NCBI GenBank assembly: GCA_016936655.1
Contig: JAFGXL010000015.1
Coordinates: 62,001-126,000, forward strand
Length of the DNA: 64,000 nucleotides
Direction of reading: 5' to 3'
From: Nitrospirota bacterium
GTDB taxonomy: Bacteria > Nitrospirota > Thermodesulfovibrionia > Thermodesulfovibrionales > Dissulfurispiraceae
Part shown: piece after piece, positions 1-64,000 of the stretch
Layout: every line of letters begins with the position of its first letter
Position numbering within the stretch: the first letter of the stretch is position 1
The notes under the pieces: generated by a model
What the model was told of the DNA's origin: nothing
The model's input: the letters and a program-made list of their open reading frames with translations, nothing else
Database searches by the model: none
Made by a program: the position numbers and the translations under genes

Positions 1-1
1 A

Positions 2-841
2 AGGGCAACTGAACTAAAATCAGGCAAAGACAGATCTTCCTGCCCACTGATAGGCAGGAGCGTTGGACTCTTTTTCGAAAAACCATCCACGCGCACCAGG
101 GTCTCGTTCGAGGTAGGAGTATACCAGCTAGGCGGGCAACCTATATATCTCACACCAAAAGAGATACAGCTGAACAGAGGCGAGTCGATAGCAGATACAG
201 CTCGAGTCCTTTCGAGATACCTGAGCGCAATTGTGCTTAGAACATTCAAGCATTCAACAATTGAGGACTTTGCGTCATTTGCTGATGTGCCGGTTATAAA
301 CGGGCTTTCTGACATTCACCACCCATGCCAGGCTCTCGCAGATTTAATGACGATTCTTGAGAAAAAGGGCAGGCTCAGCGGTATAAAGCTGGCTTATATA
401 GGAGATGGAAACAATGTGGTCAACTCTTTGATGGAATCATCAGCAAAGACAGGCATGGAGCTAGTAATATCATGTCCTGAAGGATATGACCCAAACCAGA
501 ATATCTACAAACAGTGCAGAGATATAAACAACAAAATAGAGATAGTTAGAGATCCTCGTGAAGCAGCAAATATGGCTGACGTGCTTTATACTGATGTATG
601 GATAAGCATGGGACAGGAGAGCGAGGCTGACCACAAGAGGCAGCAGCTCAGAGGTCACCAGCTCAACAGCAGCCTGCTTCAGTGCGCTAAAAAAGATGCT
701 ATTGTTATGCACTGCCTGCCTGCGCACAGAGGAGAAGAGATAACAGACGATGTTATGGACAGCAAAGCAAGCGTTGTTTTTGATCAGGCAGAAAACAGGC
801 TTCATACAGAAAAGGCTCTGCTTGAATTCCTCATTTCTTAA
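2..841 (+). CDS. argF: Ornithine carbamoyltransferase (5' end outside window)
   Basis: Transfers the carbamoyl group of carbamoyl phosphate to ornithine to give citrulline in arginine synthesis; cytosolic, normally a trimer. The frame is open from the window edge, so about 25 N-terminal residues are missing and 279 are visible. The carbamoyl-phosphate loop STRTR is encoded near 88-100. HHPCQALADL (HPxQ motif) is at about residue 105 of the visible part, and the ornithine-binding HCLP motif (MHCLPAHRGEE) lies near the C-terminus. A first in-frame ATG/GTG/TTG-type start would appear only at 233, but the conserved STRTR motif lies upstream of it, so the gene really begins before the window. A weak hairpin follows the stop. 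The identification is firm. Confidence 0.96.
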   Translation, partial: RATELKSGKDRSSCPLIGRSVGLFFEKPSTRTRVSFEVGVYQLGGQPIYLTPKEIQLNRGESIADTARVLSRYLSAIVLRTFKHSTIEDFASFADVPVINGLSDIHHPCQALADLMTILEKKGRLSGIKLAYIGDGNNVVNSLMESSAKTGMELVISCPEGYDPNQNIYKQCRDINNKIEIVRDPREAANMADVLYTDVWISMGQESEADHKRQQLRGHQLNSSLLQCAKKDAIVMHCLPAHRGEEITDDVMDSKASVVFDQAENRLHTEKALLEFLIS

Positions 842-867
842 GCATTTGGGCAGAAATGCTGTTTCTT
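841..867 (+). terminator. Weak terminator after argF
   Basis: A 7-bp hairpin, AGCATTT (841-847) and AAATGCT (854-860), is followed by a short T-rich stretch. It overlaps the last base of the argF stop codon. The short stem and imperfect T tract make it only a candidate. Confidence 0.35.
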
Positions 868-947
868 GACTTGGCTCTGTTTTGTCTTATAACATATAGC
901 TTCTCTTTTTAAGATTCTGTATACTTTTTAGCCTTTCCGGAGGAAAA

Positions 948-1412
948 ATGCAGATCGCAATCGGATCTGACCACGCTGGCCTCGAACTGAAAACCGAGGT
1001 AATTTCCATACTTAATGATCTCGGGCATGAACCTGTTGATTTCGGAACTGACAGCCCCGCATCAGTAGACTACCCTGATTTTGGAGAAAAAGCAGCCTCA
1101 GCTGTATCAACAGGCAAGACAGAGCGCGGCATTCTTATATGCGGCACCGGACAGGGCATGTCCATGGTAGCAAACAAGTTTCGAGGCATAAGAGCAGCCC
1201 TGTGCAATGACCTCTTTTCAGCAAAGATGAGCAGGATGCACAATGATGCAAACATGCTCATAATGGGAGGCCGGATAATAGGCAAAGACCTTGCTAAAGA
1301 GATCGTAAAGACATGGCTCTCAACACCATTTGATGGCGGCAGGCACTGCAACAGGCTCGACAAGATAAACGCTATAGAGACCAAAAACATGAAAGGAGAG
1401 TCACAGCTGTAA
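948..1412 (+). CDS. rpiB: Ribose-5-phosphate isomerase B
   Basis: Interconverts ribose 5-phosphate and ribulose 5-phosphate in the pentose phosphate pathway. At 154 aa it has the usual RpiB/LacAB length. It begins with the family signature GSDHAGLELK, has the catalytic cysteine at residue 65 in ICGTGQGMS, and carries the anion-hole region GRIIG near residue 108. A strong Shine-Dalgarno sequence (GGAGG at about 939-943) sits just before the ATG. The gene ends 15 bases before glyA; the pair rpiB-glyA-nrdR forms a common bacterial operon and the spacing supports cotranscription. Confidence 0.95.
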   Translation: MQIAIGSDHAGLELKTEVISILNDLGHEPVDFGTDSPASVDYPDFGEKAASAVSTGKTERGILICGTGQGMSMVANKFRGIRAALCNDLFSAKMSRMHNDANMLIMGGRIIGKDLAKEIVKTWLSTPFDGGRHCNRLDKINAIETKNMKGESQL

Positions 1413-1427
1413 TACAGAAGCTATTAC

Positions 1428-2684
1428 ATGCACGAACAGATCATGAATTTCGAACTTCTCAAAAAAACAGACCCTGAAATACACGATGCCATACTAAGCG
1501 AAATTAAACGCGAGCAGGACAAAATTCTGCTCATTGCATCAGAAAACTACTGCAGCCCTGAGGTGCAGCTGGCACAGGGATCTATCTTCACAAATAAATA
1601 TGCTGAAGGTTACCCTGGCAAGCGCTACTACGGCGGATGCCAGTATGCTGATATAGTAGAAGACCTCGCCATAAGCAGGGCAAAAGAGATATTCGGAGCA
1701 GACCATGTGAATGTGCAGCCGCACTCTGGCAGCCAGGCGAACATGGCAGTATACTTCTCGGTACTCAAGCCCGAAGACACAATATTAGGTATGAGCCTTA
1801 GCCATGGCGGACATCTGACTCATGGATCCTCAGTAAACTTCACTGGAAAGATATTTAATGCTGTATCCTACGGAGTCAACAAGGCCGGTTACATAGATAT
1901 GGACGAGGTGCGTCAGCAGGCGCTCAAGTACAAGCCTAAGATGATAGTTGTGGGCGCAAGCGCATACTCAAGGACAATAGACTTCAAGACATTTTCAGAG
2001 ATCGCTAAAGAGACAGGCTCATACCTGATGGCAGACATAGCGCATATCGCCGGACTGATAGCAGCAGGCCAGCACCCATCACCAATCCCTTATGCTGACT
2101 TTGTCACATCAACGACACATAAAACACTCCGCGGCCCTCGCGGCGGTATGATAATATGCAAAGAAGAACATGCAAAAGCAGTTGACAAGATGATATTTCC
2201 GGGCATACAGGGCGGTCCGCTAGTACATGTAATAGCAGCAAAAGCAGTAGCCTTTAAAGAAGCTCTTTCACCAGAGTTTAAGGAATACCAGAAAAATGTA
2301 GTTGTGAACGCAAAAAAGCTGGCTTCAGAACTAATTAACAGAGGCTTCAGCATAATATCCGGTGGTACAGACAACCACCTTATGCTTGTTGACCTCACCG
2401 CAATGAATGTAACAGGAAAAGAGACAGAAGAGGCGCTCGACGCAGCAGGAATAACAGTAAATAAAAATGCAATACCTTATGACACAAAGCCGCCTGCGAT
2501 CACAAGCGGCATAAGACTCGGCACTCCATGCATAACATCTCGCGGAATGGGCGAAAAAGAGATGATAGAAATTGCTGAGATAATCACCTCAGTAGTAAAA
2601 AATATAAACGATTCATCTCTAATATCGGACATGAGCAACAGAGTAAAAAATCTCTGTAACAGGTTCCCGATCTATCAGTCATGA
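1428..2684 (+). CDS. glyA: Serine hydroxymethyltransferase
   Basis: PLP enzyme converting serine and tetrahydrofolate to glycine and 5,10-methylene-THF. It is a main entry of C1 units into the folate pool, which the acs genes downstream in this window also use. The 418-aa length is normal. The PLP lysine is K232 in [12 protein letters not shown], and IASENY near residue 37 is the substrate-binding motif. The start at 1428 lacks a clear Shine-Dalgarno sequence; ATG at 1443 (MNFELLKK) is an alternative start. Its stop overlaps the nrdR start as ATGA, implying translational coupling. Confidence 0.96.
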
Positions 2685-3148
2685 AATGTCCTTTTTGCGG
2701 CAGCGTTGAAGACAAGGTAATTGACTCGCGCTCAAGCAAAGACGGAGATACAATCCGCCGCAGAAGAGTATGCCTAAAGTGCGAAGGCAGATTTACATCG
2801 TACGAGAGGGTCGAAGACCCTCTTCCAATGGTCGTTAAAAAAGATGGCAGAAGAGAACCTTTTGACAGGCATAAGGTACTTACCGGACTGAAAAAATCAT
2901 GCGAAAAAAGACCAATTCCTGTAGAAAAACTTGATACCATTGAAGCAGAAATCGAAAAGAAGATGGTCGGTCTTGGAGCAAAAGAGATACCAAGCTCATG
3001 GATTGGAGAAGAGATTATGGCCAGCCTAAAAGATCTCGATAAAGTAGCTTATGTAAGGTTTGCATCCGTTTACAGACACTTCAAAGACATAAATGACTTT
3101 ATGGATGAAATGAAGACATTATTTGAGCCTCGAAGACAGTCTAAGTAA
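2681..3148 (+). CDS. nrdR: Transcriptional repressor NrdR
   Basis: Zinc-ribbon and ATP-cone repressor of ribonucleotide reductase genes, which senses ATP/dATP. The 155 residues match the family length. Zinc cysteines are C3, C6, C31 and C34 (CPFC and CLKC), followed by an ATP-cone from about residue 49 ([15 protein letters not shown]) to 139. It starts inside the glyA stop (ATGA overlap). No NrdR boxes or nrd genes were recognised in the window, so its targets lie elsewhere. Confidence 0.96.
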
Positions 3149-3231
3149 TACAACAATCAGTAAAAAAGCCCGTTAAAATATTTGACTTATCAAACCAATT
3201 TCATTTATTTTAATAGTCTATTTTTTAATAT

Positions 3232-3305
3232 TGGGGAGTCGTACAATGGCAGTACGGCAGACTCTGGATCTGCTTATAGGGGTTCGAATCCTCTCTCCCC
3301 AGCCA
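3232..3305 (+). tRNA. tRNA-Gln (anticodon CTG)
   Basis: Folds as a full cloverleaf. The acceptor TGGGGAG pairs with CTCCCCA, the D stem is GTAC/GTAC, and the anticodon stem GCAGA/TCTGC carries the loop CTCTGGA with anticodon CTG. The T arm has loop TTCGAAT, the discriminator is G, and CCA is encoded at 3303-3305. It reads CAG. Confidence 0.92.
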
Positions 3306-3309
3306 TAAT

Positions 3310-3385
3310 GGTCCCATCGTCTAGTGGCCTAGGACGTGGCCCTCTCAAGGCTAAAACACGGGTTCGACTCCCGTTGGGACTACCA
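3310..3385 (+). tRNA. tRNA-Glu (anticodon CTC)
   Basis: Cloverleaf with acceptor GGTCCCA/TGGGACT (the first pair is G-T), D stem GTC/GAC, anticodon stem TGGCC/GGCTA with loop CTCTCAA giving anticodon CTC, and T loop TTCGACT. The discriminator is A and CCA is encoded. It lies four bases after tRNA-Gln, so the two are probably one transcript. Confidence 0.9.
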
Positions 3386-3574
3386 AAGAACCTAATGTTG
3401 CACATCAACAATCCGATCTTCTTTTTAACAAACGTATAGTAAATTTTCAGCTGCGCCAAAACGACAAGCGCTAATCAACATCTTGTGACTTACTCCATTA
3501 CAACACTTACCATATTAATTGTATATAATTATTAATATATGATTATTATCTAACCGTAACACGGAGGTGGATTC

Positions 3575-4359
3575 TTGGCAAGAGTTTTTAGTGAAACCGG
3601 CCGCTATGTTACACACCAGTCTATCAAGAAATATGAAAAGCAGTTTGTCATCATATTTCTTTTCAGCATTTTTCTAAACTTAATTTTGGGTTATGCGCTT
3701 GGCAAAAATACCCACCCTTACTCACTTATGCTACTTGTCACTGTAATACTAGTCTGCATATTCAGTAAAAAGAAGTTAGATCGATTAATCGAATCTCTTG
3801 AGAGAGAGCGCGGATAAACTTTCGCAAAGGAGTTATAGGAGAGGCAGTTGTCGGTTACCTGCTTGATATATTCCCAGATGATTACTATGTAATCCATGAC
3901 CTGACTACTCCTTTTGGTAACCTTGACCATGTAGTAGTTGGACCGACAGGCGCATATATTATAGATGCTAAAAACTGGAGGGGAGTAGTAACTGCAAATA
4001 AAAATGGAGAGCTTTTTTTAAATGGTAATCCTACCCATAGGCAGGAGATAAAAAATCTCTGGAGAAGAATTATTGGCGTGAAGGAGAAAATAAAGATTCT
4101 TTCTTCCATGGATCCATTCATTAGAGGTTTATTTGTCTTCACTTCTGCTCATGTTGATGCCAAATGGGGAACAACAGGCTATATTCACTGTATAAGTGAT
4201 GAACAGCTTTACGATTATATTGTCCAAAACAAAACAAACAAGAGGCTGTCAAAAAAGAAGATCAATGCTATTGCACAAGCGTTTTTTGCCCTTGCAGTCA
4301 TGGACAAAACCTTTGTTCAAATCAATAACACATCAGAAAAAAATGCTGATACAAACTAA
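3575..4359 (+). pseudogene. NERD-domain membrane protein, reading frame broken
   Basis: Two adjacent frames together make one about 260-residue protein. The first (3575-3817) starts with TTG behind a strong GGAGGTG ribosome site. It encodes two hydrophobic segments near residues 25-42 and 48-62, then a basic helix ending LIESLERERG. The second frame opens at 3802 and encodes a NERD (nuclease-related) domain: GVIGEAVVGYLL, LDHVVVGPTGAYIIDAKNWRG. No start codon serves the second part. Both frames overlap only at 3802-3817, at a GAGAGAGAG tract (about 3800-3808). Removing one GA unit joins them exactly as LERARINFRKGVIGE. NERD proteins are suspected nucleases or DNA-processing proteins of unknown role. 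It may be a pseudogene, a phase-variable gene or a sequence error. Confidence 0.8.
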
Positions 4360-4412
4360 ACCATCTGTTTTATACTTAACAGAGATATCACTATTATTAA
4401 GAGGAGAGGGAT

Positions 4413-4493
4413 ATGGATATAAATGTCTTTATGATATCTGCTGCAATTATGTTCGGAGTCTACATACTCATCAGGCTAATAACAAAAAAGTAG
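4413..4493 (+). CDS. Small single-span membrane peptide (26 aa), putative
   Basis: An ATG preceded by GAGGAGAG (4401-4408) opens a 26-codon frame, MDINVFMISAAI followed by a hydrophobic stretch and the basic end RLITKK. This is the pattern of a one-span membrane peptide. It lies 53 bases after the NERD gene on the same strand. It is supported only by the ribosome site and the amphipathic layout; I do not recognise a family. Confidence 0.4.
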   Translation: MDINVFMISAAIMFGVYILIRLITKK

Positions 4494-4594
4494 CTTCAAA
4501 ATTCAGCACAGCCAGACAAGCTGGCGGTCAGCCAAAAAAATCATAAAAAACGCAGTTCAGTTCTTTCGCTCCGTCGCGCTGCCGGTCTGTGGCT

Positions 4595-4999
4595 CTAATG
4601 TTCCGTCGTAACATCCACATCACCAGATCCAATAAGCGGCAGGATGCGCAGAACTGTGTAATAGACTATATGCTTGGGGCCTCTTGATACATCCTCTTCT
4701 GGGGTAAGGTGACGAGTGCTCATAAAAGATACAAGTTCTGGATTATCATCTTCCTTCACTTTCTTAAGAAAGAGCCTTATGCCGTTGTAACTGCCTCCGC
4801 TCTCAGCATAAAGATATGCTGCATATGGGTTAGCTTTTGTGTTTTTGTATGTGAGCCTTTCACGCATTATAAATGCCAATACGCCGTCTTCCAGAACATG
4901 CGGCGCTGAATATATAGCCGCATCCACCCTGCCTTCAGCATCAGCTGTGCTCAAAACTCCGGTTCCGCGTGTTGTGCTGAAATACTCTTTGAGTGTCAT
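4595..4999 (-). CDS. Pyridoxamine 5'-phosphate oxidase-like FMN-binding protein
   Basis: A 134-aa split-barrel flavin-binding protein of the PNPOx-like class, recognised from the N-terminal pattern LKEYFSTTRGTGVLSTADAEG and the middle LTYKNTKANPYAAYLY typical of this fold. These small proteins bind FMN (sometimes haem or F420) and usually have undefined redox roles; true PdxH is longer. The start is set by AGGAGG just upstream. It is monocistronic, convergent with the small ORF on its left and separated from the PEP-CTERM gene by a terminator. Confidence 0.8.
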   Translation of the reverse strand: MTLKEYFSTTRGTGVLSTADAEGRVDAAIYSAPHVLEDGVLAFIMRERLTYKNTKANPYAAYLYAESGGSYNGIRLFLKKVKEDDNPELVSFMSTRHLTPEEDVSRGPKHIVYYTVLRILPLIGSGDVDVTTEH

Positions 5000-5070
5000 A
5001 CATTCCTCCTGAAAGATTTTTTAACTATCAATACTTTCATTATATACCGATTCATCTTCAGGTTAAGCAT

Positions 5071-5106
5071 AAAAAAAGGAGATGATGGCATTTTGCCGTC
5101 ATCTCC
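5071..5106 (-). terminator. Rho-independent terminator after the PEP-CTERM gene
   Basis: On the minus strand a 13-bp stem (5078-5090 with 5094-5106, one G-T pair) is followed by seven T residues (plus-strand A tract 5071-5077). It lies 22 bases after the stop of the PEP-CTERM gene. Confidence 0.85.
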
Positions 5107-5127
5107 CGGATAAATTGTTATATCAGG

Positions 5128-5826
5128 CTATCTACGAGTTCTCTTTCTGGCGTATAGACCCAGACCAAAAAGGCCTGCTCCAAGCAGTATAAATGTGCCC
5201 GGCTCTGGAGAGTGGTAATATTCACGCTCGCCTACAAGAAAAAGGCTTCCTTCGTTTATATCCTCAGGCAGACCCTGAAGCCTTACTCCAACATTTACAA
5301 CGAAATCAGAAAGATCCTGAAGTGCCATTGCCATTATTCCAGCTGCACCAAAGTTCAGATAAAAGATGTCAGATGCCCCGGGTAGTATGCCGGGAGGTGT
5401 TATATTGCTCTGGTTACCCTCGGTTGCTCCATAATAAAAATCATACTTTGTAATTGAAGAGCTGTTTGCAGGATTAGGAATTGAACTCATATTGTTCAGC
5501 TTTTTCCAGGTCAAAGAATCACTGTCCCATACAAAATCTGAATTTGCAGGGTTTGTGATAGATGCCGGCAATATTGATGATGGATTAAAAGCGAATGCAA
5601 AGCCTGTAGCCTGCGATCCGGAAGGAATAGATAGATCAGCATCATACCTGACAGACAGGGTGTCAAAATCAACCGTCTCTATGGTCATGCTGCCCCAATT
5701 ATAACCTCCGTAAGTAAAATCAAATGAGAGCGTGCTAGCTGCAGCAGGCACAATTGCCATAGCAAACATTATTGCCGTTATAACGAAAAGCCTTGTAATC
5801 ATATTTTTTGTAGTCTTTAATATCAC
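5128..5826 (-). CDS. PEP-CTERM sorting-signal exoprotein
   Basis: A 232-aa exported protein. A signal peptide at about residues 9-31 ends AIVPAAAS. A beta-rich body with many Asn, Ser and aromatic residues follows, and the C-terminus is a complete PEP-CTERM signal: SPEPGTFILLGAGLFGLG then ARKRTRR. Such proteins are processed by exosortase (EpsH/XrtA) and exported in step with exopolysaccharide. No exosortase is encoded here. The start is GTG at 5826 with AGGAGAG upstream. A sigma-54 promoter lies about 40 bases upstream and a terminator follows, so the gene is monocistronic. The molecular function of the body is not recognised. Confidence 0.88.
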   Translation of the reverse strand: MILKTTKNMITRLFVITAIMFAMAIVPAAASTLSFDFTYGGYNWGSMTIETVDFDTLSVRYDADLSIPSGSQATGFAFAFNPSSILPASITNPANSDFVWDSDSLTWKKLNNMSSIPNPANSSSITKYDFYYGATEGNQSNITPPGILPGASDIFYLNFGAAGIMAMALQDLSDFVVNVGVRLQGLPEDINEGSLFLVGEREYYHSPEPGTFILLGAGLFGLGLYARKRTRR

Positions 5827-5866
5827 TGTTTCTCTCCTAACATAATTTTCAATTTTTAATAATTAG

Positions 5867-5882
5867 AGCAATATGCATGCCA
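5867..5882 (-). promoter_or_regulatory. Sigma-54 (-24/-12) promoter of the PEP-CTERM gene
   Basis: The minus strand reads TGGCATGCATATTGCT. It has the invariant GG and GC elements 12 bases apart and matches TGGCACGN4TTGCW at all but one defined position. The predicted start of transcription is near 5856, leaving about a 30-base leader with the AGGAGAG site. PEP-CTERM genes in other bacteria are often RpoN-dependent through PrsK/PrsR. Confidence 0.75.
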
Positions 5883-6071
5883 TTCAAATATATATTGTTT
5901 TTTATGACTTTTATCGTTTTTCAAGCTACTGCCAGTGTTAGGTAAACCGGAATACTGTCGAAAATCCTTACACTTAATTTCTCTACCTACATACATTTAA
6001 GATTTAAGCTATTTAGTTAAAATTCTTCGGACTCTCTTTTCTTGTTATATCAAGATTCCAAATAGTTTAAT

Positions 6072-8459
6072 CTAATTTCTGTCGAGCACATCACGTACTT
6101 TTTTAAGCAGGGAATACGGCGTGAGCGGCTTTTGCAAAAAGTCCATCTCTCCTTTTATAATGCCTTTTTGGCTTATAACATCAGCTGTATATCCGCTCAT
6201 AAATATAGTTTTTATACTGCCGCCTGAGGTTGTGATCTCATCATAGGCATCCTTGCCGTTCATCTCCGGCATAAGCACGTCGAGAAGCAGCAGATCGACC
6301 TTTCCTTCATTTTCACGATACATCTCTACAGCTTTTTTGCCGTTCTCAGCTACCAGTATATTGTATCCGCTAGCTGTCAGTATCTCGCGCACCAAATTCC
6401 TTAGCTCAAGATTGTCCTCAGCCACAATTACAGTCTCTCTGCCCTGCATCTCATCAAAAGATTCGAACTCTTGTGTATAACTATCTACATAATATGAAGA
6501 ATCAATTGCTGGCAGATATATTGTAAAAATTGTACCCTTGTCCACTTCACTATCAACAGTTATGCAGCCGTTGTGCTGCTTTACTATTCCAAATACCATT
6601 GCAAGACCTAGCCCTGTGCCTTTGCCCACAGGTTTTGTTGTAAAAAAAGGCTCAAATATATGGCTAATCTTATCCTTCTCTATGCCCTTGCCTGTATCAG
6701 CTACCGAGATCTTAACATACCTGCCCGGCTTCTCGAGCAGAAATGTGTTGGCAAAATTCTCATCAACATCGACTACATCCGTCTCTATTGTCAGCGTTCC
6801 TCCTGAAGGCATAGCGTCTCTGGAGTTTGTCGAAAAATTAACAAGCACCTGATCGAGTTGACCTTCATCAGCCATGGTAAACGCATTTTTCCCAGAAAGC
6901 TTCAGATCCAGCCTTATATCCTCCCGCAAAAGCCTAGAGAGCATCTTCTGTATCTTTGTTATTGCGCTGTTAATATCAACGGGCTTAAGACTAACAGGCT
7001 GCTTTCTGCTGAAGGCCATAAGGCTCTGTATAAGATTTGCAGCCTTTGTGCCTGATGACAATATATAATTCATATGCTCCAGCAGCGGGCTGTCTTCCTC
7101 AAGCCTTGAGCGTACCAGAGAACCGTAGCCCATTATTGCGGTAAGTATATTGTTAAAATCATGAGCTATGCCGCCAGCCAGCAGACCCACAGCCTCCATC
7201 TTTTGCGACTGCCTCAGCTGTTCTTCAAGCAGCTTTTTTTCTGTTATATCTCTTTCTACCACTACAGCAGCTGTTATATTGCCGTAAGCGTCCTTTACCG
7301 GAGACGCGGATACCTCAACATGTCTTATCAGGCCATGAGCATCTGACTGTGTATGGTCGCATGCGACTGTCTTGCCGAGATTAACCATGCTCCTTACAGG
7401 GCATAGTCTTATGTCTGGGTCGCACATGCTGCTTGTGTCAAAGCACTTCCTGCCTTGAGCTTTCTGCATTGTTATGCCGCACATTTTAAGATAAGCCTGA
7501 TTTTCAGACTTTATTGTAAAATCTTTTGTGTCTATAATTACTATCGCTTCATTTGTGATGCTGTTAAGGACTGTATCGCTGAACTCTTTTGCTTCCTGAA
7601 GTTTATTTTCATACTTTTTGCGCTCAGTAATATCGCGGACAATCGCAACTGCGTGCCAGGCTTCGTTAATCTTTACGCTGGATATAGAGAGCTCAACAGG
7701 AAATTCGTCGCCAGTTTTTCTCCTGGTATTCATCTCTATATTGCGTCCAAATACATGCCCCTCGCCTGTTTTGGAAAATTTGGCAAACCCCTTATGAAAT
7801 GACTGCATGTGATCATCAAGCATCATCATATCATGCAAAAAAGATCCCATAGCCTCGTCATATGCATATCCGAACATAGCTGTGGCAGCATCGTTCCAGA
7901 AGGTTATAAAGCCCTTTTCATCTATCATGATTATCGCATCAGTAGCATTTGATGCTATGGCTCTGAACTTTTCTTCACTCTCAAAAAGACTTTTATTGTT
8001 AATTCTGTTCTGAAGAACTACACTCAGCAGACCGGCAAGAGAGAGATATATATCAAGAATATCTTTTGAAAAAAGCTCGTTCCCGGGATAGCTGACAAGA
8101 GCAACAACATTAACTTTGCCTGCTGATGATATAGGCATGCATACAACAGAGTGCGCTCCATCAGAGTCAAAGATATCTGTCTCTATAAACCCATTCTCAA
8201 AAACCTGATTTATTACTTCTGCCAGACCTACCACCATCTCTCCACAGAGTCTCTCTTTGTCTGATGTGCAGTGCAAAATAACAAGCTTTTTGTCAGCTTC
8301 ATGAGCTACAAAAGACACAGATTCTGCCTTCAGATGAGTGCGTATAACATCATCAGCCTGGTTCCAAATATCTACATTTGCCGTTATGCCGGCAATGTAC
8401 TGGGCAGCCTTCATAAACCCGCGGGTTAGCTCTTTGTAGTTACGAGCATGCTTAAGCAT
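6072..8459 (-). CDS. Hybrid sensor histidine kinase/response regulator (GAF-PAS-PAS-HisKA-HATPase-REC)
   Basis: A 795-aa soluble hybrid kinase with no membrane segment. Domain order: a GAF-like region (about 20-155), PAS1 (160-280), PAS2 (290-405), HisKA with His433 in GGIAHDFNNI, HATPase (about 530-650; DTGKGIEKD, GKGTGLGLA), and a receiver with Asp727 in LLLLDVLMPEMNG. PAS2 has a cysteine cluster (C327, C339, C346, C353), the pattern CFx6CxxxxxxC seen in PAS domains suspected to hold metal or respond to redox. Its ATG overlaps the stop of the activase gene by one base, making it the fourth cistron of the corrinoid operon. It therefore probably reports on methyl substrate or redox state for that operon. 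No DNA-binding output is fused. Confidence 0.92.
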   Translation of the reverse strand: MLKHARNYKELTRGFMKAAQYIAGITANVDIWNQADDVIRTHLKAESVSFVAHEADKKLVILHCTSDKERLCGEMVVGLAEVINQVFENGFIETDIFDSDGAHSVVCMPISSAGKVNVVALVSYPGNELFSKDILDIYLSLAGLLSVVLQNRINNKSLFESEEKFRAIASNATDAIIMIDEKGFITFWNDAATAMFGYAYDEAMGSFLHDMMMLDDHMQSFHKGFAKFSKTGEGHVFGRNIEMNTRRKTGDEFPVELSISSVKINEAWHAVAIVRDITERKKYENKLQEAKEFSDTVLNSITNEAIVIIDTKDFTIKSENQAYLKMCGITMQKAQGRKCFDTSSMCDPDIRLCPVRSMVNLGKTVACDHTQSDAHGLIRHVEVSASPVKDAYGNITAAVVVERDITEKKLLEEQLRQSQKMEAVGLLAGGIAHDFNNILTAIMGYGSLVRSRLEEDSPLLEHMNYILSSGTKAANLIQSLMAFSRKQPVSLKPVDINSAITKIQKMLSRLLREDIRLDLKLSGKNAFTMADEGQLDQVLVNFSTNSRDAMPSGGTLTIETDVVDVDENFANTFLLEKPGRYVKISVADTGKGIEKDKISHIFEPFFTTKPVGKGTGLGLAMVFGIVKQHNGCITVDSEVDKGTIFTIYLPAIDSSYYVDSYTQEFESFDEMQGRETVIVAEDNLELRNLVREILTASGYNILVAENGKKAVEMYRENEGKVDLLLLDVLMPEMNGKDAYDEITTSGGSIKTIFMSGYTADVISQKGIIKGEMDFLQKPLTPYSLLKKVRDVLDRN

Positions 8460-10057
8460 CAGTTCATGCCTTCGATGCAGCCGAGATAGAGGTTTTCGAA
8501 AAATACAGGTTCATACTCCTCATCATTTCCCATATTTAATATTGTACACTGCTTTCTTATGCTGTCCAGTCTCTGTCTGTATTCAGGATCGAGGGCTGCC
8601 ATTTCGCAACCTATAAGCGCGGCATTTTCCCAAAGCTCAAACACAGCAGGATCTAGCCTCGGCAGCAGTCCTATTGTCTGCGCATTGCTTATATCAAGAT
8701 ATCTCCCAAATACTCCTGCAACACATATTCGCTTAAGAGACCCTATTGCTACTCCTGATCTACGGCAGAGCATTACCACACATGCAGCTATACCTGCCTT
8801 AGCCCTCTGGATCATATCAATGTCTCTTGGGTTTATATTAATCTTTAGAGCCTCAGCGCACAGACTATAGCTATTTTGTGATTCAGCTATAAATCTGCCC
8901 CTGCTGTCTATAACTCCAAGCTTGAGAAGACATGCAATCATGTCTATGAGTCCTGATCCGCATATGCCTTTTGGCTCTGTGTTGTTTATAACTTCAAATC
9001 CGAGTGCAGAGCTGCCGTTATCAGGCATCAGCACCCTCGAAATAGCTCCTGCATCAGCAGGCATGCCGCAGCTTATGCCGCTCGCTTCAAAAGAAGGGCC
9101 TCCTGATGCTGATGCTATCCATGCTGTATCTCCATCCCACAGCGCTATCTCTGTATTTGTACCGAAGTCTATAAAGAGACCTGGAGTGCTGAATTCTGTT
9201 ATGCCTGTTGCATACAATCCAGCGAGCATATCAGAGCCGACAAATCCTGCAAACGGCTGTACGAGATCAATATCAATACTGTGTTCAGGTTCTGAGTGGT
9301 TAACCAAAAGCTTTCTTCCGTTGCTGACAACACACTGCGCTATGCAGCCCCACGATGCAGGATCAAGCAGTGTATCGCTACAGCATCCTGCCAGCAGCGT
9401 GAGCATAGCTGTATTGCCTACAATAGTGCAGTTCGTTATTTTTGAAAGATCAAGTATCTCCCTGTCTGCTATATCCTTCAGTGCATCAGATATCGCCGTA
9501 AAGGCAGATTCCTGCTGCTTACGGGCAGAATATTCTGAAGCTGATGCAGCAGTAAGTCTGGAAATAATATCGAGACCAAATTCTGTCTGCGGATTTGCCC
9601 CCCTTCTTCCGCCAATCCATCTTGCAGAAGGCATCTCCAGAACAGAGAGCATAATATTTGTTGTGCCAAGGTCAACAGCTACCTTATACCCGTCTGCAGC
9701 ACATCGGCATGATTTATCTTTCACAGAAGATGCTATCATCTGACGGTATCTGGAGTTGAGTATGTGCCATTTAGACTCCGGCGCAGGATAAAAAACCTCT
9801 ACTGAAGCATCTCCAAGAGGAACAGCCTGACAAGCAAGCCTTATATCAGTTTCTAACGAGAAGTGCTCTTCATTTTGTGTAAGGGCGCTGAGGTTGCCGT
9901 CAATAATTCTAACCTTACACAATCCGCAGGCGCCTGTACCCCTGCATCCTGACCTTATGCGTATATCCGCAGACTCGAGTATCTCTCTTATTGTAAGCCC
10001 CTGTTCAAACTTAACAAGGCTCTGGCTATCTTTTATAAATACTTTTAGAAATGGCAT
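8459..10057 (-). CDS. RACo-like corrinoid-protein reductive activase (2Fe-2S ferredoxin + ASKHA domain)
   Basis: A 532-aa protein with an N-terminal plant-type [2Fe-2S] domain, cysteines C38, C44, C47 and C76 (SGCRGTGACGLCKVR), and a long ASKHA/DUF4445 ATPase domain (VAVDLGTTNIML, GLFIDFGTNTEIAL, GICGSGLIDM). This is the architecture of RACo/AcsV and RamQ-type activators, which use ATP hydrolysis to push an electron onto inactive Co(II) corrinoid and return it to Co(I). It overlaps the UroD-like gene by 13 bases and sits two genes after the corrinoid protein. That protein is the likely client, although the CoFeSP encoded at 35-37 kb is another possible client. Confidence 0.9.
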   Translation of the reverse strand: MPFLKVFIKDSQSLVKFEQGLTIREILESADIRIRSGCRGTGACGLCKVRIIDGNLSALTQNEEHFSLETDIRLACQAVPLGDASVEVFYPAPESKWHILNSRYRQMIASSVKDKSCRCAADGYKVAVDLGTTNIMLSVLEMPSARWIGGRRGANPQTEFGLDIISRLTAASASEYSARKQQESAFTAISDALKDIADREILDLSKITNCTIVGNTAMLTLLAGCCSDTLLDPASWGCIAQCVVSNGRKLLVNHSEPEHSIDIDLVQPFAGFVGSDMLAGLYATGITEFSTPGLFIDFGTNTEIALWDGDTAWIASASGGPSFEASGISCGMPADAGAISRVLMPDNGSSALGFEVINNTEPKGICGSGLIDMIACLLKLGVIDSRGRFIAESQNSYSLCAEALKININPRDIDMIQRAKAGIAACVVMLCRRSGVAIGSLKRICVAGVFGRYLDISNAQTIGLLPRLDPAVFELWENAALIGCEMAALDPEYRQRLDSIRKQCTILNMGNDEEYEPVFFENLYLGCIEGMN

Positions 10058-11055
10058 TCTCTGGATGCCCTTATCATAGCGTCAATATTTTCGGGTCTGG
10101 CCTCCGGAGGCACCTCGCATCCCGAAGAGAGTATAAAACCGCCCTGTCCTGCAAATGTCTTTATCAGGCGAACTGATTCTTTATATATGTCCTCCGGACT
10201 GTCTTCAACCAAAGACAGAGGCTTTATGTTTCCTGCAAGGCATACTCCGGGCATAAATCTGCGTACCATGGCAGGTTCTACGCAATAGTCGCAGTTCGCT
10301 ATATCAACTCCTGCGTCCGGATAGTGAGGCATGATAGGCATGGTTTTTCCTGCTATCTGGAGCCAGTTTGCCACAGCTCCTGCAGATTTAAAAGATTTAC
10401 ATATCCTCTCTATTCTGGGCAGCGCCATCTCTCTAAAAAACTGCGGAGGTATAACCTCAGGACTTGAGGATGGCTCAAATATTATAGGCAGATGAGCTCC
10501 TGCATCGATCTGGGCTTTACCGAACTCAACAATAACATCTGCTGTGTAGTCAAGCAGTTTTTCGAATTTATCAGGATCTTCAACAGCCATAAACAGGGCA
10601 TCCTGAACGCCCAGATATTGTATAGCCAATGTTACAGGCCCCATTACACAGCCAACTACCAGCATATCGTCCTGCAGCTCTTTTCGCATAATCTCAACAG
10701 CCTTAATCATCTGGGGCATGCGTCCGTCTTTTTTGGGATTCGGAATTCTGGCTTTCAATGAATCAGCGATTGGAATATGCTTTCTTACTGATGGATAATT
10801 ATTTATAAAATAGTCTACTTCTGCTCCCATAGCCTCAGCTTCAACGCAAACATCCATAACAGAAAAAACTGCATGATGTCCGTATCTCAATAAGGCTTCA
10901 AGCTGACATGTCGCAATCAGCCCTCCGTCTTTAACATAATCTTCGACAGAAACACCCTTAAGTACTGCCGCATGTCCGAATATCTGCGGCACTACAGCAA
11001 CATCACCCTTTTTATCAATCTTGAGGGCAGCATTTATGCATTGCATGCCTGTCAT
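10045..11055 (-). CDS. UroD-fold corrinoid methyltransferase (MtaA/MtbA/CmuA-like), atypical zinc site
   Basis: A 336-aa uroporphyrinogen decarboxylase-family protein of the cobamide methyltransferase branch, which moves methyl groups from a methyl-corrinoid protein to an acceptor. The layout, including GPVTLAIQYLG, IFEPSSSPEVI, LAGNIKPLSLV and ILSSGCEVPPEARPENIDAM, matches that group. In MtaA/MtbA the catalytic zinc is held by His-x-Cys in a LHICGNT-like motif plus a later Cys. Here the motif reads WLQIAGKT, with Q233 and A235, and only C313 remains. The acceptor may therefore not be a zinc-activated thiol such as CoM. It lies three bases after the corrinoid-protein stop. True HemE is excluded by sequence type and context. 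Confidence 0.88.
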   Translation of the reverse strand: MTGMQCINAALKIDKKGDVAVVPQIFGHAAVLKGVSVEDYVKDGGLIATCQLEALLRYGHHAVFSVMDVCVEAEAMGAEVDYFINNYPSVRKHIPIADSLKARIPNPKKDGRMPQMIKAVEIMRKELQDDMLVVGCVMGPVTLAIQYLGVQDALFMAVEDPDKFEKLLDYTADVIVEFGKAQIDAGAHLPIIFEPSSSPEVIPPQFFREMALPRIERICKSFKSAGAVANWLQIAGKTMPIMPHYPDAGVDIANCDYCVEPAMVRRFMPGVCLAGNIKPLSLVEDSPEDIYKESVRLIKTFAGQGGFILSSGCEVPPEARPENIDAMIRASRECHF

Positions 11056-11058
11056 AAT

Positions 11059-11688
11059 CTAATTATTGCTGACTGCTGCCTTTGATTCCAGATAGTGCAG
11101 CCCTTCAAAAGCGTTGTCAGCAACAAAATCAACATTCAGATGTTCAGGAGTGGACTGTTTAAGAGCTGCACCGCCGGCAACAACACTTATACTGCCTATA
11201 CCAAGCGCCTCCAGCTGACTCTTTATCTTCCTTACATTGGGAATAACTGATGTTATAAGTCCGCTCACAAAGACAGCATCAGCTTTTTCATTCAAGGCTG
11301 TCTCAGCAAGCTTTTCAACAGGACAATCCTTGCCGCAGTCTATAACATGGTACCCCTTGCTTGCCAGCAGCATCTTTGTGATGTTTTTGCCTATATCATG
11401 CACATCTCCCTCAAGAGCAGCTATCACAACAGTGCCTTTGTCCCTTGATGAAGCTATGCCGTTTGGAAATATCTCGGTGATTACAGCTGTAAGACATCTG
11501 CCAACCAGCATTATCTCAAGAAGATTAAACTGTTCGATAGTGCATTTTGCATCGAGCCTGTTCATAGCAGGGTCAATACCATTAAGCACTATGCTGTCAG
11601 GAGATACGCCTTTTGAGACAAGTGCAGCTGCCTCTGCCACAGCCCTGTTTCTGTCGCCATCAAGAAGAGCCTTTATAAGACCATCCAT
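11059..11688 (-). CDS. Methyltransferase cognate corrinoid protein (MtaC/MttC family)
   Basis: B12-binding carrier of a methyl-transfer system. With the start at MDGLIKALLDGD it is 209 aa, the usual length: a four-helix cap (1-85), then a Rossmann domain with the cobalt-ligand motif D95-V-H97-D-I-G100 and the later VVAGGAALK. The frame extends upstream to 11778, but the extra 30 residues are unlike the family, and ATGs at 11703 and 11697 are alternatives. None has a clear ribosome site. It is the first gene of the operon with the UroD-like transferase, activase and kinase. No substrate-specific methyltransferase (MtaB, MttB or similar) is in the window, so the methyl donor is unknown. Confidence 0.9.
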   Translation of the reverse strand: MDGLIKALLDGDRNRAVAEAAALVSKGVSPDSIVLNGIDPAMNRLDAKCTIEQFNLLEIMLVGRCLTAVITEIFPNGIASSRDKGTVVIAALEGDVHDIGKNITKMLLASKGYHVIDCGKDCPVEKLAETALNEKADAVFVSGLITSVIPNVRKIKSQLEALGIGSISVVAGGAALKQSTPEHLNVDFVADNAFEGLHYLESKAAVSNN

Positions 11689-11824
11689 TGTATACATATA
11701 CATATTATCGGCAATAAATTGTATTAATTTAGAACTAGTTAGAAGAATGGTATATAAGGTTTTATAAAGAAGGAGCACAACGAATTAACTAATTGATTAA
11801 TAATAATTCTTACACTTATAAATA

Positions 11825-12091
11825 CTATTTTTTCTGCTGTTTTGGCTCTATAACCATATCTAGCCTCTTTTGGAATGCCTCATTCTTGCATTTGTTTATA
11901 TCCTGACTGCTATTGGAATTTATTATGCACTCTCTTTCTGCCTCGAGTACAGCTATGCGTGAATTTATATTCATAAGTTTTTTAGCCTTGAGATCTTCAA
12001 AGCCTGCATCCTTATCAGAGCTCTGTGCATAAGCGCTGCAGGATAGTGCCAATAAAAGAGCTGCTGCAACAAAACAATATACTATCTTCAA
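11825..12091 (-). CDS. Small exported protein of unknown function
   Basis: An 88-aa protein with a clear signal peptide (about residues 1-22, ending SCSAYA) and a charged, helical mature part containing two cysteines (ECIINSNSSQDINKC) that could form a disulfide in the periplasm. It starts with TTG overlapping the scpA stop (TTGA), so it is translationally coupled to scpA. I do not recognise a family. Confidence 0.65.
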   Translation of the reverse strand: MKIVYCFVAAALLLALSCSAYAQSSDKDAGFEDLKAKKLMNINSRIAVLEAERECIINSNSSQDINKCKNEAFQKRLDMVIEPKQQKK

Positions 12092-12861
12092 GAAATCTCC
12101 GCCTCTTCGTTTTCAGCAGCAACAGGCTCTTCTCCATTATGCTGAAGTATCCATATAGACCCGAAAATAGTGTCCTGATATGCACGCACAAGCCCAAGCC
12201 TAAGACTCTCGAGCAATGCCAAAAATGTTACTATCACATCAACTCTGGTGTCGGCCTCTAAAAAAAGATCATCAAATCTTACGCTCTCCTGGCCGCCTAC
12301 CTTTTCCATTATAAGAGCCATCCTGTCCTTCACAGTGAGCGTCTCTCTTGTAATCTTCAGAACCTCAGGGGGCACTCTGCTGAGTATCTTTTTTAGCGCT
12401 GACATTAGATCAAACATATTCACATCAAAAAGCATCAGTTCAGACTCAGGCGCAGGAGACACATCATCCTTTTCCGGCAGACGAGGATACGCATTAGGCC
12501 ATACATCCTCTCTCTCTCTAAGCGGGGCTGAAACCTCTTTAAATGCCTGATACTCCAGCAGTCTCTGCACAAGATTTGCCCTTGGGTCTTCCTGATCCTC
12601 CTGCTCTATTGTCTCATCAGGAGGCAGCAGCATGCGTGATTTAATATAGATGAGTGTTGCTGCCATCACAAGAAATTCGGAAGCTATTTCGAGATTCAGC
12701 TCTTTCATTATTTCTATATATTCAAGATACTGTTTGGTTATCTCTGAAATAGGTATGTCATATATGTCGAGCTTGTTCTCCTTGATGAGATGAAGAAGCA
12801 GATCAAGAGGTCCCTCGAACACAGGTATCTTTATGTTATAGATATTTAGCTGTTCAGTCAT
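12088..12861 (-). CDS. scpA: Segregation and condensation protein A
   Basis: The kleisin subunit of the bacterial Smc-ScpAB condensin, bridging the two Smc heads and binding ScpB. The 257 residues show the conserved N-terminal kleisin signature (FEGPLDLLLHLIKENKLDIY, residues 15-34), the following ISEITKQYLEYIE helix, and a winged-helix C-terminal segment (FLALLESLRLGLV). No scpB follows; instead a small exported protein is coupled to its stop. There is no strong ribosome site before the ATG. The identification is firm from the kleisin motif. Confidence 0.93.
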   Translation of the reverse strand: MTEQLNIYNIKIPVFEGPLDLLLHLIKENKLDIYDIPISEITKQYLEYIEIMKELNLEIASEFLVMAATLIYIKSRMLLPPDETIEQEDQEDPRANLVQRLLEYQAFKEVSAPLREREDVWPNAYPRLPEKDDVSPAPESELMLFDVNMFDLMSALKKILSRVPPEVLKITRETLTVKDRMALIMEKVGGQESVRFDDLFLEADTRVDVIVTFLALLESLRLGLVRAYQDTIFGSIWILQHNGEEPVAAENEEAEIS

Positions 12862-12887
12862 AGCTTTATTTCACAACGCCTGTCATG

Positions 12888-13013
12888 ATAACTGAATTGA
12901 ATTTGAGCGGACTTCGGCGGCCTTTGCGTGCCATGGATGGCTAAGCAAACCGGCGCAGCCTCGGAGAATGGCCTGGAAGCCATTCGAGAATGAGCGAAAA
13001 GAGATTCAGTTAT
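12888..13013. repeat. Structured inverted-repeat element between hisG and scpA
   Basis: A 126-bp block bounded by perfect 10-bp inverted arms ATAACTGAAT (12888-12897) and ATTCAGTTAT (13004-13013). Inside are two hairpins: TTTGC-GCCAT/ATGGC-GCAAA (12923-12949) and GAATGGC/GCCATTC (12966-12985). It is not coding. The layout suits a small mobile element (MITE or REP-like) or a structured RNA; only one copy is seen in this window. Confidence 0.45.
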
Positions 13014-13042
13014 ATTACAGCTCCTCATCGTTTTATAACTGT

Positions 13043-13927
13043 CTACGGAATAACCTTATTTAGCTGGTACTCCACTATTCCTGATGCGCCTGCGCACTTC
13101 AGCTTTGGTATTATGTCCCTTACAGTTCTCTCGTCAATCACAACATCAACAGCATACCAGTCCTTGTCAGAAAGCTGTGAAACCGTTGGAGAGTGCATAG
13201 CGGAAAGCAGGCTCATAACCTTTTTGAAGGACTTTTCAGGCACATTCATCTTGAGCCCCACCTTCTCTTCTGCAGCAAGAGCGCCTTTGAGAAGCATGGC
13301 CAGATTTTCCATCTTCTGTCTCTTGAACTTGTCCTGCCAAGCCTTTTTGTTGGCTATAAAACGGGTTGTGGATTCAGTAAGAGTCTCTACAATCCTCAAA
13401 TTGTTGGCACGCAGAGAGCTGCCTGTCTCTGTCAGCTCAACAATGGCATCAGCAAGAAACGGAGGCTTCACTTCTGTTGCACCCCATGAAAAATCTACCT
13501 CAGCCTTAACACCCTTGCTCTTGAGATACCTCTTTGTGTAGCCCACAAGTTCGGTAGCTATTCTCTTGCCGTTAAGGTCTTTTACAGACTTTATCTTTGA
13601 GTCATTCGGCACAGCAACAACCCATCTTACAGGCCTGAAGCCTTCCTTTGCGTAGTTAAGCTCAGCAACTTCTATAACATCAGCGTTCTGCTCAAGTATC
13701 CAGTCCTTGCCTGTTAATCCGCAATCGAGCACTCCGTCTTCAACATATCTCGCCATCTCCTGAGCCCTTATAAGCATTGAGTTTATCTCTATGTCGTCAA
13801 ACACAGGGTAGTATGACCTCGAAGATACTGTTACATGATATCCTGCTTTTTTGAAAAGCCTTAGAGTGGACTCCTGAAGGCTGCCCTTTGGAAGTCCGAG
13901 TTTCAACATATTTTTCTTGCCGTTCAT
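13043..13927 (-). CDS. hisG: ATP phosphoribosyltransferase, long form
   Basis: Catalyses the first step of histidine synthesis, joining ATP and PRPP. The 294 residues mark the long, self-contained HisG (no HisZ needed). The catalytic domain shows [12 protein letters not shown] and [12 protein letters not shown], with the PRPP loop [15 protein letters not shown] near 165-180. The C-terminal regulatory domain (about 215-294, [19 protein letters not shown]) mediates feedback inhibition by histidine. The start may be ATG at 13927 or at 13909 ([10 protein letters not shown]). There are no other his genes nearby. A 126-bp structured element lies downstream. Confidence 0.95.
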
Positions 13928-14010
13928 GATTTGTGCATCCCCTTCTATAAATGGTGAAATGTGATTACCGCGGCATTAATCCACGAGTTTTATGAGCTAT
14001 TATGATAAGA

Positions 14011-14045
14011 CTTTGGCAGACAGACTGTCAAACTGTCTGCCAAAG
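14011..14045 (-). terminator. Hairpin between the DUF5666 gene and hisG
   Basis: A perfect 13-bp inverted repeat (CTTTGGCAGACAG at 14011-14023, CTGTCTGCCAAAG at 14033-14045) with a 9-base loop lies 36 bases after the DUF5666-type gene. The following T tract is imperfect, so it may be a terminator or a transcript-end stabiliser. Confidence 0.5.
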
Positions 14046-14080
14046 AATAAAAATGAGAAATTACAGGATATTTTCAGAAG

Positions 14081-14713
14081 TTATTTTTTTGTGTTTCCCC
14101 AAGGATTTTTCAGGGTCTCTATCTTCTCTGCGACAAAATTATTGCCTGAAGATTTCCCTGTAACCCCGATATAAGCTCCTACTGCAGCCTTGCCATTGTT
14201 CTCAACTATTTTTGTAGTTTTTTTGACGGTAACAGAAGTGCCTTTTATTATCCATACGGAAGGCTCACCTTTTTTAATGCTCTCTACCACTCCGTAAAGC
14301 TTATCCTCAATGGCTGCTGCTGAGCTTGTGGCTGTCATGCCGTACCTGTTAGCCTCAATCTTTGTTGCTCTGAACACCTTATCCTGAAGCTTGCCCTCTA
14401 CCCATACATATGAACCTGCAGCGATCTTGCCCTTGTCATTTACAAACTCTGTTTTTTCGGTAACAAGCACCTGTCTGTTGTCGATAATCCATGTGCCAGG
14501 CACCTTGTCGCTCATCTTTTCGATAGTGCCGTAAAAGTTAGCGCCTCTGGCAAAGTCATTGCCTCCCGGCAGTCTTAGCTCATACTCTTCCTCAATCGGC
14601 GGAGGAGGAGTCATCAAAGCTCCTGCACCATAATCTGAAGTGTCCTTGAACGCTGAACCGCACACAAACAGCATAGCTGCGATAAGCAGCACAGAAATCA
14701 GAATCTTTTTCAT
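14081..14713 (-). CDS. Exported protein with two DUF5666-like repeats
   Basis: Starting at ATG 14713, which has GGAGGG directly upstream, the product is 210 aa. It has a signal peptide (MKKILISVLLIAAMLF then CGSA), a proline-rich linker (MTPPPPIEEEYE), and two tandem beta repeats. Each repeat follows the pattern GxIE/VE..W.I....V.V...T........G.YV.V.GK, ending in KIE (about residues 60-125 and 135-203). This is the DUF5666 OB-like repeat seen in secreted proteins of unknown role. The frame extends further upstream to 14809, but that part lacks a ribosome site and precedes the signal peptide. It lies next to, but probably not in, the chemosensory operon. Confidence 0.75.
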   Translation of the reverse strand: MKKILISVLLIAAMLFVCGSAFKDTSDYGAGALMTPPPPIEEEYELRLPGGNDFARGANFYGTIEKMSDKVPGTWIIDNRQVLVTEKTEFVNDKGKIAAGSYVWVEGKLQDKVFRATKIEANRYGMTATSSAAAIEDKLYGVVESIKKGEPSVWIIKGTSVTVKKTTKIVENNGKAAVGAYIGVTGKSSGNNFVAEKIETLKNPWGNTKK

Positions 14714-14859
14714 CCAACCCTCCATGAATTTATAAATTATTGCTCCGTTATTTTCCAACAAATCGTCAAAATAAATCCATATTGCCAAAACACAATGGCT
14801 GTTTATCAATTTTAAATGGTTAATTTGACAAATGATGAGGCTTGATCAATCCCGGCATT

Positions 14860-15933
<1,074 letters not shown>

Positions 15934-15967
15934 TCAATAAGTATATGCAACTTATAACAAAACCGCG

Positions 15968-17191
15968 TCAGCGCAACAATTCGTCAGTAAAGGACTTTGC
16001 CGGCAGCATTATAGTAACATCCGTACCGCTTCCCTGGCTGGAGCGGACATTTATTTTGCCGGCCTGCGCCTGGATGAGATACTGAGCAAGCGTGAGACCG
16101 AATCCTGCCTTCTTGTGTGCTTCGGTAGTAAAAAATGGTTCAAAAATATGGTCAAGAGCTTTCTCAGAAATTCCACAACCTGTATCTGCAACAACTATCC
16201 TGACAACCCCCTCTTCAACAGATAGGCAGACCTTAATCTTGCCGTCATCAGCAATCGAGTCAACGGAATTCTGGAGCACATTTTCTATGGCATATTTAAG
16301 CTGCTCGGAGTTGCACTCAGCAAATGCGTCTCTGTCAGGCAGATCAAGAGTCAGCTCAATGCCTGCACGCAGCCCCACCTTAAAACTTCTGACATGCTCG
16401 CTGAGCAGACTGCTTATATTATGCATGCCTGTTCCGCGCAATCCGCTCGCGTGATCAATCTTCATCAGACACTGAACAATTGAAGACACCCTGTCAAAGC
16501 CGTCCAGCACCTCTGAAACGAGCGGACTTATGTCCTGTTTGATGCAGACAAGTTTTTTCGAATCGATTCCTGCTGATGATGAGCTGGCCAATAGCTGGTC
16601 TGCCGCATCCGCAAGAAATCCTGAATATTTTTTAAGTGTGGAGAGATTGCTCTTTATGAAGCCGAGAGGATTGTTGAGTTCATGCGCAAGCGCGCCGGAG
16701 AGGCGCGCAAGCGCAGTCACCTTCTGCTCCTCAATCATCCTGTTTTGAGCTTCGCGTAGAGATTCATAGGCATTCTGCGCCTCTGCCTTTGCTTCGGTAA
16801 GTTCTTTTTTAAGATCAGCAGTACGGCATGCTGCGCTAACTCTGGCGATAAACTCCTCATCTATAAATGGCTTTACAATGTAATCGTCAGCCCCGCGATT
16901 AAGTCCATCTATCCTGCTCTCAATATTTGATCTGGTAGTAAATAAAATAATGCTGTAGAGATGTTTTGTTGTGCAGAGAAATTCGAGCACCTCGAGTCCG
17001 TCAAACTCAGGCATCTCGATGTCGAGCAGAACAACATCAGGCTTATATCTGACAACCTGGTCTATACCTTCCTGTCCTGATGAAGCTGTTTCAACACTAT
17101 ATCCATTCTCTTCAAGAAGGTCTTTTGCATACTGTCGCGCTGACTTGCTGTCATCAATTACTAGTATCTTGTGCGCATTCAGCGTATTCAT
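15968..17191 (-). CDS. Receiver-histidine kinase of the chemosensory operon
   Basis: A 407-aa soluble protein with an N-terminal receiver (D57 in VVLLDIEMPEFDG, K107 in IVKPF), a coiled-coil linker (about 120-155), a HisKA region with His170 in GALAHELNNPLGF, and an HATPase domain (NVLQNSVDSI, DTGCGISEK, GFGLTLAQ). Such receiver-kinases relay a phosphoryl signal onwards rather than sensing it directly. Its ATG overlaps the cheD stop (ATGA), so it is a true member of the che operon. Its likely input is CheA. Its output partner is not evident; CheB or one of the single-domain receivers are candidates. Confidence 0.9.
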   Translation of the reverse strand: MNTLNAHKILVIDDSKSARQYAKDLLEENGYSVETASSGQEGIDQVVRYKPDVVLLDIEMPEFDGLEVLEFLCTTKHLYSIILFTTRSNIESRIDGLNRGADDYIVKPFIDEEFIARVSAACRTADLKKELTEAKAEAQNAYESLREAQNRMIEEQKVTALARLSGALAHELNNPLGFIKSNLSTLKKYSGFLADAADQLLASSSSAGIDSKKLVCIKQDISPLVSEVLDGFDRVSSIVQCLMKIDHASGLRGTGMHNISSLLSEHVRSFKVGLRAGIELTLDLPDRDAFAECNSEQLKYAIENVLQNSVDSIADDGKIKVCLSVEEGVVRIVVADTGCGISEKALDHIFEPFFTTEAHKKAGFGLTLAQYLIQAQAGKINVRSSQGSGTDVTIMLPAKSFTDELLR

Positions 17192-17811
17192 TCAAGAGTC
17201 TCCAAATATTCTGTTTTTCTGAGACGCTTTAAATAGACATCGCCTGTATGTGTATGGAATATTATTTTTCTGCCCTGAAGACCTCCAACATCAAATGTCA
17301 CAAGATCAAGACTTCTTGCATCTATAATCTTCCTGGCAATTTCGATATTCTGCCTTCCAACAGTAAGATTTGTACCAGACTGGCTGTTAGGCAGCATCTC
17401 AGCGCCGCCAAAAAGCTTAACATCAAGTTCGCTTTCAGCAATGCCCTTATCATGAAATTTTTTGAGCATTCGCTCTATTGCAAAGTCAACATACCTTAGC
17501 CCTTCTGATGACACAAGATCAAAACTCATCTTTCCTTTATATGTTGGAAGCATTCCATGACATATAGCTCCAACCCCATTCCTTGTACTGTACATAACAA
17601 CAGATACGCACGAGCCGAGAACTGTTGTAACAATAGTCGGACTCTCGGCAAAATGCATCTCACCGGGCTTGAGGTAAACTCTTTTTATCTTGAGGTAGTT
17701 ACGCATCAGCTTATTTTCCCCGGACAGGCATAACCCATGCCCTGTATTTATGACATCTTGGCCGACAACAGCATTATAAGACCTGCTTTCTATCACCGCA
17801 GGGTATACCAT
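17188..17811 (-). CDS. cheD: Chemoreceptor glutamine deamidase
   Basis: Deamidates specific glutamines of methyl-accepting proteins so that CheR can methylate them. The family core is complete: VVTTVLGSCVSVVMYS with catalytic Cys (C68 in the long form), HGMLP with the catalytic His (H85), KLFGGAEML, and the closing GGxxGRKIIFHTHTGDVYLKRL. The ATG at 17811 overlaps the cheR stop (TGATG) and gives 207 aa. ATG at 17706 (MRNYLKIKR) gives a more typical 172 aa and has GGGGAAAAT upstream. Both starts are plausible; the core is the same. Confidence 0.93.
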   Translation of the reverse strand: MVYPAVIESRSYNAVVGQDVINTGHGLCLSGENKLMRNYLKIKRVYLKPGEMHFAESPTIVTTVLGSCVSVVMYSTRNGVGAICHGMLPTYKGKMSFDLVSSEGLRYVDFAIERMLKKFHDKGIAESELDVKLFGGAEMLPNSQSGTNLTVGRQNIEIARKIIDARSLDLVTFDVGGLQGRKIIFHTHTGDVYLKRLRKTEYLETLE

Positions 17812-18656
17812 CAGGATATCTTCCTGTATATTGTTGGCGCTGCCTGTTCAAGAGGCAGGTCAAGACCATTTAGCGTCTCTGAATGCCCGACAAAAAGATA
17901 TCCGCCCTTTGCAAGATGCCTGCAAAATTTACTCAATACCCTGTGCTGGGTTTGACGGTCAAAATATATCAGCACATTTCTGCAGAATATAACGCCGAGC
18001 TTCTCCCTGAAGCCAAAATCCTCTTCAAGGAAGTTCAGCCTTCTAAACTTGACAGCCTGTCTAAGCTCAGGCGCTATCCTTACAAGCTGGTTGTTTTTAT
18101 CCCTGCTCCTTAAAAGATACTTTTCACGCAGCGGTTCAGGCATAGGAGATATCTGGTCAAACTTATAAATAGCCCTGTGAGCGCTCTCGAGCACCTTTGT
18201 GCTTATATCAGTTGCGAGCACTGTAAACTGGAAATCCGGCCGGACTGACTGAAACTCTTTAAGCACCATTGATATGGTATAAGGCTCTTCTCCGGTAGAG
18301 CATCCGGCGCTCCAGAGAACAAGCCTGTTTCCCTGTCTGTTTATCAGTTCAGGCACTACACGACTGATTAGATACTCAAAGTGCGCGGGCTCCCTAAAGA
18401 AATCGGTCTTGTTGGTTGTTACCACATCTATCATATGAACAACCTCCTGATCAGCTCCCTCTTCGCTGAACAAAAAGTCGCAATACTCTTCAAATGAATG
18501 CATTTTAAGCGCTCGTAGCCTTTTAAGCAGTCTCGCCTCGAGCATCGTCTTTTTTGAGTCAGCCATTTTTATGCCGCACTCATTCTGGATATATTCGCTA
18601 AGGCGGTTAAAGTCCCTGCCTGACATTGTTATATCTTTTACCTGACGATGAAACAT
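17811..18656 (-). CDS. cheR: Chemotaxis protein methyltransferase
   Basis: Uses S-adenosylmethionine to methylate receptor glutamates. I place the start at ATG 18656 (MFHRQVKD), 281 aa, because the upstream in-frame extension to 18722 runs through a strong hairpin and is unlike the family. An AAAGGA site precedes the chosen start. The N-terminal helical domain contains FNRLSEYIQNECGIK. The SAM-binding domain shows LWSAGCSTGEEPYTISM, VLATDIS and FCRNVLIYFD. It is followed by cheD with a one-base overlap. Confidence 0.94.
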   Translation of the reverse strand: MFHRQVKDITMSGRDFNRLSEYIQNECGIKMADSKKTMLEARLLKRLRALKMHSFEEYCDFLFSEEGADQEVVHMIDVVTTNKTDFFREPAHFEYLISRVVPELINRQGNRLVLWSAGCSTGEEPYTISMVLKEFQSVRPDFQFTVLATDISTKVLESAHRAIYKFDQISPMPEPLREKYLLRSRDKNNQLVRIAPELRQAVKFRRLNFLEEDFGFREKLGVIFCRNVLIYFDRQTQHRVLSKFCRHLAKGGYLFVGHSETLNGLDLPLEQAAPTIYRKIS

Positions 18657-18674
18657 ATTGACCGGTCCTTTTTT

Positions 18675-18716
18675 GATCTGCTGCGGGGTGGGTCCCCCGC
18701 TGCCCCGCAGCAGATC
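18675..18716 (-). other. Strong hairpin in the cheW-cheR gap
   Basis: A perfect 14-bp inverted repeat (GATCTGCTGCGGGG at 18675-18688, its complement at 18703-18716) with a GC-rich 14-base loop fills the short space between the cheW stop and the cheR start. On the transcribed strand the hairpin is followed by A residues, not T residues, so it is not a classic terminator. It could stabilise or process the mRNA and alter the cheW to cheR protein ratio. Confidence 0.6.
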
Positions 18717-18725
18717 ATGCATAAG

Positions 18726-19226
18726 CTACTCAGATCCCGAACCTGAGCTTGCTCCCTGCACAACAGCTATCTCTTCAGATGAAAAGATCTTATCTATGTC
18801 CAGTATCATGATGAACTGGTTGTCTCTCTTGCCCATCCCTGTTATAAAATCTGTTCTGAGCCTTGTGCCTATCTTAGGAGCCGGCTCTATCTGGTCAGGC
18901 TCCAGGTCTATAACCTCCTGCACCGAGTCAGCAAGCGCGCCGAGCACAGTCACTTCGCCTTCAATATTTATTTCCACTATGATGACGCAGGTATTAACCG
19001 TCTTCTCTGTCCTGCTCATCCCAAACTTGAGCCTAAGATCCACCACAGGCACTACACTGCCCCGAAGGTTTATAACTCCGCGCATAAAATCAGGCGTCTG
19101 CGGCACTTTTGTTACAGTTGTGAAGTCAAGCACTTCCCTCACCTTGGATATGTCAACTGAGAAGATCTCTTCATCCAGTTTAAAGGTCAGGTATTGTGTT
19201 GTTTCTGTTATTCCGTTTACGCTCAT
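18726..19226 (-). CDS. cheW: Chemotaxis coupling protein
   Basis: A 166-aa scaffold linking methyl-accepting proteins to CheA. It has the two-lobed CheW fold with YLTFKLDEEIFSVDISKVREVL, FMRGVINLRGSVVPVVDLR (the receptor-contact region), VLGALADSVQEVIDL and FITGMGKRDNQFIMILDIDKI. A GGGAGGG ribosome site precedes the ATG. It lies 15 bases after the methyl-accepting protein gene, with a stable hairpin between it and cheR. Confidence 0.95.
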   Translation of the reverse strand: MSVNGITETTQYLTFKLDEEIFSVDISKVREVLDFTTVTKVPQTPDFMRGVINLRGSVVPVVDLRLKFGMSRTEKTVNTCVIIVEINIEGEVTVLGALADSVQEVIDLEPDQIEPAPKIGTRLRTDFITGMGKRDNQFIMILDIDKIFSSEEIAVVQGASSGSGSE

Positions 19227-19241
19227 ATCACCCTCCCTTTC

Positions 19242-20936
19242 TCAGAATTTCTCGAACTCTTCATCAAGCTTGTCTGAACCTTCACCCATGTCAAGATGGA
19301 CTCCGCCTTTTTTTGCTCCTGATTCAACTTTTTTAGTCTCGTGTCCAATATGAGCAACCTTTGCCTTCTGCAGCGCCTTCGGAGCTGCTGTCTGAGGCCT
19401 TACCACTCGACGGGATGAGCTGCTGCCCCTGTCATCCGCCTTAAAGAAGGCTATAGTGCTCTGGAGCTGTTCTGCCTGCGAAGCGAGTTCTTCTGATGTT
19501 GATGCCATCTGTTCAGAGGCGCTCGCGTTCTGCTGTATCACCTGATCAAGCTGCTGTATTGCCTTGTTGATCTGGTCTGCTCCGCTGTTCTGCTCATTGG
19601 AAGCAGCTGTAATCTCCTGCACCAGCTCCGCTGTTTTTTGTATATCCGGCACCAGCTTGGCAAGCATCTCTCCTGCCTTCTCAGCAACCTCAACGCTGCT
19701 TGTTGAGAGCTGGCTGATCTCTGCTGCTGCTGTCTGGCTGCGCTCAGCGAGTTTGCGCACTTCTGATGCCACAACCGCAAAGCCCTTGCCATGCTCGCCT
19801 GCCCTTGCAGCCTCTATCGCCGCGTTAAGAGCGAGCAGATTAGTCTGGCGCGCTATCTCTTCTATAATTGATATCTTGCCTGCTATCTCTTTCATGGCTG
19901 CCACTGTCTCAGACACAGATTTACCGCTCTCTCTGGCGTCATTCGCTGACTTTAGAGCTATCTTCTCTGTCTGCTGCGCATTGTCAGCATTTTGTTTGAT
20001 GTTGGAAGACATCTGCTCCATTGATGATGACGCCTCTTCTGCTGCTGCTGCCTGCTCAGTGGCTCCCTGGCTCATCTGCTCAGAGCTTGCGCTAAGCTCC
20101 TGGCTGCCTGATGCAACATTGTCAGCCGCGCTCTTCACATCTCCAACTATCTCCTTCAGCTTCTCGACCATTGTCTTCATAGCTTGCAGCAACTGCCCGA
20201 CTTCATCATTGCTGCGGACATCCACATTCATTGTGAGATCACCCTGCGAAAGTCGAGTAGCCACATCAACTCCCTCGCTGACAGGTTTAACAATACTGCG
20301 GGTTATAAAGAGCGCCATGCCTATAGCAAACAAAATGCTGATACCGGCTAGACTGAACAGTTCAATTCTGGCCTCGGAGTATTCTTTCTTTGCTTCTTCA
20401 TGCCTCATCTTGTTTCTCTCCACCTGAAACACAATAAGCTCATCAAGCATATCCATGAGTTTTCTTCCTGCAGGCCTCACTTCTTTCATCAGCACTTCTG
20501 CTGCATCAGCATCTTTATTTGCGGAGATCAATGCGACCATCTTGTTATTTACTTCCCGTGTGGCAGTGAGAGCAACATTAAGCTTGGCAAACAGCTCTTT
20601 GCCCTTATCATCTTTTGTAAGCTCATCCACTTTTTTTGATGCAGCATTGTATTTGTCGCGCTCTTCCGCTATAGTCTTCAGTGCGTTTTGACGCTGAGCA
20701 GAATCCTTTACAATTACAAGATTCCTGAGCTGAATATTGATTTCTGCAACGCTTCCAGACATTGTATTGGCATGAATAAGACGCGTTGTATTGACATTAA
20801 CTATACGCTCGAGATTTTCCTGTATTCCACTCATGCTGTGTATGCTAAGCCCTATAGCAATAACCATTAATACAAGCACCACAGCAAAAGCTACACCCAG
20901 CCGCATACCTATCTTCATGTTATAAAACCACTTCAT
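19242..20936 (-). CDS. Methyl-accepting chemotaxis protein (4HB sensor, HAMP)
   Basis: A 564-aa transmembrane receptor. TM1 is about 11-31, a periplasmic four-helix-bundle sensor spans 32-190, TM2 about 192-212, HAMP about 213-265, and a long cytoplasmic signalling domain (about 270-500) contains the hairpin tip [20 protein letters not shown]. The C-terminus is a flexible basic linker ending in the acidic-aromatic tail LDEEFEKF, resembling the CheR/CheD-recruiting tails of some receptors. The ribosome site is GGAGGG. Its ligand cannot be told; 4HB sensors bind small molecules or partner proteins. It is cotranscribed between cheA and cheW. Confidence 0.94.
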
Positions 20937-20995
20937 AATGTCCCTCCTTCTGTTTTTTTAAATTCATCCAGCTATGCGCACTTTGATTAAGAGTT

Positions 20996-23101
20996 CTATC
21001 TCGCCACCTCCCGCTTTTCTGCGCTCTCTACAAGTTTTTGTGTATCAAGTATCAGTGCCACGCTGCCGTTGCCCAGTATAGTGGCCCCTGATATCCCGTC
21101 TGCTTCTTTATAAAATCTCCCGAGGTTTTTAAGCACAGTCTGGTGCTCTCCTATTACATGATCAACCACAAAACCGACCCTCATGCCATTGACTTCAGTT
21201 ATAACAACCTGCTCTATTGCAGGCTTCTGCCCAGCCATATCGAACTGCTCGCGCAGGCTTATATACGGCACAAGCTCTCCGCGCACAGTAACAGTGTTTT
21301 TGCCATGCGCAGCTGCCCGCTCTTTTTCCGTCAGCTCTATGCACTCCTGCACAGCTGACAGCGGCAGCACAAAGCTGTCCTGCTCTATATTCACGAGCAG
21401 TCCGTCGATAATGGCGAGTGTGAGCGGCAGTTTGAGTGTGATGGTTGTGCCGATATTTTTTTCGCTCTCTATCTCTATTGAACCCCTCAATGAGTCGATC
21501 GCTTTTTTGACAACATCCATGCCTACGCCGCGGCCGGATACATTTGTTACTGTCTTGGCAGTAGAGAATCCGGGCAGCAGTATTAGTGAGAATATCTCCT
21601 TGTCCGTCAGAGAAGCATCATGCGATATAAGCCCCTTCTCTACCGCCTTTGCCCGTATCACATCAGGGTCAAGGCCTTTTCCGTCGTCAATTATCTCAAT
21701 CAGGACATTAGCGCCTGAATGTCTGGCAGAAAGATGCAGATTGCCTCTTCTGGGCTTGCCTGCTGCCTCGCGCTCATCAGGCAATTCTATGCCGTGATCT
21801 ATGCTGTTTCTTATAAGGTGCACCATCGGGTCGCCGAGCTTGTCTATAACAGTCTTGTCCAGTTCTGTCTCTGCGCCATCGGTTGTGAGCTCTATCTCCT
21901 TATGCAGCTCATTTGAAAGATCGCGCACAAGCCTCTTGAATTTGCTGAATGTGCTGCCAATAGGGAGCATGCGTATGCTCATCGTGTTATCACGAAGTTC
22001 AGCAGAAAGACGCTCCACCTCTTCAGATATAAGCAGCAGCTCAGGATTGTTGTTATTTGCGGCTGTCTGTGTGAGCCTTGCCTGCACTGTTACGAGTTCG
22101 CCGACAAGGTTTACAAGCATGTCGAGCTTTTCTGAGGCAACCCTTATGCTGGTATCGGTCTCTACCTTTTGTCGCTTGTCGCGCACTCCCTGTATATGCT
22201 TCTGCTCAGTCAGCGCTGTCTGTATCTGGTCGCTGCTGACAAGTCCTTCTTCAACCAGCAGTTCGCCTATCCTCTTTTGTTTGTTCAGCACATTCTGGAG
22301 CGATTCAGCCGAAATATCGCCCCTTTCTGCGAGTATTTCGCCAACCTTCTTTACGCTCACTTCTCCATCTGTGCCGGTCAGACGGTCAATAACATCTATC
22401 TTGAGTTCGCACTCATCCTCAACAAATATGAACACATCCTTTATAGCGTCAATCCCGAACTCTGTTGTCAGTATGATGTCCCAGTATGTGTAGCACATTT
22501 CAGGATCAAGATCAGTCATGAGCGGAATGTCGCATGTCTGTGCGACTATGGTGCTTTCACCCATTTCTGACAAATCCGAAAGAAACATGAGGGGATTGAT
22601 GCCGCGGGTTATTATGTCTGCCACAGGGCGAAACCTTATGCGGTAGGTGATGAGCTCAGATTCAGCTTCTTCTTTTTTTGTCTTTTTGGACTTTTCATCA
22701 AGACTGCCCTTTGCTGAGGCAGGCGCCATCTTTTTGAAGGCCGCAACAAGCTTAACCCTTTTTGTCTTGTCGCCTGCCGGCTCACCATCAGCAGCATCCA
22801 GCATTGCCCTTATCTGGTCCCTTGCCTCCAGCGTCAGGTCTATAAGCTCTTTTGTAACAGTCGCCTTGCCGTTTCTGACCAGGTCGAACACTGTTTCTAT
22901 CTCATGAGTGAATGATACTATCTCATCAAACCCGAACATCGCGCCGGAGCCTTTTATGGTATGCATTGCCCTGAATACGCGGCCTATCAGGTCAGCGTCC
23001 TGAGGTGTCTCCTCAAGCTCAAGAAGCGAGCCCTCCAGTTCAGCAAGCAGCTCTGATGCCTCTTCCCTGAAAACTTCCTTGTGCTTGTCGGTCATTGACA
23101 T
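20996..23101 (-). CDS. cheA: Chemotaxis histidine kinase CheA with internal MshEN-like repeats
   Basis: A 701-aa kinase at the centre of the array. The Hpt domain is at 1-105 with His47 (FRAMHTIKGSGAMFG). A variable middle domain covers about 150-240. Two tandem motifs follow at 251-275 (VGEILAERGDISAESLQNVL) and 277-300 (IGELLVEEGLVSSDQIQTAL). Then come dimerisation (EKLDMLVNLVGELVTVQARL), HATPase (HLIRNSIDHGIE, GVGMDVVKK) and CheW-like domains. The two repeats match the RLGxLLxxxGxxxxxxLxxAL pattern of MshEN domains, some of which bind cyclic di-GMP. No phospho-acceptor CheY is fused. It follows the STAS gene by two bases. Confidence 0.95.
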   Translation of the reverse strand: MSMTDKHKEVFREEASELLAELEGSLLELEETPQDADLIGRVFRAMHTIKGSGAMFGFDEIVSFTHEIETVFDLVRNGKATVTKELIDLTLEARDQIRAMLDAADGEPAGDKTKRVKLVAAFKKMAPASAKGSLDEKSKKTKKEEAESELITYRIRFRPVADIITRGINPLMFLSDLSEMGESTIVAQTCDIPLMTDLDPEMCYTYWDIILTTEFGIDAIKDVFIFVEDECELKIDVIDRLTGTDGEVSVKKVGEILAERGDISAESLQNVLNKQKRIGELLVEEGLVSSDQIQTALTEQKHIQGVRDKRQKVETDTSIRVASEKLDMLVNLVGELVTVQARLTQTAANNNNPELLLISEEVERLSAELRDNTMSIRMLPIGSTFSKFKRLVRDLSNELHKEIELTTDGAETELDKTVIDKLGDPMVHLIRNSIDHGIELPDEREAAGKPRRGNLHLSARHSGANVLIEIIDDGKGLDPDVIRAKAVEKGLISHDASLTDKEIFSLILLPGFSTAKTVTNVSGRGVGMDVVKKAIDSLRGSIEIESEKNIGTTITLKLPLTLAIIDGLLVNIEQDSFVLPLSAVQECIELTEKERAAAHGKNTVTVRGELVPYISLREQFDMAGQKPAIEQVVITEVNGMRVGFVVDHVIGEHQTVLKNLGRFYKEADGISGATILGNGSVALILDTQKLVESAEKREVAR

Positions 23102-23103
23102 AT

Positions 23104-23445
23104 CTATTCCCCTTTTATCCAGAGACAGCTTCGGGTTTTGTCATGGACGCAGCCAATCTCTCTCCTGAAGCCTGACTGTTTGATTATCTTCTTCACCGAT
23201 TCGCTCCTTCTGCCTTCGATCTCAAATTTTTTGTTCAACGCAATGCTGGTGCGATGCGCGGAGCAGAGGAACTGGAGCGCAAATATGTCCGCGTCAGTAA
23301 CCTTTTCGAAGTTCATAATTATTGATTCAGCATTCTCGAATGCTTCCAGTATCTTTGTTCGCAGAGGGACAATATCATCTATCATCACTTCGCCTTCAAG
23401 ATTCATCAAACAGATATTCCCGTTATTCTCTACCTTCAGCTCCAT
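23104..23445 (-). CDS. STAS-domain protein
   Basis: A 113-aa single-domain STAS protein (anti-anti-sigma-like fold) with the start at MELKVENNG, where GGGGGG serves as ribosome site. The frame also runs up to 23484, overlapping cheY, but that part is not conserved. Key features are LMNLEGEVMIDDI near the N-terminus and the ADIFALQFLCSAHRTS helix. The usual phospho-serine position (DSSG) is ADIFA here, so regulation by serine phosphorylation is doubtful. STAS proteins often appear next to cheA/cheY in non-flagellar chemosensory operons. Its partner is probably within this operon. Confidence 0.8.
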   Translation of the reverse strand: MELKVENNGNICLMNLEGEVMIDDIVPLRTKILEAFENAESIIMNFEKVTDADIFALQFLCSAHRTSIALNKKFEIEGRRSESVKKIIKQSGFRREIGCVHDKTRSCLWIKGE

Positions 23446-23458
23446 TGCGTCCCCCCGA

Positions 23459-23824
23459 TTATTTGACGAATTTCTTGACAACATCCTTCAGCTGATCCGG
23501 CACAAAAGGTTTTACCAGCCAGCCGCTTGCGCCGGCTTCTTTGCCCTGCTGTTTTTTTGATTCCTGAGATTCTGTGGTGAGCATAACTATCGGAACAAAA
23601 CGGTTGCCAGCCGTTGTTCTGAAAGTCTTGATGAATTCTATGCCGTCCATCTCCGGCATATTCAGGTCTGTTACAACCATATCTATCTTTGCTCCACTGA
23701 TTTTAGAAAGTGCGTCCTTTCCGTTTACAGCTGCTATTACATCGTATCCGGCATCTTTGAGTGTGAAGGCTACGAGCTGCCTCATTGAAGCAGAGTCGTC
23801 AACAATAAGAATCGTCTTTGGCAT
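23459..23824 (-). CDS. cheY: CheY-like single-domain response regulator
   Basis: A 121-aa receiver domain. Conserved residues are visible: the acidic pocket IVDDSASMRQ, phospho-acceptor D54 in VVTDLNMPEMDG, T84 region MLTTES, and K106 in LVKPF. It is phosphorylated by CheA and passes the signal to an effector. Flagellar motor genes are absent here, so the effector may be type IV pili or another process. It sits between the second methyl-accepting protein and the STAS gene. Confidence 0.93.
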   Translation of the reverse strand: MPKTILIVDDSASMRQLVAFTLKDAGYDVIAAVNGKDALSKISGAKIDMVVTDLNMPEMDGIEFIKTFRTTAGNRFVPIVMLTTESQESKKQQGKEAGASGWLVKPFVPDQLKDVVKKFVK

Positions 23825-23850
23825 GCCTTAAGTTCCTCCTTATATAAGCT

Positions 23851-25011
23851 TCAAGATTTATTTTTAAGAATTTTTTGTATTACTTTGCGCTCAGAATCCA
23901 TGGTGTACATTTTTTCGAGCCAGGCAGCGCTTCCGCTCTCTTCAATCAAGTGCATTTTTTTGCTCATCTCATCTGCCCTTAGTGTCATATCCTCAAATTC
24001 GGTCTTAAATGACATGAGCGGTTCGATCACATGCTCAATTCTCTGTCTGGTTATATCCTGAAACTGCATGGATACAAGGATACCGCTTATGTCTTTAGCG
24101 AGCCCTTCTGTGCCTTCTGATATTTCATCCAGCTTTTCCCTGGCAGATTCAAGCACTCCATCTATCTGCTGAAGGGTGTTTTCGACAACAGAATCTGCCT
24201 GTGTTGATCGTTCTTCTATATCTGCTGCGTTCTGTCCTGTTCTCTGGCATATGCTGCTGAGGTCTGACTCGATCTTGACTATAAGTTTGCGTATGCCTTC
24301 AGCAGCGCTGTTGGAAGATTCAGCAAGCCTGCGCACCTCATCAGCAACTATCGCAAAGCCCCTGCCGTGTTCTCCTGCTCTTGCTGCCTCAATAGCAGCA
24401 TTAAGCGCGACCATATTAATCCTGTCCGCAAGGCTCTCAATCTCAGCAACTATCTTTTTGATACTCTCTGCATCGCCTAATATTAGCGTAAGATCTTCAA
24501 GCGCCTGTTTAGCAACTCCATCTATGCTTCTTAAGTTGGATATAATCTCATGAAGCGCTGTTCTGCTTATATCAAGGAATGCCGCGCTCTCTGCGCCTTT
24601 GCCGCCTGCAAGCCCGGAAAAAGCTTCTGAAGCCTTTGATGACTGGCCTCTTGCTCTCTGGACTATATCCATAAACCTTTCTCCTATTTCGAGTGCTGCC
24701 TTTTCTGTCTCATCAACAACCTCTCTAAGCTGATCTGTAAGCACAGGGAATATGCGCACACGGTCACGCATCAGAGCAGATATAGGCTCCATGCAGGACT
24801 CCAGCTCTTTTATATGCTGCTCTTCGCGTTTTTGGAATGTTTTTTCGAGTGCTTCAGAATAGATTTTTATCAGATATATAATTGCGGCAATGGCTGCCGG
24901 GATAATAACAAGAGCTGCTATGATGCTCGCCATATAGCCGCTTATAAAGGCTGGAACTGATGCCAGAATGACAATTAGTGATACAGCTGGTATGAGTTTT
25001 TTCCGGGACAT
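23851..25011 (-). CDS. Methyl-accepting protein with short membrane anchor and no periplasmic sensor
   Basis: A 386-aa receptor-like protein. Two closely spaced hydrophobic segments (about residues 7-46) anchor it with almost no external loop. The rest is a coiled-coil signalling domain containing [21 protein letters not shown]. After the tip the helices diverge from classical receptors ([19 protein letters not shown]), a pattern seen in MCP-like proteins near STAS and receiver genes. It probably senses an internal cue or membrane state. ATG at 25011 is preferred over the TTG just before it because AGGGAGGG is well placed. Confidence 0.88.
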
Positions 25012-25027
25012 CAAGTCCCTCCCTTTT

Positions 25028-25417
25028 TCAGTTTTTTCTGTTTGCTATCATTACATCTACCTTATGAAGCAGCTCCTCAGGCTCAAACTGTTTAACCATC
25101 AACTCTGTATATCCGTTGCGCCCAAGTTCGAGTGCATAGCTTGTATTGTCAGCATGACCGCTCAGCACAAGAACCGGCGTTGCGATATCATTGCGCTGCA
25201 GTGCATAAACAAACTCTATGCCTGACATTACAGGCATCTGTATATCCAGTATTATCAGATCATAAAAACTGTTATGCTCTTCAGCATTCATCAGCATATC
25301 CAGTCCCTGCGCACCATTTGATGCCTCATCAACCTCATACCCGGCCCTCTTTAGAGTCAACTTAAGAGCAAATCTGAACTGCTCTTCATCATCAACTATC
25401 AGAATTTTGTTGCTCAT
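25028..25417 (-). CDS. Single-domain response regulator, first gene of the chemosensory operon
   Basis: A 129-aa receiver starting at [13 protein letters not shown], chosen because GAGGTGG stands just upstream. The frame runs on to 25471, but that extension contains the sigma-54 promoter. Phospho-acceptor Asp is in [13 protein letters not shown]. The conserved switch Ser/Thr is in VLVLSGHAD. The usual lysine motif KP is changed to VKQFEPE, with K kept. No output domain is present. It is separated by 13 bases from the methyl-accepting protein gene downstream. Confidence 0.88.
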
Positions 25418-25454
25418 CACATCCACCTCATAACTGATTTTGACACTTTTCTTT

Positions 25455-25470
25455 TGCATGAACAGTGCCA
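25455..25470 (-). promoter_or_regulatory. Sigma-54 (-24/-12) promoter of the chemosensory operon
   Basis: The minus strand reads TGGCACTGTTCATGCA, with a perfect TGGCAC -24 element and a -12 GC twelve bases on (ATGCA instead of TTGCA). Predicted transcription start is near 25444, about 27 bases before the first gene's start codon at 25417. An NtrC-type activator gene lies immediately upstream. Confidence 0.72.
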
Positions 25471-25497
25471 CTATTCTGAAATAATTTTTTTAGTTAA

Positions 25498-25607
25498 AAA
25501 TCAGAGGGTTTTGTTAAATCATGATAACTAGGGATGAGATGATGATACTGCAAAAAACTTTTACAAAAATCGCCTGGATGTATGAATTGTCTTTGGAAAT
25601 CAGAGGG
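25498..25607. repeat. Direct repeat pair upstream of the sigma-54 promoter
   Basis: AAATCAGAGGG occurs at 25498-25508 and again at 25597-25607, 99 bases apart, in the 200-base gap between the NtrC-type gene and the operon. The copies lie about 30 and 130 bases upstream of the -24 element, the distance expected for activator sites. Their role is inferred only from position. Confidence 0.4.
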
Positions 25608-25667
25608 GTAACTTATCAGCAACTTTTCTTTATGCTGCAACTAAAGTTTCACTATTTGTATTTAGAA

Positions 25668-27095
25668 TTATTCAGCTTGATTGCTTTTATTTAAACGCTT
25701 GTTAAGAGCCTGCCTTGTGATTCCTAAAAGAGATGCAGCTACACCCTGATTGCCGCCGGAGCGTTTAAGCGCCTCATTGATAACATGCTCCTGAACTTCC
25801 TTAAGAGTTGGAAAACCTCTTGTCATCTCTATATGCAGATCTCTGTCTTTTGCACCAGCCGGCACAGTCTCTGGCATGTTCCTGCCTGTACTGCATATAT
25901 AAGACCTGAAGCTCTGCATAGATAGCAGTCCTGATTTATGCCTTGCCACAGCATCAAAAACCATCGCCTTCAGCTCCCTTATATTGCCGGGGTAGTGGTA
26001 AGCAGCGAGAAGATCAAAAAGTTCAACTGTGGGTGAAGGCATCTTTTTGCCCATCTCATTAGCAGCATCTTTTAGAAATTGAGCTGTGAGCAGCGGGATA
26101 TCTTCTACCCTGTCCCTCAGAGGCGGCAGATCTATCTGGTGAGTCCTGAGTCTGAAGTAGAGATCCTTTCTGAATTTTTTTTCAGCCATAAACTGTTTGA
26201 GGTCGCAGTTGGTAGCCACAACAATCCTTGCGTCACTTCTTTTAGGAATATCAGATCCTATCTCATAGTACTCACTCTCCTGAAGCAGCCGCAGCAGCTT
26301 GGTTTGAGATGGCTCGCTCAGATCACCTATTTCATCCAAAAAGATCGTTCCGCCTGCTGCCTGCTCTATAAGTCCGATGCGGCTTGAGTCTGCTCCTGAA
26401 AACGCTCCTTTTTTATGTCCAAAGAGTGTGTCAGAGAAGAACGCGTCATCAACCCCCGCAATGTTTACAGCCACAAACTTACCGTTTCTGCAGCTGACTT
26501 TATGTATTGCATTTGCTATAAGCTCTTTTCCTGCGCCTGTTTCACCGCTTATAAGTACAGGCTGGTTTGTCAGCGCTATAGCCTCTATATATTTGAAAAT
26601 GGACTTCATCTTTTTACTCTGTGTGATTATGTCAGCAAATGCTTCCTCATCAGTAATGCGGTCTTTTAACAGCTGTTCTTTTAGTGAGGTGACCTCAATT
26701 TTTAAATTGAAGATATCCACAGCCTTTTTAAGCGCTGAAACAAGCCTCGGCTCTTCAACAGGCTTAACCAGGTAATCAAGTGCTCCATTCTTCATGCAGC
26801 TGATTGCTGTATCAAGCTCTTCAACAGCTGTCATAACAATAACCTGAATATTGGGAAAGACTTCCTTTATATCCGGGAGGAGTTCTTTGCCGGATTTATA
26901 AGGCATACTCAGATCCAGCACAACAACTGAAACATGATTTTTTGATAAAAATGGAATAAGCTCCCTGCTGTCATCAATGGTGACGATATTTGAGATTCCG
27001 TTGCGTTTAAGGATTATGCTTGTGCCGAGCAGTATCTGTGGATCATCATCAACAAGGAGTATGCATGGGCCAGAAACCGATGGGCTGTGAATCAC
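25668..27095 (-). CDS. NtrC-family sigma-54-dependent response regulator
   Basis: A 475-aa activator. The receiver (about 10-125, D61 in VVVLDLSMPYKSG) is followed by an AAA+ domain (about 160-390) with Walker A GETGAGKE, Walker B GTIFLDEIGDL and the sigma-54 contact loop as GAFSGA instead of the usual GAFTGA. The C-terminal Fis-type helix-turn-helix is at about 440-470 (GGNQGVAASLLGITRQALNKRL). It starts with GTG overlapping the kinase stop (GTGA), so the two are a coupled pair. Two sigma-54 promoters occur in this window, one directly downstream of this gene; regulation of the che operon is a reasonable inference. Confidence 0.93.
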   Translation of the reverse strand: MIHSPSVSGPCILLVDDDPQILLGTSIILKRNGISNIVTIDDSRELIPFLSKNHVSVVVLDLSMPYKSGKELLPDIKEVFPNIQVIVMTAVEELDTAISCMKNGALDYLVKPVEEPRLVSALKKAVDIFNLKIEVTSLKEQLLKDRITDEEAFADIITQSKKMKSIFKYIEAIALTNQPVLISGETGAGKELIANAIHKVSCRNGKFVAVNIAGVDDAFFSDTLFGHKKGAFSGADSSRIGLIEQAAGGTIFLDEIGDLSEPSQTKLLRLLQESEYYEIGSDIPKRSDARIVVATNCDLKQFMAEKKFRKDLYFRLRTHQIDLPPLRDRVEDIPLLTAQFLKDAANEMGKKMPSPTVELFDLLAAYHYPGNIRELKAMVFDAVARHKSGLLSMQSFRSYICSTGRNMPETVPAGAKDRDLHIEMTRGFPTLKEVQEHVINEALKRSGGNQGVAASLLGITRQALNKRLNKSNQAE

Positions 27096-27862
27096 AGATC
27101 TTGCCTCTTGAGAGCCGGCAATCTGATTTCTGCGGATGTGCCTTTGCCTTTGGCTGAACTTATTTTAAGAACCCCGCCATTGGACTTTACAATCTCATTG
27201 GTAACATACAAGCCAAGCCCGGAGCACGGATTCTGTTTCTTATTTAAAAAAGGCTCATCAATATGATCCAGCACGCTCTGATCTACACCCTCCCCCTCAT
27301 CCCTCACCTCGATAACAACATAACCATCCTCTTTATCAAGTCTGGTGGATATGCAAACTGCAGCATCTCTGTTATTAGATGAACTTAGAGCGTTGTGCAC
27401 CAAATTGGCAGATGCCTGGGCTATTCTCTGAGGAGATCCGCTTATATGAGGCAGACTGTCAGCATACTCCACTCTAAAATTGTCTGTTGTCTTCTTGATA
27501 AGATGATCCATTATCGTTACAGCAGACCTGACAGCCAAATTAATATCAAAATAGACAGGCTCAGCAGCTATGTCATGCTTAACCATGGATCTGAGATTAT
27601 CAACTATGTCCCTTATCCTGCGAGATGCGTCAACAATGCCATTGGACAACTTGGGGATATTGTCCTTCATCTCAGAAAAAGGCAGGCCTCCGAGTGTAAA
27701 ATCTCCATTTTCAGCATAATGTTTTTCGAGTATTTGAATGGAGTCCTCCCATGCTGAAGAGATTATCTGAGCATTGAGGAGTATAAAATTAGCGTTATTG
27801 ATGTCATGTATCACACCAGAGGTTATATATCCGATCAAACACATGCGATTAGCATTGATCAA
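27092..27862 (-). CDS. Cytosolic sensor histidine kinase lacking a sensor domain
   Basis: A 256-aa kinase consisting only of the transmitter. HisKA carries His19 in SGVIHDINNANFIL, a subfamily with an insertion (FTLGGLPFSEMKD) between the two helices, and the HATPase follows (NLVHNALSSS, DEGEGVD, SGLGLYVTNEI). The TTG start lies right at the beginning of HisKA. The upstream in-frame codons (CAG, GAG, TCA, TAT, AAA) run into a TGA. Relatives generally carry PAS or membrane sensors, so this gene may have lost its 5' part or may receive its signal from a partner protein. It is coupled to the NtrC-type regulator. Confidence 0.82.
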   Translation of the reverse strand: MINANRMCLIGYITSGVIHDINNANFILLNAQIISSAWEDSIQILEKHYAENGDFTLGGLPFSEMKDNIPKLSNGIVDASRRIRDIVDNLRSMVKHDIAAEPVYFDINLAVRSAVTIMDHLIKKTTDNFRVEYADSLPHISGSPQRIAQASANLVHNALSSSNNRDAAVCISTRLDKEDGYVVIEVRDEGEGVDQSVLDHIDEPFLNKKQNPCSGLGLYVTNEIVKSNGGVLKISSAKGKGTSAEIRLPALKRQDL

Positions 27863-28130
27863 CTGCTCTGAATATTTTCATTTAAGCAGTCTGGCAAGGG
27901 TCTATTTTCTGTGGTTTGTGAAATATCTTTAAAAGACATTAATACCATCCGGACATTTAAATATTTTAATAGGACATATAATTTTTATAACCTGTAATTA
28001 GTTACATGTCAACTATTATAAATATAAGTTTAGTTTAAACAGAAGTTACTATATTTTATCGCATGAATAGCTAAAAACTTTACTGGACAAATTACCTTAG
28101 CCGAATGAAAAAAACAGCTATACGACAATA
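27863..28130. other. Non-coding AT-rich gap
   Basis: No credible gene is present. It contains a small palindrome TGTAATTAGTTACA (about 27994-28007) and two GGACAT motifs in an AT-rich setting. It is presumably the promoter region of the kinase/NtrC pair. I see no sigma-54 site or riboswitch fold here. Confidence 0.4.
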
Positions 28131-28131
28131 T

Positions 28132-28166
28132 AAAGAGGCGGCTCGCATTTGCGAGCCGCTTTATAA
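28132..28166 (-). terminator. Terminator after nfnB
   Basis: The 9-bp core GCGGCTCGC/GCGAGCCGC (28138-28146, 28151-28159) is extended by G-T and A-T pairs, with a 4-base loop and T-rich flanks. The same GC core is found in the terminator at 30546-30585, upstream of nfnA. Confidence 0.8.
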
Positions 28167-28184
28167 AAATCTGTCAGGCTGTTT

Positions 28185-29597
28185 TTATTTTTTTGTAAGC
28201 AGGTATTCCTGTATTGATTGCGCAGCCTTTCTGCCTGCGCCCATAGCGAGTATAACCGTCGCAGAGCCGGTAACTATGTCGCCTCCTGCATAAACTCCCT
28301 CTTTGCTCGTCCTGCCTGTCTCTTCGTCAGCAACTATATAGCCCCACTTGTTTGTGGCAAGACCTTCTGTGCTCTCAGGCACGAGCGGGTTTGGACCTGT
28401 TCCGATAGACATTATGACTATATCAACAGGTATTACAAACTCTGAGCCACTTTTTTCTACTGGCCGTCTCCGTCCTGATTCATCAGGCTCACTCAGATCC
28501 ATCCTTACGCACTCTATGCCAGTCACCCATCCATCTTCACCAAGTATCCGTTTGGGATTTGTAAGCAACTCAAATCTGATGCCCTCTTCTTTTGCGTGGT
28601 GTATTTCTTCTCTTCTTGCAGGCATCTCTTCATCTGACCTGCGGTAAATGATTATAGCCTCTTTTGCTCCGAGCCTCAGAGCTGTTCTCACTGCATCCAT
28701 AGCAACATTACCGCCGCCCACCACAGCTACCCTTGAGCCAACCTTGATTGGAGTGTCGCTGTTTGGAAAGGTGTATGCCTTCATCAGATTAACTCTTGTT
28801 AAAAACTCATTGGCAGAATAGACCCCGTTTAGGTTTTCACCATCTATGCCCATAAACTTCGGCAAACCTGCGCCTGTACCAATAAAGCAGGCATCATACT
28901 CTTCCATCAACTCATCGATAGTTATAAGTTTGCCGATGACTGCGTTTGTTACGATCTCGACTCCCATTTTTTTTAGCACCTCAACTTCCTGAGTTACTAT
29001 GCTTTTTGGAAGCCTGAATTCCGGTATTCCATACATAAGCACTCCGCCAGCTCCATGAAGGGCTTCATAAACTGTCACCTTATGACCTATTTTAGCCAGA
29101 TCATATGCACATGTAAGCCCGGCAGGCCCTGCTCCTACAACTGCAACCTTTTTGCCTGTAGAAGGAGCTACCTGAGGCAGCAGACACTCCATGCCGCACT
29201 CTCTCTCCCAATCAGCAGCAAACCTCTCGAGGCGGCCTATTCCTACAGGCTCATTCTTTTTGCCGACTATGCATCTCTGCTCGCACTGTATCTCCTGCGG
29301 ACATACCCTGCCGCATACAGCAGGAAGCACATTTGCCTCTTTTATAGTATTTATAGCTTTTCTGAAATCCCTTTCAGCTATCGCCTTTATGAATGCAGGA
29401 ATGGGCACATTAACAGGGCAGCCCTCAACACACATCGGTTTTTTACACTGCAGGCAGCGCTCTGCCTCTGCTACAGCCTGCTCCTCATTATATCCAAGTG
29501 TCACTTCATTGAAATTTTTTGCGCGCACCGCTGGATCCTGCTCAGGGATAGGCGTCTTTTTTGTTGTAAGTTTTTTAGCTTTGTTATCTTCTGTCAT
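28185..29597 (-). CDS. nfnB: NADH-dependent ferredoxin:NADP+ oxidoreductase, large subunit (NfnB)
   Basis: A 470-aa flavoprotein of the GltD/NfnB type. An N-terminal domain holds two [4Fe-4S] clusters (CLQCKKPMCVEGCP, CGRVCPQEIQCEQRC). Two nucleotide-binding folds follow for FAD (VAVVGAGPAGLTCAYDLA) and NADPH (VAVVGGGNVAMDAVRTALRL). With NfnA it forms the electron-bifurcating complex that couples NADPH oxidation to reduction of NAD+ and ferredoxin (reversible). It could also be called a glutamate synthase small subunit, but the adjacent NfnA and absence of gltB favour Nfn. Its ATG overlaps the nfnA stop. Next to CO dehydrogenase genes it would supply or consume low-potential ferredoxin. Confidence 0.92.
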   Translation of the reverse strand: MTEDNKAKKLTTKKTPIPEQDPAVRAKNFNEVTLGYNEEQAVAEAERCLQCKKPMCVEGCPVNVPIPAFIKAIAERDFRKAINTIKEANVLPAVCGRVCPQEIQCEQRCIVGKKNEPVGIGRLERFAADWERECGMECLLPQVAPSTGKKVAVVGAGPAGLTCAYDLAKIGHKVTVYEALHGAGGVLMYGIPEFRLPKSIVTQEVEVLKKMGVEIVTNAVIGKLITIDELMEEYDACFIGTGAGLPKFMGIDGENLNGVYSANEFLTRVNLMKAYTFPNSDTPIKVGSRVAVVGGGNVAMDAVRTALRLGAKEAIIIYRRSDEEMPARREEIHHAKEEGIRFELLTNPKRILGEDGWVTGIECVRMDLSEPDESGRRRPVEKSGSEFVIPVDIVIMSIGTGPNPLVPESTEGLATNKWGYIVADEETGRTSKEGVYAGGDIVTGSATVILAMGAGRKAAQSIQEYLLTKK

Positions 29598-30445
29598 TTT
29601 CCCTCTATATTTATATGCTCATGCTTTTTCTTCCACTGCATAAAAGACACCTTCTCTTCATCCTGATATGTCTTCTGTCTGGACATTAGCAGGTTCCAGT
29701 CAACAAGATGGCCGTCAAATTCTGGGCCGTCAGTGCATGCGAACTTTGTATCTTTGCCTATCGGCACCCTGCATCCTCCGCACATGCCTGTGCCGTCAAC
29801 CATTATAGGATTAAGGCTTACTACTGTATGTATGCCGTACGGCCTTGTTGTCTCTGAAACAAACTTCATCATTATAGCCGGACCTACTGTAAGCACAAGG
29901 TCAGCTCCGTTTTCATCTATCTCCTGTTTGAGAGCTGCCGTGACAACGCCCTTTATGCCTTTGCTTCCATCATCTGTAGTGACTATCACCTTGTCGCTCA
30001 CATCAGCCATCTCTTTTTCGTAAACAAGCAGGTCGTGACTGCGTGCGCCCATTATAGTTACAACATTACTGCCTGATGCCTTGAAAGCCCGCGCTATCGG
30101 ATACAATGAGGCAACTCCAAAGCCTCCTCCTACAAGGATTACTCTGCTCACTTTTTCTATATGAGTCGGCTTGCCTAGAGGTCCGCAAAGGTCAAGAATA
30201 TCATCACCCTCTTTCATCATCACAAACTCATTTGTGGTCTTGCCTACAGCCATAACTATTAGGCTGATAGTGCCTTCATAGGGGTTGATATCAGCAAGAG
30301 ATATAGGGATTCTCTCTCCCTGATCATGGAGCCTCACGATAACAAACTGACCGGGCTGCGCCTTTTTTGATATGAGCGGAGCATCAATTTTGAAGTAATA
30401 AACATCCGGGGTTCTGATAAGTCTTTTTTCTAATATTTTTGCCAT
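29594..30445 (-). CDS. nfnA: NADH-dependent ferredoxin:NADP+ oxidoreductase, small subunit (NfnA)
   Basis: A 283-aa FAD/NAD-binding protein of the dihydroorotate-dehydrogenase-K/sulfide dehydrogenase type. The N-terminal beta-barrel binds FAD (GQFVIVRLHDQGERIPISL), the middle binds NAD(H) (ILVGGGFGVASLYPIARAF), and the C-terminus carries a [2Fe-2S] cluster bound by Asp and cysteines (DGTGMCGGCRVPIG, then FACTDGPEFDG). It is the site of NAD(H) reaction and bifurcation in the NfnAB complex. No ribosome site is obvious before the ATG. A perfect 18-bp hairpin separates it from cooS, so it may have its own promoter. Confidence 0.92.
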   Translation of the reverse strand: MAKILEKRLIRTPDVYYFKIDAPLISKKAQPGQFVIVRLHDQGERIPISLADINPYEGTISLIVMAVGKTTNEFVMMKEGDDILDLCGPLGKPTHIEKVSRVILVGGGFGVASLYPIARAFKASGSNVVTIMGARSHDLLVYEKEMADVSDKVIVTTDDGSKGIKGVVTAALKQEIDENGADLVLTVGPAIMMKFVSETTRPYGIHTVVSLNPIMVDGTGMCGGCRVPIGKDTKFACTDGPEFDGHLVDWNLLMSRQKTYQDEEKVSFMQWKKKHEHINIEGK

Positions 30446-30545
30446 AGTTGTATATTTTAAACAATAACTCTGGGCTTATGCAATCATAAGATCATGTACA
30501 ATCAGCATACCGGAAAGGCACAAAAACCTTGCAAAACAAAAGGAA

Positions 30546-30585
30546 AATTAAAGAGCGGCTCGCTTATGCGAGCCGCTCTTTAATT
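30546..30585. terminator. Perfect 18-bp bidirectional terminator between cooS and nfnA
   Basis: The stem 30546-30563 pairs perfectly with 30568-30585 around the loop TTAT. It contains GAGCGGCTCGC/GCGAGCCGCTC and is followed by T residues on the minus strand. It ends the cooS message and shares its core with the hairpin after nfnB. Confidence 0.88.
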
Positions 30586-30603
30586 TTAGTGAAACAAGAT
30601 CTT

Positions 30604-32598
30604 TTAGTAAATTCCTACATGCGGCTTTGCAGCTTTTTCGAGCTCTCTTCTGGCTGCCATGTCCATTAGAACCTTTTCTGTGCTGAATTTGCCGCGCTCA
30701 TACTTCTTGAGGTTAAGAGCTGCTCTAGCCTTGTCTATATACTCAAGCGCTGCACTTATCATCTTGTCCGGATCAGGCTCAAATTCTAGAGTTCCCTTGA
30801 ACCGCTCAAACCAGACCTCTGTCATTATTTTTGTGACTTCCTTGCTTGCGCTTGCCGGAGAAGTACCCCCGAATATTACAGGGAATCCGGATGCTGCGAG
30901 ATAGCATCCTATGGCTATCGCCTTTTCAGACATCCATTCAGGAGCTATGCCAACTGCGGGCATGCCGCCTATTTCGTCTGAAAGTCCACCCTCAGCAGCC
31001 ATAGCGCTGGCTATCGTCAATATACGGGAGTTGTCAACACATGAGCCTAGGTGCAGTATTGGCGGTATTCCTATTGCCTCGCAAACCTCTTTGAGTCCGG
31101 GGCCTGCATTTTCTAGAGCGTTTTCAGGCGTAAGATATCCGGCTGAAGCGCATGCTGCAGAACCGCAGCCTGTTGAGACAACAAGTACATCCTGCTTGAT
31201 GAGCTCTGTCGCTATATACCTGTGAAGAGCTGTTGAGGGAACTCTTGGGTTGTCGCAGCCTGCAAGACCAACAACTCCTCTTATTCTGCCGGCAATTATC
31301 GCGTCATTTAGCGGTCTGAAGGAGGCTCTGTATCTTCCACCCTGCATGTACTCTATATACTCATGCGAAAACCCTGCTATGAGCTGCGCCTTGTCAGTAA
31401 CATGGCTGCCCTCTCTCTTTCTGTTTTTGTAGTTGTCTATAGCCAGCCTTATTATCTTTCTGGCTATATCTTTGGCGTTATGCTCATCATACTCAATATG
31501 CATTGCGCCCTGAATCTTTGCCTTTGGAGATGTGGTTATAACCTGTGTATGGAATTTTTTCGAGAGCTCAGCTATAGCAGGCATTATGCACTGGACATCA
31601 ACTGTCATTGCATCTATGAGACCTGTCATCACTCCGAGCTCCTGGTTAGTAAATCCTCCGGCAGTAGGTATGCCATGCCTCATTAATACTTCATTTGCGG
31701 TACAACACATCCCGCCGATATTGATGCCTTTTGCCCCCTTTGACTTGGCATACTCGACAAGCTCTTTCTCAGAGGATGCCTCAACTATCATCTCAGCAAG
31801 TGTAGGCTCATGTCCATGAACAACAAGATTCACCTCGTCATCCTTGAATATGCCAAAGCTCGCCTCTGCCTTCACAGGCATTGGGGTGCCGAAGAGTATA
31901 TCTGTAATTTCTGTAGATATCATAGAGCCGCCCCACCCGTCAGCTATGGATGTCCTCAATCCATGCAGCAGCAAATGGTCAGGATCATGATCAACCCCTA
32001 TATGAGTTCTGTGCATGCACTCAACAACTTCACGGTCAATAGCCCGCGGCACTATACCCCACTTTTCCCAGCGTTCGCGTGTCTTTTTAGGCGCTCTCTG
32101 TACGAAGCTTACTGTTCCACCGTACTGCCTCCCGAAATCATTGAGCAGCTTTGTTGCAACATCTATAGCAACATCATTTACAGGCCTGCCCTCAAATTCT
32201 ATATTCAGGCTTCCTGCTACCCTGTAAAGCTTTTTCACATCCGTTATCTTCATATCTTTTGCTTCGCCCTTTGCCACAGCCAGCAGAGTAAGAGCCATAT
32301 CTCTCGCATGATCGCTGTGAGCTGCTGCGCCTGCTGCTATCATCCTGAGCAGATTTCTAGCTGCTATCGTGCCGAGCGTAGCTCCGCATACGCCGCGCAG
32401 CTCTTCTTCTGCATTTTTCCCTACAAGCCTGCATGGTCCCATGTGGCAAACCTTGCAGCATGCTCCGGTATCTCCAATTGGGCATGGTTTCATCTTTGTA
32501 GCTCTGTCGAAACATGTATCAAGATTCTGGGTCTCTGCCCACTGAAGGATCTTTACTGCGGATGGGTTTCCGCTTGTCAACTTTTTATCTTTTTCCAT
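30604..32598 (-). CDS. cooS: Anaerobic Ni-Fe carbon monoxide dehydrogenase catalytic subunit
   Basis: Oxidises CO to CO2 or reduces CO2 to CO for acetyl-CoA synthesis. The start is ATG 32598, with GGAGG just upstream, giving 664 aa. The N-terminal cysteines for the B and D clusters are in CPIGDTGACCKVCHMGPCRL. The C-cluster ligands are visible as the HGHEP histidine and cysteines in NIGGMCCTANE, VDVQCIMPA, STGCGSAACA, HLGSCVDNSR and AIGCYLAAS. As the last gene of the acs cluster it is the ACS-associated (AcsA) form. A terminator follows. Confidence 0.96.
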   Translation of the reverse strand: MEKDKKLTSGNPSAVKILQWAETQNLDTCFDRATKMKPCPIGDTGACCKVCHMGPCRLVGKNAEEELRGVCGATLGTIAARNLLRMIAAGAAAHSDHARDMALTLLAVAKGEAKDMKITDVKKLYRVAGSLNIEFEGRPVNDVAIDVATKLLNDFGRQYGGTVSFVQRAPKKTRERWEKWGIVPRAIDREVVECMHRTHIGVDHDPDHLLLHGLRTSIADGWGGSMISTEITDILFGTPMPVKAEASFGIFKDDEVNLVVHGHEPTLAEMIVEASSEKELVEYAKSKGAKGINIGGMCCTANEVLMRHGIPTAGGFTNQELGVMTGLIDAMTVDVQCIMPAIAELSKKFHTQVITTSPKAKIQGAMHIEYDEHNAKDIARKIIRLAIDNYKNRKREGSHVTDKAQLIAGFSHEYIEYMQGGRYRASFRPLNDAIIAGRIRGVVGLAGCDNPRVPSTALHRYIATELIKQDVLVVSTGCGSAACASAGYLTPENALENAGPGLKEVCEAIGIPPILHLGSCVDNSRILTIASAMAAEGGLSDEIGGMPAVGIAPEWMSEKAIAIGCYLAASGFPVIFGGTSPASASKEVTKIMTEVWFERFKGTLEFEPDPDKMISAALEYIDKARAALNLKKYERGKFSTEKVLMDMAARRELEKAAKPHVGIY

Positions 32599-32623
32599 AA
32601 TGCCTCCGTAAGGGGACAATTTT

Positions 32624-34822
32624 TTAGAGCATAGGATCCATGCTTAATGCCGGGTGTTCAACCTGCGTAAGGAATTCGAGCAGCTTTTCTGGATCCTCAC
32701 ATACAGATTCATCAGCTATTTTGTCGAGCAGACCCGGCAGGCCCTGCTCCTGAGCAAGCTTATCAAACTCCTCTTTAACCCTCTCTTTCAGCGTCTTTGG
32801 CATCCATACTATCCTGCCTATTCCTCCGTCGCCATAGAGGAACTTTCTGCTTGTTATAAAATTAACGCCAATTCCCATGAAGCCGGGGGTCTGTGCTCCT
32901 CCACCTACGCTTCCTGCGAGTGTAGAGAACTTCATTCCTGATGGTGTCATTCCGGGGAAGCCCCTGTTCACTATCATCACTCCGTTTGCCTCAGGGATGA
33001 TAGCAACAATACATTCAAAACATCCGCAAGATGTCATGGGGTTGTCCATTATTGTGTAGAGGTTAAGAGTCTCAACAGCTCCGCCTGTAGCGTTTTTCAA
33101 ATACTCATCAGCCCCGGAATACCTTCCGAGCTTTGGATCGAGACATACACCCTTCTTTATAGGCTGATTCCCGCCAGTAGGGTCAATCTCGTAGGCAGCC
33201 TTGCCGTCCAGCCAGTTGTATGCTCCGCATAGACCCAGCCTCTCTGGTGTGATAACGCATACATGGCTGGGAGCGAATGACTGGCAGAGCAGACATGAGT
33301 AGAAGAGATCTACTGCTTCATCAGTAAGACTTCCAAGCCTGCTGTCTCTCTCTTTATATGCTGCACGTGCCGATTCAAGCATCTTTTTAACCTCTTCCTC
33401 ATCAGTAAACAATGTAACCTGCACCTTGTCTACAATTGAGCGGAACCTGTTGTGCGTCATTGCGATATTAACTATTCCGAGATGCTCAAGTGTAAATCCC
33501 TCTTTCTTTGCGTTGTTGCTTATCCTTACCCAGTTGATATCGCGCTGACCCATATGCCATATACCCTGAGCCTCATTTATATTTGAGTGTATCTTCCTCT
33601 CAATAACAGACTCAAAATCCTTCTGCATCTTTCTGCCGGCAACCTCTATGAGTATGCCGAGCGGCATCTGGCCTCCGGCCTCAAAACGCTCCTGCCAGTT
33701 GTCGCCCTTTATAACTACCTTGCCGTCTTCTATATCGTCCATCTCTGTCATCCTGACCCACTCAAAACATGGTGTCCTCTGGCCGCCGAACTCTATAAAA
33801 GTATCTTCCTTTCTTATTCTCTCTCCTTCAAAAGCAGGTCCATATGCAACCGGTATAGGCGGTTTTTCTACTGTTATCTTGAGACCTCGTATTTCGATAG
33901 CCCTTTGAACTATCTTTTCGTGGTCAAGCTCTTTTTCGACCTCTTCATATGTGCAGACTCCTGTTGGATGAATAACAGGCACATCTGTATCACATACAGC
34001 TGGGAAGCCCATGTTGATTGCGCCAGCTCCTGTTGCCCATTTAATGTCATCAAGAGGGCCGAGAGCTATCGCAAAGGCAAATACCCTGTCTTTCTGGTAT
34101 TTGAGATGCTCTTTGAAATCTCCAGCCTTCTTGCCGCCGAAGATGAGTGACGCCCTTATAGCCCAGTCAAGTGCATAGAGCGTGTGTTCAGTATCAGGAC
34201 CTAGCGGTACAATTCTTGTGTCCCAGCCAAGCTCAACATTCTGCCTGAGAAGCTGTTTTGTTACAGAGTCTCCGTTGGACTGACCTGAAAGAAAAGTGAG
34301 TATATTTTTCTCTTGCAGGCCTCTGACCATCTTGACTGCTGTTTCGTCATTAGGAGCAGCGCCAATTATAGCTGCAAAGCCCGGCATTGTGCCGTCAACA
34401 AGCTGCACTCCAAGATTTCTCTGTATTGTGTCAGAAATAAATCCATTGTATACGTATCCTGTATCAGGGTCTTTGCATGGCTCTTGTCCGCTTATATATC
34501 TGAGAGCAAGTATGATCTCTTGAGCAAAAAGGGTTGCCATGCCAGAATCAAGAGCCTCTCCAAGGTAAGGCTTCCAGAGCTTTTCATCAGGTTCAGGATG
34601 CAGAAGCTCTTTCACAAAACCGAGAGCTACTTTCATGTCGCCAACAGTTTTTACAGCAAAACCTGTCATGGCATAGATCATTGGCAAATAGTATGCTGTG
34701 TCAGGAAATTCAAAAACAAAATCCTTGCCTTTTTCAGCGATTGTTTTTTCAAGCATCTCTTCAGCCTGTCTTGCCAGGACATTAGCTCCGCGTATTGCAG
34801 CTGATGCTATAAGTTTTGACAT
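32624..34822 (-). CDS. acsB: CO-methylating acetyl-CoA synthase (CODH/ACS beta subunit)
   Basis: Joins CO, a methyl group from the corrinoid protein and CoA into acetyl-CoA at the nickel A-cluster. At 732 aa it is the full bacterial form, including the N-terminal domain that docks CO dehydrogenase. The A-cluster cysteines are in YSCLLCQSFAPSHVC, ERLGLCGAYNW and TSCGCFECIVAI, the last giving the CGC motif that holds the distal nickel. The ribosome site is GGGAGGAGAG. It lies 25 bases before cooS. Confidence 0.97.
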   Translation of the reverse strand: MSKLIASAAIRGANVLARQAEEMLEKTIAEKGKDFVFEFPDTAYYLPMIYAMTGFAVKTVGDMKVALGFVKELLHPEPDEKLWKPYLGEALDSGMATLFAQEIILALRYISGQEPCKDPDTGYVYNGFISDTIQRNLGVQLVDGTMPGFAAIIGAAPNDETAVKMVRGLQEKNILTFLSGQSNGDSVTKQLLRQNVELGWDTRIVPLGPDTEHTLYALDWAIRASLIFGGKKAGDFKEHLKYQKDRVFAFAIALGPLDDIKWATGAGAINMGFPAVCDTDVPVIHPTGVCTYEEVEKELDHEKIVQRAIEIRGLKITVEKPPIPVAYGPAFEGERIRKEDTFIEFGGQRTPCFEWVRMTEMDDIEDGKVVIKGDNWQERFEAGGQMPLGILIEVAGRKMQKDFESVIERKIHSNINEAQGIWHMGQRDINWVRISNNAKKEGFTLEHLGIVNIAMTHNRFRSIVDKVQVTLFTDEEEVKKMLESARAAYKERDSRLGSLTDEAVDLFYSCLLCQSFAPSHVCVITPERLGLCGAYNWLDGKAAYEIDPTGGNQPIKKGVCLDPKLGRYSGADEYLKNATGGAVETLNLYTIMDNPMTSCGCFECIVAIIPEANGVMIVNRGFPGMTPSGMKFSTLAGSVGGGAQTPGFMGIGVNFITSRKFLYGDGGIGRIVWMPKTLKERVKEEFDKLAQEQGLPGLLDKIADESVCEDPEKLLEFLTQVEHPALSMDPML

Positions 34823-34885
34823 CTCTCCTCCCTTTTTCTCTACCCTTCAAATCTCTTTGCAGGGATATATTTTATAACATCCTTT

Positions 34886-36226
34886 TTAATTCATTGTCTT
34901 CAGAAAAGCAGGAAGAGCATTAGCTTCTCTTGGACCTACAACAACCTTCCATCCAGGGAGCTTCTCCTCTATAGCTCCGCTCAATATAGACACATATCCC
35001 GGTATGATCAGCTCTTTTTTGGAGATCTCCTTCTCTATGCCGCTTTCCTGTATAAACTGAGCTATCTTTGATGCTGTAAATTTACCGGCAGCCCATGCAG
35101 TAAGAACTGACAGGCCTTCGGAATCCATAACAGCCAGTCTTGCCGGCACTTTGCTGTTTTCTACCTCTCCGGATACTATGAAGAATGTGAGTGAGAAGTT
35201 TGTAGTTATCATCAGTGGGGCGTCTGCTCCTGCCTCTCCGATGCTGTATATCTTCTGCTCCACCTGCATAGGAACCTGAGGGTCTGTGTATATGTTCTGC
35301 CTAAGGGTGAACAGAGCCAGGCTCTTCCACTTCTCTATGCTGCTCAGAACTACTATTGACGAATATTTCGCTATGCAGAGCGAAGCCACCAGCGCCTCGA
35401 GCATATGATCATCTCTCTGCGCAAATGATATGACCGGATATCCTACAGACTTTACGCTCTTTTTTATAGCTGCTCGTCTGATGAATGTATTGTCCCTGAG
35501 TATATCTCCGGCTGTGCGCGCTCCTGAATCTATCACCATATCTTCAACGCCCGTAGCCTTTATCTTTTCTGTAAGCTCAGACAGGGCATCCAGATTTGCA
35601 GCATACACTCCAAGTATAACCTTGTGCTTTTTTGCTGTTTCTGCCATCGCCTCTGCATTAGACTCGTTTGCACCGTAAAGCACAGGCCTTGTGCCGGGTA
35701 TCTTTTCCAAAGCCGCTTCAGCAGCAGCAGGATTTGTTGTGGATATTATGAGAGGCATATCAGGGGCTTGTGCTGATATAGATAATACTGTCTGGCTAAA
35801 TTTTGCAGGATCACCTGAGACCTCTTTTATAAAAATAGCATCTATTCTTAGCTTCTGACCTACACGTTCCAGCTCTGAATCACGCAGAGCATCAACAGCA
35901 GCCTTTATGCTCTCTTCGCTGTCAGTATCTTTCACTTCGACTGCTAATGCACATGGATTGACAAACTTCTTTTCATGTCTGAAAAGTACAGTCTCCTCTC
36001 CCATATTTACAACGCTGTTGCCTGCGCCCATAGTGATAGGCCTGAAAGGCGGCGCTGATGCTTCTCCGAGTTTTCTCTTTGCCTCCTCTGAAACATCAGG
36101 GCACGCGTCAAGCGAAGCCTGTCTCTGCGCAAGCTTCATAGCAAAAGCCAGGCATGTGGGATGCCCACACTTTTTACAATTTGTTTTTGGCAGAAGTTTA
36201 AATATCTCAACGCCGCTTAAAGCCAT
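34886..36226 (-). CDS. acsC: Corrinoid iron-sulfur protein large subunit
   Basis: A 446-aa gamma subunit of CoFeSP, which carries the methyl group on cobalt from methyl-THF to acetyl-CoA synthase. The N-terminal [4Fe-4S] domain is NCKKCGHPTCLAFAMKL with a further cysteine in LDACPD. A TIM-barrel middle and a C-terminal corrinoid-binding domain (SVLTAWAAGKFTASKIAQF, VIIPGYVSILSG-like) follow. AGGAGGATAT precedes the ATG. It sits between acsD and acsB in the usual bacterial order. Confidence 0.96.
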   Translation of the reverse strand: MALSGVEIFKLLPKTNCKKCGHPTCLAFAMKLAQRQASLDACPDVSEEAKRKLGEASAPPFRPITMGAGNSVVNMGEETVLFRHEKKFVNPCALAVEVKDTDSEESIKAAVDALRDSELERVGQKLRIDAIFIKEVSGDPAKFSQTVLSISAQAPDMPLIISTTNPAAAEAALEKIPGTRPVLYGANESNAEAMAETAKKHKVILGVYAANLDALSELTEKIKATGVEDMVIDSGARTAGDILRDNTFIRRAAIKKSVKSVGYPVISFAQRDDHMLEALVASLCIAKYSSIVVLSSIEKWKSLALFTLRQNIYTDPQVPMQVEQKIYSIGEAGADAPLMITTNFSLTFFIVSGEVENSKVPARLAVMDSEGLSVLTAWAAGKFTASKIAQFIQESGIEKEISKKELIIPGYVSILSGAIEEKLPGWKVVVGPREANALPAFLKTMN

Positions 36227-36271
36227 ATATCCTCCTCAATAAACATTTCGGATTAAAGTTTTGAATCAATC

Positions 36272-37207
36272 TTAAAACTCTTCAATAAACTTCTGGACAG
36301 ACCGCACCGCATCCGGATGCCTCATTATAAGCAGCTCCGCTCCAGCCAGAAGCATAGCTCCGGCAGTAACAGCCTCCCATGCTATGCCTCTCTCCTTAAG
36401 TGAACCCCACTTAGGAAGATCAGCCTCCGATGCCTGGGTCTCCTTAACTTTCCATACATACATCCCTATATCTGCGAGCATAGGCGGCTGCATGATCACG
36501 TCATTCTGTGTAAGGGCTGCCAGCCTTATCCTCTCCATAACAGAATATGTGTACTCTAACCCATAACCGAGGGCTGAGCACATAGGGTCAGCTATCATCC
36601 TCTCTTTCTCAAATCCCATCTGCGTTATCAGAATGCCAAGCTGTTTAGAAAGGTTTATATCAAGATCAGACATAGCTATAAGTTTGTGGTTCTGTGCCAT
36701 GGCAGCTGCTGATATTGTTTTGTAGTTACCCTCCTGCGCCTTGCCAATTACACAGTTGCGGCTGCTGGCAGCCTCTGCAGCTGCGACGAGGACAGTAGCA
36801 TCTTTTTCAACATTATTACTGCCTAGAATTATCAGCGGCACCTCTATGCTGTCAAGCACTGCCTTGACCGTCTTTGCAGCATCATCAGCAGACCTGTTCT
36901 CCCTGTCAGGATGAGTGCTTATAAGCCTCAGGGCTATCGCTTGTGCATTAAGATTGTTTTGGCAATACAGAGCCCATTTGACAGGGTCTGAAGCAGCATC
37001 TCCGTAAACCTCTTTCACTGTATCTGGCCAGTCTTCAGGAGCGACATCCTGTATCTCGAATGCGATCACAGGCTTATGAGGGGTATCGCCGTCAAACTTG
37101 TGAAACGGCAAAACGTTTTCTCCTCCAAATACAGCTGTTTTGGAAGTTCCTATCGTCACTTCAAACACCCTGCCTGCATATGTCTCTTTAGGAGCAGCTA
37201 AAGCCAT
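36272..37207 (-). CDS. acsD: Corrinoid iron-sulfur protein small subunit
   Basis: A 311-aa delta subunit of CoFeSP, a TIM-barrel that caps the corrinoid of the large subunit. Typical parts are the beginning TYAGRVFEVTIGTSKTAVFGGENVLPF, shared with AcsC, and the middle MIADPMCSALGYGLEYTYSVMERIRLAAL. A strong AAGGAGGT ribosome site is present. The gap to acsC is 45 bases. Confidence 0.96.
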   Translation of the reverse strand: MALAAPKETYAGRVFEVTIGTSKTAVFGGENVLPFHKFDGDTPHKPVIAFEIQDVAPEDWPDTVKEVYGDAASDPVKWALYCQNNLNAQAIALRLISTHPDRENRSADDAAKTVKAVLDSIEVPLIILGSNNVEKDATVLVAAAEAASSRNCVIGKAQEGNYKTISAAAMAQNHKLIAMSDLDINLSKQLGILITQMGFEKERMIADPMCSALGYGLEYTYSVMERIRLAALTQNDVIMQPPMLADIGMYVWKVKETQASEADLPKWGSLKERGIAWEAVTAGAMLLAGAELLIMRHPDAVRSVQKFIEEF

Positions 37208-37256
37208 TTTTACCTCCTTATATTACGCGGACCATCAGAGCCCTGGTTAAGTTTTT

Positions 37257-38114
37257 TTACATCTCAAGATAAGAATGCGCATAAAGCGTTTTTCCTGTAA
37301 TAACATCTATCGTCTTTTTTGTCTCTGCTATCTTCGCAGCATCATCAATTGTTTTTCCTGCAAGCACATCATCGATCTGCTGCTTTTCCTTCATAGCCTC
37401 GGCTATCTCATTAGCATCAGCTATGGCAGCTGTGAGTCCTGCATTCATCAGCATCACAAAAAAGTGTTTATTCAATATAGGCCTGACATGTTTTGGACAA
37501 CCGTTAGAAATATTGCTTAGTCCGACAACAGTCTTCATAGGAGGCTCATTCATCTCCTGGAACATCTTTACAGCCCGAATGACCTGTATAGCGTGATCCT
37601 GTGAGGTAGCTATCTGCAGCACTAGCGGGTCAAGATAAAGATCCTCAAGAGGCAGACCGTACTCCATAGCCCTCCCCATAATCTCAGCAGCTATTGATGA
37701 TCTCTCTTCAGCATCAGCAGGCAGCCCCCCCTTGCCGACCGTAAGACCTATTATCTGGCAGTTATGTTTAACAGCCAGTTCAAGTATAGGGAATCTTTCT
37801 GGATCATTTGATGTGGAATTTATAAGGGGCTTGCCCCACTGGTTGTTGTGCACCTTCAGGCCAGACTCTATAGCTTTGAAGTTTGTTGTGTCCAGACAGA
37901 CCGGAAGAGGAACAACCTCCTGAATTGTCGTCACCATCCACTGCATCAGATCTTCGCCATTGTCTTCAGCAGGTCCAATGTTTGCATCAATCATGCCCGA
38001 GCCTGCCTTCCATTGAGCTGTAGCTATCTCCTGAATGGGGCTCTTATCCCTATTGAGCATAGCTTCTCTCACACGTTTTGCGATTATGCTTAACTTTTCA
38101 CCTATTATTAGCAT
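37257..38114 (-). CDS. acsE: 5-methyltetrahydrofolate:corrinoid iron-sulfur protein methyltransferase
   Basis: Moves the methyl group from methyl-THF to CoFeSP, linking the folate branch to acetyl-CoA synthesis. The start is ATG 38114 (MLIIGEKLSIIAKRV) behind AAAGGAGACAGG, giving 285 aa; an upstream in-frame extension to 38192 is discarded. The pterin-binding TIM barrel shows MIDANIGPAEDNGED, LDTTNFKAIESGL, LINSTSNDPERF and TVVGLSNISNGCP. It is the first gene of the acs block, with a 273-base leader to cooC. Confidence 0.95.
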   Translation of the reverse strand: MLIIGEKLSIIAKRVREAMLNRDKSPIQEIATAQWKAGSGMIDANIGPAEDNGEDLMQWMVTTIQEVVPLPVCLDTTNFKAIESGLKVHNNQWGKPLINSTSNDPERFPILELAVKHNCQIIGLTVGKGGLPADAEERSSIAAEIMGRAMEYGLPLEDLYLDPLVLQIATSQDHAIQVIRAVKMFQEMNEPPMKTVVGLSNISNGCPKHVRPILNKHFFVMLMNAGLTAAIADANEIAEAMKEKQQIDDVLAGKTIDDAAKIAETKKTIDVITGKTLYAHSYLEM

Positions 38115-38387
38115 TCCTGTCTCCTTTTTGATATTGTGGTTACGGCATGCTGTATGCAGAACTTCCAATAATAGCCAGGGTCTTAAATACAAGATTAACA
38201 GAAATAATATTGCCTGTAAACACGAAAACTTATGATTTTTTCTTATAAAACTATTGCTGTTTTTTTCGATTATATAACAAGCCCCTACAGGCTATAGCAT
38301 TATCTAAAAATAATCGTGCAAATATTCAAGGGATTTATTGAATGACAGGATCTCATAAATTAGCAGCACTGCAAATAATTTCTGCTG
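38115..38387 (-). promoter_or_regulatory. Leader region of the acs block, promoter candidate
   Basis: A 273-base AT-rich gap between cooC and acsE. On the minus strand a TATAAT hexamer lies at 38269-38274 without a good -35 element, leaving about a 150-base leader to acsE. The short hairpin GCAT/ATGC near 38140-38155 is the only structure I see. I recognise no riboswitch. Confidence 0.3.
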
Positions 38388-39149
38388 TTATGAAAGAAGA
38401 TCGTCGAGCATCACTGAAAGAGCAGAGTATGATACAGCTTCATCCCGGAGCTGCATAACAGGCCTACCCTTAAGATCAATATCGGCTATATCGTTGTCTT
38501 GGGGTATCATTGCACCTATCTGCAGTCCATAACTCTCAGCAAGCTTCTGTAACTCATCCTGTCTGTTGTCTGCCACGCGGTTTATGATTATGACTCTTTT
38601 TTTGATATCGAGCTTCAGCTCATCAACAAGCTCATTAATTCTTTTTGCTGTCTGAAGCCCCTTTACTGTGGGATCGCTCACAATTAGCAGTATATCAACA
38701 GCATGAGTAGTTCTTCTGGAGAGGTGCTCCATTCCTGCCTCATTGTCGATCACTACATAAGGATACTTATCAGAAAGAATATCTGTATATTTCCTTATAA
38801 TGTTGTTGGCAGCGCAATAGCAGCCGGGCCCCTCTGGTCTGCCCATCACCATAAGATCAATACCTTTGGACTCTATAAGCGACTGCTGCACCTGATAGTC
38901 AAAAAGCTCTTCCATAGCCATGCCGCCAGGTCTGGATCCGCTACGCACAGCATCCAGAGACTCTTCGCGCAGTCTTCCGACCGTTGCATGCACCTTAACG
39001 CCAATAGCTTCATTGAGGCATGCATTGCTGTCAGCATCAACAGCCAGTATGGGCTGCTTGTTATGCTTGAGAAGATATTTTATCGTCAACCCTGCAAGAC
39101 TTGTCTTGCCTGTGCCGCCCTTGCCTGCAAACGCTATAGTGAATACCAT
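38388..39149 (-). CDS. cooC: CO dehydrogenase/acetyl-CoA synthase maturation ATPase (CooC/AcsF)
   Basis: A 253-aa MinD-type ATPase that helps insert nickel into CO dehydrogenase or acetyl-CoA synthase. It has a deviant P-loop, GKGGTGKTS (residues 9-17), a switch region AVDADSNACLNEAIG, and the metal-binding CxC motif in GPGCYCAAN that binds Zn or Ni at the dimer interface. ACGGAGG is the ribosome site. It lies upstream of acsE in the same direction, with HAD-phosphatase and amidohydrolase genes in front of it. Confidence 0.93.
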   Translation of the reverse strand: MVFTIAFAGKGGTGKTSLAGLTIKYLLKHNKQPILAVDADSNACLNEAIGVKVHATVGRLREESLDAVRSGSRPGGMAMEELFDYQVQQSLIESKGIDLMVMGRPEGPGCYCAANNIIRKYTDILSDKYPYVVIDNEAGMEHLSRRTTHAVDILLIVSDPTVKGLQTAKRINELVDELKLDIKKRVIIINRVADNRQDELQKLAESYGLQIGAMIPQDNDIADIDLKGRPVMQLRDEAVSYSALSVMLDDLLS

Positions 39150-39169
39150 GAGTGCCTCCGTAAAATTAT

Positions 39170-39829
39170 TTAGTTAGCCTCTTGTATCTTAACCAGAACT
39201 GATGACAGGTCAGCAATATTATCAATCAGAAAGTCTGCATTCAGGAGCAGCTCAACAGGCCTGTACCCACAAGTTAAAGCAACGGTTCTAATACCCGCTT
39301 CCCTGCCTGCATCAATATCATATGTGCTGTCACCTACCATTATTGTTTCATCCTTGCTAAATCCCAGCTCTTTCATAGCATATATCAAAGGCATGGGTGA
39401 AGGCTTCTTTTCTGGCAATGCATCACTGCCCAGTACAATATCGAAATATTCTAACGCTCCGAGCCCTTCAAGAATTTTTTTACAGGGAGCAGTCCGTTTG
39501 TTCGAAACCAGAGCCTTTTTAATGCCATTTAGTGAGCGCAAAATCTCAATTACACCCGGATACAATACGGTATTATCAAGAATATGAGCTTCGTAATAAT
39601 CGAGAAACCTTGCGAGCATCGTATCAAGCTCAGACAGAGGTATGGAGTGCTTGAGCGCCACCTTTTCCATAAGTTTGGTAACGCCTTCTCCTATAAGGGA
39701 GATCGTCTCTTCAACAGTCAGCAGCTCAACACCATAAGGCTTGATAGCGTGATTTATTGAGTTGCAGAGGTCAACGCTCGAATCTACAAGTGTTCCGTCC
39801 AGATCAAATATTACAAACTTAACAGGCAT
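39170..39829 (-). CDS. HAD-family phosphatase (phosphoglycolate phosphatase-like)
   Basis: A 219-aa haloacid-dehalogenase hydrolase. Motif I is IFDLDGTLVDSS with the nucleophile D9, motif II is ALVSNK, motif III has KKPSP, and motif IV is VGDSTYDIDAG. The helical cap and length match Gph-type phosphatases, although the substrate cannot be read from sequence. No ribosome site is evident; the stop of the amidohydrolase lies six bases upstream, so it is probably translated by coupling. Confidence 0.85.
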   Translation of the reverse strand: MPVKFVIFDLDGTLVDSSVDLCNSINHAIKPYGVELLTVEETISLIGEGVTKLMEKVALKHSIPLSELDTMLARFLDYYEAHILDNTVLYPGVIEILRSLNGIKKALVSNKRTAPCKKILEGLGALEYFDIVLGSDALPEKKPSPMPLIYAMKELGFSKDETIMVGDSTYDIDAGREAGIRTVALTCGYRPVELLLNADFLIDNIADLSSVLVKIQEAN

Positions 39830-39835
39830 AATAGT

Positions 39836-40636
39836 TTATTTTACAGAATTGAGCAGCTTCTGCGCGTTATCACGAAGTATAAGCCTCTCATATTCATCAC
39901 CCAGTCCAAGAGACATAAACCTGTCCAGAGTCTCATTCTGCTCTGTCCATGGGGAGTCTGTTCCAAAAAGTATATACTCTTTTGGATGATCCTTTATCAT
40001 TGATGCTGCTGTCTCTTTGTCTATATACTCAAGTGCAAATGATATCTCCATGTATATAGGCTTGCCAATAAGACTCTCTCTCACCTCATCCCATTGCTGC
40101 CAGGATCCGAAGTGTGTTGAGATGAACCTCATCTCAGGAAACTTCTTCATCACATTCGCTATCTGCCGGGGCCCTGCAAGATCAACCCTTGTAAATGCGA
40201 TATCATATCCTGTATGCATTACAAGTATCAGACCTTGCCTGCATACTGATTCATAAAAACGCAGCATCCTCTCTTCATCAGCAACAAACTCCTGATAGTA
40301 TGGATGCATCTTTATGCCCTTAAACCCCTCGGCCTTGATTATCTTTAGATGTTCGTCAAAGTCTGCATCAGCAGGATGCACTGAAGGCAGAGGAATTATG
40401 CGTTCCGAGGATATCTCTTCGGACCATTTGAGGATCGGATCGAACTGAGCCGGCTTTGTAGCTATTGAGCATAGCACGCTCCTTTCAATACCATTTGCAT
40501 CCATTGAGCGCAGAAGATCAGCAAGCGTGCCGTTAAGCTTTGTGGTCATATCGGCCTTTTCACAGAGCGACTTCATGGCGCGCTCTGCAATAGCGTCTGG
40601 AAATGCGTGTGTATGAAAATCAATTATTCCTTGCAT
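39836..40636 (-). CDS. Amidohydrolase-family protein
   Basis: A 266-aa TIM-barrel metal hydrolase of the amidohydrolase-2 class. Metal ligands are visible at the start (IDFHTHAFPD), in the middle (KMHPYY and VMHTGYD), in STHFGS, and near the end as FGTDSPW, where the Asp is the proton acceptor. Relatives act as decarboxylases or hydrolases on varied ring or lactone substrates, and the substrate here is unknown. It is followed closely by the HAD phosphatase gene and then cooC. Confidence 0.85.
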   Translation of the reverse strand: MQGIIDFHTHAFPDAIAERAMKSLCEKADMTTKLNGTLADLLRSMDANGIERSVLCSIATKPAQFDPILKWSEEISSERIIPLPSVHPADADFDEHLKIIKAEGFKGIKMHPYYQEFVADEERMLRFYESVCRQGLILVMHTGYDIAFTRVDLAGPRQIANVMKKFPEMRFISTHFGSWQQWDEVRESLIGKPIYMEISFALEYIDKETAASMIKDHPKEYILFGTDSPWTEQNETLDRFMSLGLGDEYERLILRDNAQKLLNSVK

Positions 40637-40709
40637 CCGACATTATAACAAAAAGAAAAAAACATACAACAGCACTGCAGCGCTGTTTCTTGATTTAATA
40701 TGTCTTCAT

Positions 40710-41441
40710 ATGTTTTCTTTGAGTGGTATGACATCCAGACACAAAGCGGTTGATCCGCATGATAAAGATACATCTCAGCTCAGCCTGTTTAATGCCCACA
40801 CACCCGAAAGCCTCGCAGCCTTTCTGCGCAGCGTAATCGGATGCGATCTTCAACTCACGCTGACAGATAACACAGCGAGCATGCTCTCGGCTCGAAAGAA
40901 TGGCACAGGATACGGAGTGCGGATGCACAGGATGTTTCTGCATGCAGACGAAGAAGTGCTGCACCAGAGCGCGCTATTTATTGCCGGCAGAATACCCAGA
41001 GCGCCGCTCCTGAGGAGCTTTATCAACAGCTCGAGCCGCTTTATACAAAAGAAACCCCGCAAAAGGTCGATAACAACCCAGGGCAAGGCATACTGCCTGC
41101 TCACAATTTTTGATCTGCTGAATGCAGAATACTTCAGTTCAGCGCTAAAGAGCAGGATTACATGGGGACGAAGGACAGACCGCAGATACAGAAGACAGGT
41201 TACTCTCGGCAGCTACAATCTGCATGCTGACACCATCACCATCAACCGCAGACTCGACTCCCTGTCTGTTCCGAAATATTTTGTCGAGTTCATCGTATAC
41301 CATGAGATGCTTCATGCGCTGCTTGGTGTTGATGAAAAGAACGGCAGAAATGTGATCCACTCAAAAGAGTTCAGACGCATGGAGAAGAAGTTCGCTCATT
41401 ACCAGAAGGCTATCGATTGGGAAAAGAAAAAGAAGAGCTAA
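40710..41441 (+). CDS. SprT-like zinc metalloprotease domain protein
   Basis: A 243-aa protein whose C-terminal half resembles SprT/SprT-like zinc peptidases: LGSYNLHADTITINRRLDS, then the zinc motif YHEMLHALLG (HExxH at about residues 206-210) and HSKEFRRMEKKF. The N-terminal half, rich in Arg and Ser, is not recognised. The start may be 40710 or ATG 40728. It is divergent from the amidohydrolase gene and overlaps the 3' end of ligA by four bases on the other strand. Whether it cleaves DNA-protein crosslinks as SPRTN does is unknown. Confidence 0.75.
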   Translation: MFSLSGMTSRHKAVDPHDKDTSQLSLFNAHTPESLAAFLRSVIGCDLQLTLTDNTASMLSARKNGTGYGVRMHRMFLHADEEVLHQSALFIAGRIPRAPLLRSFINSSSRFIQKKPRKRSITTQGKAYCLLTIFDLLNAEYFSSALKSRITWGRRTDRRYRRQVTLGSYNLHADTITINRRLDSLSVPKYFVEFIVYHEMLHALLGVDEKNGRNVIHSKEFRRMEKKFAHYQKAIDWEKKKKS

Positions 41442-43495
41442 AAAAGACTCTGTTGCTCTGTGCTGTCAGGCTTGACCAGAAGTTTTTTGAAATCCTCAAA
41501 TGAAATTATCTTGACACCCAAAGACTCAGCCTTCCGGAGCTTTGATCCCGGATCATCTCCGCTGACAAGATAATTAGTGCTCTGCGATACAGAAGATGCC
41601 ACATGCCCGCCCAGATCTTCAATTATCTTCTCAACATCTTTGCGAGGAAGAGGGAGCGTTCCTGTGATAACAAATGTCTTGCCATCAAAATGCCCTGCCT
41701 GTACTATTTCAGCTTCTGATTTAAAGTCAGGATTGCTCAGCCTTATTCCTACTGCCTTCAGAGATTCAAGAGCATTTATATTTTTCGGATCACTGAAAAA
41801 GAGCGAAACAGAACTTGCTGTCTTTTCACCTATCTGATCAATGCCGAGCAGCTTATCAGCCTTTACACCATACAGATCATCAAGAGATTTGAAACTGCGC
41901 GCCAGCAGCCTTGCCCCATACTCGCCAACATGCATAATGCCGAGCGCATAGATGAAGCGTGCGAGCGTAGTCTGCCTGCTCCGGTCAATAGCTGCTAGCA
42001 GATTTTCCGCAGACTTTTCAGCAAAGCGCGGCAGCGCAAGAAGGTCAGCCTTTCTCAATTTATATATATCCTCAAAATGGCGTATCAGATTTTGCGAATA
42101 GAGGAGCTCCACATTCTTGTCCCCAAGGCCTTCAATATCCATAGCCTGTTTTGATGCAAAATGCCTTATCTTTTCCTGTATCTGTGCAGGGCAGTCCAAT
42201 CCAGCACACCTGACAGCAGTCTCAGCCTCTTCCCTAACCACAATGGAACCGCATACAGGACAATTGCCGGGAATATCCACAATCTGCTCTGCGCCTGTGC
42301 GCTTGTCTTTGACCACAGCTATCACATGAGGGATAACATCGCCCGCACGCTCAACAACAACAGTGTCGCCCTGTCTTATGTCCTTACGCTTCACCTCATC
42401 CCAGTTGTGCAGGGTTGACCTCGATACTGTCACACCGCCTATCTGTACCGGTTCGAGCATGGCTATCGGAGTTATTACCCCTGTCCGTCCCACACTCGGC
42501 AAAATTTCTCGAACAACTGTCACACCCTGGTGCGCCGGATATTTATATGCTATTGCCCATCTAGGCTCGCGAGTCTTAAAACCCAGAGCACGCTGAAGTT
42601 CAAAGCTGTTCACCTTTATTACAACACCATCCGTCTCAAACGGTAGAGAATCACGCCGCGCTTCCATCGTTTTTATAGCATCAATAATATTTTCAGAGCC
42701 GGTCAGCCGGTCAATAAAAACCGGTACAGGGAACTTCCTGTCTTTTAGCCAGCTCATAAAATCCCAGTGAGATTTAAACTCTATTCCGTCTGCATATCCA
42801 AGACCGTATGAAGCAAAATAGAGATTCCTCTTAGCTGTTACAGATGAATCAAGCTGGCGTACCGAACCTGCAGCAGCATTTCTCGGATTAGCAAATGCCT
42901 GCTCCCCATTTTTTTCGCGATCTCTGTTTATATTCTCAAACTCCTCAATGTACATATAGACTTCGCCCCTGATATCTATCTCTTTGGGTAGAGAACTCCC
43001 CTCTATTTTCAGAGGCACTGATTTTATGGTCATTATGTTCTGTGTAACATCCTCGCCTTCATACCCGTCCCCGCGTGTTGATGCCTTTGTTAAAACTCCA
43101 TCAATATATATGAGCTCTATCGCTAGCCCGTCATATTTAGGCTCAACAGTATACTCAACATCCTGATCTGCCTTAAGAAGCCTCCTTACTCTTGCATCAA
43201 ATGCTGCAACATCTTCATACGAAAAGGCGTTGTCGAGTGAGTACATAGGCTCTGAATGCTTCACCTTGCCAAACTTTGCGAGTGGTACAGCGCCTATGCG
43301 CCTTGTTGGTGAGTCGGGCAGTATATAGTCATACTCTTTCTCAAGGCTCTTGAGCCTTTGAAAGAGTATATCGTACTCCTCATCTGAAATTACCGGAGAA
43401 TCAAGCACATGGTAGCGGTGGTTGTGGTAGTTAATGTCAGCTACGAGCTTTTCGATCTCACTACGTATATCAGGTGTAATCTTCTCGTGGGTCAT
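41438..43495 (-). CDS. ligA: NAD-dependent DNA ligase
   Basis: Seals nicks in replication and repair using NAD+. The 685 residues are the full form: an N-terminal Ia domain (NYHNHRYHVLDSPVISDEEYD), adenylation domain with the active-site K120 in EPKYDGLAIEL, OB fold, zinc finger (CPVCGS and CAGLDCPAQ), helix-hairpin-helix region (DIEGLGDKNVELL, LGIDQIGEKTASS) and a C-terminal BRCT domain (FVITGTLPLPRKDVEKII). The gene is single; the 3' end meets the SprT-like gene. Confidence 0.97.
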   Translation of the reverse strand: MTHEKITPDIRSEIEKLVADINYHNHRYHVLDSPVISDEEYDILFQRLKSLEKEYDYILPDSPTRRIGAVPLAKFGKVKHSEPMYSLDNAFSYEDVAAFDARVRRLLKADQDVEYTVEPKYDGLAIELIYIDGVLTKASTRGDGYEGEDVTQNIMTIKSVPLKIEGSSLPKEIDIRGEVYMYIEEFENINRDREKNGEQAFANPRNAAAGSVRQLDSSVTAKRNLYFASYGLGYADGIEFKSHWDFMSWLKDRKFPVPVFIDRLTGSENIIDAIKTMEARRDSLPFETDGVVIKVNSFELQRALGFKTREPRWAIAYKYPAHQGVTVVREILPSVGRTGVITPIAMLEPVQIGGVTVSRSTLHNWDEVKRKDIRQGDTVVVERAGDVIPHVIAVVKDKRTGAEQIVDIPGNCPVCGSIVVREEAETAVRCAGLDCPAQIQEKIRHFASKQAMDIEGLGDKNVELLYSQNLIRHFEDIYKLRKADLLALPRFAEKSAENLLAAIDRSRQTTLARFIYALGIMHVGEYGARLLARSFKSLDDLYGVKADKLLGIDQIGEKTASSVSLFFSDPKNINALESLKAVGIRLSNPDFKSEAEIVQAGHFDGKTFVITGTLPLPRKDVEKIIEDLGGHVASSVSQSTNYLVSGDDPGSKLRKAESLGVKIISFEDFKKLLVKPDSTEQQSLF

Positions 43496-43528
43496 AGCAA
43501 CAATTTTAACACAAGCGAGCGTGGATAT

Positions 43529-44053
43529 TTATGCGGAGATTGAGAACGCCTGACCTGTTTCTTGAGACTGGGAATTGCGTGCATACTCCATCCTGGCGCG
43601 TGACTCTATCATCGATGCCCTGGCCGCAACAGAGATATCCTGACCAGAAGGATCAGCAGGCGCAAGAGCAGCTCTTCTCACCTGCTGCATCTTTGCTATT
43701 GTCTCCTCGGGAGTCTTGCCTTTTGAGAGATCTATAGACACCTCTCCGCCTGTTACATACTGCTTGCCGTCAGGACCGGTTGTGTATGAATATTGAGCAG
43801 CTCCCGCATACTGACCGCCTGCTGCTTTGTGCGCATTTTCATGTGCTATAACGCGCTGCTCATCAGCCTTAAGTTTTGCAACATCAGCATCAATGCGTGA
43901 CTGTTCAACCTTATTGTCTGAACTCTGCTGTGCTGCAGTTTTGGGATCTTTTTCCGATGCTGACTGCGCAGGTAAATTATTATGAACACCCCTGGACTGT
44001 TCATTCAGTTGATATAACTGCTGATAACTCTGTTCATACCCTCTGATCTGCAT
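43529..44053 (-). CDS. Putative metalloprotease of the CJM1_0395/SprA-related family
   Basis: A 174-aa protein with a Gln-rich, disordered N-terminus and a conserved C-terminal domain. The HExxH motif sits in VIAHENAHKAAGGQYAGAA, followed by YSYTTGPDGKQYVTGGEVSIDLS and MQQVRRAALAPADPSGQD. These features define a small family annotated as putative metalloproteases of unknown substrate. No signal peptide is present. The AGGAGGT ribosome site is strong. It lies upstream of ligA on the same strand. Confidence 0.85.
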   Translation of the reverse strand: MQIRGYEQSYQQLYQLNEQSRGVHNNLPAQSASEKDPKTAAQQSSDNKVEQSRIDADVAKLKADEQRVIAHENAHKAAGGQYAGAAQYSYTTGPDGKQYVTGGEVSIDLSKGKTPEETIAKMQQVRRAALAPADPSGQDISVAARASMIESRARMEYARNSQSQETGQAFSISA

Positions 44054-44187
44054 ATTAATACCTCCTGCTTCTTATTTAATTATACCATGCAGAAGCAGAC
44101 AGGCCAAAATTCAGCCCTTCAAAACTAAGATGGCAATATTTACTCTAATTTTCAGATGGTTGCAACTGGGCTGATATTCCTAAAGGG

Positions 44188-44679
44188 CTAATTTGATTTT
44201 ATAAAGCTGCATAACAACTCCATAGCTTCAACAGCTGCCTGCTCTCTATTTTCTGACCTGTTGCCTTCTAATACCATCTCTACTGAATCAGTGCGCCCCT
44301 TGTAGCTCATGCCTATATAGACAAGTCCTCTATCCTTACCCTCCTGCACATCTGGCCCGAGGTTGCCGGTTGTGGATACAGCACAGTCAGCATCAAAAAC
44401 AAACCTTGCCCTTTCAGCCATTTCGATGGCTGTCTCGCTGCTTATCGCTCCATATTGATCAAGAGTAGTTGATTGAATACCGAGCACAGACATTTTTGCT
44501 TCATTGTTGTAACAGACAGCAGAGCCATTAAATACTGAGCTTGCGCCGGGCATTAATGTGACCAGATGGCCTATCAAACCTCCTGTGCATGACTCAGCAG
44601 CAGCCAGCCTAATCCCGCGCTCCTTCAGAAGGGCATGGAGCTTTTCAACAGCCTTTATCTCATCGTCATCATGCAGCAT
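44188..44679 (-). CDS. pncC: CinA C-terminal domain protein (nicotinamide-nucleotide amidase)
   Basis: A 163-aa stand-alone CinA C-terminal domain, which deamidates NMN to nicotinic acid mononucleotide in pyridine-nucleotide recycling. Signatures are LAAAESCTGGLIGHLVTLMPGAS, NEAKMSVLGI, GAISSETAIEMA and AVSTTGNLGPD. GGAGAG precedes the ATG. It is divergent from the DUF362 gene. Recycling of NMN fits its neighbour ligA, which releases NMN, though they are not clearly one operon. Confidence 0.88.
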   Translation of the reverse strand: MLHDDDEIKAVEKLHALLKERGIRLAAAESCTGGLIGHLVTLMPGASSVFNGSAVCYNNEAKMSVLGIQSTTLDQYGAISSETAIEMAERARFVFDADCAVSTTGNLGPDVQEGKDRGLVYIGMSYKGRTDSVEMVLEGNRSENREQAAVEAMELLCSFIKSN

Positions 44680-44721
44680 CAGGCTCTCCAGCTTTTTATT
44701 TTAAAGTATATCATATGCAGG

Positions 44722-44757
44722 ATAGCATACCCTGCGAACATCAACAGCGTATGCTAT
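44722..44757. promoter_or_regulatory. Inverted repeat in the pncC/DUF362 divergent region
   Basis: ATAGCATAC (44722-44730) and GTATGCTAT (44749-44757) form a perfect 9-bp inverted repeat with an 18-base spacer between two divergent genes. It may be an operator or a transcript hairpin; no regulator is suggested by sequence alone. Confidence 0.35.
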
Positions 44758-44789
44758 ATTTAAACTAACTGCCCAAAAGGAGAGCCCTT

Positions 44790-45692
44790 ATGAAGCGCAG
44801 AGATTTTCTTAAAGCAGCAGCAATCAGCAGCGCAGCCCTATCCATTCCCGCAGGCATATCAAAGTTGATATCAGCTGTAGAAGCAGCATCATATCCTGAT
44901 CTTGTTGTATCAACAGGCAGCTCACCAGCCAAAATCACCAGGGCAGCAGTAAATGCACTAGGCGGAATGCAGCGCTTCATATCAAAAGGCAACACAGTCG
45001 CGATAAAGCCGAACATCGGATGGGACAGGACTCCGGAGTACGCAGCAAACACAAACCCTGAAGTTGTTGCAGAAGTGGTGCGCATGTGCTATGAATCAGG
45101 CGCAAAAAAAGTGATGGTATTTGACAGGCCTGTTAATGACCCCAGACGCTGCTATGTGCAGAGCGGAATATCTGATGCAGCAAAATCAGCTGGCGCAGAA
45201 ATTGTTTTTGTTGATGAGCGCAAATTCAGAGATGTGAAGATAAACGGCGAGGCAATTAAATCCTGGCCTCTGTATGAACCCCTGCTCGCAGCAGACAAAA
45301 TAATCAACATACCCATAGCAAAACATCACGGACTCTCACGGCTCACAATGGCGATGAAGAACTGGATGGGAGTGATGGGAGGCAGAAGAAGTCATATACA
45401 CCAGAGACTCGATGAGAGCCTTGTTGACCTCTGCCTTGTTATCAAACCTACGCTCACAATACTGGACGCTGTAAGGATACTTGTAGCCAACGGACCGCAG
45501 GGCGGCAGCCTTGATGATGTGAAGAAGCTCGACACAATAGTTGCCGGAGTTGACCAAGTAGCTGTTGATGCTTACGGCGCAACCCTCTTTGGCATGAAGG
45601 GCAACGACCTCGGCTATGTGCGGATGGCAGCACAGAGAGGCTTGGGCAAAATGGACCTGCAAAAATTAAATATCAAAAAAATTACAGTTTAA
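44790..45692 (+). CDS. DUF362 domain protein with Tat-type leader
   Basis: A 300-aa protein starting MKRRDFLKAAAISSAAL, a twin-arginine-like leader. The DUF362 domain follows (NTVAIKPNIGWDRTPEYAAN, INIPIAKHHGLSRLTMAMKNWMG, DAVRILVANGPQGG, GVDQVAVDAYGATLF). DUF362 proteins often accompany ferredoxins and are thought to act in redox or cofactor chemistry, but the reaction is not established. This copy has no Fe-S motifs. An AAAGGAGAG site precedes the ATG. A 3' fragment of a related gene lies at 46815-46946, and a polyferredoxin is at 49.5 kb. Confidence 0.85.
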   Translation: MKRRDFLKAAAISSAALSIPAGISKLISAVEAASYPDLVVSTGSSPAKITRAAVNALGGMQRFISKGNTVAIKPNIGWDRTPEYAANTNPEVVAEVVRMCYESGAKKVMVFDRPVNDPRRCYVQSGISDAAKSAGAEIVFVDERKFRDVKINGEAIKSWPLYEPLLAADKIINIPIAKHHGLSRLTMAMKNWMGVMGGRRSHIHQRLDESLVDLCLVIKPTLTILDAVRILVANGPQGGSLDDVKKLDTIVAGVDQVAVDAYGATLFGMKGNDLGYVRMAAQRGLGKMDLQKLNIKKITV

Positions 45693-45905
45693 GGAGTCTG
45701 CAATTAAATAAAAAAAAGAAAACGGATGCAGTCCATGTTTTATATTTCAGTTGACATATTAATCTGCAACTTATGGTAATATGGTACAAATTTTCAGGCT
45801 GCTCGATTTTCGAAAAAGGAGGGATGAGAGAGCGCGCAGCTCTGCTCAGAAGTTTTTTACGGAATAGGTAGCAAGGCATCAAATTCTTTTAATATGGAGG
45901 AACAA

Positions 45906-46127
45906 ATGCCTGACGATTCAAATCAGACCACAGGAACGCAAGACTCTCAGGAAGGTTCATGGGATGCCACTCAGTGGCATGAAGTAGAAAAGGGCGATAC
46001 ATTATCAAAGATATCTGCAAAGTATTATGGCGATGCAAACCTTTATATGCAGATATTTGAGGCTAACAAGGATATACTGAAAGATCCGAACATGATCAGG
46101 ATTGGGCAGAAGCTTCGTATACCCTAA
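45906..46127 (+). CDS. LysM-domain protein
   Basis: A 73-aa protein with the start at MPDDSNQ, where GGAGG (45896-45900) is well placed. After an acidic, disordered N-terminus of about 25 residues comes a single LysM domain ([20 protein letters not shown] through [11 protein letters not shown]). It resembles the LysM half of Kbp/YgaU. No signal peptide is visible, so the domain may act in the cytoplasm or be exported by another route. It is followed by a lipoprotein gene on the same strand. Confidence 0.8.
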
Positions 46128-46161
46128 ATTATTGCACGCATCTCAAAGGAGGATATTCACA

Positions 46162-46746
46162 ATGAAAAGGCATTTAATATTACTTATCGCAGTATTTGTA
46201 TGCATGGGGCTTTTGATTGGATGCTCCAAGATGAAAGAGACAGCAACATCCGCGCTAAAAACAGCAGAAGATTCCGTCAAGGGTATTAACAAAGAAGATG
46301 CAACGAAATATGCAGCGGATAAGTTCTCATCTATTGAAAAATCAATCGCAGCGGCCAAGGAAAGCATTACAAGCGGCGATTTCAAGTCAGCGCTGGCATC
46401 TGTAAAAGATATCCCTGCACAGGCCCAAGAAGTGGCAAAAGCAATTGCCGATGGCAAAAAAGCTGAATTGGCAAAAATGTGGGAAGGCGCAAGCGCAGGA
46501 CTTCCAAAAATATTTGAACAGATACAGAGCAGGATAAGCATCCTCTCAAAAAGCAAAGCCAAGAAGGCTTCTGCTGATGAAGCAGCTGCAGGACTTGAGG
46601 CTGTGAAAAAGCAGTGGGCCGATGCTCAGGAGTTATACAAGAGCGGAAAGCTCGTTGAGGTCTCTGATTCGATAAAATCCATTAAGGGAAAGACCGCCCA
46701 GCTGCTCACAGGACTCGGCATGCCCGTTCCTGCGACACTGAACTAA
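46162..46746 (+). CDS. Lipoprotein with alanine- and lysine-rich helical repeats
   Basis: A 194-aa protein starting at ATG 46162 behind AAAGGAGG. The lipoprotein signal ends LLIGC (lipobox), placing the lipid-bearing Cys at residue 21. The mature part is almost wholly helical, rich in Ala, Lys, Glu and Ser, with heptad-like stretches (ATSALKTAEDSVKGINKEDA and similar) that predict a coiled bundle at the cell envelope. I recognise no family. It follows the LysM gene by 34 bases and precedes a strong terminator. Confidence 0.75.
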   Translation: MKRHLILLIAVFVCMGLLIGCSKMKETATSALKTAEDSVKGINKEDATKYAADKFSSIEKSIAAAKESITSGDFKSALASVKDIPAQAQEVAKAIADGKKAELAKMWEGASAGLPKIFEQIQSRISILSKSKAKKASADEAAAGLEAVKKQWADAQELYKSGKLVEVSDSIKSIKGKTAQLLTGLGMPVPATLN

Positions 46747-46767
46747 AGAATCAGGCTTAAAAATTGA

Positions 46768-46811
46768 TATTATGAAAAAGGATCGCAGAAATGCGATCCT
46801 TTTTCATAATA
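46768..46811. terminator. Perfect 20-bp bidirectional terminator with GAAA loop
   Basis: 46768-46787 pairs perfectly with 46792-46811 around a GAAA tetraloop. The stem includes AAAAAGGATCGCA and its complement, so either strand would give a hairpin with a T tract. It ends the lipoprotein transcript. Confidence 0.88.
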
Positions 46812-46814
46812 CGC

Positions 46815-46946
46815 AGCTGTTGATGCTTACGGCGCAACCCTCTTTGGCATGAAGGCAGCGACCTCGGCTATGTGCGGATGGCAGCACAGAGAGGCTTGGG
46901 CAAAATGGACCTTTCGAAACTGAACATAAAAAAGATAAACACCTGA
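46815..46946 (+). pseudogene. 3' remnant of a second DUF362 gene
   Basis: This stretch copies the end of the DUF362 gene at 45560-45690. The first 41 bases are identical (AGCTGTTGATGCTTACGGCG and on), then one base is lost at ATGAAGG/CAGCGAC, which shifts the frame. A further run is identical to ATGGACCT, and then a diverged tail encodes LSKLNIKKINT before TGA at 46944-46946. The diverged tail shows it is the end of a paralogue, not a simple copy of the first gene. No start or upstream part remains. Confidence 0.85.
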
Positions 46947-47097
46947 CCTTTTTAAAACATAAATGATTGGCACCTAAAATGGGGGCAGGGCAGAGTCAAT
47001 TCAAAAATCTAAAAACAGTTTCTTTCGATATTTACTCGCTACTGTCAATTAATAGGGGATGTGCCTCTGGTTAATTTACTCATTTAATTAAATCACA

Positions 47098-48405
47098 TTA
47101 AAAAAGTTGTTGTTGAACTGAAAATGAAGATTTATTATGACTAATCTTTTCAGTAGGCTTTTTCCCATAAATACTATTCAATACTGATATTAATGATTTT
47201 CCAACAGCATATGCTAGATTACAAGGCACAGCATTACCGATTTGTTTGTATTGGCTAGTTAATGAGCCAGTAAATTCCCAAGAGTCAGGGAATGTCTGAA
47301 TTCTTGCATATTCTCTAACTGACAGCGGTCTAGTTTCTGATGGATGGCATCGTTCAGTTTGCTTTTGAGCTGGCGCACATGTAAGTGTTAATGACGGCAA
47401 ATCCCACGCTAATCGCCTTGCCATTCCAGTTTTACCTCCACCTAAATAAAAGGATCCCATCATATATTCTTTCTGGATTTCTTTTGGTAAATCTTTCCAA
47501 AATCCACCTTCTGGAACTAAATCAAGTATCTCTTTTTTGCGTTCAGGATACTTCTGATAATGTGATTTTGGCACATCTGAATTGTACAGCTCTCCTTTTT
47601 TTAAGGCATCCTTTATTGTCATAATTTTATGGTATGGTGATGGCCATTCAAACTTTGCAAATTTAGCTAAATCATTCCTTATCCCAATAAGTATTAAACG
47701 CTCACGCTTTTGTGGCACACGATAAAAAATAGCTTTTAATACTCTTGGTTCAATTAATGTATAACCTATTTCTTTAATAACTGTTTTTATCACTTCAATG
47801 GTGTTCCCATTATCATGGGTAAGAAGACCTCTCACATTTTCAGCTAAGAAGACTTTTGGCTGTGTTTCTTTAACTGCTCTTGCAAATTCAAAGAACAATG
47901 TTCCTCGTGTATCTTCAAATCCTAGACTTTTCCCAGCATAAGAAAATGCTTGGCATGGAAAACCACCAGACAAAAAATCTATACCAGCAAATCTAGTGAA
48001 ATCAATATTGGTTATATCGTCCTCGATAATATTCCATGTTGGTCTATTTTTGCGAAGCGTTTGACAGGCATTTTTATCAATCTCATTAAGTGCAATCGCT
48101 TCAAATCCAGCTTTTTCTAAACCTATCGCTAAACCGCCAGCACCAGCAAAAAGCTCGATACTTGTATATTTTTTATTCGCAGTAATAGATTCAAGTTCAG
48201 AATATCGACTATCAAGCATCTCTTTAATTTGTTGAAAATACTGTAGATTATTTAGATCATAAGTACTCTCTTTGAGCATATTTGAGTAACCAGCTGGTGA
48301 GATTTTTCCACTGTTTTCCCAAAGTTGAATTGTTCTTTTTGAAACAGACAAAATATCTGCCAACAAAGATGCAGGAACAATGTTATCTAAGTTGAAATTT
48401 GTCAT
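47098..48405 (-). CDS. DNA (cytosine-5) methyltransferase of a type II R-M system
   Basis: Methylates cytosine in the recognition site of the partner enzyme. The start at MTNFNLDN (48405) has AAGGA upstream; ATG at 48417 is an alternative giving 439 aa. An N-terminal helix-turn-helix (VPASLLADILSVSKRTIQLW) precedes the catalytic domain. C5-methylase motifs are I (SIELFAGAGGLAIGL), IV with the catalytic Cys (GGFPCQAFSYAG), VI (FLAENVRGL), VIII (PQKRERLILIG) and X (QIGNAVPCNLAYAVG). The extra N-terminal domain may repress its own operon, as in M.EcoRII or M.SsoII. The partner endonuclease suggests GGNCC specificity. The region is AT-rich compared with its surroundings. Confidence 0.92.
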   Translation of the reverse strand: MTNFNLDNIVPASLLADILSVSKRTIQLWENSGKISPAGYSNMLKESTYDLNNLQYFQQIKEMLDSRYSELESITANKKYTSIELFAGAGGLAIGLEKAGFEAIALNEIDKNACQTLRKNRPTWNIIEDDITNIDFTRFAGIDFLSGGFPCQAFSYAGKSLGFEDTRGTLFFEFARAVKETQPKVFLAENVRGLLTHDNGNTIEVIKTVIKEIGYTLIEPRVLKAIFYRVPQKRERLILIGIRNDLAKFAKFEWPSPYHKIMTIKDALKKGELYNSDVPKSHYQKYPERKKEILDLVPEGGFWKDLPKEIQKEYMMGSFYLGGGKTGMARRLAWDLPSLTLTCAPAQKQTERCHPSETRPLSVREYARIQTFPDSWEFTGSLTSQYKQIGNAVPCNLAYAVGKSLISVLNSIYGKKPTEKISHNKSSFSVQQQLF

Positions 48406-49159
48406 CAAATCCTTCATATTTTGTAAAAGTGTATATGTAAATACTTTGCATTATATTATTTGAAATATTTTTTAACTCTTTAAGTACTGTATTTTGTTGA
48501 ATTCTAGGGTTCCCAAAGGTTTCAATATCTTCTTCTTTCATTTTTATAACCACATCACTAAGTACTTTTGGCAGAACTTCACACAACTGTTTGAATGCGT
48601 CTCGTTCACCTGTCACTAGTTCATAAAATTTATCAATCGAAACTCGCCTTATTCGTGAGTTAGATAACTGAGTAGAGTCAATAGTAGTTTTCCATTCTAT
48701 GTTTTGACTATTTTTCGCAATTACTTCTACAAGCATACAAGTTGCTTGTGGGTTATCAATAATAGTGCTCTGCATTCTTAAATAAGTGTTTTTAGATGAT
48801 GAAGAATTCATGGTGTTATGCTTATTCTTCATTTCAACAAAGATGTTTTTTGATAAATTTACAATGTCATATCCTTGTTGCGGAACAGTCCATTGATTGT
48901 CTCCAAGGTACTTGAAAATATTTTGGTGAAAGTAACCTATGTGATTTGTGTTCGATTTATCTAGTTGTCTTATAACTTCTGACTCAACGACTTCCGAGAT
49001 TGACTTATCATAAACTTTTGAATCAAATGTAAGCTTTATAGCATCTACTAAATTTGAGTTAAAGTCTGATAAATCAATCTTAAATCTATATTGCTCAGCA
49101 GTATTTTTCACATGATCATATAAATCATTGTCACTAATAAATTTTAGGTTATAGCTCAT
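48383..49159 (-). CDS. Type II restriction endonuclease, Eco47II/Sau96I-like
   Basis: A 258-aa endonuclease. The central segment GYFHQNIFKYLG, GYDIVNLSKNIFVEMKNKHN and MNSSSSKNTYLRMQ matches the Eco47II family, whose members cut GGNCC. The catalytic PD-(D/E)xK core is D in GYDIV with E-x-K in VEMKNK. Its 3' end overlaps the methyltransferase start by 23-35 bases, so endonuclease precedes methylase in one transcript. GAGGACTTTGG precedes the ATG. Low G+C and isolated position suggest horizontal acquisition. Confidence 0.82.
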   Translation of the reverse strand: MSYNLKFISDNDLYDHVKNTAEQYRFKIDLSDFNSNLVDAIKLTFDSKVYDKSISEVVESEVIRQLDKSNTNHIGYFHQNIFKYLGDNQWTVPQQGYDIVNLSKNIFVEMKNKHNTMNSSSSKNTYLRMQSTIIDNPQATCMLVEVIAKNSQNIEWKTTIDSTQLSNSRIRRVSIDKFYELVTGERDAFKQLCEVLPKVLSDVVIKMKEEDIETFGNPRIQQNTVLKELKNISNNIMQSIYIYTFTKYEGFDDKFQLR

Positions 49160-49517
49160 CCAAAGTCCTCAATTGAAGTTTTTGATAAAAACAAACTTAT
49201 TATAATTTAAAGATTTCTTATTATTTTATTTATTTAATTCAATTATGCCCTATTGCAAGACACTTAAACCGTAGTGTCACTCAATCATTTAATATATCAA
49301 CTCTGTATTTACATACAATTGTAATACTTATCTACTTAATATTTCTTCTGTATTTTAAGAATTCTATTCCATACCATATTACTTGTCAAGAAAATTTAAT
49401 AGAAAACAGGGTGTTAGGTTGCACATGCATCGTTAATTCAGCATAATAGTTAAAATATTTGTGATAACTTATATATAGCGATATCTTAAACAACTTTTTT
49501 GGGATACTAGGCGCAAA
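49160..49517. other. AT-rich non-coding gap upstream of the restriction genes
   Basis: 358 bases without a credible gene, between divergent transcripts. It holds a 6-bp inverted repeat GACACT...AGTGTC (49259-49278) about 100 bases before the endonuclease start. This could be an operator for the methylase's helix-turn-helix domain. No integrase, transposase or clear terminal repeats are seen. Confidence 0.4.
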
Positions 49518-51059
49518 ATGCGAAATGCAAGAAGGATATCACAGGCTTTTTTTCTTGTGCTCTTTCTGTTTCTGTTTATACAGACAGAATCAAAGGGGCT
49601 TGATGATCTCGGATATCCTGTAAAAATATTTCTGGACTTTGACCCTCTTATATCAATAACCACACTGCTTGCTGCTCATGCTGTGCCTGCGGCCTATGCG
49701 CTCTCGATCGTGCTTGTAATTATCACTCTGCTGCTCGGCAGGGTATTTTGCGGATGGATCTGTCCTCTTGGCACTCTGCATAATATTGTTGGGTTGCTTA
49801 ACAAAAAGCAGAGGGAGATAAAGGCGTGGTGGGCGTTCAGGCTTAAATACCTTATCCTCATCTTCCTGCTTGTATCATCTCTTTTCACTATGCAGCTTGC
49901 AGGCATTATGGACCCGATATCGCTGCTGATCCGCTCGCTTTCTTTAAGCATTTACCCTGCATTCAACTATACTGTCAGATCATTTTTTGATGCGATCTAT
50001 AATGCGGACTTAAAGGGTATAACCGCAGTTTCTGAATGGGTATATGCCCTGCTCAAAAATACACTGCTCTCATTTAACCAGACAATCTATCTGCAGGGCT
50101 TTATGGTCGGCAGCCTCTTTATCCTGATCCTCGGTCTAAACCTTATTGAAAAGCGTTTCTGGTGCAGACATTTCTGCCCGCTCGGAGCGATGCTCGGGCT
50201 GCTCTCGAGATTCTCGATACTCAAACGAAGTGTAAGCGAAGGATGCACAGAATGCGGTGCATGCGTTCCTGACTGCCACGGCGCTGCTTCACCGGATGTA
50301 AAAGGCGGTTGGAAGGATGCAGAGTGCTACTACTGCATGAACTGTGATGATGCCTGCCCAAACAATGCCGTGAGCTTCGGATTTAGAGGTAAAAAAGATG
50401 CAGCAGCTATTGATCTTGGCAGGAGAAGGTTAGTCACATCAACGCTTGCCGGTATTGCTGCTGTGCCGCTGCTGAGGGCAGAGCCGTTTGCGAGATCAAA
50501 TTACCACATGAACAAACTTATTCGTCCTCCTGGATCGCTTGAAGAGAAGGAGTTTCTGAAGCGCTGCGTAAAGTGCGGAGAGTGCATGAAGGTATGCATA
50601 ACAAACGGGTTGCAGCCAACTCTGTTTGAGGCAGGCATTGAGGGCATCTGGTCGCCCCTGCTTGTGCCGCGCATAGGTTACTGCGAATACAACTGCACGC
50701 TCTGCGGACAGGTATGCCCAACAGGCGCGATTAAAAAACTCACAAAAGAGGAAAAGGCAAAGACAAAGATCGGGCTTGCGATTATAGACAAAAACCGCTG
50801 CCTGCCATATGCACACAGCACAAACTGCATTGTGTGTGAAGAGGTCTGCCCGACTCCCAAAAAAGCGATATGGTTTGAGGATGCAACTGTTATTGACAGA
50901 AAAGGCAACAAGATGAAATTAAAGCAGCCGCATGTTGACCTTGATCTCTGTATAGGCTGCGGCATATGCGAAACAAAATGCCCTGTTGTTGACCAGCCGG
51001 CAATATATGTGACATCAATAGGCGAATCAAGGTCAAAAGAGAACAGACTGCTGCTGTAA
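49518..51059 (+). CDS. NapH/NapG-like membrane polyferredoxin fusion
   Basis: A 513-aa protein fusing two modules. The first (about 1-240) is a NapH/NosR-type membrane domain with about five hydrophobic helices and the cysteine motifs RVFCGWICPLGTL and FWCRHFCPLGA. A soluble ferredoxin block (CTECGACVPDC, CYYCMNCDDACP) follows. The second (about 295-513) starts with an internal hydrophobic RRRLVTSTLAGIAAVPLL and continues as MauM/NapG-type ferredoxin with clusters at CVKCGECMKVC, CTLCGQVCP, CIVCEEVCP and CIGCGICETKCP. It should carry electrons between quinol and a periplasmic or cytoplasmic acceptor. Such proteins commonly sit beside DUF362 genes. The start lacks a strong ribosome site. Confidence 0.85.
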   Translation: MRNARRISQAFFLVLFLFLFIQTESKGLDDLGYPVKIFLDFDPLISITTLLAAHAVPAAYALSIVLVIITLLLGRVFCGWICPLGTLHNIVGLLNKKQREIKAWWAFRLKYLILIFLLVSSLFTMQLAGIMDPISLLIRSLSLSIYPAFNYTVRSFFDAIYNADLKGITAVSEWVYALLKNTLLSFNQTIYLQGFMVGSLFILILGLNLIEKRFWCRHFCPLGAMLGLLSRFSILKRSVSEGCTECGACVPDCHGAASPDVKGGWKDAECYYCMNCDDACPNNAVSFGFRGKKDAAAIDLGRRRLVTSTLAGIAAVPLLRAEPFARSNYHMNKLIRPPGSLEEKEFLKRCVKCGECMKVCITNGLQPTLFEAGIEGIWSPLLVPRIGYCEYNCTLCGQVCPTGAIKKLTKEEKAKTKIGLAIIDKNRCLPYAHSTNCIVCEEVCPTPKKAIWFEDATVIDRKGNKMKLKQPHVDLDLCIGCGICETKCPVVDQPAIYVTSIGESRSKENRLLL

Positions 51060-51323
51060 TTAGAACCACAGACTTTAAAGATGAGAACAACTTTATGGAA
51101 TAACTATTCAGCTTACTTTCATAAGCCTATATTTAGGACAACCAACCCATGATAACCTGTTTTAACAAAGAGAAAAATAGCGAAAGTTGGTATTAAACAA
51201 TTTCCTGGTTGAATCAAAATTCATGCTTCAAACTTTCTCTTCACTTCCCACAAACTTGAATGAATCAGAAAATGATTGGAGTCGTGCGGCCTCACGATGT
51301 GTAATTGGGCGGTGCTAACTGCT

Positions 51324-52109
51324 TTATGGAATAAATATGTTTTGGTAATGCCAAGTTAGGAATTCTGGACGCGGGGAAAAACGTCGTGGTGCTCTTATTG
51401 GCTTTTCAGCGTAATCAACAATGGTCTTTTGTATAAACTCATTGCGGCTTTTTCGTGCTTCACGAGAAATAGAAATAATCATTTTATTATCGACTGCTAA
51501 GATACCACGGTCAAATGCACGATCATGAAGAACGCAAAGACACAAGCCATTCTCTGGGTTGGCACGTTGTTCTTTGTCAACAGACCACGGAATTATATGA
51601 CTTGCATTTAAGAGGACTGGAATATCAGCTGAGCAAACACAACAATTGTAATCATAACTCGCAAGCACAGAACGTCGAAAAAAATTCTGATAAACTCGCT
51701 GAACTCCCACTATTTGACGCTCCGTAGCACCCTTAGGAATCCGCAAAATTTCAAGCCCATCTATAGTCGCCTTGCGTTCATCGATTCCCAAATTCGCAAG
51801 CACCTTCTGACTTTCCTTAACAAGCGCACCCCAGTGGCCAGCATATTCAGTCCATACGGCCTTGTCGGACTTGCTATAATGGGTGAGGCCGGTTATGCCT
51901 TTTTTTGCTAAAACAGGATCAAAGGCTCCAAAATTACCTAATTTGCGCGCTACCGAACTCGGTGACCTGCCCAATATTTGAGCGAGTTTAATGACCTGAG
52001 GATTGTTGGCTTTTGTTTTTGCAAAAGGAATTTGACAATAATAATACAGTGCGAGAATTAATTCCTCACGGTCCCATTCTATGCCATATTTTGCATTAGA
52101 AACTTTCAT
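51324..52109 (-). CDS. HNH endonuclease
   Basis: A 261-aa protein. The N-terminal region (EWDREELILALYYYCQIP, PSSVARKLGNFGAFDP) resembles the helix-turn-helix-like front of a class of stand-alone HNH nucleases. The C-terminal HNH domain has CCVCSADIPVLLNASHIIPW, then NGLCLCVLHDRAFDRG, with the His, Asn and His in order and cysteines for a zinc knuckle. Such genes are usually labelled putative restriction endonucleases. No methylase is adjacent. A small amber-interrupted gene ends three bases before its ATG. Confidence 0.85.
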   Translation of the reverse strand: MKVSNAKYGIEWDREELILALYYYCQIPFAKTKANNPQVIKLAQILGRSPSSVARKLGNFGAFDPVLAKKGITGLTHYSKSDKAVWTEYAGHWGALVKESQKVLANLGIDERKATIDGLEILRIPKGATERQIVGVQRVYQNFFRRSVLASYDYNCCVCSADIPVLLNASHIIPWSVDKEQRANPENGLCLCVLHDRAFDRGILAVDNKMIISISREARKSRNEFIQKTIVDYAEKPIRAPRRFSPRPEFLTWHYQNIFIP

Positions 52110-52112
52110 CCT

Positions 52113-52349
52113 TCACTTGGAAAAAGGGGCGATAATAACGCAGCAGCCGTCAGCATCAGTTTGTGGTTCATACTCGTTATCCATATCAATTCGGTAGTTA
52201 ATTCTATATTCCTTTACCGGCATTTTTTCGATATGGTACCTAACCCCATCAATAAATATAGTCCCTACTTGCCGCTATCCATCGCTTGCTAAGTCAACTT
52301 TCAGGCATTCGCCCTCTTCGCCGTCGATACGAAGCTGGCTTCTACACAT
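52113..52349 (-). pseudogene. Small gene interrupted by an in-frame amber codon, coupled to the HNH gene
   Basis: An ATG at 52349 with a strong GAGGAGG site opens a frame of 79 codons that ends with TGA at 52113-52115, just before the HNH gene. Codon 25 is TAG (52275-52277). Coding appears to continue on both sides: MCRSQLRIDGEEGECLKVDL before it and RQVGTIFIDGVRYHIEKMPV after it, closing CCVIIAPFSK. One base change (CAG to TAG, for example) would explain it. I recognise no family. Readthrough is possible but unsupported. Confidence 0.65.
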
Positions 52350-52495
52350 GATTTACCTCCTCGCTATGTAGCCCTCCAAAGCTAACCTGTTATATTCCTT
52401 TACCATTTTCTTATTTCTCATCATGATGATATTATCACTATTTAGCGAGTTTGAGGCAATAGGGGGCAGAGTCTACCAGAATTGACGGTTATTTT

Positions 52496-53152
52496 TTATG
52501 GTGCCGGATTTAAGGCGCTAATTATTACAGCAAAGATAAACAAACCCGCAACAAGATACCAGACCCAATATTCCTTGAAATGCTGCAACTTATCTGGAGT
52601 TTTATTTCTATAAACATTGGAACGTTGAGTGACTTCTTTAACTAATTTCGCTTCACTTGAATACGGAAATCTTTTCAATAGATACCGAGCTAAGAAATTC
52701 GCTCTATCTATATACTCCATTGTTATGTTAAACAATACGGCTTGATATAAATCAGCAGAGCTCCTATCCGCCTTATAGGTTTCTAATTCTGCTGCATCTG
52801 TCATAAAGCCACAGTCGCAGGACATACTACCAACATAGTTTGTTCTTAAACACTGCGGGCATATCCAACTATTGTATGGCTGTTTGGGGTATGACTGACT
52901 ATCCTGCCGATGCTTCTTTTCTGTTTTTTGATATTTCTGTACTTCTCTTGGATAGGGATTCTTTAACTCATCGATGATACATTGGTAAGCCTCATTTATT
53001 TCTTTTAATTTTTCTTCTGTTCTTTTTTGAAGTTTAGCATCATGGGTAAAGCGGTCAGGATGCCATATTTTTACCAATTCACGATATGCCTGTTTGACTT
53101 CTTGCTCTGAAGCTCTTGAGGAAATATCGAGTATTCTATAATATTTTTCCAT
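52496..53152 (-). CDS. Membrane-anchored J-domain protein with zinc ribbon
   Basis: A 218-aa protein. The N-terminal J domain (about 1-70) keeps the HPD motif (IWHPDRF), so it should stimulate a DnaK-type ATPase. A basic linker is followed by a four-cysteine zinc ribbon (CPQCLRTN and CDCGFM). A helical region and one C-terminal membrane span (about 195-213, WYLVAGLFIFAVIISAL) complete it. The layout suggests a co-chaperone tethered to the inner membrane with its J domain in the cytoplasm. There is no clear ribosome site. The region upstream is shared with divergent polA. Confidence 0.85.
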   Translation of the reverse strand: MEKYYRILDISSRASEQEVKQAYRELVKIWHPDRFTHDAKLQKRTEEKLKEINEAYQCIIDELKNPYPREVQKYQKTEKKHRQDSQSYPKQPYNSWICPQCLRTNYVGSMSCDCGFMTDAAELETYKADRSSADLYQAVLFNITMEYIDRANFLARYLLKRFPYSSEAKLVKEVTQRSNVYRNKTPDKLQHFKEYWVWYLVAGLFIFAVIISALNPAP

Positions 53153-53201
53153 TATCGTTTATATTGCAGCTTATTTATAATTTACCCGCATATATAAAAA
53201 A

Positions 53202-53218
53202 TTGTATTTAATACAATA
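53202..53218. promoter_or_regulatory. 17-bp palindrome between the J-domain gene and polA
   Basis: ATTGTATTTAATACAAT, perfect 8-bp half-sites around a single T, lies 50 bases before the J-domain start and about 100 bases before polA. Size and position suit an operator of a dimeric regulator, but no regulator is known. Confidence 0.4.
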
Positions 53219-53286
53219 CGGATAGTCAAGCAGAATGTGATGAAAAATTCGAGGGGTGGTTTGAGACAACACCCATTGCATGCTGA

Positions 53287-53313
53287 TTGCCGCAGCGTCC
53301 TTTCTGGTATAAT
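53287..53313 (+). promoter_or_regulatory. Extended -10 promoter of polA, probably leaderless
   Basis: TGGTATAAT (extended -10, TATAAT at 53308-53313) with a weak TTGCCG at 53287-53292. Counting seven bases from the -10 puts transcription start at about 53320, the A of the polA start codon. No Shine-Dalgarno sequence is present. Confidence 0.6.
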
Positions 53314-53319
53314 GCAGGC

Positions 53320-54249
53320 ATGAATATTTATCTGGTCGACGGTAATTCATACATCTATCGCGCGTTCCACGCAATCAAGGGCCTCACAAACTCAAAAGGC
53401 TTTCCAACAAACGCTATCTATGGCTTCACAAATATGCTGATGAAAATCGTTCGCGACAAAAAGCCTGATGCCCTATGCATAGCATTTGACACCTCAGCGC
53501 CGACTGAACGCCACATTATTTATGAGGCATACAAGGCACAGAGACCGAAGATGCCTGATGACCTCTCTGTGCAGATACCGCATATCAAAGAGATTGTTAA
53601 AGCATTCAAGTTCCCTGTGTTCGAGATGCCAGGATACGAAGCAGATGACATCATATGCACCTTGGCAACAAAGGCTGCTCACCTCGGCCATACAGTCTAC
53701 ATTGTGAGCGGAGACAAAGACATGATGCAGGCCATAGGAAATAACATCTTCATGTTCGATCCTATGAAGGATGCGGTTATTGACAGGACAGGAGTTATTG
53801 AGAGATTCGGTGTAGAGCCTGAGCGTGTGCCTGAGGTGATGGCAATAGCCGGTGACAGCATAGACAACATCCCCGGAGTAAAAGGCCTGGGTGAAAAAAG
53901 GGCAAAAGAGCTGCTTGATGAAGCAGGCAGCCTTGATGAGCTGATCGCGCACCCAGAAAAGATAACTAATGAACGCTACAGACAGATGATAATCGAGAAT
54001 ATGGATGACCTGAAGATGAGCAAGGTGCTCGCGACAATAGATATGAATGTGCCGGTTGTGGCTGATATAAAAAGTTTTGCGATAAAAGAGCCTGACTGGC
54101 CTGTGCTGCTCGAAATATTCGCGCATTTTGAGTTCAGGACACTGATTAAACTTGTGCCTTCAGCCAAATCATGCTCAGCAGGCAGCTTCAGCATAATCAA
54201 AAACGCATCAGAACTTTCTGACTTTCTGCATAGAGGCTGCGCAAGATGA
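53320..54249 (+). CDS. polA: DNA polymerase I, 5'-3' exonuclease part (split gene)
   Basis: A 309-aa flap-nuclease domain that in most bacteria is the N-terminus of Pol I. Its job is to remove RNA primers and displaced flaps. Motifs are YLVDGNSYIYRAFHAIKG, the H3TH and metal-binding parts EMPGYEADDII, VSGDKDMMQ and AGDSIDNIPGVKGLG. The frame ends at TGA 54247-54249, overlapping the polymerase ATG. Only bases 54234-54249 are open in both frames, so an indel there would restore a single chain. Start ATG 53320 fits the family N-terminus. Confidence 0.9.
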   Translation: MNIYLVDGNSYIYRAFHAIKGLTNSKGFPTNAIYGFTNMLMKIVRDKKPDALCIAFDTSAPTERHIIYEAYKAQRPKMPDDLSVQIPHIKEIVKAFKFPVFEMPGYEADDIICTLATKAAHLGHTVYIVSGDKDMMQAIGNNIFMFDPMKDAVIDRTGVIERFGVEPERVPEVMAIAGDSIDNIPGVKGLGEKRAKELLDEAGSLDELIAHPEKITNERYRQMIIENMDDLKMSKVLATIDMNVPVVADIKSFAIKEPDWPVLLEIFAHFEFRTLIKLVPSAKSCSAGSFSIIKNASELSDFLHRGCAR

Positions 54250-56036
54250 CACAGTTCAGCCTTTTTGACAACATACAGCCAGAAAAAGTGAAGCATACCC
54301 AGTCTGCCGGAGATGCACAGGATTTCGACTGCTCAAAGCTCGGCGAAATAACCCTGCGAGTAATGCCTCCGTCATCAGCATCACCGGTCGGAATAGCTCT
54401 GAGGCTCGACAAGAATAATGCCTGTTATGTTCCTCTCAACCACCGGGACGGACAGAATGCAGATGACACGCTGCTGATCTTAAAAACTATCTGTGAATCT
54501 GAAAATACAGCAAAGACAGGGCATGACATAAAAAACCTGATGCTATCTCTCAGCAGCGAAGACATAAAGATAAAAGGTATGCTGCATGATGTTATGCTCG
54601 CCTCTTATCTGCTCAATCCGAATCTGTCTGACCATAGTCTCGAAAACATATGTCTCGAGCATATGATGATTAAAAAAACCTCGCTATCTGACCAGTTCGG
54701 CAAGACAGTTTTTACTGATATTCCTGTAAAGGATGCGGCTGAATTCAGCTGCCACGAGACCGCCCTGATATCTGATCTTCGGAGCATAGTGTTTGACAAA
54801 CTAAAGAATGAAGGGCTTGAGAGGCTCTATTACGATCTCGAGATGCCGCTGATATATGTGCTTTATGACATGCAGAGCAGAGGAGTGAAGATTGATCTCA
54901 TAAAGACATCTGAGATATCAAAAGAACTTGAGCGAGAGCTGGATAGTCTCCAGTCAAAGATATACTCTCTTGCAGGAGAGGAGTTCAACATCAATTCACC
55001 AAAACAGCTCGCTAGAATACTTTTTGATGTGATCGGACTTCGGCCCACAAAAAAGACCAAGACAGGATTTTCAACCAACATAGAGGTGCTTGAAGAACTC
55101 GCAAAGGTGCATGAACTGCCGCAGGAGATAATCAACTACAGGGGACTGCACAAGCTCAAGACAACTTACATCGATGCGTTACCGCAGCTTGTGAAGCCCG
55201 AAACAGGCAGGATACATACAACACTAAACCAGACGATTACAGCAACAGGCAGACTCAGCAGCAGCGACCCTAATCTCCAGAATATACCCGTACGCGGTGA
55301 GTGGGGTCCAAGAATTAGGGCGCTCTTTGTTGCTGAAGAGGGCAATCTTCTTCTGTCAGCAGACTACTCTCAAATAGAGCTCAGGGTGCTTGCGCACCTT
55401 AGCGGAGACGAGGTGCTGATTAAAGCATTCCAGAACAATGAAGACATCCATACCCATACTGCCAGAGAAATATTTGGTGTTGAAGCTGCTGATGTCACCT
55501 CTGAGATGCGCAGGACTGCAAAGACGATAAACTTTGGCGTTGTGTATGGCATGTCTCCTTTTGGACTGTCAGAAGCTCTAGGCATTTCTCCAAAAGAGGC
55601 AGGCATATTCATAGAGAGCTACTTTAGCAGACATGACGGGGTAAGAAAATATTTTGATGCTGTTATAGAGGCAGCAAAAAAAGATGGATTTGTGACAACA
55701 CTTATGGGAAGAAAGCGCCAGATACCCGACATTAACAGCTCAAACGCGAATCTGAGGCAGCAGGCAGAAAGGCTCGCCATGAACAGCCCGATACAAGGGA
55801 CTGCTGCTGATCTGATAAAAAAAGCGATGCTGAGCGTATCGCAGCGGCTTAAGGCAGAAAGCATGAGATCTGTAATGATACTCCAGATACATGATGAGCT
55901 GCTGCTCGAGGTGCCTGAGCATGAGGCAGAACGAGCAAAAGTAATTGTTACAGAAGAGATGGAGAGTGCGATCCAAATTTCTGTGCCGATAAAAGTAGAG
56001 GCAGGCATAGGCAGAAGCTGGGCAGATGCGCATTGA
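54246..56036 (+). CDS. polA: DNA polymerase I, polymerase part (split gene)
   Basis: A 596-aa Klenow-like protein. The N-terminal part corresponds to the 3'-5' exonuclease fold, but the DxE catalytic motif is replaced (ITLRVMPPSSASPVG), so proofreading is likely lost. The polymerase domain is intact: motif A SADYSQIELRVLAHL, motif B RRTAKTINFGVVYG, motif C QIHDELLLEVP, plus TATGRLSSSDPNLQNIP. It begins MTQFSLFDN at ATG 54246, coupled to the exonuclease stop by ATGA; AGAGG about 14 bases upstream is a poor ribosome site. The exonuclease and polymerase together would be about 905 aa, the normal Pol I size. Confidence 0.93.
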   Translation: MTQFSLFDNIQPEKVKHTQSAGDAQDFDCSKLGEITLRVMPPSSASPVGIALRLDKNNACYVPLNHRDGQNADDTLLILKTICESENTAKTGHDIKNLMLSLSSEDIKIKGMLHDVMLASYLLNPNLSDHSLENICLEHMMIKKTSLSDQFGKTVFTDIPVKDAAEFSCHETALISDLRSIVFDKLKNEGLERLYYDLEMPLIYVLYDMQSRGVKIDLIKTSEISKELERELDSLQSKIYSLAGEEFNINSPKQLARILFDVIGLRPTKKTKTGFSTNIEVLEELAKVHELPQEIINYRGLHKLKTTYIDALPQLVKPETGRIHTTLNQTITATGRLSSSDPNLQNIPVRGEWGPRIRALFVAEEGNLLLSADYSQIELRVLAHLSGDEVLIKAFQNNEDIHTHTAREIFGVEAADVTSEMRRTAKTINFGVVYGMSPFGLSEALGISPKEAGIFIESYFSRHDGVRKYFDAVIEAAKKDGFVTTLMGRKRQIPDINSSNANLRQQAERLAMNSPIQGTAADLIKKAMLSVSQRLKAESMRSVMILQIHDELLLEVPEHEAERAKVIVTEEMESAIQISVPIKVEAGIGRSWADAH

Positions 56037-56100
56037 CTCATTAATCAATACGGTATAGCATTATTTTATAAACAGCCGCTGTGGTAGATGAGGTGACAAG

Positions 56101-57069
56101 ATGAAAAAATCAGAGCTTCTGGAAATGCCTCTTTCAGAATTAAGAACAATCGCAAAAAATGAAGGCATAAAAGCTGAGCGCACATGGAAGAAAGATGATT
56201 TTGTAAAGATGATACTCCAGACTGAAAAAGCCACTCATAAGAAAAAGACTAAAAAAACGACTCAAAAAACGACATCTGCCAAAGAAGAGAAGCCTCAAAA
56301 AAGCGCACAAAAGATCGCTGCTAAAAAACCGGCAAAAAAGAGCAAAACCAGAAAGCCGGTTATTGCAACTATCAGCAGGAAAAAACCAGTCAAGCCTGCG
56401 CCTAAAAAAGAGGCAGCAGTTTCTAAATCTTTTACTGACATTGGATCGCTCACAGTAGCAGAACTGAAGCTTATAGCAAAAGAGTGCGGAATTAAAATAT
56501 TAAAAGACTTCAGAAAAGCTGATATCCTTAAAGCTATCACAAAAGCAAAGTCACCCACACATACAGAACCAGAACAAAAAAAGACTTCGTACATAAAGTG
56601 CAGCGAGATTTCAAAACCTGAATCTGCCATAGACATTGATGATTACAGACCTGCTTTATATAAGAAGCTTTCAGCGCTTGAGAATATCAAAGCAGCTCTG
56701 TCTGAACCAGTATCCACAAAAAACAGACTCACATCCATGATTGTTAGTCAGGATCAAATGCTGGTATTTTGGCAAATTATTGAAAAAACTTTTGGCAGTC
56801 TGAATCTTAAATTTACAGACAGTGCAACTGGCGCATTTTTTTATATCCCTGTGGCTGACAGTGCTGCTGAGCGGGTTGTCTGCGTAAAACCGGGCTGCAT
56901 ATATGATGTGGAGATTGGCACAATAGCAGGCTCTGGCAGGTTCAGCACAATTGCACGATCAAAAGCAGCAAAAACACCATCTGAAAATGTTAGAATAGAA
57001 GCTCTGAATGAGGGCGCAAAACTGCCTCCAAAATTTTTCAGAACACCTTTGCCAAAAGGCTCTTATTAG
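56101..57069 (+). CDS. DUF4912 protein with two Rho-N/SAP-like motifs
   Basis: A 322-aa protein. Two short helical motifs of the Rho N-terminal/SAP type flank a very basic spacer: LSELRTIAKNEGIKAE (about 13-28) and LTVAELKLIAKECGIK (about 118-133). The spacer (about 42-108) is Lys-, Thr- and Ala-rich like histone H1. Both features suggest nucleic-acid binding. The C-terminal half is DUF4912 (MLVFWQIIEKTFG, CIYDVEIGTIAGSGRFSTIA), a fold of unknown role. GAGGTGACAAG precedes the ATG. It lies seven bases before tRNA-Leu. Confidence 0.82.
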   Translation: MKKSELLEMPLSELRTIAKNEGIKAERTWKKDDFVKMILQTEKATHKKKTKKTTQKTTSAKEEKPQKSAQKIAAKKPAKKSKTRKPVIATISRKKPVKPAPKKEAAVSKSFTDIGSLTVAELKLIAKECGIKILKDFRKADILKAITKAKSPTHTEPEQKKTSYIKCSEISKPESAIDIDDYRPALYKKLSALENIKAALSEPVSTKNRLTSMIVSQDQMLVFWQIIEKTFGSLNLKFTDSATGAFFYIPVADSAAERVVCVKPGCIYDVEIGTIAGSGRFSTIARSKAAKTPSENVRIEALNEGAKLPPKFFRTPLPKGSY

Positions 57070-57075
57070 TAAAAA

Positions 57076-57158
57076 GCGAGAGTGGCGGAACTGGCAGACG
57101 CACCAGACTTAGGATCTGGCGGGCAACCGTAGGGGTTCAACTCCCCTCTCTCGCACCA
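57076..57158 (+). tRNA. tRNA-Leu (anticodon TAG)
   Basis: Cloverleaf of a class II tRNA: acceptor GCGAGAG/CTCTCGC, anticodon stem CCAGA/TCTGG with loop CTTAGGA giving TAG, a variable arm (CGGGCAACCGT), T loop TTCAACT, discriminator A and encoded CCA. It reads CUA. It follows the DUF4912 gene closely. Confidence 0.93.
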
Positions 57159-57644
57159 TATAATCAATGAGTTAACTATAAAATATTAGGGTACAAATAG
57201 GGCACAAAACATTTCTATTTAGAAGTCCATCTTAGAGATAAAACTATTCGCCTCCAGCTCAAATTTATTTAATTAAATATATTTTTTAGTTGCCAAAATG
57301 GACTCTATAGAGGCTAAAGTCAAAAACAAATAAATTCTGCTGCTACTTCAGGCACGAAGTCACTCTTGACTCAGATTAAAGAAAAGTCATAGTTTAATAA
57401 AGCATAATAGGTGCGCTTATCTTGCAGCAATGGGAATATGAAAAAGCGAGAAGGAAGTTTACTGCGGATGTGAAGTTGGACTTGGACTTGCCTCGCTTTT
57501 GTAGATATTCATAAGCTTGAACATTACGCCTGCTTAACCCTCGATTTCCTATATACATAATCATGTCAGTTTATTACAATTGAAACTTATATGTGTCCTC
57601 TGAATCTAAGGAAGTCCACTGTATATGCTTCTGTAGTGAAGACA
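57159..57644. other. Non-coding gap downstream of tRNA-Leu
   Basis: About 490 bases without a credible gene, AT-rich. It contains a long imperfect hairpin from GAATATGAAAAAGCGAG (about 57437) to CTCGCTTTTGTAGATATTC (about 57494-57512). The position just after a tRNA gene is typical of integration sites, but I see no integrase fragment or repeat of the tRNA end. Confidence 0.4.
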
Positions 57645-57678
57645 AAAAAAAAGGCACCCTTAAGGGTGCCTTTTTTTT
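57645..57678. terminator. Bidirectional terminator after the cytochrome c peroxidase gene
   Basis: A perfect palindrome with core GGCACCCTTAAGGGTGCC (57653-57670) flanked by eight A residues on one side and eight T residues on the other, 13 bases after the peroxidase stop. Confidence 0.92.
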
Positions 57679-57691
57679 GTTCACATCTTAC

Positions 57692-58684
57692 TTATTTAGT
57701 AGAGCGTTTAAACTTGCGCTGGTTTTCTAAAGTTTTTAAGAAAGCAACTATTGATGCAGTAGTTTGGGCATCGAGATTTTTATTAAGCTGATGCTCAGCC
57801 ATGATTTTTACTGCTTCATCTAGACGGTGTGTAAAACCATCGTGGAAGTATGGCTCTGTTTTGGTGATGTTGCGCAGACTTGGTACTTTAAACATCATGC
57901 GGTCAACTTCATTGCGAGTTGCTTCAAAACGGCCTTGGTCTTTCTGGTTAGGATACGGCTTCATTAAGCCGGCTTTTTGGTATAGTCTAGCACCTAACAA
58001 TGGACCGCTATGGCATATAGTACAGGAATTGTCCATAAAGGCTTTTAGCCCAGCTAATTCTTCTTGACTAAAGTTGTTTTCACCTTTCAAGAAAGCATCA
58101 AAACGGTCTTGGGTGATAAGTGTGCGTTCAAAAGCAGCAATGGCTTCAGCTATATTGTCGTATGTTAATGAGTTTGGACCAAAAACTTTGGCAAATTCAG
58201 CTTCATAGCCAGCTTTTTTTATAGCAGCAACAGCCGCTTCTTCACTAGGCATAGCCATTTCTACCGGGTTTAGAATAGGACCTTTTGCCTGTCCTTTTAG
58301 GTCAGCAGCGCGGCCGTCCCAGAACTGTACGAAGTGAAAGCCTGCATTCCAGACTGTGGGGGAGTTGCGAGTACCCATAGTGCCTTTAGGAGCTCCGGGG
58401 GATACTTTTACATTATCTACACCGCCTCGGTTTTCATCCAGACGATGGCAGGTATTGCAAGACTGGGTACCTGTTACTGAAAGCGCAGTTTCAAAATAGA
58501 GTTTTTCGCCCAAAGCAATTTTTTCAGCGGTGTCTTTTTCGCTGCCGGGCATTGTCTTGGGTAAAGGTTCAAAGAAGTTTTTCGCCTGTGCGCGTATGGA
58601 ATTGCTGTCCAGGCTGGCTGCAGTTGCAAAGCTTATAGCCATTGCTAGCACTATTCCGGCAAATGAGATCAACAGTTTCATCAT
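57692..58684 (-). CDS. Di-haem cytochrome c peroxidase (CcpA/MauG family)
   Basis: Reduces hydrogen peroxide to water in the periplasm with electrons from cytochrome c. The start at ATG 58684 (AAAGGAG upstream) gives 330 aa with a signal peptide of about 22 residues (MMKLLISFAGIVLAMAISFA). Haem sites are C76NTCH80 and C221TICH225. The family motif RNSPTVWNAGF and the C-terminal FKVPSLRNITKTEPYFHDG are present. Base and codon use look different from the neighbouring genes, and no related electron-transfer genes are adjacent, so transfer is possible. It implies exposure to oxygen. Confidence 0.93.
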   Translation of the reverse strand: MMKLLISFAGIVLAMAISFATAASLDSNSIRAQAKNFFEPLPKTMPGSEKDTAEKIALGEKLYFETALSVTGTQSCNTCHRLDENRGGVDNVKVSPGAPKGTMGTRNSPTVWNAGFHFVQFWDGRAADLKGQAKGPILNPVEMAMPSEEAAVAAIKKAGYEAEFAKVFGPNSLTYDNIAEAIAAFERTLITQDRFDAFLKGENNFSQEELAGLKAFMDNSCTICHSGPLLGARLYQKAGLMKPYPNQKDQGRFEATRNEVDRMMFKVPSLRNITKTEPYFHDGFTHRLDEAVKIMAEHQLNKNLDAQTTASIVAFLKTLENQRKFKRSTK

Positions 58685-58840
58685 GGTTCTCCTTTTATAG
58701 AGTAGCGACTTTATAGATATATAGTAATAAACCTGGTATTTAAAAAACAATAGTTTTTAATAATTGTTATTAAAGATAATTTCAAAGCTATTTATAGCAA
58801 CTGAACAATTGCCCCATATAATTAATACAATAAGCATTTA

Positions 58841-61606
58841 TCAAAATAATTTTGAAAGATATCTTGATTCCAAATCAGTTGTTGTTAGCGGCTTACTATA
58901 GAGGAATCCCTGCACTTTGTCGCATTTCGAACGCTCAAGGAATTGCAGCTGTTCTTCTGTCTCTACACCCTCTGCGATAGTCTGCAGATTCAAGCTCTTT
59001 GCGATCATAATAACCGCATTAGCTATAGAAGACTCATTGGGATCAGTTGTAAGGTCTTTTATAAAAGATTGGTCTATTTTAAGATGATGTATAGGCAGGC
59101 GTTTAAGGTAGCTTAGTGATGAATAGCCTGTGCCAAAATCATCTATTGATATAAGAATGCCCATATCAGCCAGCCTGTTCAGATTAGAAATTATAGTATC
59201 TATGTTAAGCATAGCCATATGCTCTGTTATTTCCAGCTCAAGCATTTGAGGAGGTATTCCGGTAGCAGCAATTATATCCTGTACTTTAGCTACAAAATCC
59301 TTCTGCCTCAGCTGTGATGTAGAAATATTAACTGCTATCCTTACATTACTGAATCCGTTCTTTTCCCATAATGAGTATTGCCTGCATGCATTATTGAGCA
59401 CCCACTCTCCGATAGGTATTATAAGACCGGTCTTTTCTGCAAGCTGAAGAAACTGCTTTGGATACATAAGACCCCTCTCAGGATGATTCCACCTTAATAA
59501 GGCCTCAACACCAACAATCTTTTTCTCGGGTATCTCAAACTGCGGCTGGTAGTGAAGCTCAAATTCAGACCTCTGGAGAGCATGGCGCAAGTTGTTTTCG
59601 AGCATCATCTGCTCAAATGCCTTCACATTCATAGCAGGACTGTAAAAGTGATAGCTGTTTCTTCCCTGATCCTTTACATGGTACATAGCAGCGTCGGCAT
59701 TTTTAAACAGCATGTCCGCTGTCTCGCCATCAGAAGGATAGATGCTGACACCCATGCTGGCTGAAACATAAAAGCTATGCCCGCAGATATCCCATCTTCT
59801 GTCTATAGCTGTTAGTATCTCCTTGGCTATCCTTGTAGCATCATCAGGGTCTGATATATTGTTAAGAAGTATCGTGTACTCATCACCGCCCATTCTTGAT
59901 ACAGTATCGCCCTCTCGCAGCCTCTCTTTTATAAGACCCGCAACTTCCCTTAAAAGCTGATCTCCAACAGAGTGACCAAGGGTGTCATTGATAGTCTTAA
60001 AATAGTCCAGATCAAGAAACAGCACAGCTAAAAGCTGCTTGTTCCTATGAGCATTTGCTATTGCGAGTGTGAGCCTGTCATTAAAAAGCAATCTGTTCGG
60101 CAGTCCTGTCAAGGGATCATGGTAAGCCTGATACCTTATGGTCTCTTCCATCTGCTTTCTCTGGGTCACATCTAATACTGTACCAATTACAGCAGGCATG
60201 CCATTATATTCTGTGCATATTCCATTTGCCTCTACTTCAATCAGCTCGCCGTCTCTTCTGCGGCCTCTAAAACAGTAGTGTATATCTTTTGCTGACCTTC
60301 CGGAACACTCCACTAAGCTTGTGCCTACATCAACCCTACTAGCTTCTGATACAAGATCTAGCATAGACTTGTTGTGCAGAATCTCCTGACGACTGTAACC
60401 GAATATCTCGGCGAATTTAGGATTCACATACTTAAGCTTGTCGTCCTGTACTATATAAATACCCACAAGAGACTGTTCAACAAGCCCTCTGAATTTGGAC
60501 TCGGCTGCCAGCAGAGTCTCCTGAGCAATTTCTCTCTGCATTATCTCCTGCTGGAGCTGCCGCATCTGCCTTACATCTTGGCAAACCACTACAATTCCGA
60601 GCGGTTCGCTGCTACTGTCGCTTATCAAAGAAAATGAAAGCTTTACAGGTACCATCTCTCCCGAACTGCACCTGAGCTCGTCCTCATAAACATATGTATG
60701 AGAATCAGAAACGCTTATACTACTGAGCGCCTTGTTTAACCTGTCTGTCCTTGACACAAACATCTCAAAAGGCATACCAACTATTTTGGATTCATGGCAA
60801 TTGAGAATCTTTTCTGTCTGTTGGTTAACCTTTGTTATACGCCCCTCTTTGTTTAGCAGAATCAGCATATCCATCATGTGCGAGACAATTTTGTCAGCAG
60901 CTATAGAGGGCGTAATCGTCATTAACGAATACTTGTACATCGAGTACCATATGCCTAAAACCCATATGAGTATAAGAAGTGAAGCTATTGAAGGCAGCGC
61001 GTATATGCCGGCAAGAGGCATTATTGTATCTGTAACTATAGATAGCATAAGAGCAGGAAATGCTGTAGCTACTATAAATGAGATCTGCTTTTTTATGCGG
61101 CTGCTTTTTGATCTGAATGCCCATATTGCTGCTATTACCAATTCACTTATTATAAAAACCGTATAGTAGGCTACATACGCAAAAAACCATATCGAAAACT
61201 CCGGAGCAACTTCACACCAGCTCGACCCACAGCGCACCAGATCTTTGACCAAAAGAATGTCTGTCCATGTCTTGTTAAGGAAAAGAGCTGCTGGGGCATA
61301 CAAAACTATATACGTCCACCAATTCTTCAATAGCCTGTTTTTTTCTGTGAGTATAAGGATAAAATGCAGGGATATTGCAGGAAACAGAGTCCAGCCGGGA
61401 GCTGATATATGATACCAGAAAAATGCTGACTCTTTATCAGGAGCAGAATAAAAAAAGATATAAGAAAATGCCCATAGCGCAAAGCTGAGACAGAGAGCGA
61501 AAAATACCCTGTTCAGAAGAGCTTTTGAATCTTTTTTTAGTGTGTAATATCCAAGGAATAGATAAAAAATGAAAGCAAATACAGCAAACAGAGAAAAAAT
61601 GTTCAT
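58841..61606 (-). CDS. Membrane 7TM-PAS-PAS-GGDEF-EAL cyclic di-GMP protein
   Basis: A 921-aa protein starting at ATG 61606 behind a G-rich ribosome site. Residues about 1-225 form seven membrane spans of the histidine-kinase N-terminal 7TM type. PAS1 covers about 235-345 and PAS2 about 370-485. The diguanylate cyclase domain carries GGDEY (motif RMGGDEYTILL), and the phosphodiesterase domain starts FELHYQPQF with EALLRW and the later metal motif IDDFGTGYSSL. Both catalytic motifs look intact, so it could make or break cyclic di-GMP. It may influence the MshEN-like CheA in this window, but that is speculation. Confidence 0.93.
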   Translation of the reverse strand: MNIFSLFAVFAFIFYLFLGYYTLKKDSKALLNRVFFALCLSFALWAFSYIFFYSAPDKESAFFWYHISAPGWTLFPAISLHFILILTEKNRLLKNWWTYIVLYAPAALFLNKTWTDILLVKDLVRCGSSWCEVAPEFSIWFFAYVAYYTVFIISELVIAAIWAFRSKSSRIKKQISFIVATAFPALMLSIVTDTIMPLAGIYALPSIASLLILIWVLGIWYSMYKYSLMTITPSIAADKIVSHMMDMLILLNKEGRITKVNQQTEKILNCHESKIVGMPFEMFVSRTDRLNKALSSISVSDSHTYVYEDELRCSSGEMVPVKLSFSLISDSSSEPLGIVVVCQDVRQMRQLQQEIMQREIAQETLLAAESKFRGLVEQSLVGIYIVQDDKLKYVNPKFAEIFGYSRQEILHNKSMLDLVSEASRVDVGTSLVECSGRSAKDIHYCFRGRRRDGELIEVEANGICTEYNGMPAVIGTVLDVTQRKQMEETIRYQAYHDPLTGLPNRLLFNDRLTLAIANAHRNKQLLAVLFLDLDYFKTINDTLGHSVGDQLLREVAGLIKERLREGDTVSRMGGDEYTILLNNISDPDDATRIAKEILTAIDRRWDICGHSFYVSASMGVSIYPSDGETADMLFKNADAAMYHVKDQGRNSYHFYSPAMNVKAFEQMMLENNLRHALQRSEFELHYQPQFEIPEKKIVGVEALLRWNHPERGLMYPKQFLQLAEKTGLIIPIGEWVLNNACRQYSLWEKNGFSNVRIAVNISTSQLRQKDFVAKVQDIIAATGIPPQMLELEITEHMAMLNIDTIISNLNRLADMGILISIDDFGTGYSSLSYLKRLPIHHLKIDQSFIKDLTTDPNESSIANAVIMIAKSLNLQTIAEGVETEEQLQFLERSKCDKVQGFLYSKPLTTTDLESRYLSKLF

Positions 61607-61712
61607 ACAATGCCCCCCCATTCCATGGCATGCTTATACAACATAAACTCCCGTACAGTCATTATAATTGAATGATTGTTTTTTGGAAATACAAAATTTG
61701 CTCAAAAGCATG

Positions 61713-61740
61713 TTGACATTCTTTTTAAATTTGCTATCCT
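61713..61740 (+). promoter_or_regulatory. Sigma-70 type promoter of the small membrane-protein operon
   Basis: TTGACA (61713-61718), a 16-base spacer and TATCCT (61735-61740), 18 bases before the first microprotein start at 61759. Confidence 0.6.
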
Positions 61741-61758
61741 ATAAAAAAGGCGGAAAAA

Positions 61759-61866
61759 ATGACAAATAAGATCAGCACATTCAAATTTTTGAGACCCGGG
61801 TGGTGGATACTGCATGCTATAGGCATTGCAGCAGTATATGCTCTCGGCAATGTTTTAGGGAGATAG
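61759..61866 (+). CDS. 35-aa membrane microprotein with GWWxLH motif (paralogue 1)
   Basis: Starts at ATG 61759 shortly after a promoter, with AGGCGG as a weak ribosome site. The peptide has a basic N-terminus (MTNKISTFKFLR), the motif PGWWILH, and one hydrophobic helix ending ALGNVLGR. It shares R-x-G-W-W-x-L-H and the downstream IA and LG positions with the next gene. I recognise no family. The paired Trp and a His at the membrane surface could bind a cofactor or a partner subunit. Confidence 0.6.
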   Translation: MTNKISTFKFLRPGWWILHAIGIAAVYALGNVLGR

Positions 61867-61867
61867 T

Positions 61868-61981
61868 ATGCTCCAATACTTTATGAAATACAGATTGGGC
61901 TGGTGGCTGCTTCATATAGCAGCAATAGCTTTCACCTTCTGGCTTGGCAAGACCATAAACTTTCAGCAGGTTATCCGATGA
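61868..61981 (+). CDS. 37-aa membrane microprotein with GWWxLH motif (paralogue 2)
   Basis: Starts one base after the stop of paralogue 1, with GGGAG as a well-spaced ribosome site inside it. The peptide has MLQYFMKYR, then LGWWLLH, and a hydrophobic helix ending [13 protein letters not shown]. Similarity to paralogue 1 over about 25 residues indicates tandem duplication. Its stop overlaps the ATG of the next gene (ATGA), implying coordinated synthesis of all three membrane proteins. Confidence 0.6.
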   Translation: MLQYFMKYRLGWWLLHIAAIAFTFWLGKTINFQQVIR

Positions 61982-62385
61982 GAAAATCTCTGCTGGCTGC
62001 GCTGTTTTTGATAGCGCTGGGTGGCTTCCTGCTTCACTATAGAATACATCATTTCATGATTCCTGACCCTCTAAATCCGGGGCAGATAATCTTCAGCTGC
62101 ACCATGTTTCTTGCAACATTGCTGCCTCTTATAGACATGTTTGTTGTTACAACGCTCTTTGTATGGAACAGGACAGCTTTATACGGCTATCTACTAAACG
62201 GACTTATTGTAATCTATGGCAGTATACTGATGGCTCACTATAGCATTATGCAGTTCAGCATAAAGGCCATACCTTTGGCTGACTGGTGGCTAAAGTCCAC
62301 CCTGCCAGATATAGCGATATTATGGGCTGATTTCTTTATAGGAAAAGCTCTTTACGATCTAATAACAGGCAAGCTTCAAAAATAA
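61978..62385 (+). CDS. Multi-span membrane protein following the microproteins
   Basis: A 135-aa protein starting at ATG 61978, coupled to paralogue 2 by ATGA. An in-frame start at 61903 is rejected because it overlaps paralogue 2 and adds a non-hydrophobic stretch. Four membrane segments are predicted (about 5-20, 38-58, 68-90, 105-125). Histidines near membrane faces (LLHYRIHHF and MAHYSIMQF) could bind haem or a metal. No family is recognised. It is followed by an Fe-S scaffold gene 17 bases on. Confidence 0.6.
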
Positions 62386-62402
62386 GAAAGACCGGAGGTT
62401 CA

Positions 62403-62624
62403 ATGAAAGAAGAAGTTACAGCAATTATCAATCAAATTCGGCCAATGTTAAACGCAGACGGCGGAGATGTAGAGCTGATTGATATAACGGACGACGGCAC
62501 TGTAAAAGTGAAGCTGCTTGGCGCATGCGGCCACTGCCCAATGTCCACCATGACGCTAAAGATGGGAATAGAAAAGACTCTGAAAGAACGAGTACCCGGT
62601 GTAAAAGAGGTTGTAGCTGTATAA
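62403..62624 (+). CDS. Nfu-type iron-sulfur scaffold (NifU C-terminal domain)
   Basis: A 73-aa stand-alone Nfu domain that holds or delivers [4Fe-4S] clusters. The key motif is C42-G-H-C45 in [18 protein letters not shown], with the opening [17 protein letters not shown] typical of the family. A strong CGGAGG site precedes it. It lies in the operon with the membrane proteins and a DUF2892 gene, in a genome rich in Fe-S enzymes. Confidence 0.93.
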
Positions 62625-62650
62625 ATATTTTGATTATCTGGAGGGATTAA

Positions 62651-62854
62651 ATGACAAAGAATGTTGGCACCAATGACAGCAGATTAAGGATAGCGCTCGG
62701 GATAATTTTGTTGATTCTTGCCCTGTTTGTAACCAGCGCAACCTGGCTGAGCGTATTACTTTTTATTCTTGGCATTGTAAGCATCTTCACAGGCTTTTCC
62801 GGTTTCTGCGCACTCTATACCCTGTTTGGCATAAATACAGCTAAAAAAGAATAG
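62651..62854 (+). CDS. DUF2892 (YgaP-type) small membrane protein
   Basis: A 67-aa protein with two hydrophobic spans (about 15-31 and 34-50), the pattern NVGTNDSRLRIALGIILL and ILGIVSIFTGFSGFCALYTLFGI, matching DUF2892. In YgaP this domain is fused to a rhodanese and forms a membrane dimer. Here it stands alone. TGGAGGG is the ribosome site. Confidence 0.85.
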   Translation: MTKNVGTNDSRLRIALGIILLILALFVTSATWLSVLLFILGIVSIFTGFSGFCALYTLFGINTAKKE

Positions 62855-62862
62855 GGAATCTA

Positions 62863-63492
62863 ATGGATATCCTTTCGGCTCTTAAAGAGAGGCGGTCTGT
62901 AAATTTTTTTGATCCAGACCGCAACATACCAGATGAGTTGCTACAAGAGCTTATATCAGTATCAAACCTGGCGCCTTCATCATTCAATCTTCAGCCATGG
63001 AAGGTAGTAGTTGTGCAGAAAGCAGCTGATAAAAAGAGGTTGCGCCAATGCGCCATGGATCAGCCCAAGGTTGAAGAGGCGCCTGTTGTGCTTGTAATGG
63101 TCGCTGATCCTGTATGCGCTGAAGAGAATCTTGAAAATATGCTGGACAGCTGGGCTCAACTAGGATACATAAAGCCTGAGATGAAAGATACATACAAAGG
63201 AATTACAAAAAACCTATATGGCAGCCCTGACAGCATCCAAAGAGCCTACTTTGCGATTAAGAATACAGCTCTATTTGCGATGAGCCTGATGGTCGCTGCA
63301 AAAGGCTTGGGACTGGAGACTCACCCTATGGATGGGTTTGATGAAGACTGCATTAAAAAAGAGTTCCGTATACCTAAAGACAAGATTGTGCCAATGATCA
63401 TATGTATTGGCTACATTAAGCCGGGGATCAAACTGCTTCCCAGAGCATTCAGACGCAATATTCAGGATTTTGTAAAGTTAGGAAGCTGGTAA
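62863..63492 (+). CDS. Nitroreductase-family flavoprotein
   Basis: A 209-aa FMN-dependent oxidoreductase. Signatures are ERRSVNFFDPDRNIP with the FMN-contacting ERRSV, then NLAPSSFNLQPWKVVVVQ and AKGLGLETHPMDGFDEDCI. Members reduce nitro compounds, quinones or flavins with NAD(P)H, and the substrate here is unknown. It starts eight bases after the DUF2892 stop, so it is the end of the small operon. Its 3' end meets the exchanger gene. Confidence 0.9.
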   Translation: MDILSALKERRSVNFFDPDRNIPDELLQELISVSNLAPSSFNLQPWKVVVVQKAADKKRLRQCAMDQPKVEEAPVVLVMVADPVCAEENLENMLDSWAQLGYIKPEMKDTYKGITKNLYGSPDSIQRAYFAIKNTALFAMSLMVAAKGLGLETHPMDGFDEDCIKKEFRIPKDKIVPMIICIGYIKPGIKLLPRAFRRNIQDFVKLGSW

Positions 63493-63495
63493 TAG

Positions 63496-64000
63496 TCAGC
63501 CCATAATAACAACTGCAGCATAAACTGCAAACAGGCTGCCGCATACCAGAAATGTGACTGGAGATACCTTTTTTCTTATATATGACTCAGCAAGCACAAC
63601 AGCAGAAGCGCTAAGAGCAAGCACCGCGGACAAGAGCGCCAGTCCTGTTATATTCCATTCTGTAAAAAGCAGCCCTACAGCCACAGGAAATGTGGACTGA
63701 AACACCATAGCTCCGGTTATATTGCCCATTGCCAGCGTATCTCTGCCTTTTATTGTCCATGTTACGCTGTTAAACTTCTCCGGCAGTTCAGTAGCCACTG
63801 GAGCTATTAGCAGCGCGAACAGAAGCGGGTTCATTCCCCATGCTAGAGATAGCGTCTGGAGGCTCCCTACAAACATATGCGCTCCGGATATCATTATGCC
63901 GAGCGCTACAAGAACCTGAACAGATATAAGTAAAATACCAGGCTCGTTATCAGATGTTAACGGCTGATGCCTTTTGAAAAATCCCCTGCAGATATTCCAT
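63496..64000 (-). CDS. Sodium/calcium exchanger-family antiporter (N-terminus outside window)
   Basis: The C-terminal about 167 residues of a membrane ion exchanger. The frame stays open to the window edge, so the gene continues beyond it. The alpha-repeat-like motif LLIAPVATELPEKFNSVTW and the following LAMGNITGAMVFQSTFPV match the Na+/Ca2+ exchanger family, where the acidic E in the ELPE segment lines the ion site. Hydrophobic segments follow in regular order. The actual ion and direction are not known. Confidence 0.85.
   Translation of the reverse strand, partial: WNICRGFFKRHQPLTSDNEPGILLISVQVLVALGIMISGAHMFVGSLQTLSLAWGMNPLLFALLIAPVATELPEKFNSVTWTIKGRDTLAMGNITGAMVFQSTFPVAVGLLFTEWNITGLALLSAVLALSASAVVLAESYIRKKVSPVTFLVCGSLFAVYAAVVIMG

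Follow-up and report, generated by a model that had tools for sequence, protein, structure and literature searches.

The nearest described analogue of the operon analyzed here is the mec cassette of dichloromethane metabolism, which encodes a kinase (MecA), a corrinoid protein (MecB), UroD-type proteins (MecC, MecE, and MecI), a receiver (MecD), and an MTII (MecF), and whose two-component system has been interpreted as a transcriptional regulator (PMC9768040). Both clusters unite a corrinoid protein, UroD-family methyltransferases, and a two-component system. However, mec has several methyltransferases, an MTII, a transporter, and a kinase reported with a PocR domain (PMC9768040), whereas the module in the window (the whole 64,000-nucleotide stretch of DNA analyzed) has one UroD-fold protein, no MTII, and a dedicated GAF domain, and can occur with GGDEF or HD-GYP outputs. 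MGCs also combine an MtaA-like protein, a corrinoid protein, and a Ram/RACo activase in a cluster without a folate methyltransferase, but MGCs, which have been linked to methyl-sulfur/selenium, must contain two or more Mlps carrying a His-Cys-Cys zinc site (PMC10418091). With a single Mlp, a lost zinc site, and an added sensor, the window operon falls outside Type 1 MGCs.

In the chloromethane system CdmBCA, a zinc-free UroD-fold protein likewise pairs with a small corrinoid protein and relies on an activating enzyme; this system has a methyl acceptor, CdmA, and the available text describes no sensor for it (PMC13222342). Between CdmB and the window UroD family, similarity is remote (profile E 6.6e-8). 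Sensor kinases linked to methyltransferases are represented by MsmS/RdmS of Methanosarcina (cited in PMC11784639, which reports that RdmS-type kinases have no H-box). Reactivation of a split methionine synthase by a RamA-like protein and DUF1638 (PMC5764234) resembles our system in the RACo-like protein and in a DUF1638-like gene present in type-B modules, but the window module has a sensor protein in place of a MetH part.

Components of the operon

The four genes of the window operon are all on the minus strand (table 1). A 3 bp gap separates the corrinoid and UroD genes, and the UroD/RACo and RACo/kinase junctions are overlaps of 13 bp and 1 bp, the latter placing the kinase ATG over the activase stop, as the preliminary description had stated. 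Its gene identities (corrinoid carrier, UroD-fold transferase, RACo-like activator, and hybrid kinase) agree with Pfam domains. The corrinoid ORF extends upstream to a GTG at 11778. A search for upstream RNAs (cobalamin riboswitch or other) found only tRNAs within the window, and signals in a promoter/terminator scan around the operon were near shuffle expectation.

Table 1. Features of the window operon (6072-11703), with positions counted from the first letter of the window
Feature	Position	Strand	Basis
Corrinoid carrier protein	11059..11703	-	MtaC/MtbC-like; Pfam
UroD-fold MtaA-like methyltransferase, metal site altered	10045..11055	-	Pfam URO-D, AF2 model
RACo-like corrinoid reductive activase	8459..10057	-	Pfam Fer2, Raco_middle, RACo_C_ter; PDB 3zyy
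Soluble hybrid histidine kinase, GAF-fold/PAS/PAS/HisKA/HATPase/receiver	6072..8459	-	Pfam, motif positions
Dedicated N-terminal GAF-fold domain of kinase	7998..8459	-	Alignment of module sensors

The corrinoid protein has the helical cap (Pfam B12-binding_2) and Rossmann domain (B12-binding) of MtaC/MtbC-type methyl carriers, with the lower-ligand motif D100-x-H102-x-x-G105; DxHxxG is kept across 63 aligned homologues, and the match to TIGR02370 is below the family cut-off. Searched with the B12-binding model, the host genome (2.0 Mb, 97% complete) has no other protein of the methyl-carrier type, the remaining three matches being radical-SAM-like as judged from their N-termini. A CarH-type cobalamin photoreceptor driving kinases and cyclases is highly improbable. 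Known photoreceptors include cobalamin-binding domains fused to diguanylate cyclases and GAF domains, and their signature is GxxW, EH, GxxH, and GxxxP (PMC11796333). Phototrophs are among the module hosts, but the W...EH part occurs in none of the 63 corrinoid proteins, the window protein has no Trp at all, and a photoreceptor needs neither RACo nor UroD.

In the activase, Fer2, Raco_middle, and RACo_C_ter all exceed Pfam cut-offs, giving the [2Fe-2S], middle, and ASKHA domains of RACo/RACE proteins; the AcsV equivalog cut-off is missed (243 vs 800 bits). Cysteines C38, C44, C47, and C76 of the [2Fe-2S] site are all kept in 54 homologues. UroD and RACo are fused in nine loci, and this fusion alone is real; apparent corrinoid-UroD and RACo-sensor fusions are artefacts of miscalled starts.

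The UroD-fold protein matches Pfam URO-D, is below cut-off for TIGR01463, and misses the NCBIfam equivalog cut-offs for MtaA (125.8 vs 400 bits) and MtbA (103.1 vs 600 bits). Its AlphaFold2 model (pLDDT 93.6) has the MtaA TIM-barrel fold, with MtaA structures 4ay7/4ay8 closest (TM 0.90). In place of the His-Cys-Cys zinc site the window protein has Q233, A235, and C313, the first two within the motif W231-L-Q-I-A235-G. Across the clade, the first zinc cysteine is replaced by Ala, Thr, or Pro wherever readable. Loss of this cysteine in the clade, and of the histidine in the window protein, makes a thiol-methyltransferase role unlikely, and activity on CoM or another thiol was rejected on the missing cysteine.

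The same loss bears on a split B12-dependent methionine synthase with a regulator, in which UroD would methylate homocysteine. MetH and MetE have no match in the host genome or in most relatives, as this reading would have it. But the module is in about 12 of 100 relatives, yet MetE/MetH are missing from nearly all, order-wide and irrespective of the module, and the zinc thiol site required for homocysteine is gone. We therefore give a methionine synthase role next to no credence.

Loss of the thiol/zinc site and full conservation of RACo and its [2Fe-2S] cysteines are also compatible with a redox or gas sensor. Here the signal would arise when O2, nitrite, or N2O oxidizes Co(I) or when RACo fails to recharge it, and would report the supply of ATP and low-potential electrons, with UroD as a scaffold. 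The module hosts, which we take from general knowledge to be mostly anaerobes, denitrifiers, or sulfur bacteria, would suit this role, as would a gene resembling nitrous oxide reductase, judged by eye, beside one type-B module (L031/L097). We nevertheless consider it doubtful: pure redox sensing would not need a conserved full-length MtaA-like barrel, and certain Nitrospirota variants, which encode an NtrC-type regulator, have no linked RACo.

Substrate enzyme and methyl acceptor

The preliminary description emphasized the absence of a substrate methyltransferase and named an adjacent one in relatives as grounds for rejecting its account. None was seen next to the module in about 80 loci. The premise itself is partly misleading: the UroD-superfamily members CdmB, MtvB, OdmB, and CmuA can act as substrate demethylases (PMC13222342), so the window UroD protein may itself be the substrate enzyme. 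The operon instead lacks an MtrH/AcsE-type protein to serve as second methyltransferase or methyl acceptor. Orphan MttB-type genes, proposed earlier as a partner in trans, were sought in the host genome and none was present; MtrH is likewise absent, and the pterin-binding proteins are FolP and AcsE only. The cluster has no MTII gene, and AcsE (37257-38192) is confined to the distant CODH/ACS cluster.

These features allow an ordinary catabolic or detoxifying demethylase, in which UroD serves as substrate methyltransferase, an acceptor encoded elsewhere (AcsE/CODH-ACS at 20-30 kb in the window) takes away the methyl group, and the only role of the sensor is substrate-dependent regulation of the operon. 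Zinc-free UroD-fold proteins such as CdmB can demethylate (PMC13222342); the window contains a complete CODH/ACS cluster with AcsE; and mec already joins corrinoid methyltransferases to a two-component system (PMC9768040). Against a demethylase, 12 of 25 module genomes have no match, or just a weak one, to CFeSP, the Wood-Ljungdahl corrinoid protein. MttB is absent in 22 of the 25. The module has no conserved neighbor encoding an acceptor methyltransferase, a transporter, or a catabolic function; additional neighbors recur at 7 of 80 loci at most and look lineage-specific. Sigma-54 motifs upstream are not clearly enriched (8 of 54 loci vs a 12% background), and autoregulation through sigma-54 was rejected on this frequency. 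GGDEF and HD-GYP outputs have no direct promoter action, and cyclic-di-GMP outputs are hard to read as plain regulation of a catabolic operon. We regard a demethylase as possible but rather unlikely.

Conservation of the module and a proposed sensor

The preliminary description suggested looking for the four-gene order in relatives. The order recurs at 67 related loci, spread over at least 13 bacterial and archaeal phyla, and nearly all of these loci have a single UroD-fold gene like the window operon. Of the 61 loci whose sequence reaches far enough downstream, 58 have a signalling protein directly after the trio, compared with 0 of 13 outgroup UroD loci. The earlier view of sensing as part of the module is supported, and conservation of gene order is well past chance expectation. 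That the module is widespread, its sensor domain dedicated, and its output domain interchangeable are points beyond the reach of the first description.

The window kinase has Pfam domains PAS, PAS, HisKA, HATPase_c, and Response_reg, with the H433, DxGxG (at 588), and receiver D727 of a hybrid histidine kinase. The two PAS domains of the GAF-PAS-PAS architecture described earlier were recovered by Pfam; the GAF domain falls short of the Pfam cut-offs in sequence comparison (GAF_2 E 0.01) and was recognized by its fold in an AlphaFold2 model (pLDDT 93.8). Most module signalling proteins begin with this dedicated domain, in which QY, SGF, and LP are conserved; type-B and Nitrospinota kinases share it weakly or not at all. 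It occurs in 8 of 100 relatives, each time at a module, and 23 of 25 module genomes have a single copy. Distances for the GAF domain and the trio, uncorrected for shared ancestry, correlate at r 0.78-0.85 (0 of 2000 permutations). Behind it, outputs are histidine kinases, hybrid kinases, GGDEF, or HD-GYP (by Pfam, n=50: HATPase 34, GGDEF 10, HD 4), and the output was swapped at least three times on the trio tree. For MsmS/RdmS kinases, whose cue is reportedly haem or thiol redox, going by the titles of the works cited for them, we know of neither output swapping nor a dedicated GAF domain tied to a trio.

The four-gene unit, dedicated domain, co-variation, and output swapping together support a sensor, as do the UroD-RACo fusions, the replaced zinc cysteine, and the missing or weakly matched CFeSP and missing MttB of many module genomes. 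We find it somewhat likely that the operon encodes a cytoplasmic multi-protein chemosensor with corrinoid methyl-transfer chemistry as its input, the trio probably serving as the chemical receiving end of a sensor not described before. RACo would use ATP and a low-potential electron to keep the corrinoid protein as reactive Co(I), to which the UroD-fold protein would offer a small compound that is most likely methylated. The corrinoid would then become methyl-Co(III) or, alternatively, oxidized. The dedicated domain, probably docked to the corrinoid or UroD protein, would sense this state and switch the output, here a hybrid kinase and elsewhere a plain kinase, GGDEF, or HD-GYP. We infer the direction of signal flow, physical contact, and methylation rather than redox as the cue. 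The idea in the preliminary description that a sensor of methyl or redox state feeds the kinase is supported. Several points count against the chemosensor. Adjacency gives no signal direction, and a dedicated regulator co-evolves with its target too; the two-component system of mec is read as a transcriptional regulator; the Nitrospirota variants with no linked RACo encode an NtrC-type regulator, as a self-regulating operon could; and the GAF domain is weakly shared or missing in type-B and Nitrospinota kinases and has an orphan copy. Chances are about even that the module constitutes a new sensor class in bacteria and methanogenic archaea, in which a mobile corrinoid trio is the receptor and its methylation state, read by the dedicated GAF domain, feeds two-component or cyclic-di-GMP signalling.

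If so, corrinoid methyl transfer, known from catabolism and biosynthesis, would be a widespread sensory mechanism too, and many genes currently annotated as 'uroporphyrinogen decarboxylase family', 'cobalamin-dependent protein', and 'ASKHA domain protein', such as those of a module on a Thiodictyon plasmid, would gain a testable role. Even as a demethylase, the module would be a widespread corrinoid system of which we found no description in the literature. Named hosts, including Acetobacterium tundrae DSM 9173, open the way to direct experiments. The dedicated GAF domain also serves as a marker for locating modules: when 396 Nitrospirota were searched with it, seven of eight matches were at a module. 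This search also returned an orphan copy of the domain (L167), and the weak reverse matches L166 and L170 are additional UroD-sensor loci.

Organization and distribution of the module

Searches of Pfam, NCBIfam, and PDB sequences were concordant in placing the four operon genes (see table) in the families proposed in the preliminary description. All equivalog cut-offs in these searches were unmet, and no operon protein received a named function. The genes are nearly contiguous (junctions of 3, −13, and −1 bp).

Features of the window and of one related locus
Feature	Sequence	Coordinates	Strand	Content
Operon	Window	11703 to 6072	−	Corrinoid carrier, UroD-fold protein, RACo-like activase, soluble hybrid kinase, in this order
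Dedicated GAF-fold domain	Window	7998-8459	−	N-terminal domain of the kinase
Chemotaxis-type cluster	Window	14860-25471	−	CheB, CheD, CheR, CheW, CheA, two MCPs, receivers; a few kb upstream of the operon
CODH/ACS cluster, complete	Window	28185-39149		Wood-Ljungdahl carbonyl branch: cooS/acsA-like, acsB, acsC, acsD, acsE, accessory ATPase
DNA cytosine methyltransferase and uncharacterized neighbor	Window	47098-49159		Possibly a restriction-modification pair
Type-B (variant) module	L031 (= L097 region)	13371-18703		NtrC-type regulator; adjoins nitrous oxide reductase- and cytochrome-like genes (by eye)

A profile built from 11 UroD relatives and run on GTDB genome contigs delimited a clade of 67 loci (L053–L118 and L120; 63 bacterial and 4 archaeal) in 13 named phyla. 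Across it, the gene order that had been suggested as worth seeking in relatives was recovered as corrinoid, UroD, (DUF1638-like), RACo, and signaling protein. The closest named relative of the window organism is a Nitrospiraceae MAG (L053), whose UroD protein shows 71% identity. Six clade loci are truncated too early for a downstream call; in 58 of the 61 testable loci, L078 included, the signaling protein is the next gene, mostly spaced −64 to +105 bp, and larger spacings at a few loci reflect miscalled gene starts. The exceptions are L107, L108, and L067, a lone UroD. At the 13 outgroup UroD loci, no such signaling protein is present (Fisher p = 5e-12, a descriptive value as related loci are non-independent), and no further gene family recurs at more than 7 of 80 loci. 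Comparison establishes the four-gene unit and its dedicated domain as real.

The module also varies. Nine loci encode a UroD–RACo fusion, and some Nitrospirota modules have an NtrC-type regulator and no linked RACo. All four genes, under generic names and with a diguanylate cyclase output, are found on a complete plasmid of Candidatus Thiodictyon syntrophicum. In four type-B modules (L097, L098, L101, and L103) a DUF1638-like gene, named by eye, lies between UroD and RACo; in Phaeobacter, genetic evidence connects DUF1638 with the reactivation of B12 (PMC5764234). We found no published description of the module in the open-access literature, and the closest precedent for a kinase adjoining corrinoid methyltransferases is the mec cassette.

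The signaling protein and its dedicated input domain

Over its initial ∼140 residues, the window kinase can be aligned to the sensors of 40 other modules, with conserved QY, SGF, and LP motifs. The domain scores below Pfam GAF cut-offs, and its AlphaFold2 model has a GAF fold (pLDDT 93.8). It was matched in 8 of 100 relatives' genomes, all eight times at the module. Among 396 Nitrospirota genomes, 7 of 8 matches are at modules, provided that those in G014 and the unseen genome G338 (L170) are grouped with the strong matches. The eighth and weakest (L171) is in a large multidomain protein with no trio in the stretch covered. Across 25 module genomes there is one copy per genome, except for an orphan second copy (L167), lacking the trio within 1.5 kb, in the Holophagaceae genome whose full module is L091, and a fragmentary second match at a contig end (L168). 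The single, weak match of an Armatimonadota genome (L166) is behind another corrinoid–UroD pair. In these genomes, the domain is nearly exclusive to module sensors. Between the domain and the trio proteins, distance correlations are 0.85 (RACo), 0.80 (corrinoid), and 0.78 (UroD), values reached in 0 of 2,000 permutations; shared ancestry contributes to them.

Among 50 sensors scanned, outputs are HATPase (34), GGDEF (10), and HD (4, read as HD-GYP), with at least three changes on a 48-row trio tree. Nitrospirota rows are scattered over several places of this tree, which suggests horizontal transfer. Because cyclic-di-GMP outputs do not directly regulate a promoter, we infer that the sensor follows the trio in the signal path and does not regulate it. 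The best fit, which we consider reasonably probable, is that trio and signaling protein together form a sensor.

Sites of the trio proteins

The main rival, a regulated demethylase, is rather unlikely. As modeled (pLDDT 93.6), the UroD-fold protein most resembles MtaA (TM 0.90), whose zinc ligands His-x-Cys correspond to Q233-I-A235. Clade-wide, the first Cys is replaced by Ala (rarely Thr or Pro) preceded by an invariant Trp, and the final zinc-site Cys (C313) is retained. The His-Cys-Cys site is associated with sulfur and selenium acceptors (PMC10418091); a UroD demethylase without zinc is on record (PMC13222342). Carrier and activase look functional, since the corrinoid DxHxxG and four RACo cysteines are conserved among module homologs. 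Pure redox sensing by the corrinoid, a further rival, is improbable.

Methyl acceptors and carbon metabolism

Neither MttB, including the orphan genes proposed as a check, nor MtrH was found in the window genome (draft, 2.0 Mb, 97% complete). FolP and a single AcsE make up its pterin-binding proteins, and its remaining three B12-binding matches resemble radical-SAM proteins, judged by N-termini. That sole AcsE belongs to the CODH/ACS cluster, outside the operon, so a methyl acceptor is possibly available, only in trans. Glutamate synthase-like genes follow this cluster.

Of 25 module genomes, 12 lack PF03599, the Wood-Ljungdahl corrinoid protein, or match it only weakly, including Sulfuricella, Oscillochloris, Halochromatium, and Myxococcales (these are drafts and absences are soft), and MttB was found in three of the 25. 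The family as a whole is therefore unlikely to share a catabolic role via the Wood-Ljungdahl pathway; in the window organism specifically, such a role is possible. MetE/MetH are absent from nearly the entire order (S-methyl_trans in 3 and Meth_synt_2 in 11 of 100 genomes, several weak; window genome and relatives, G000–G099), where methionine is probably synthesized by a folate-independent enzyme.
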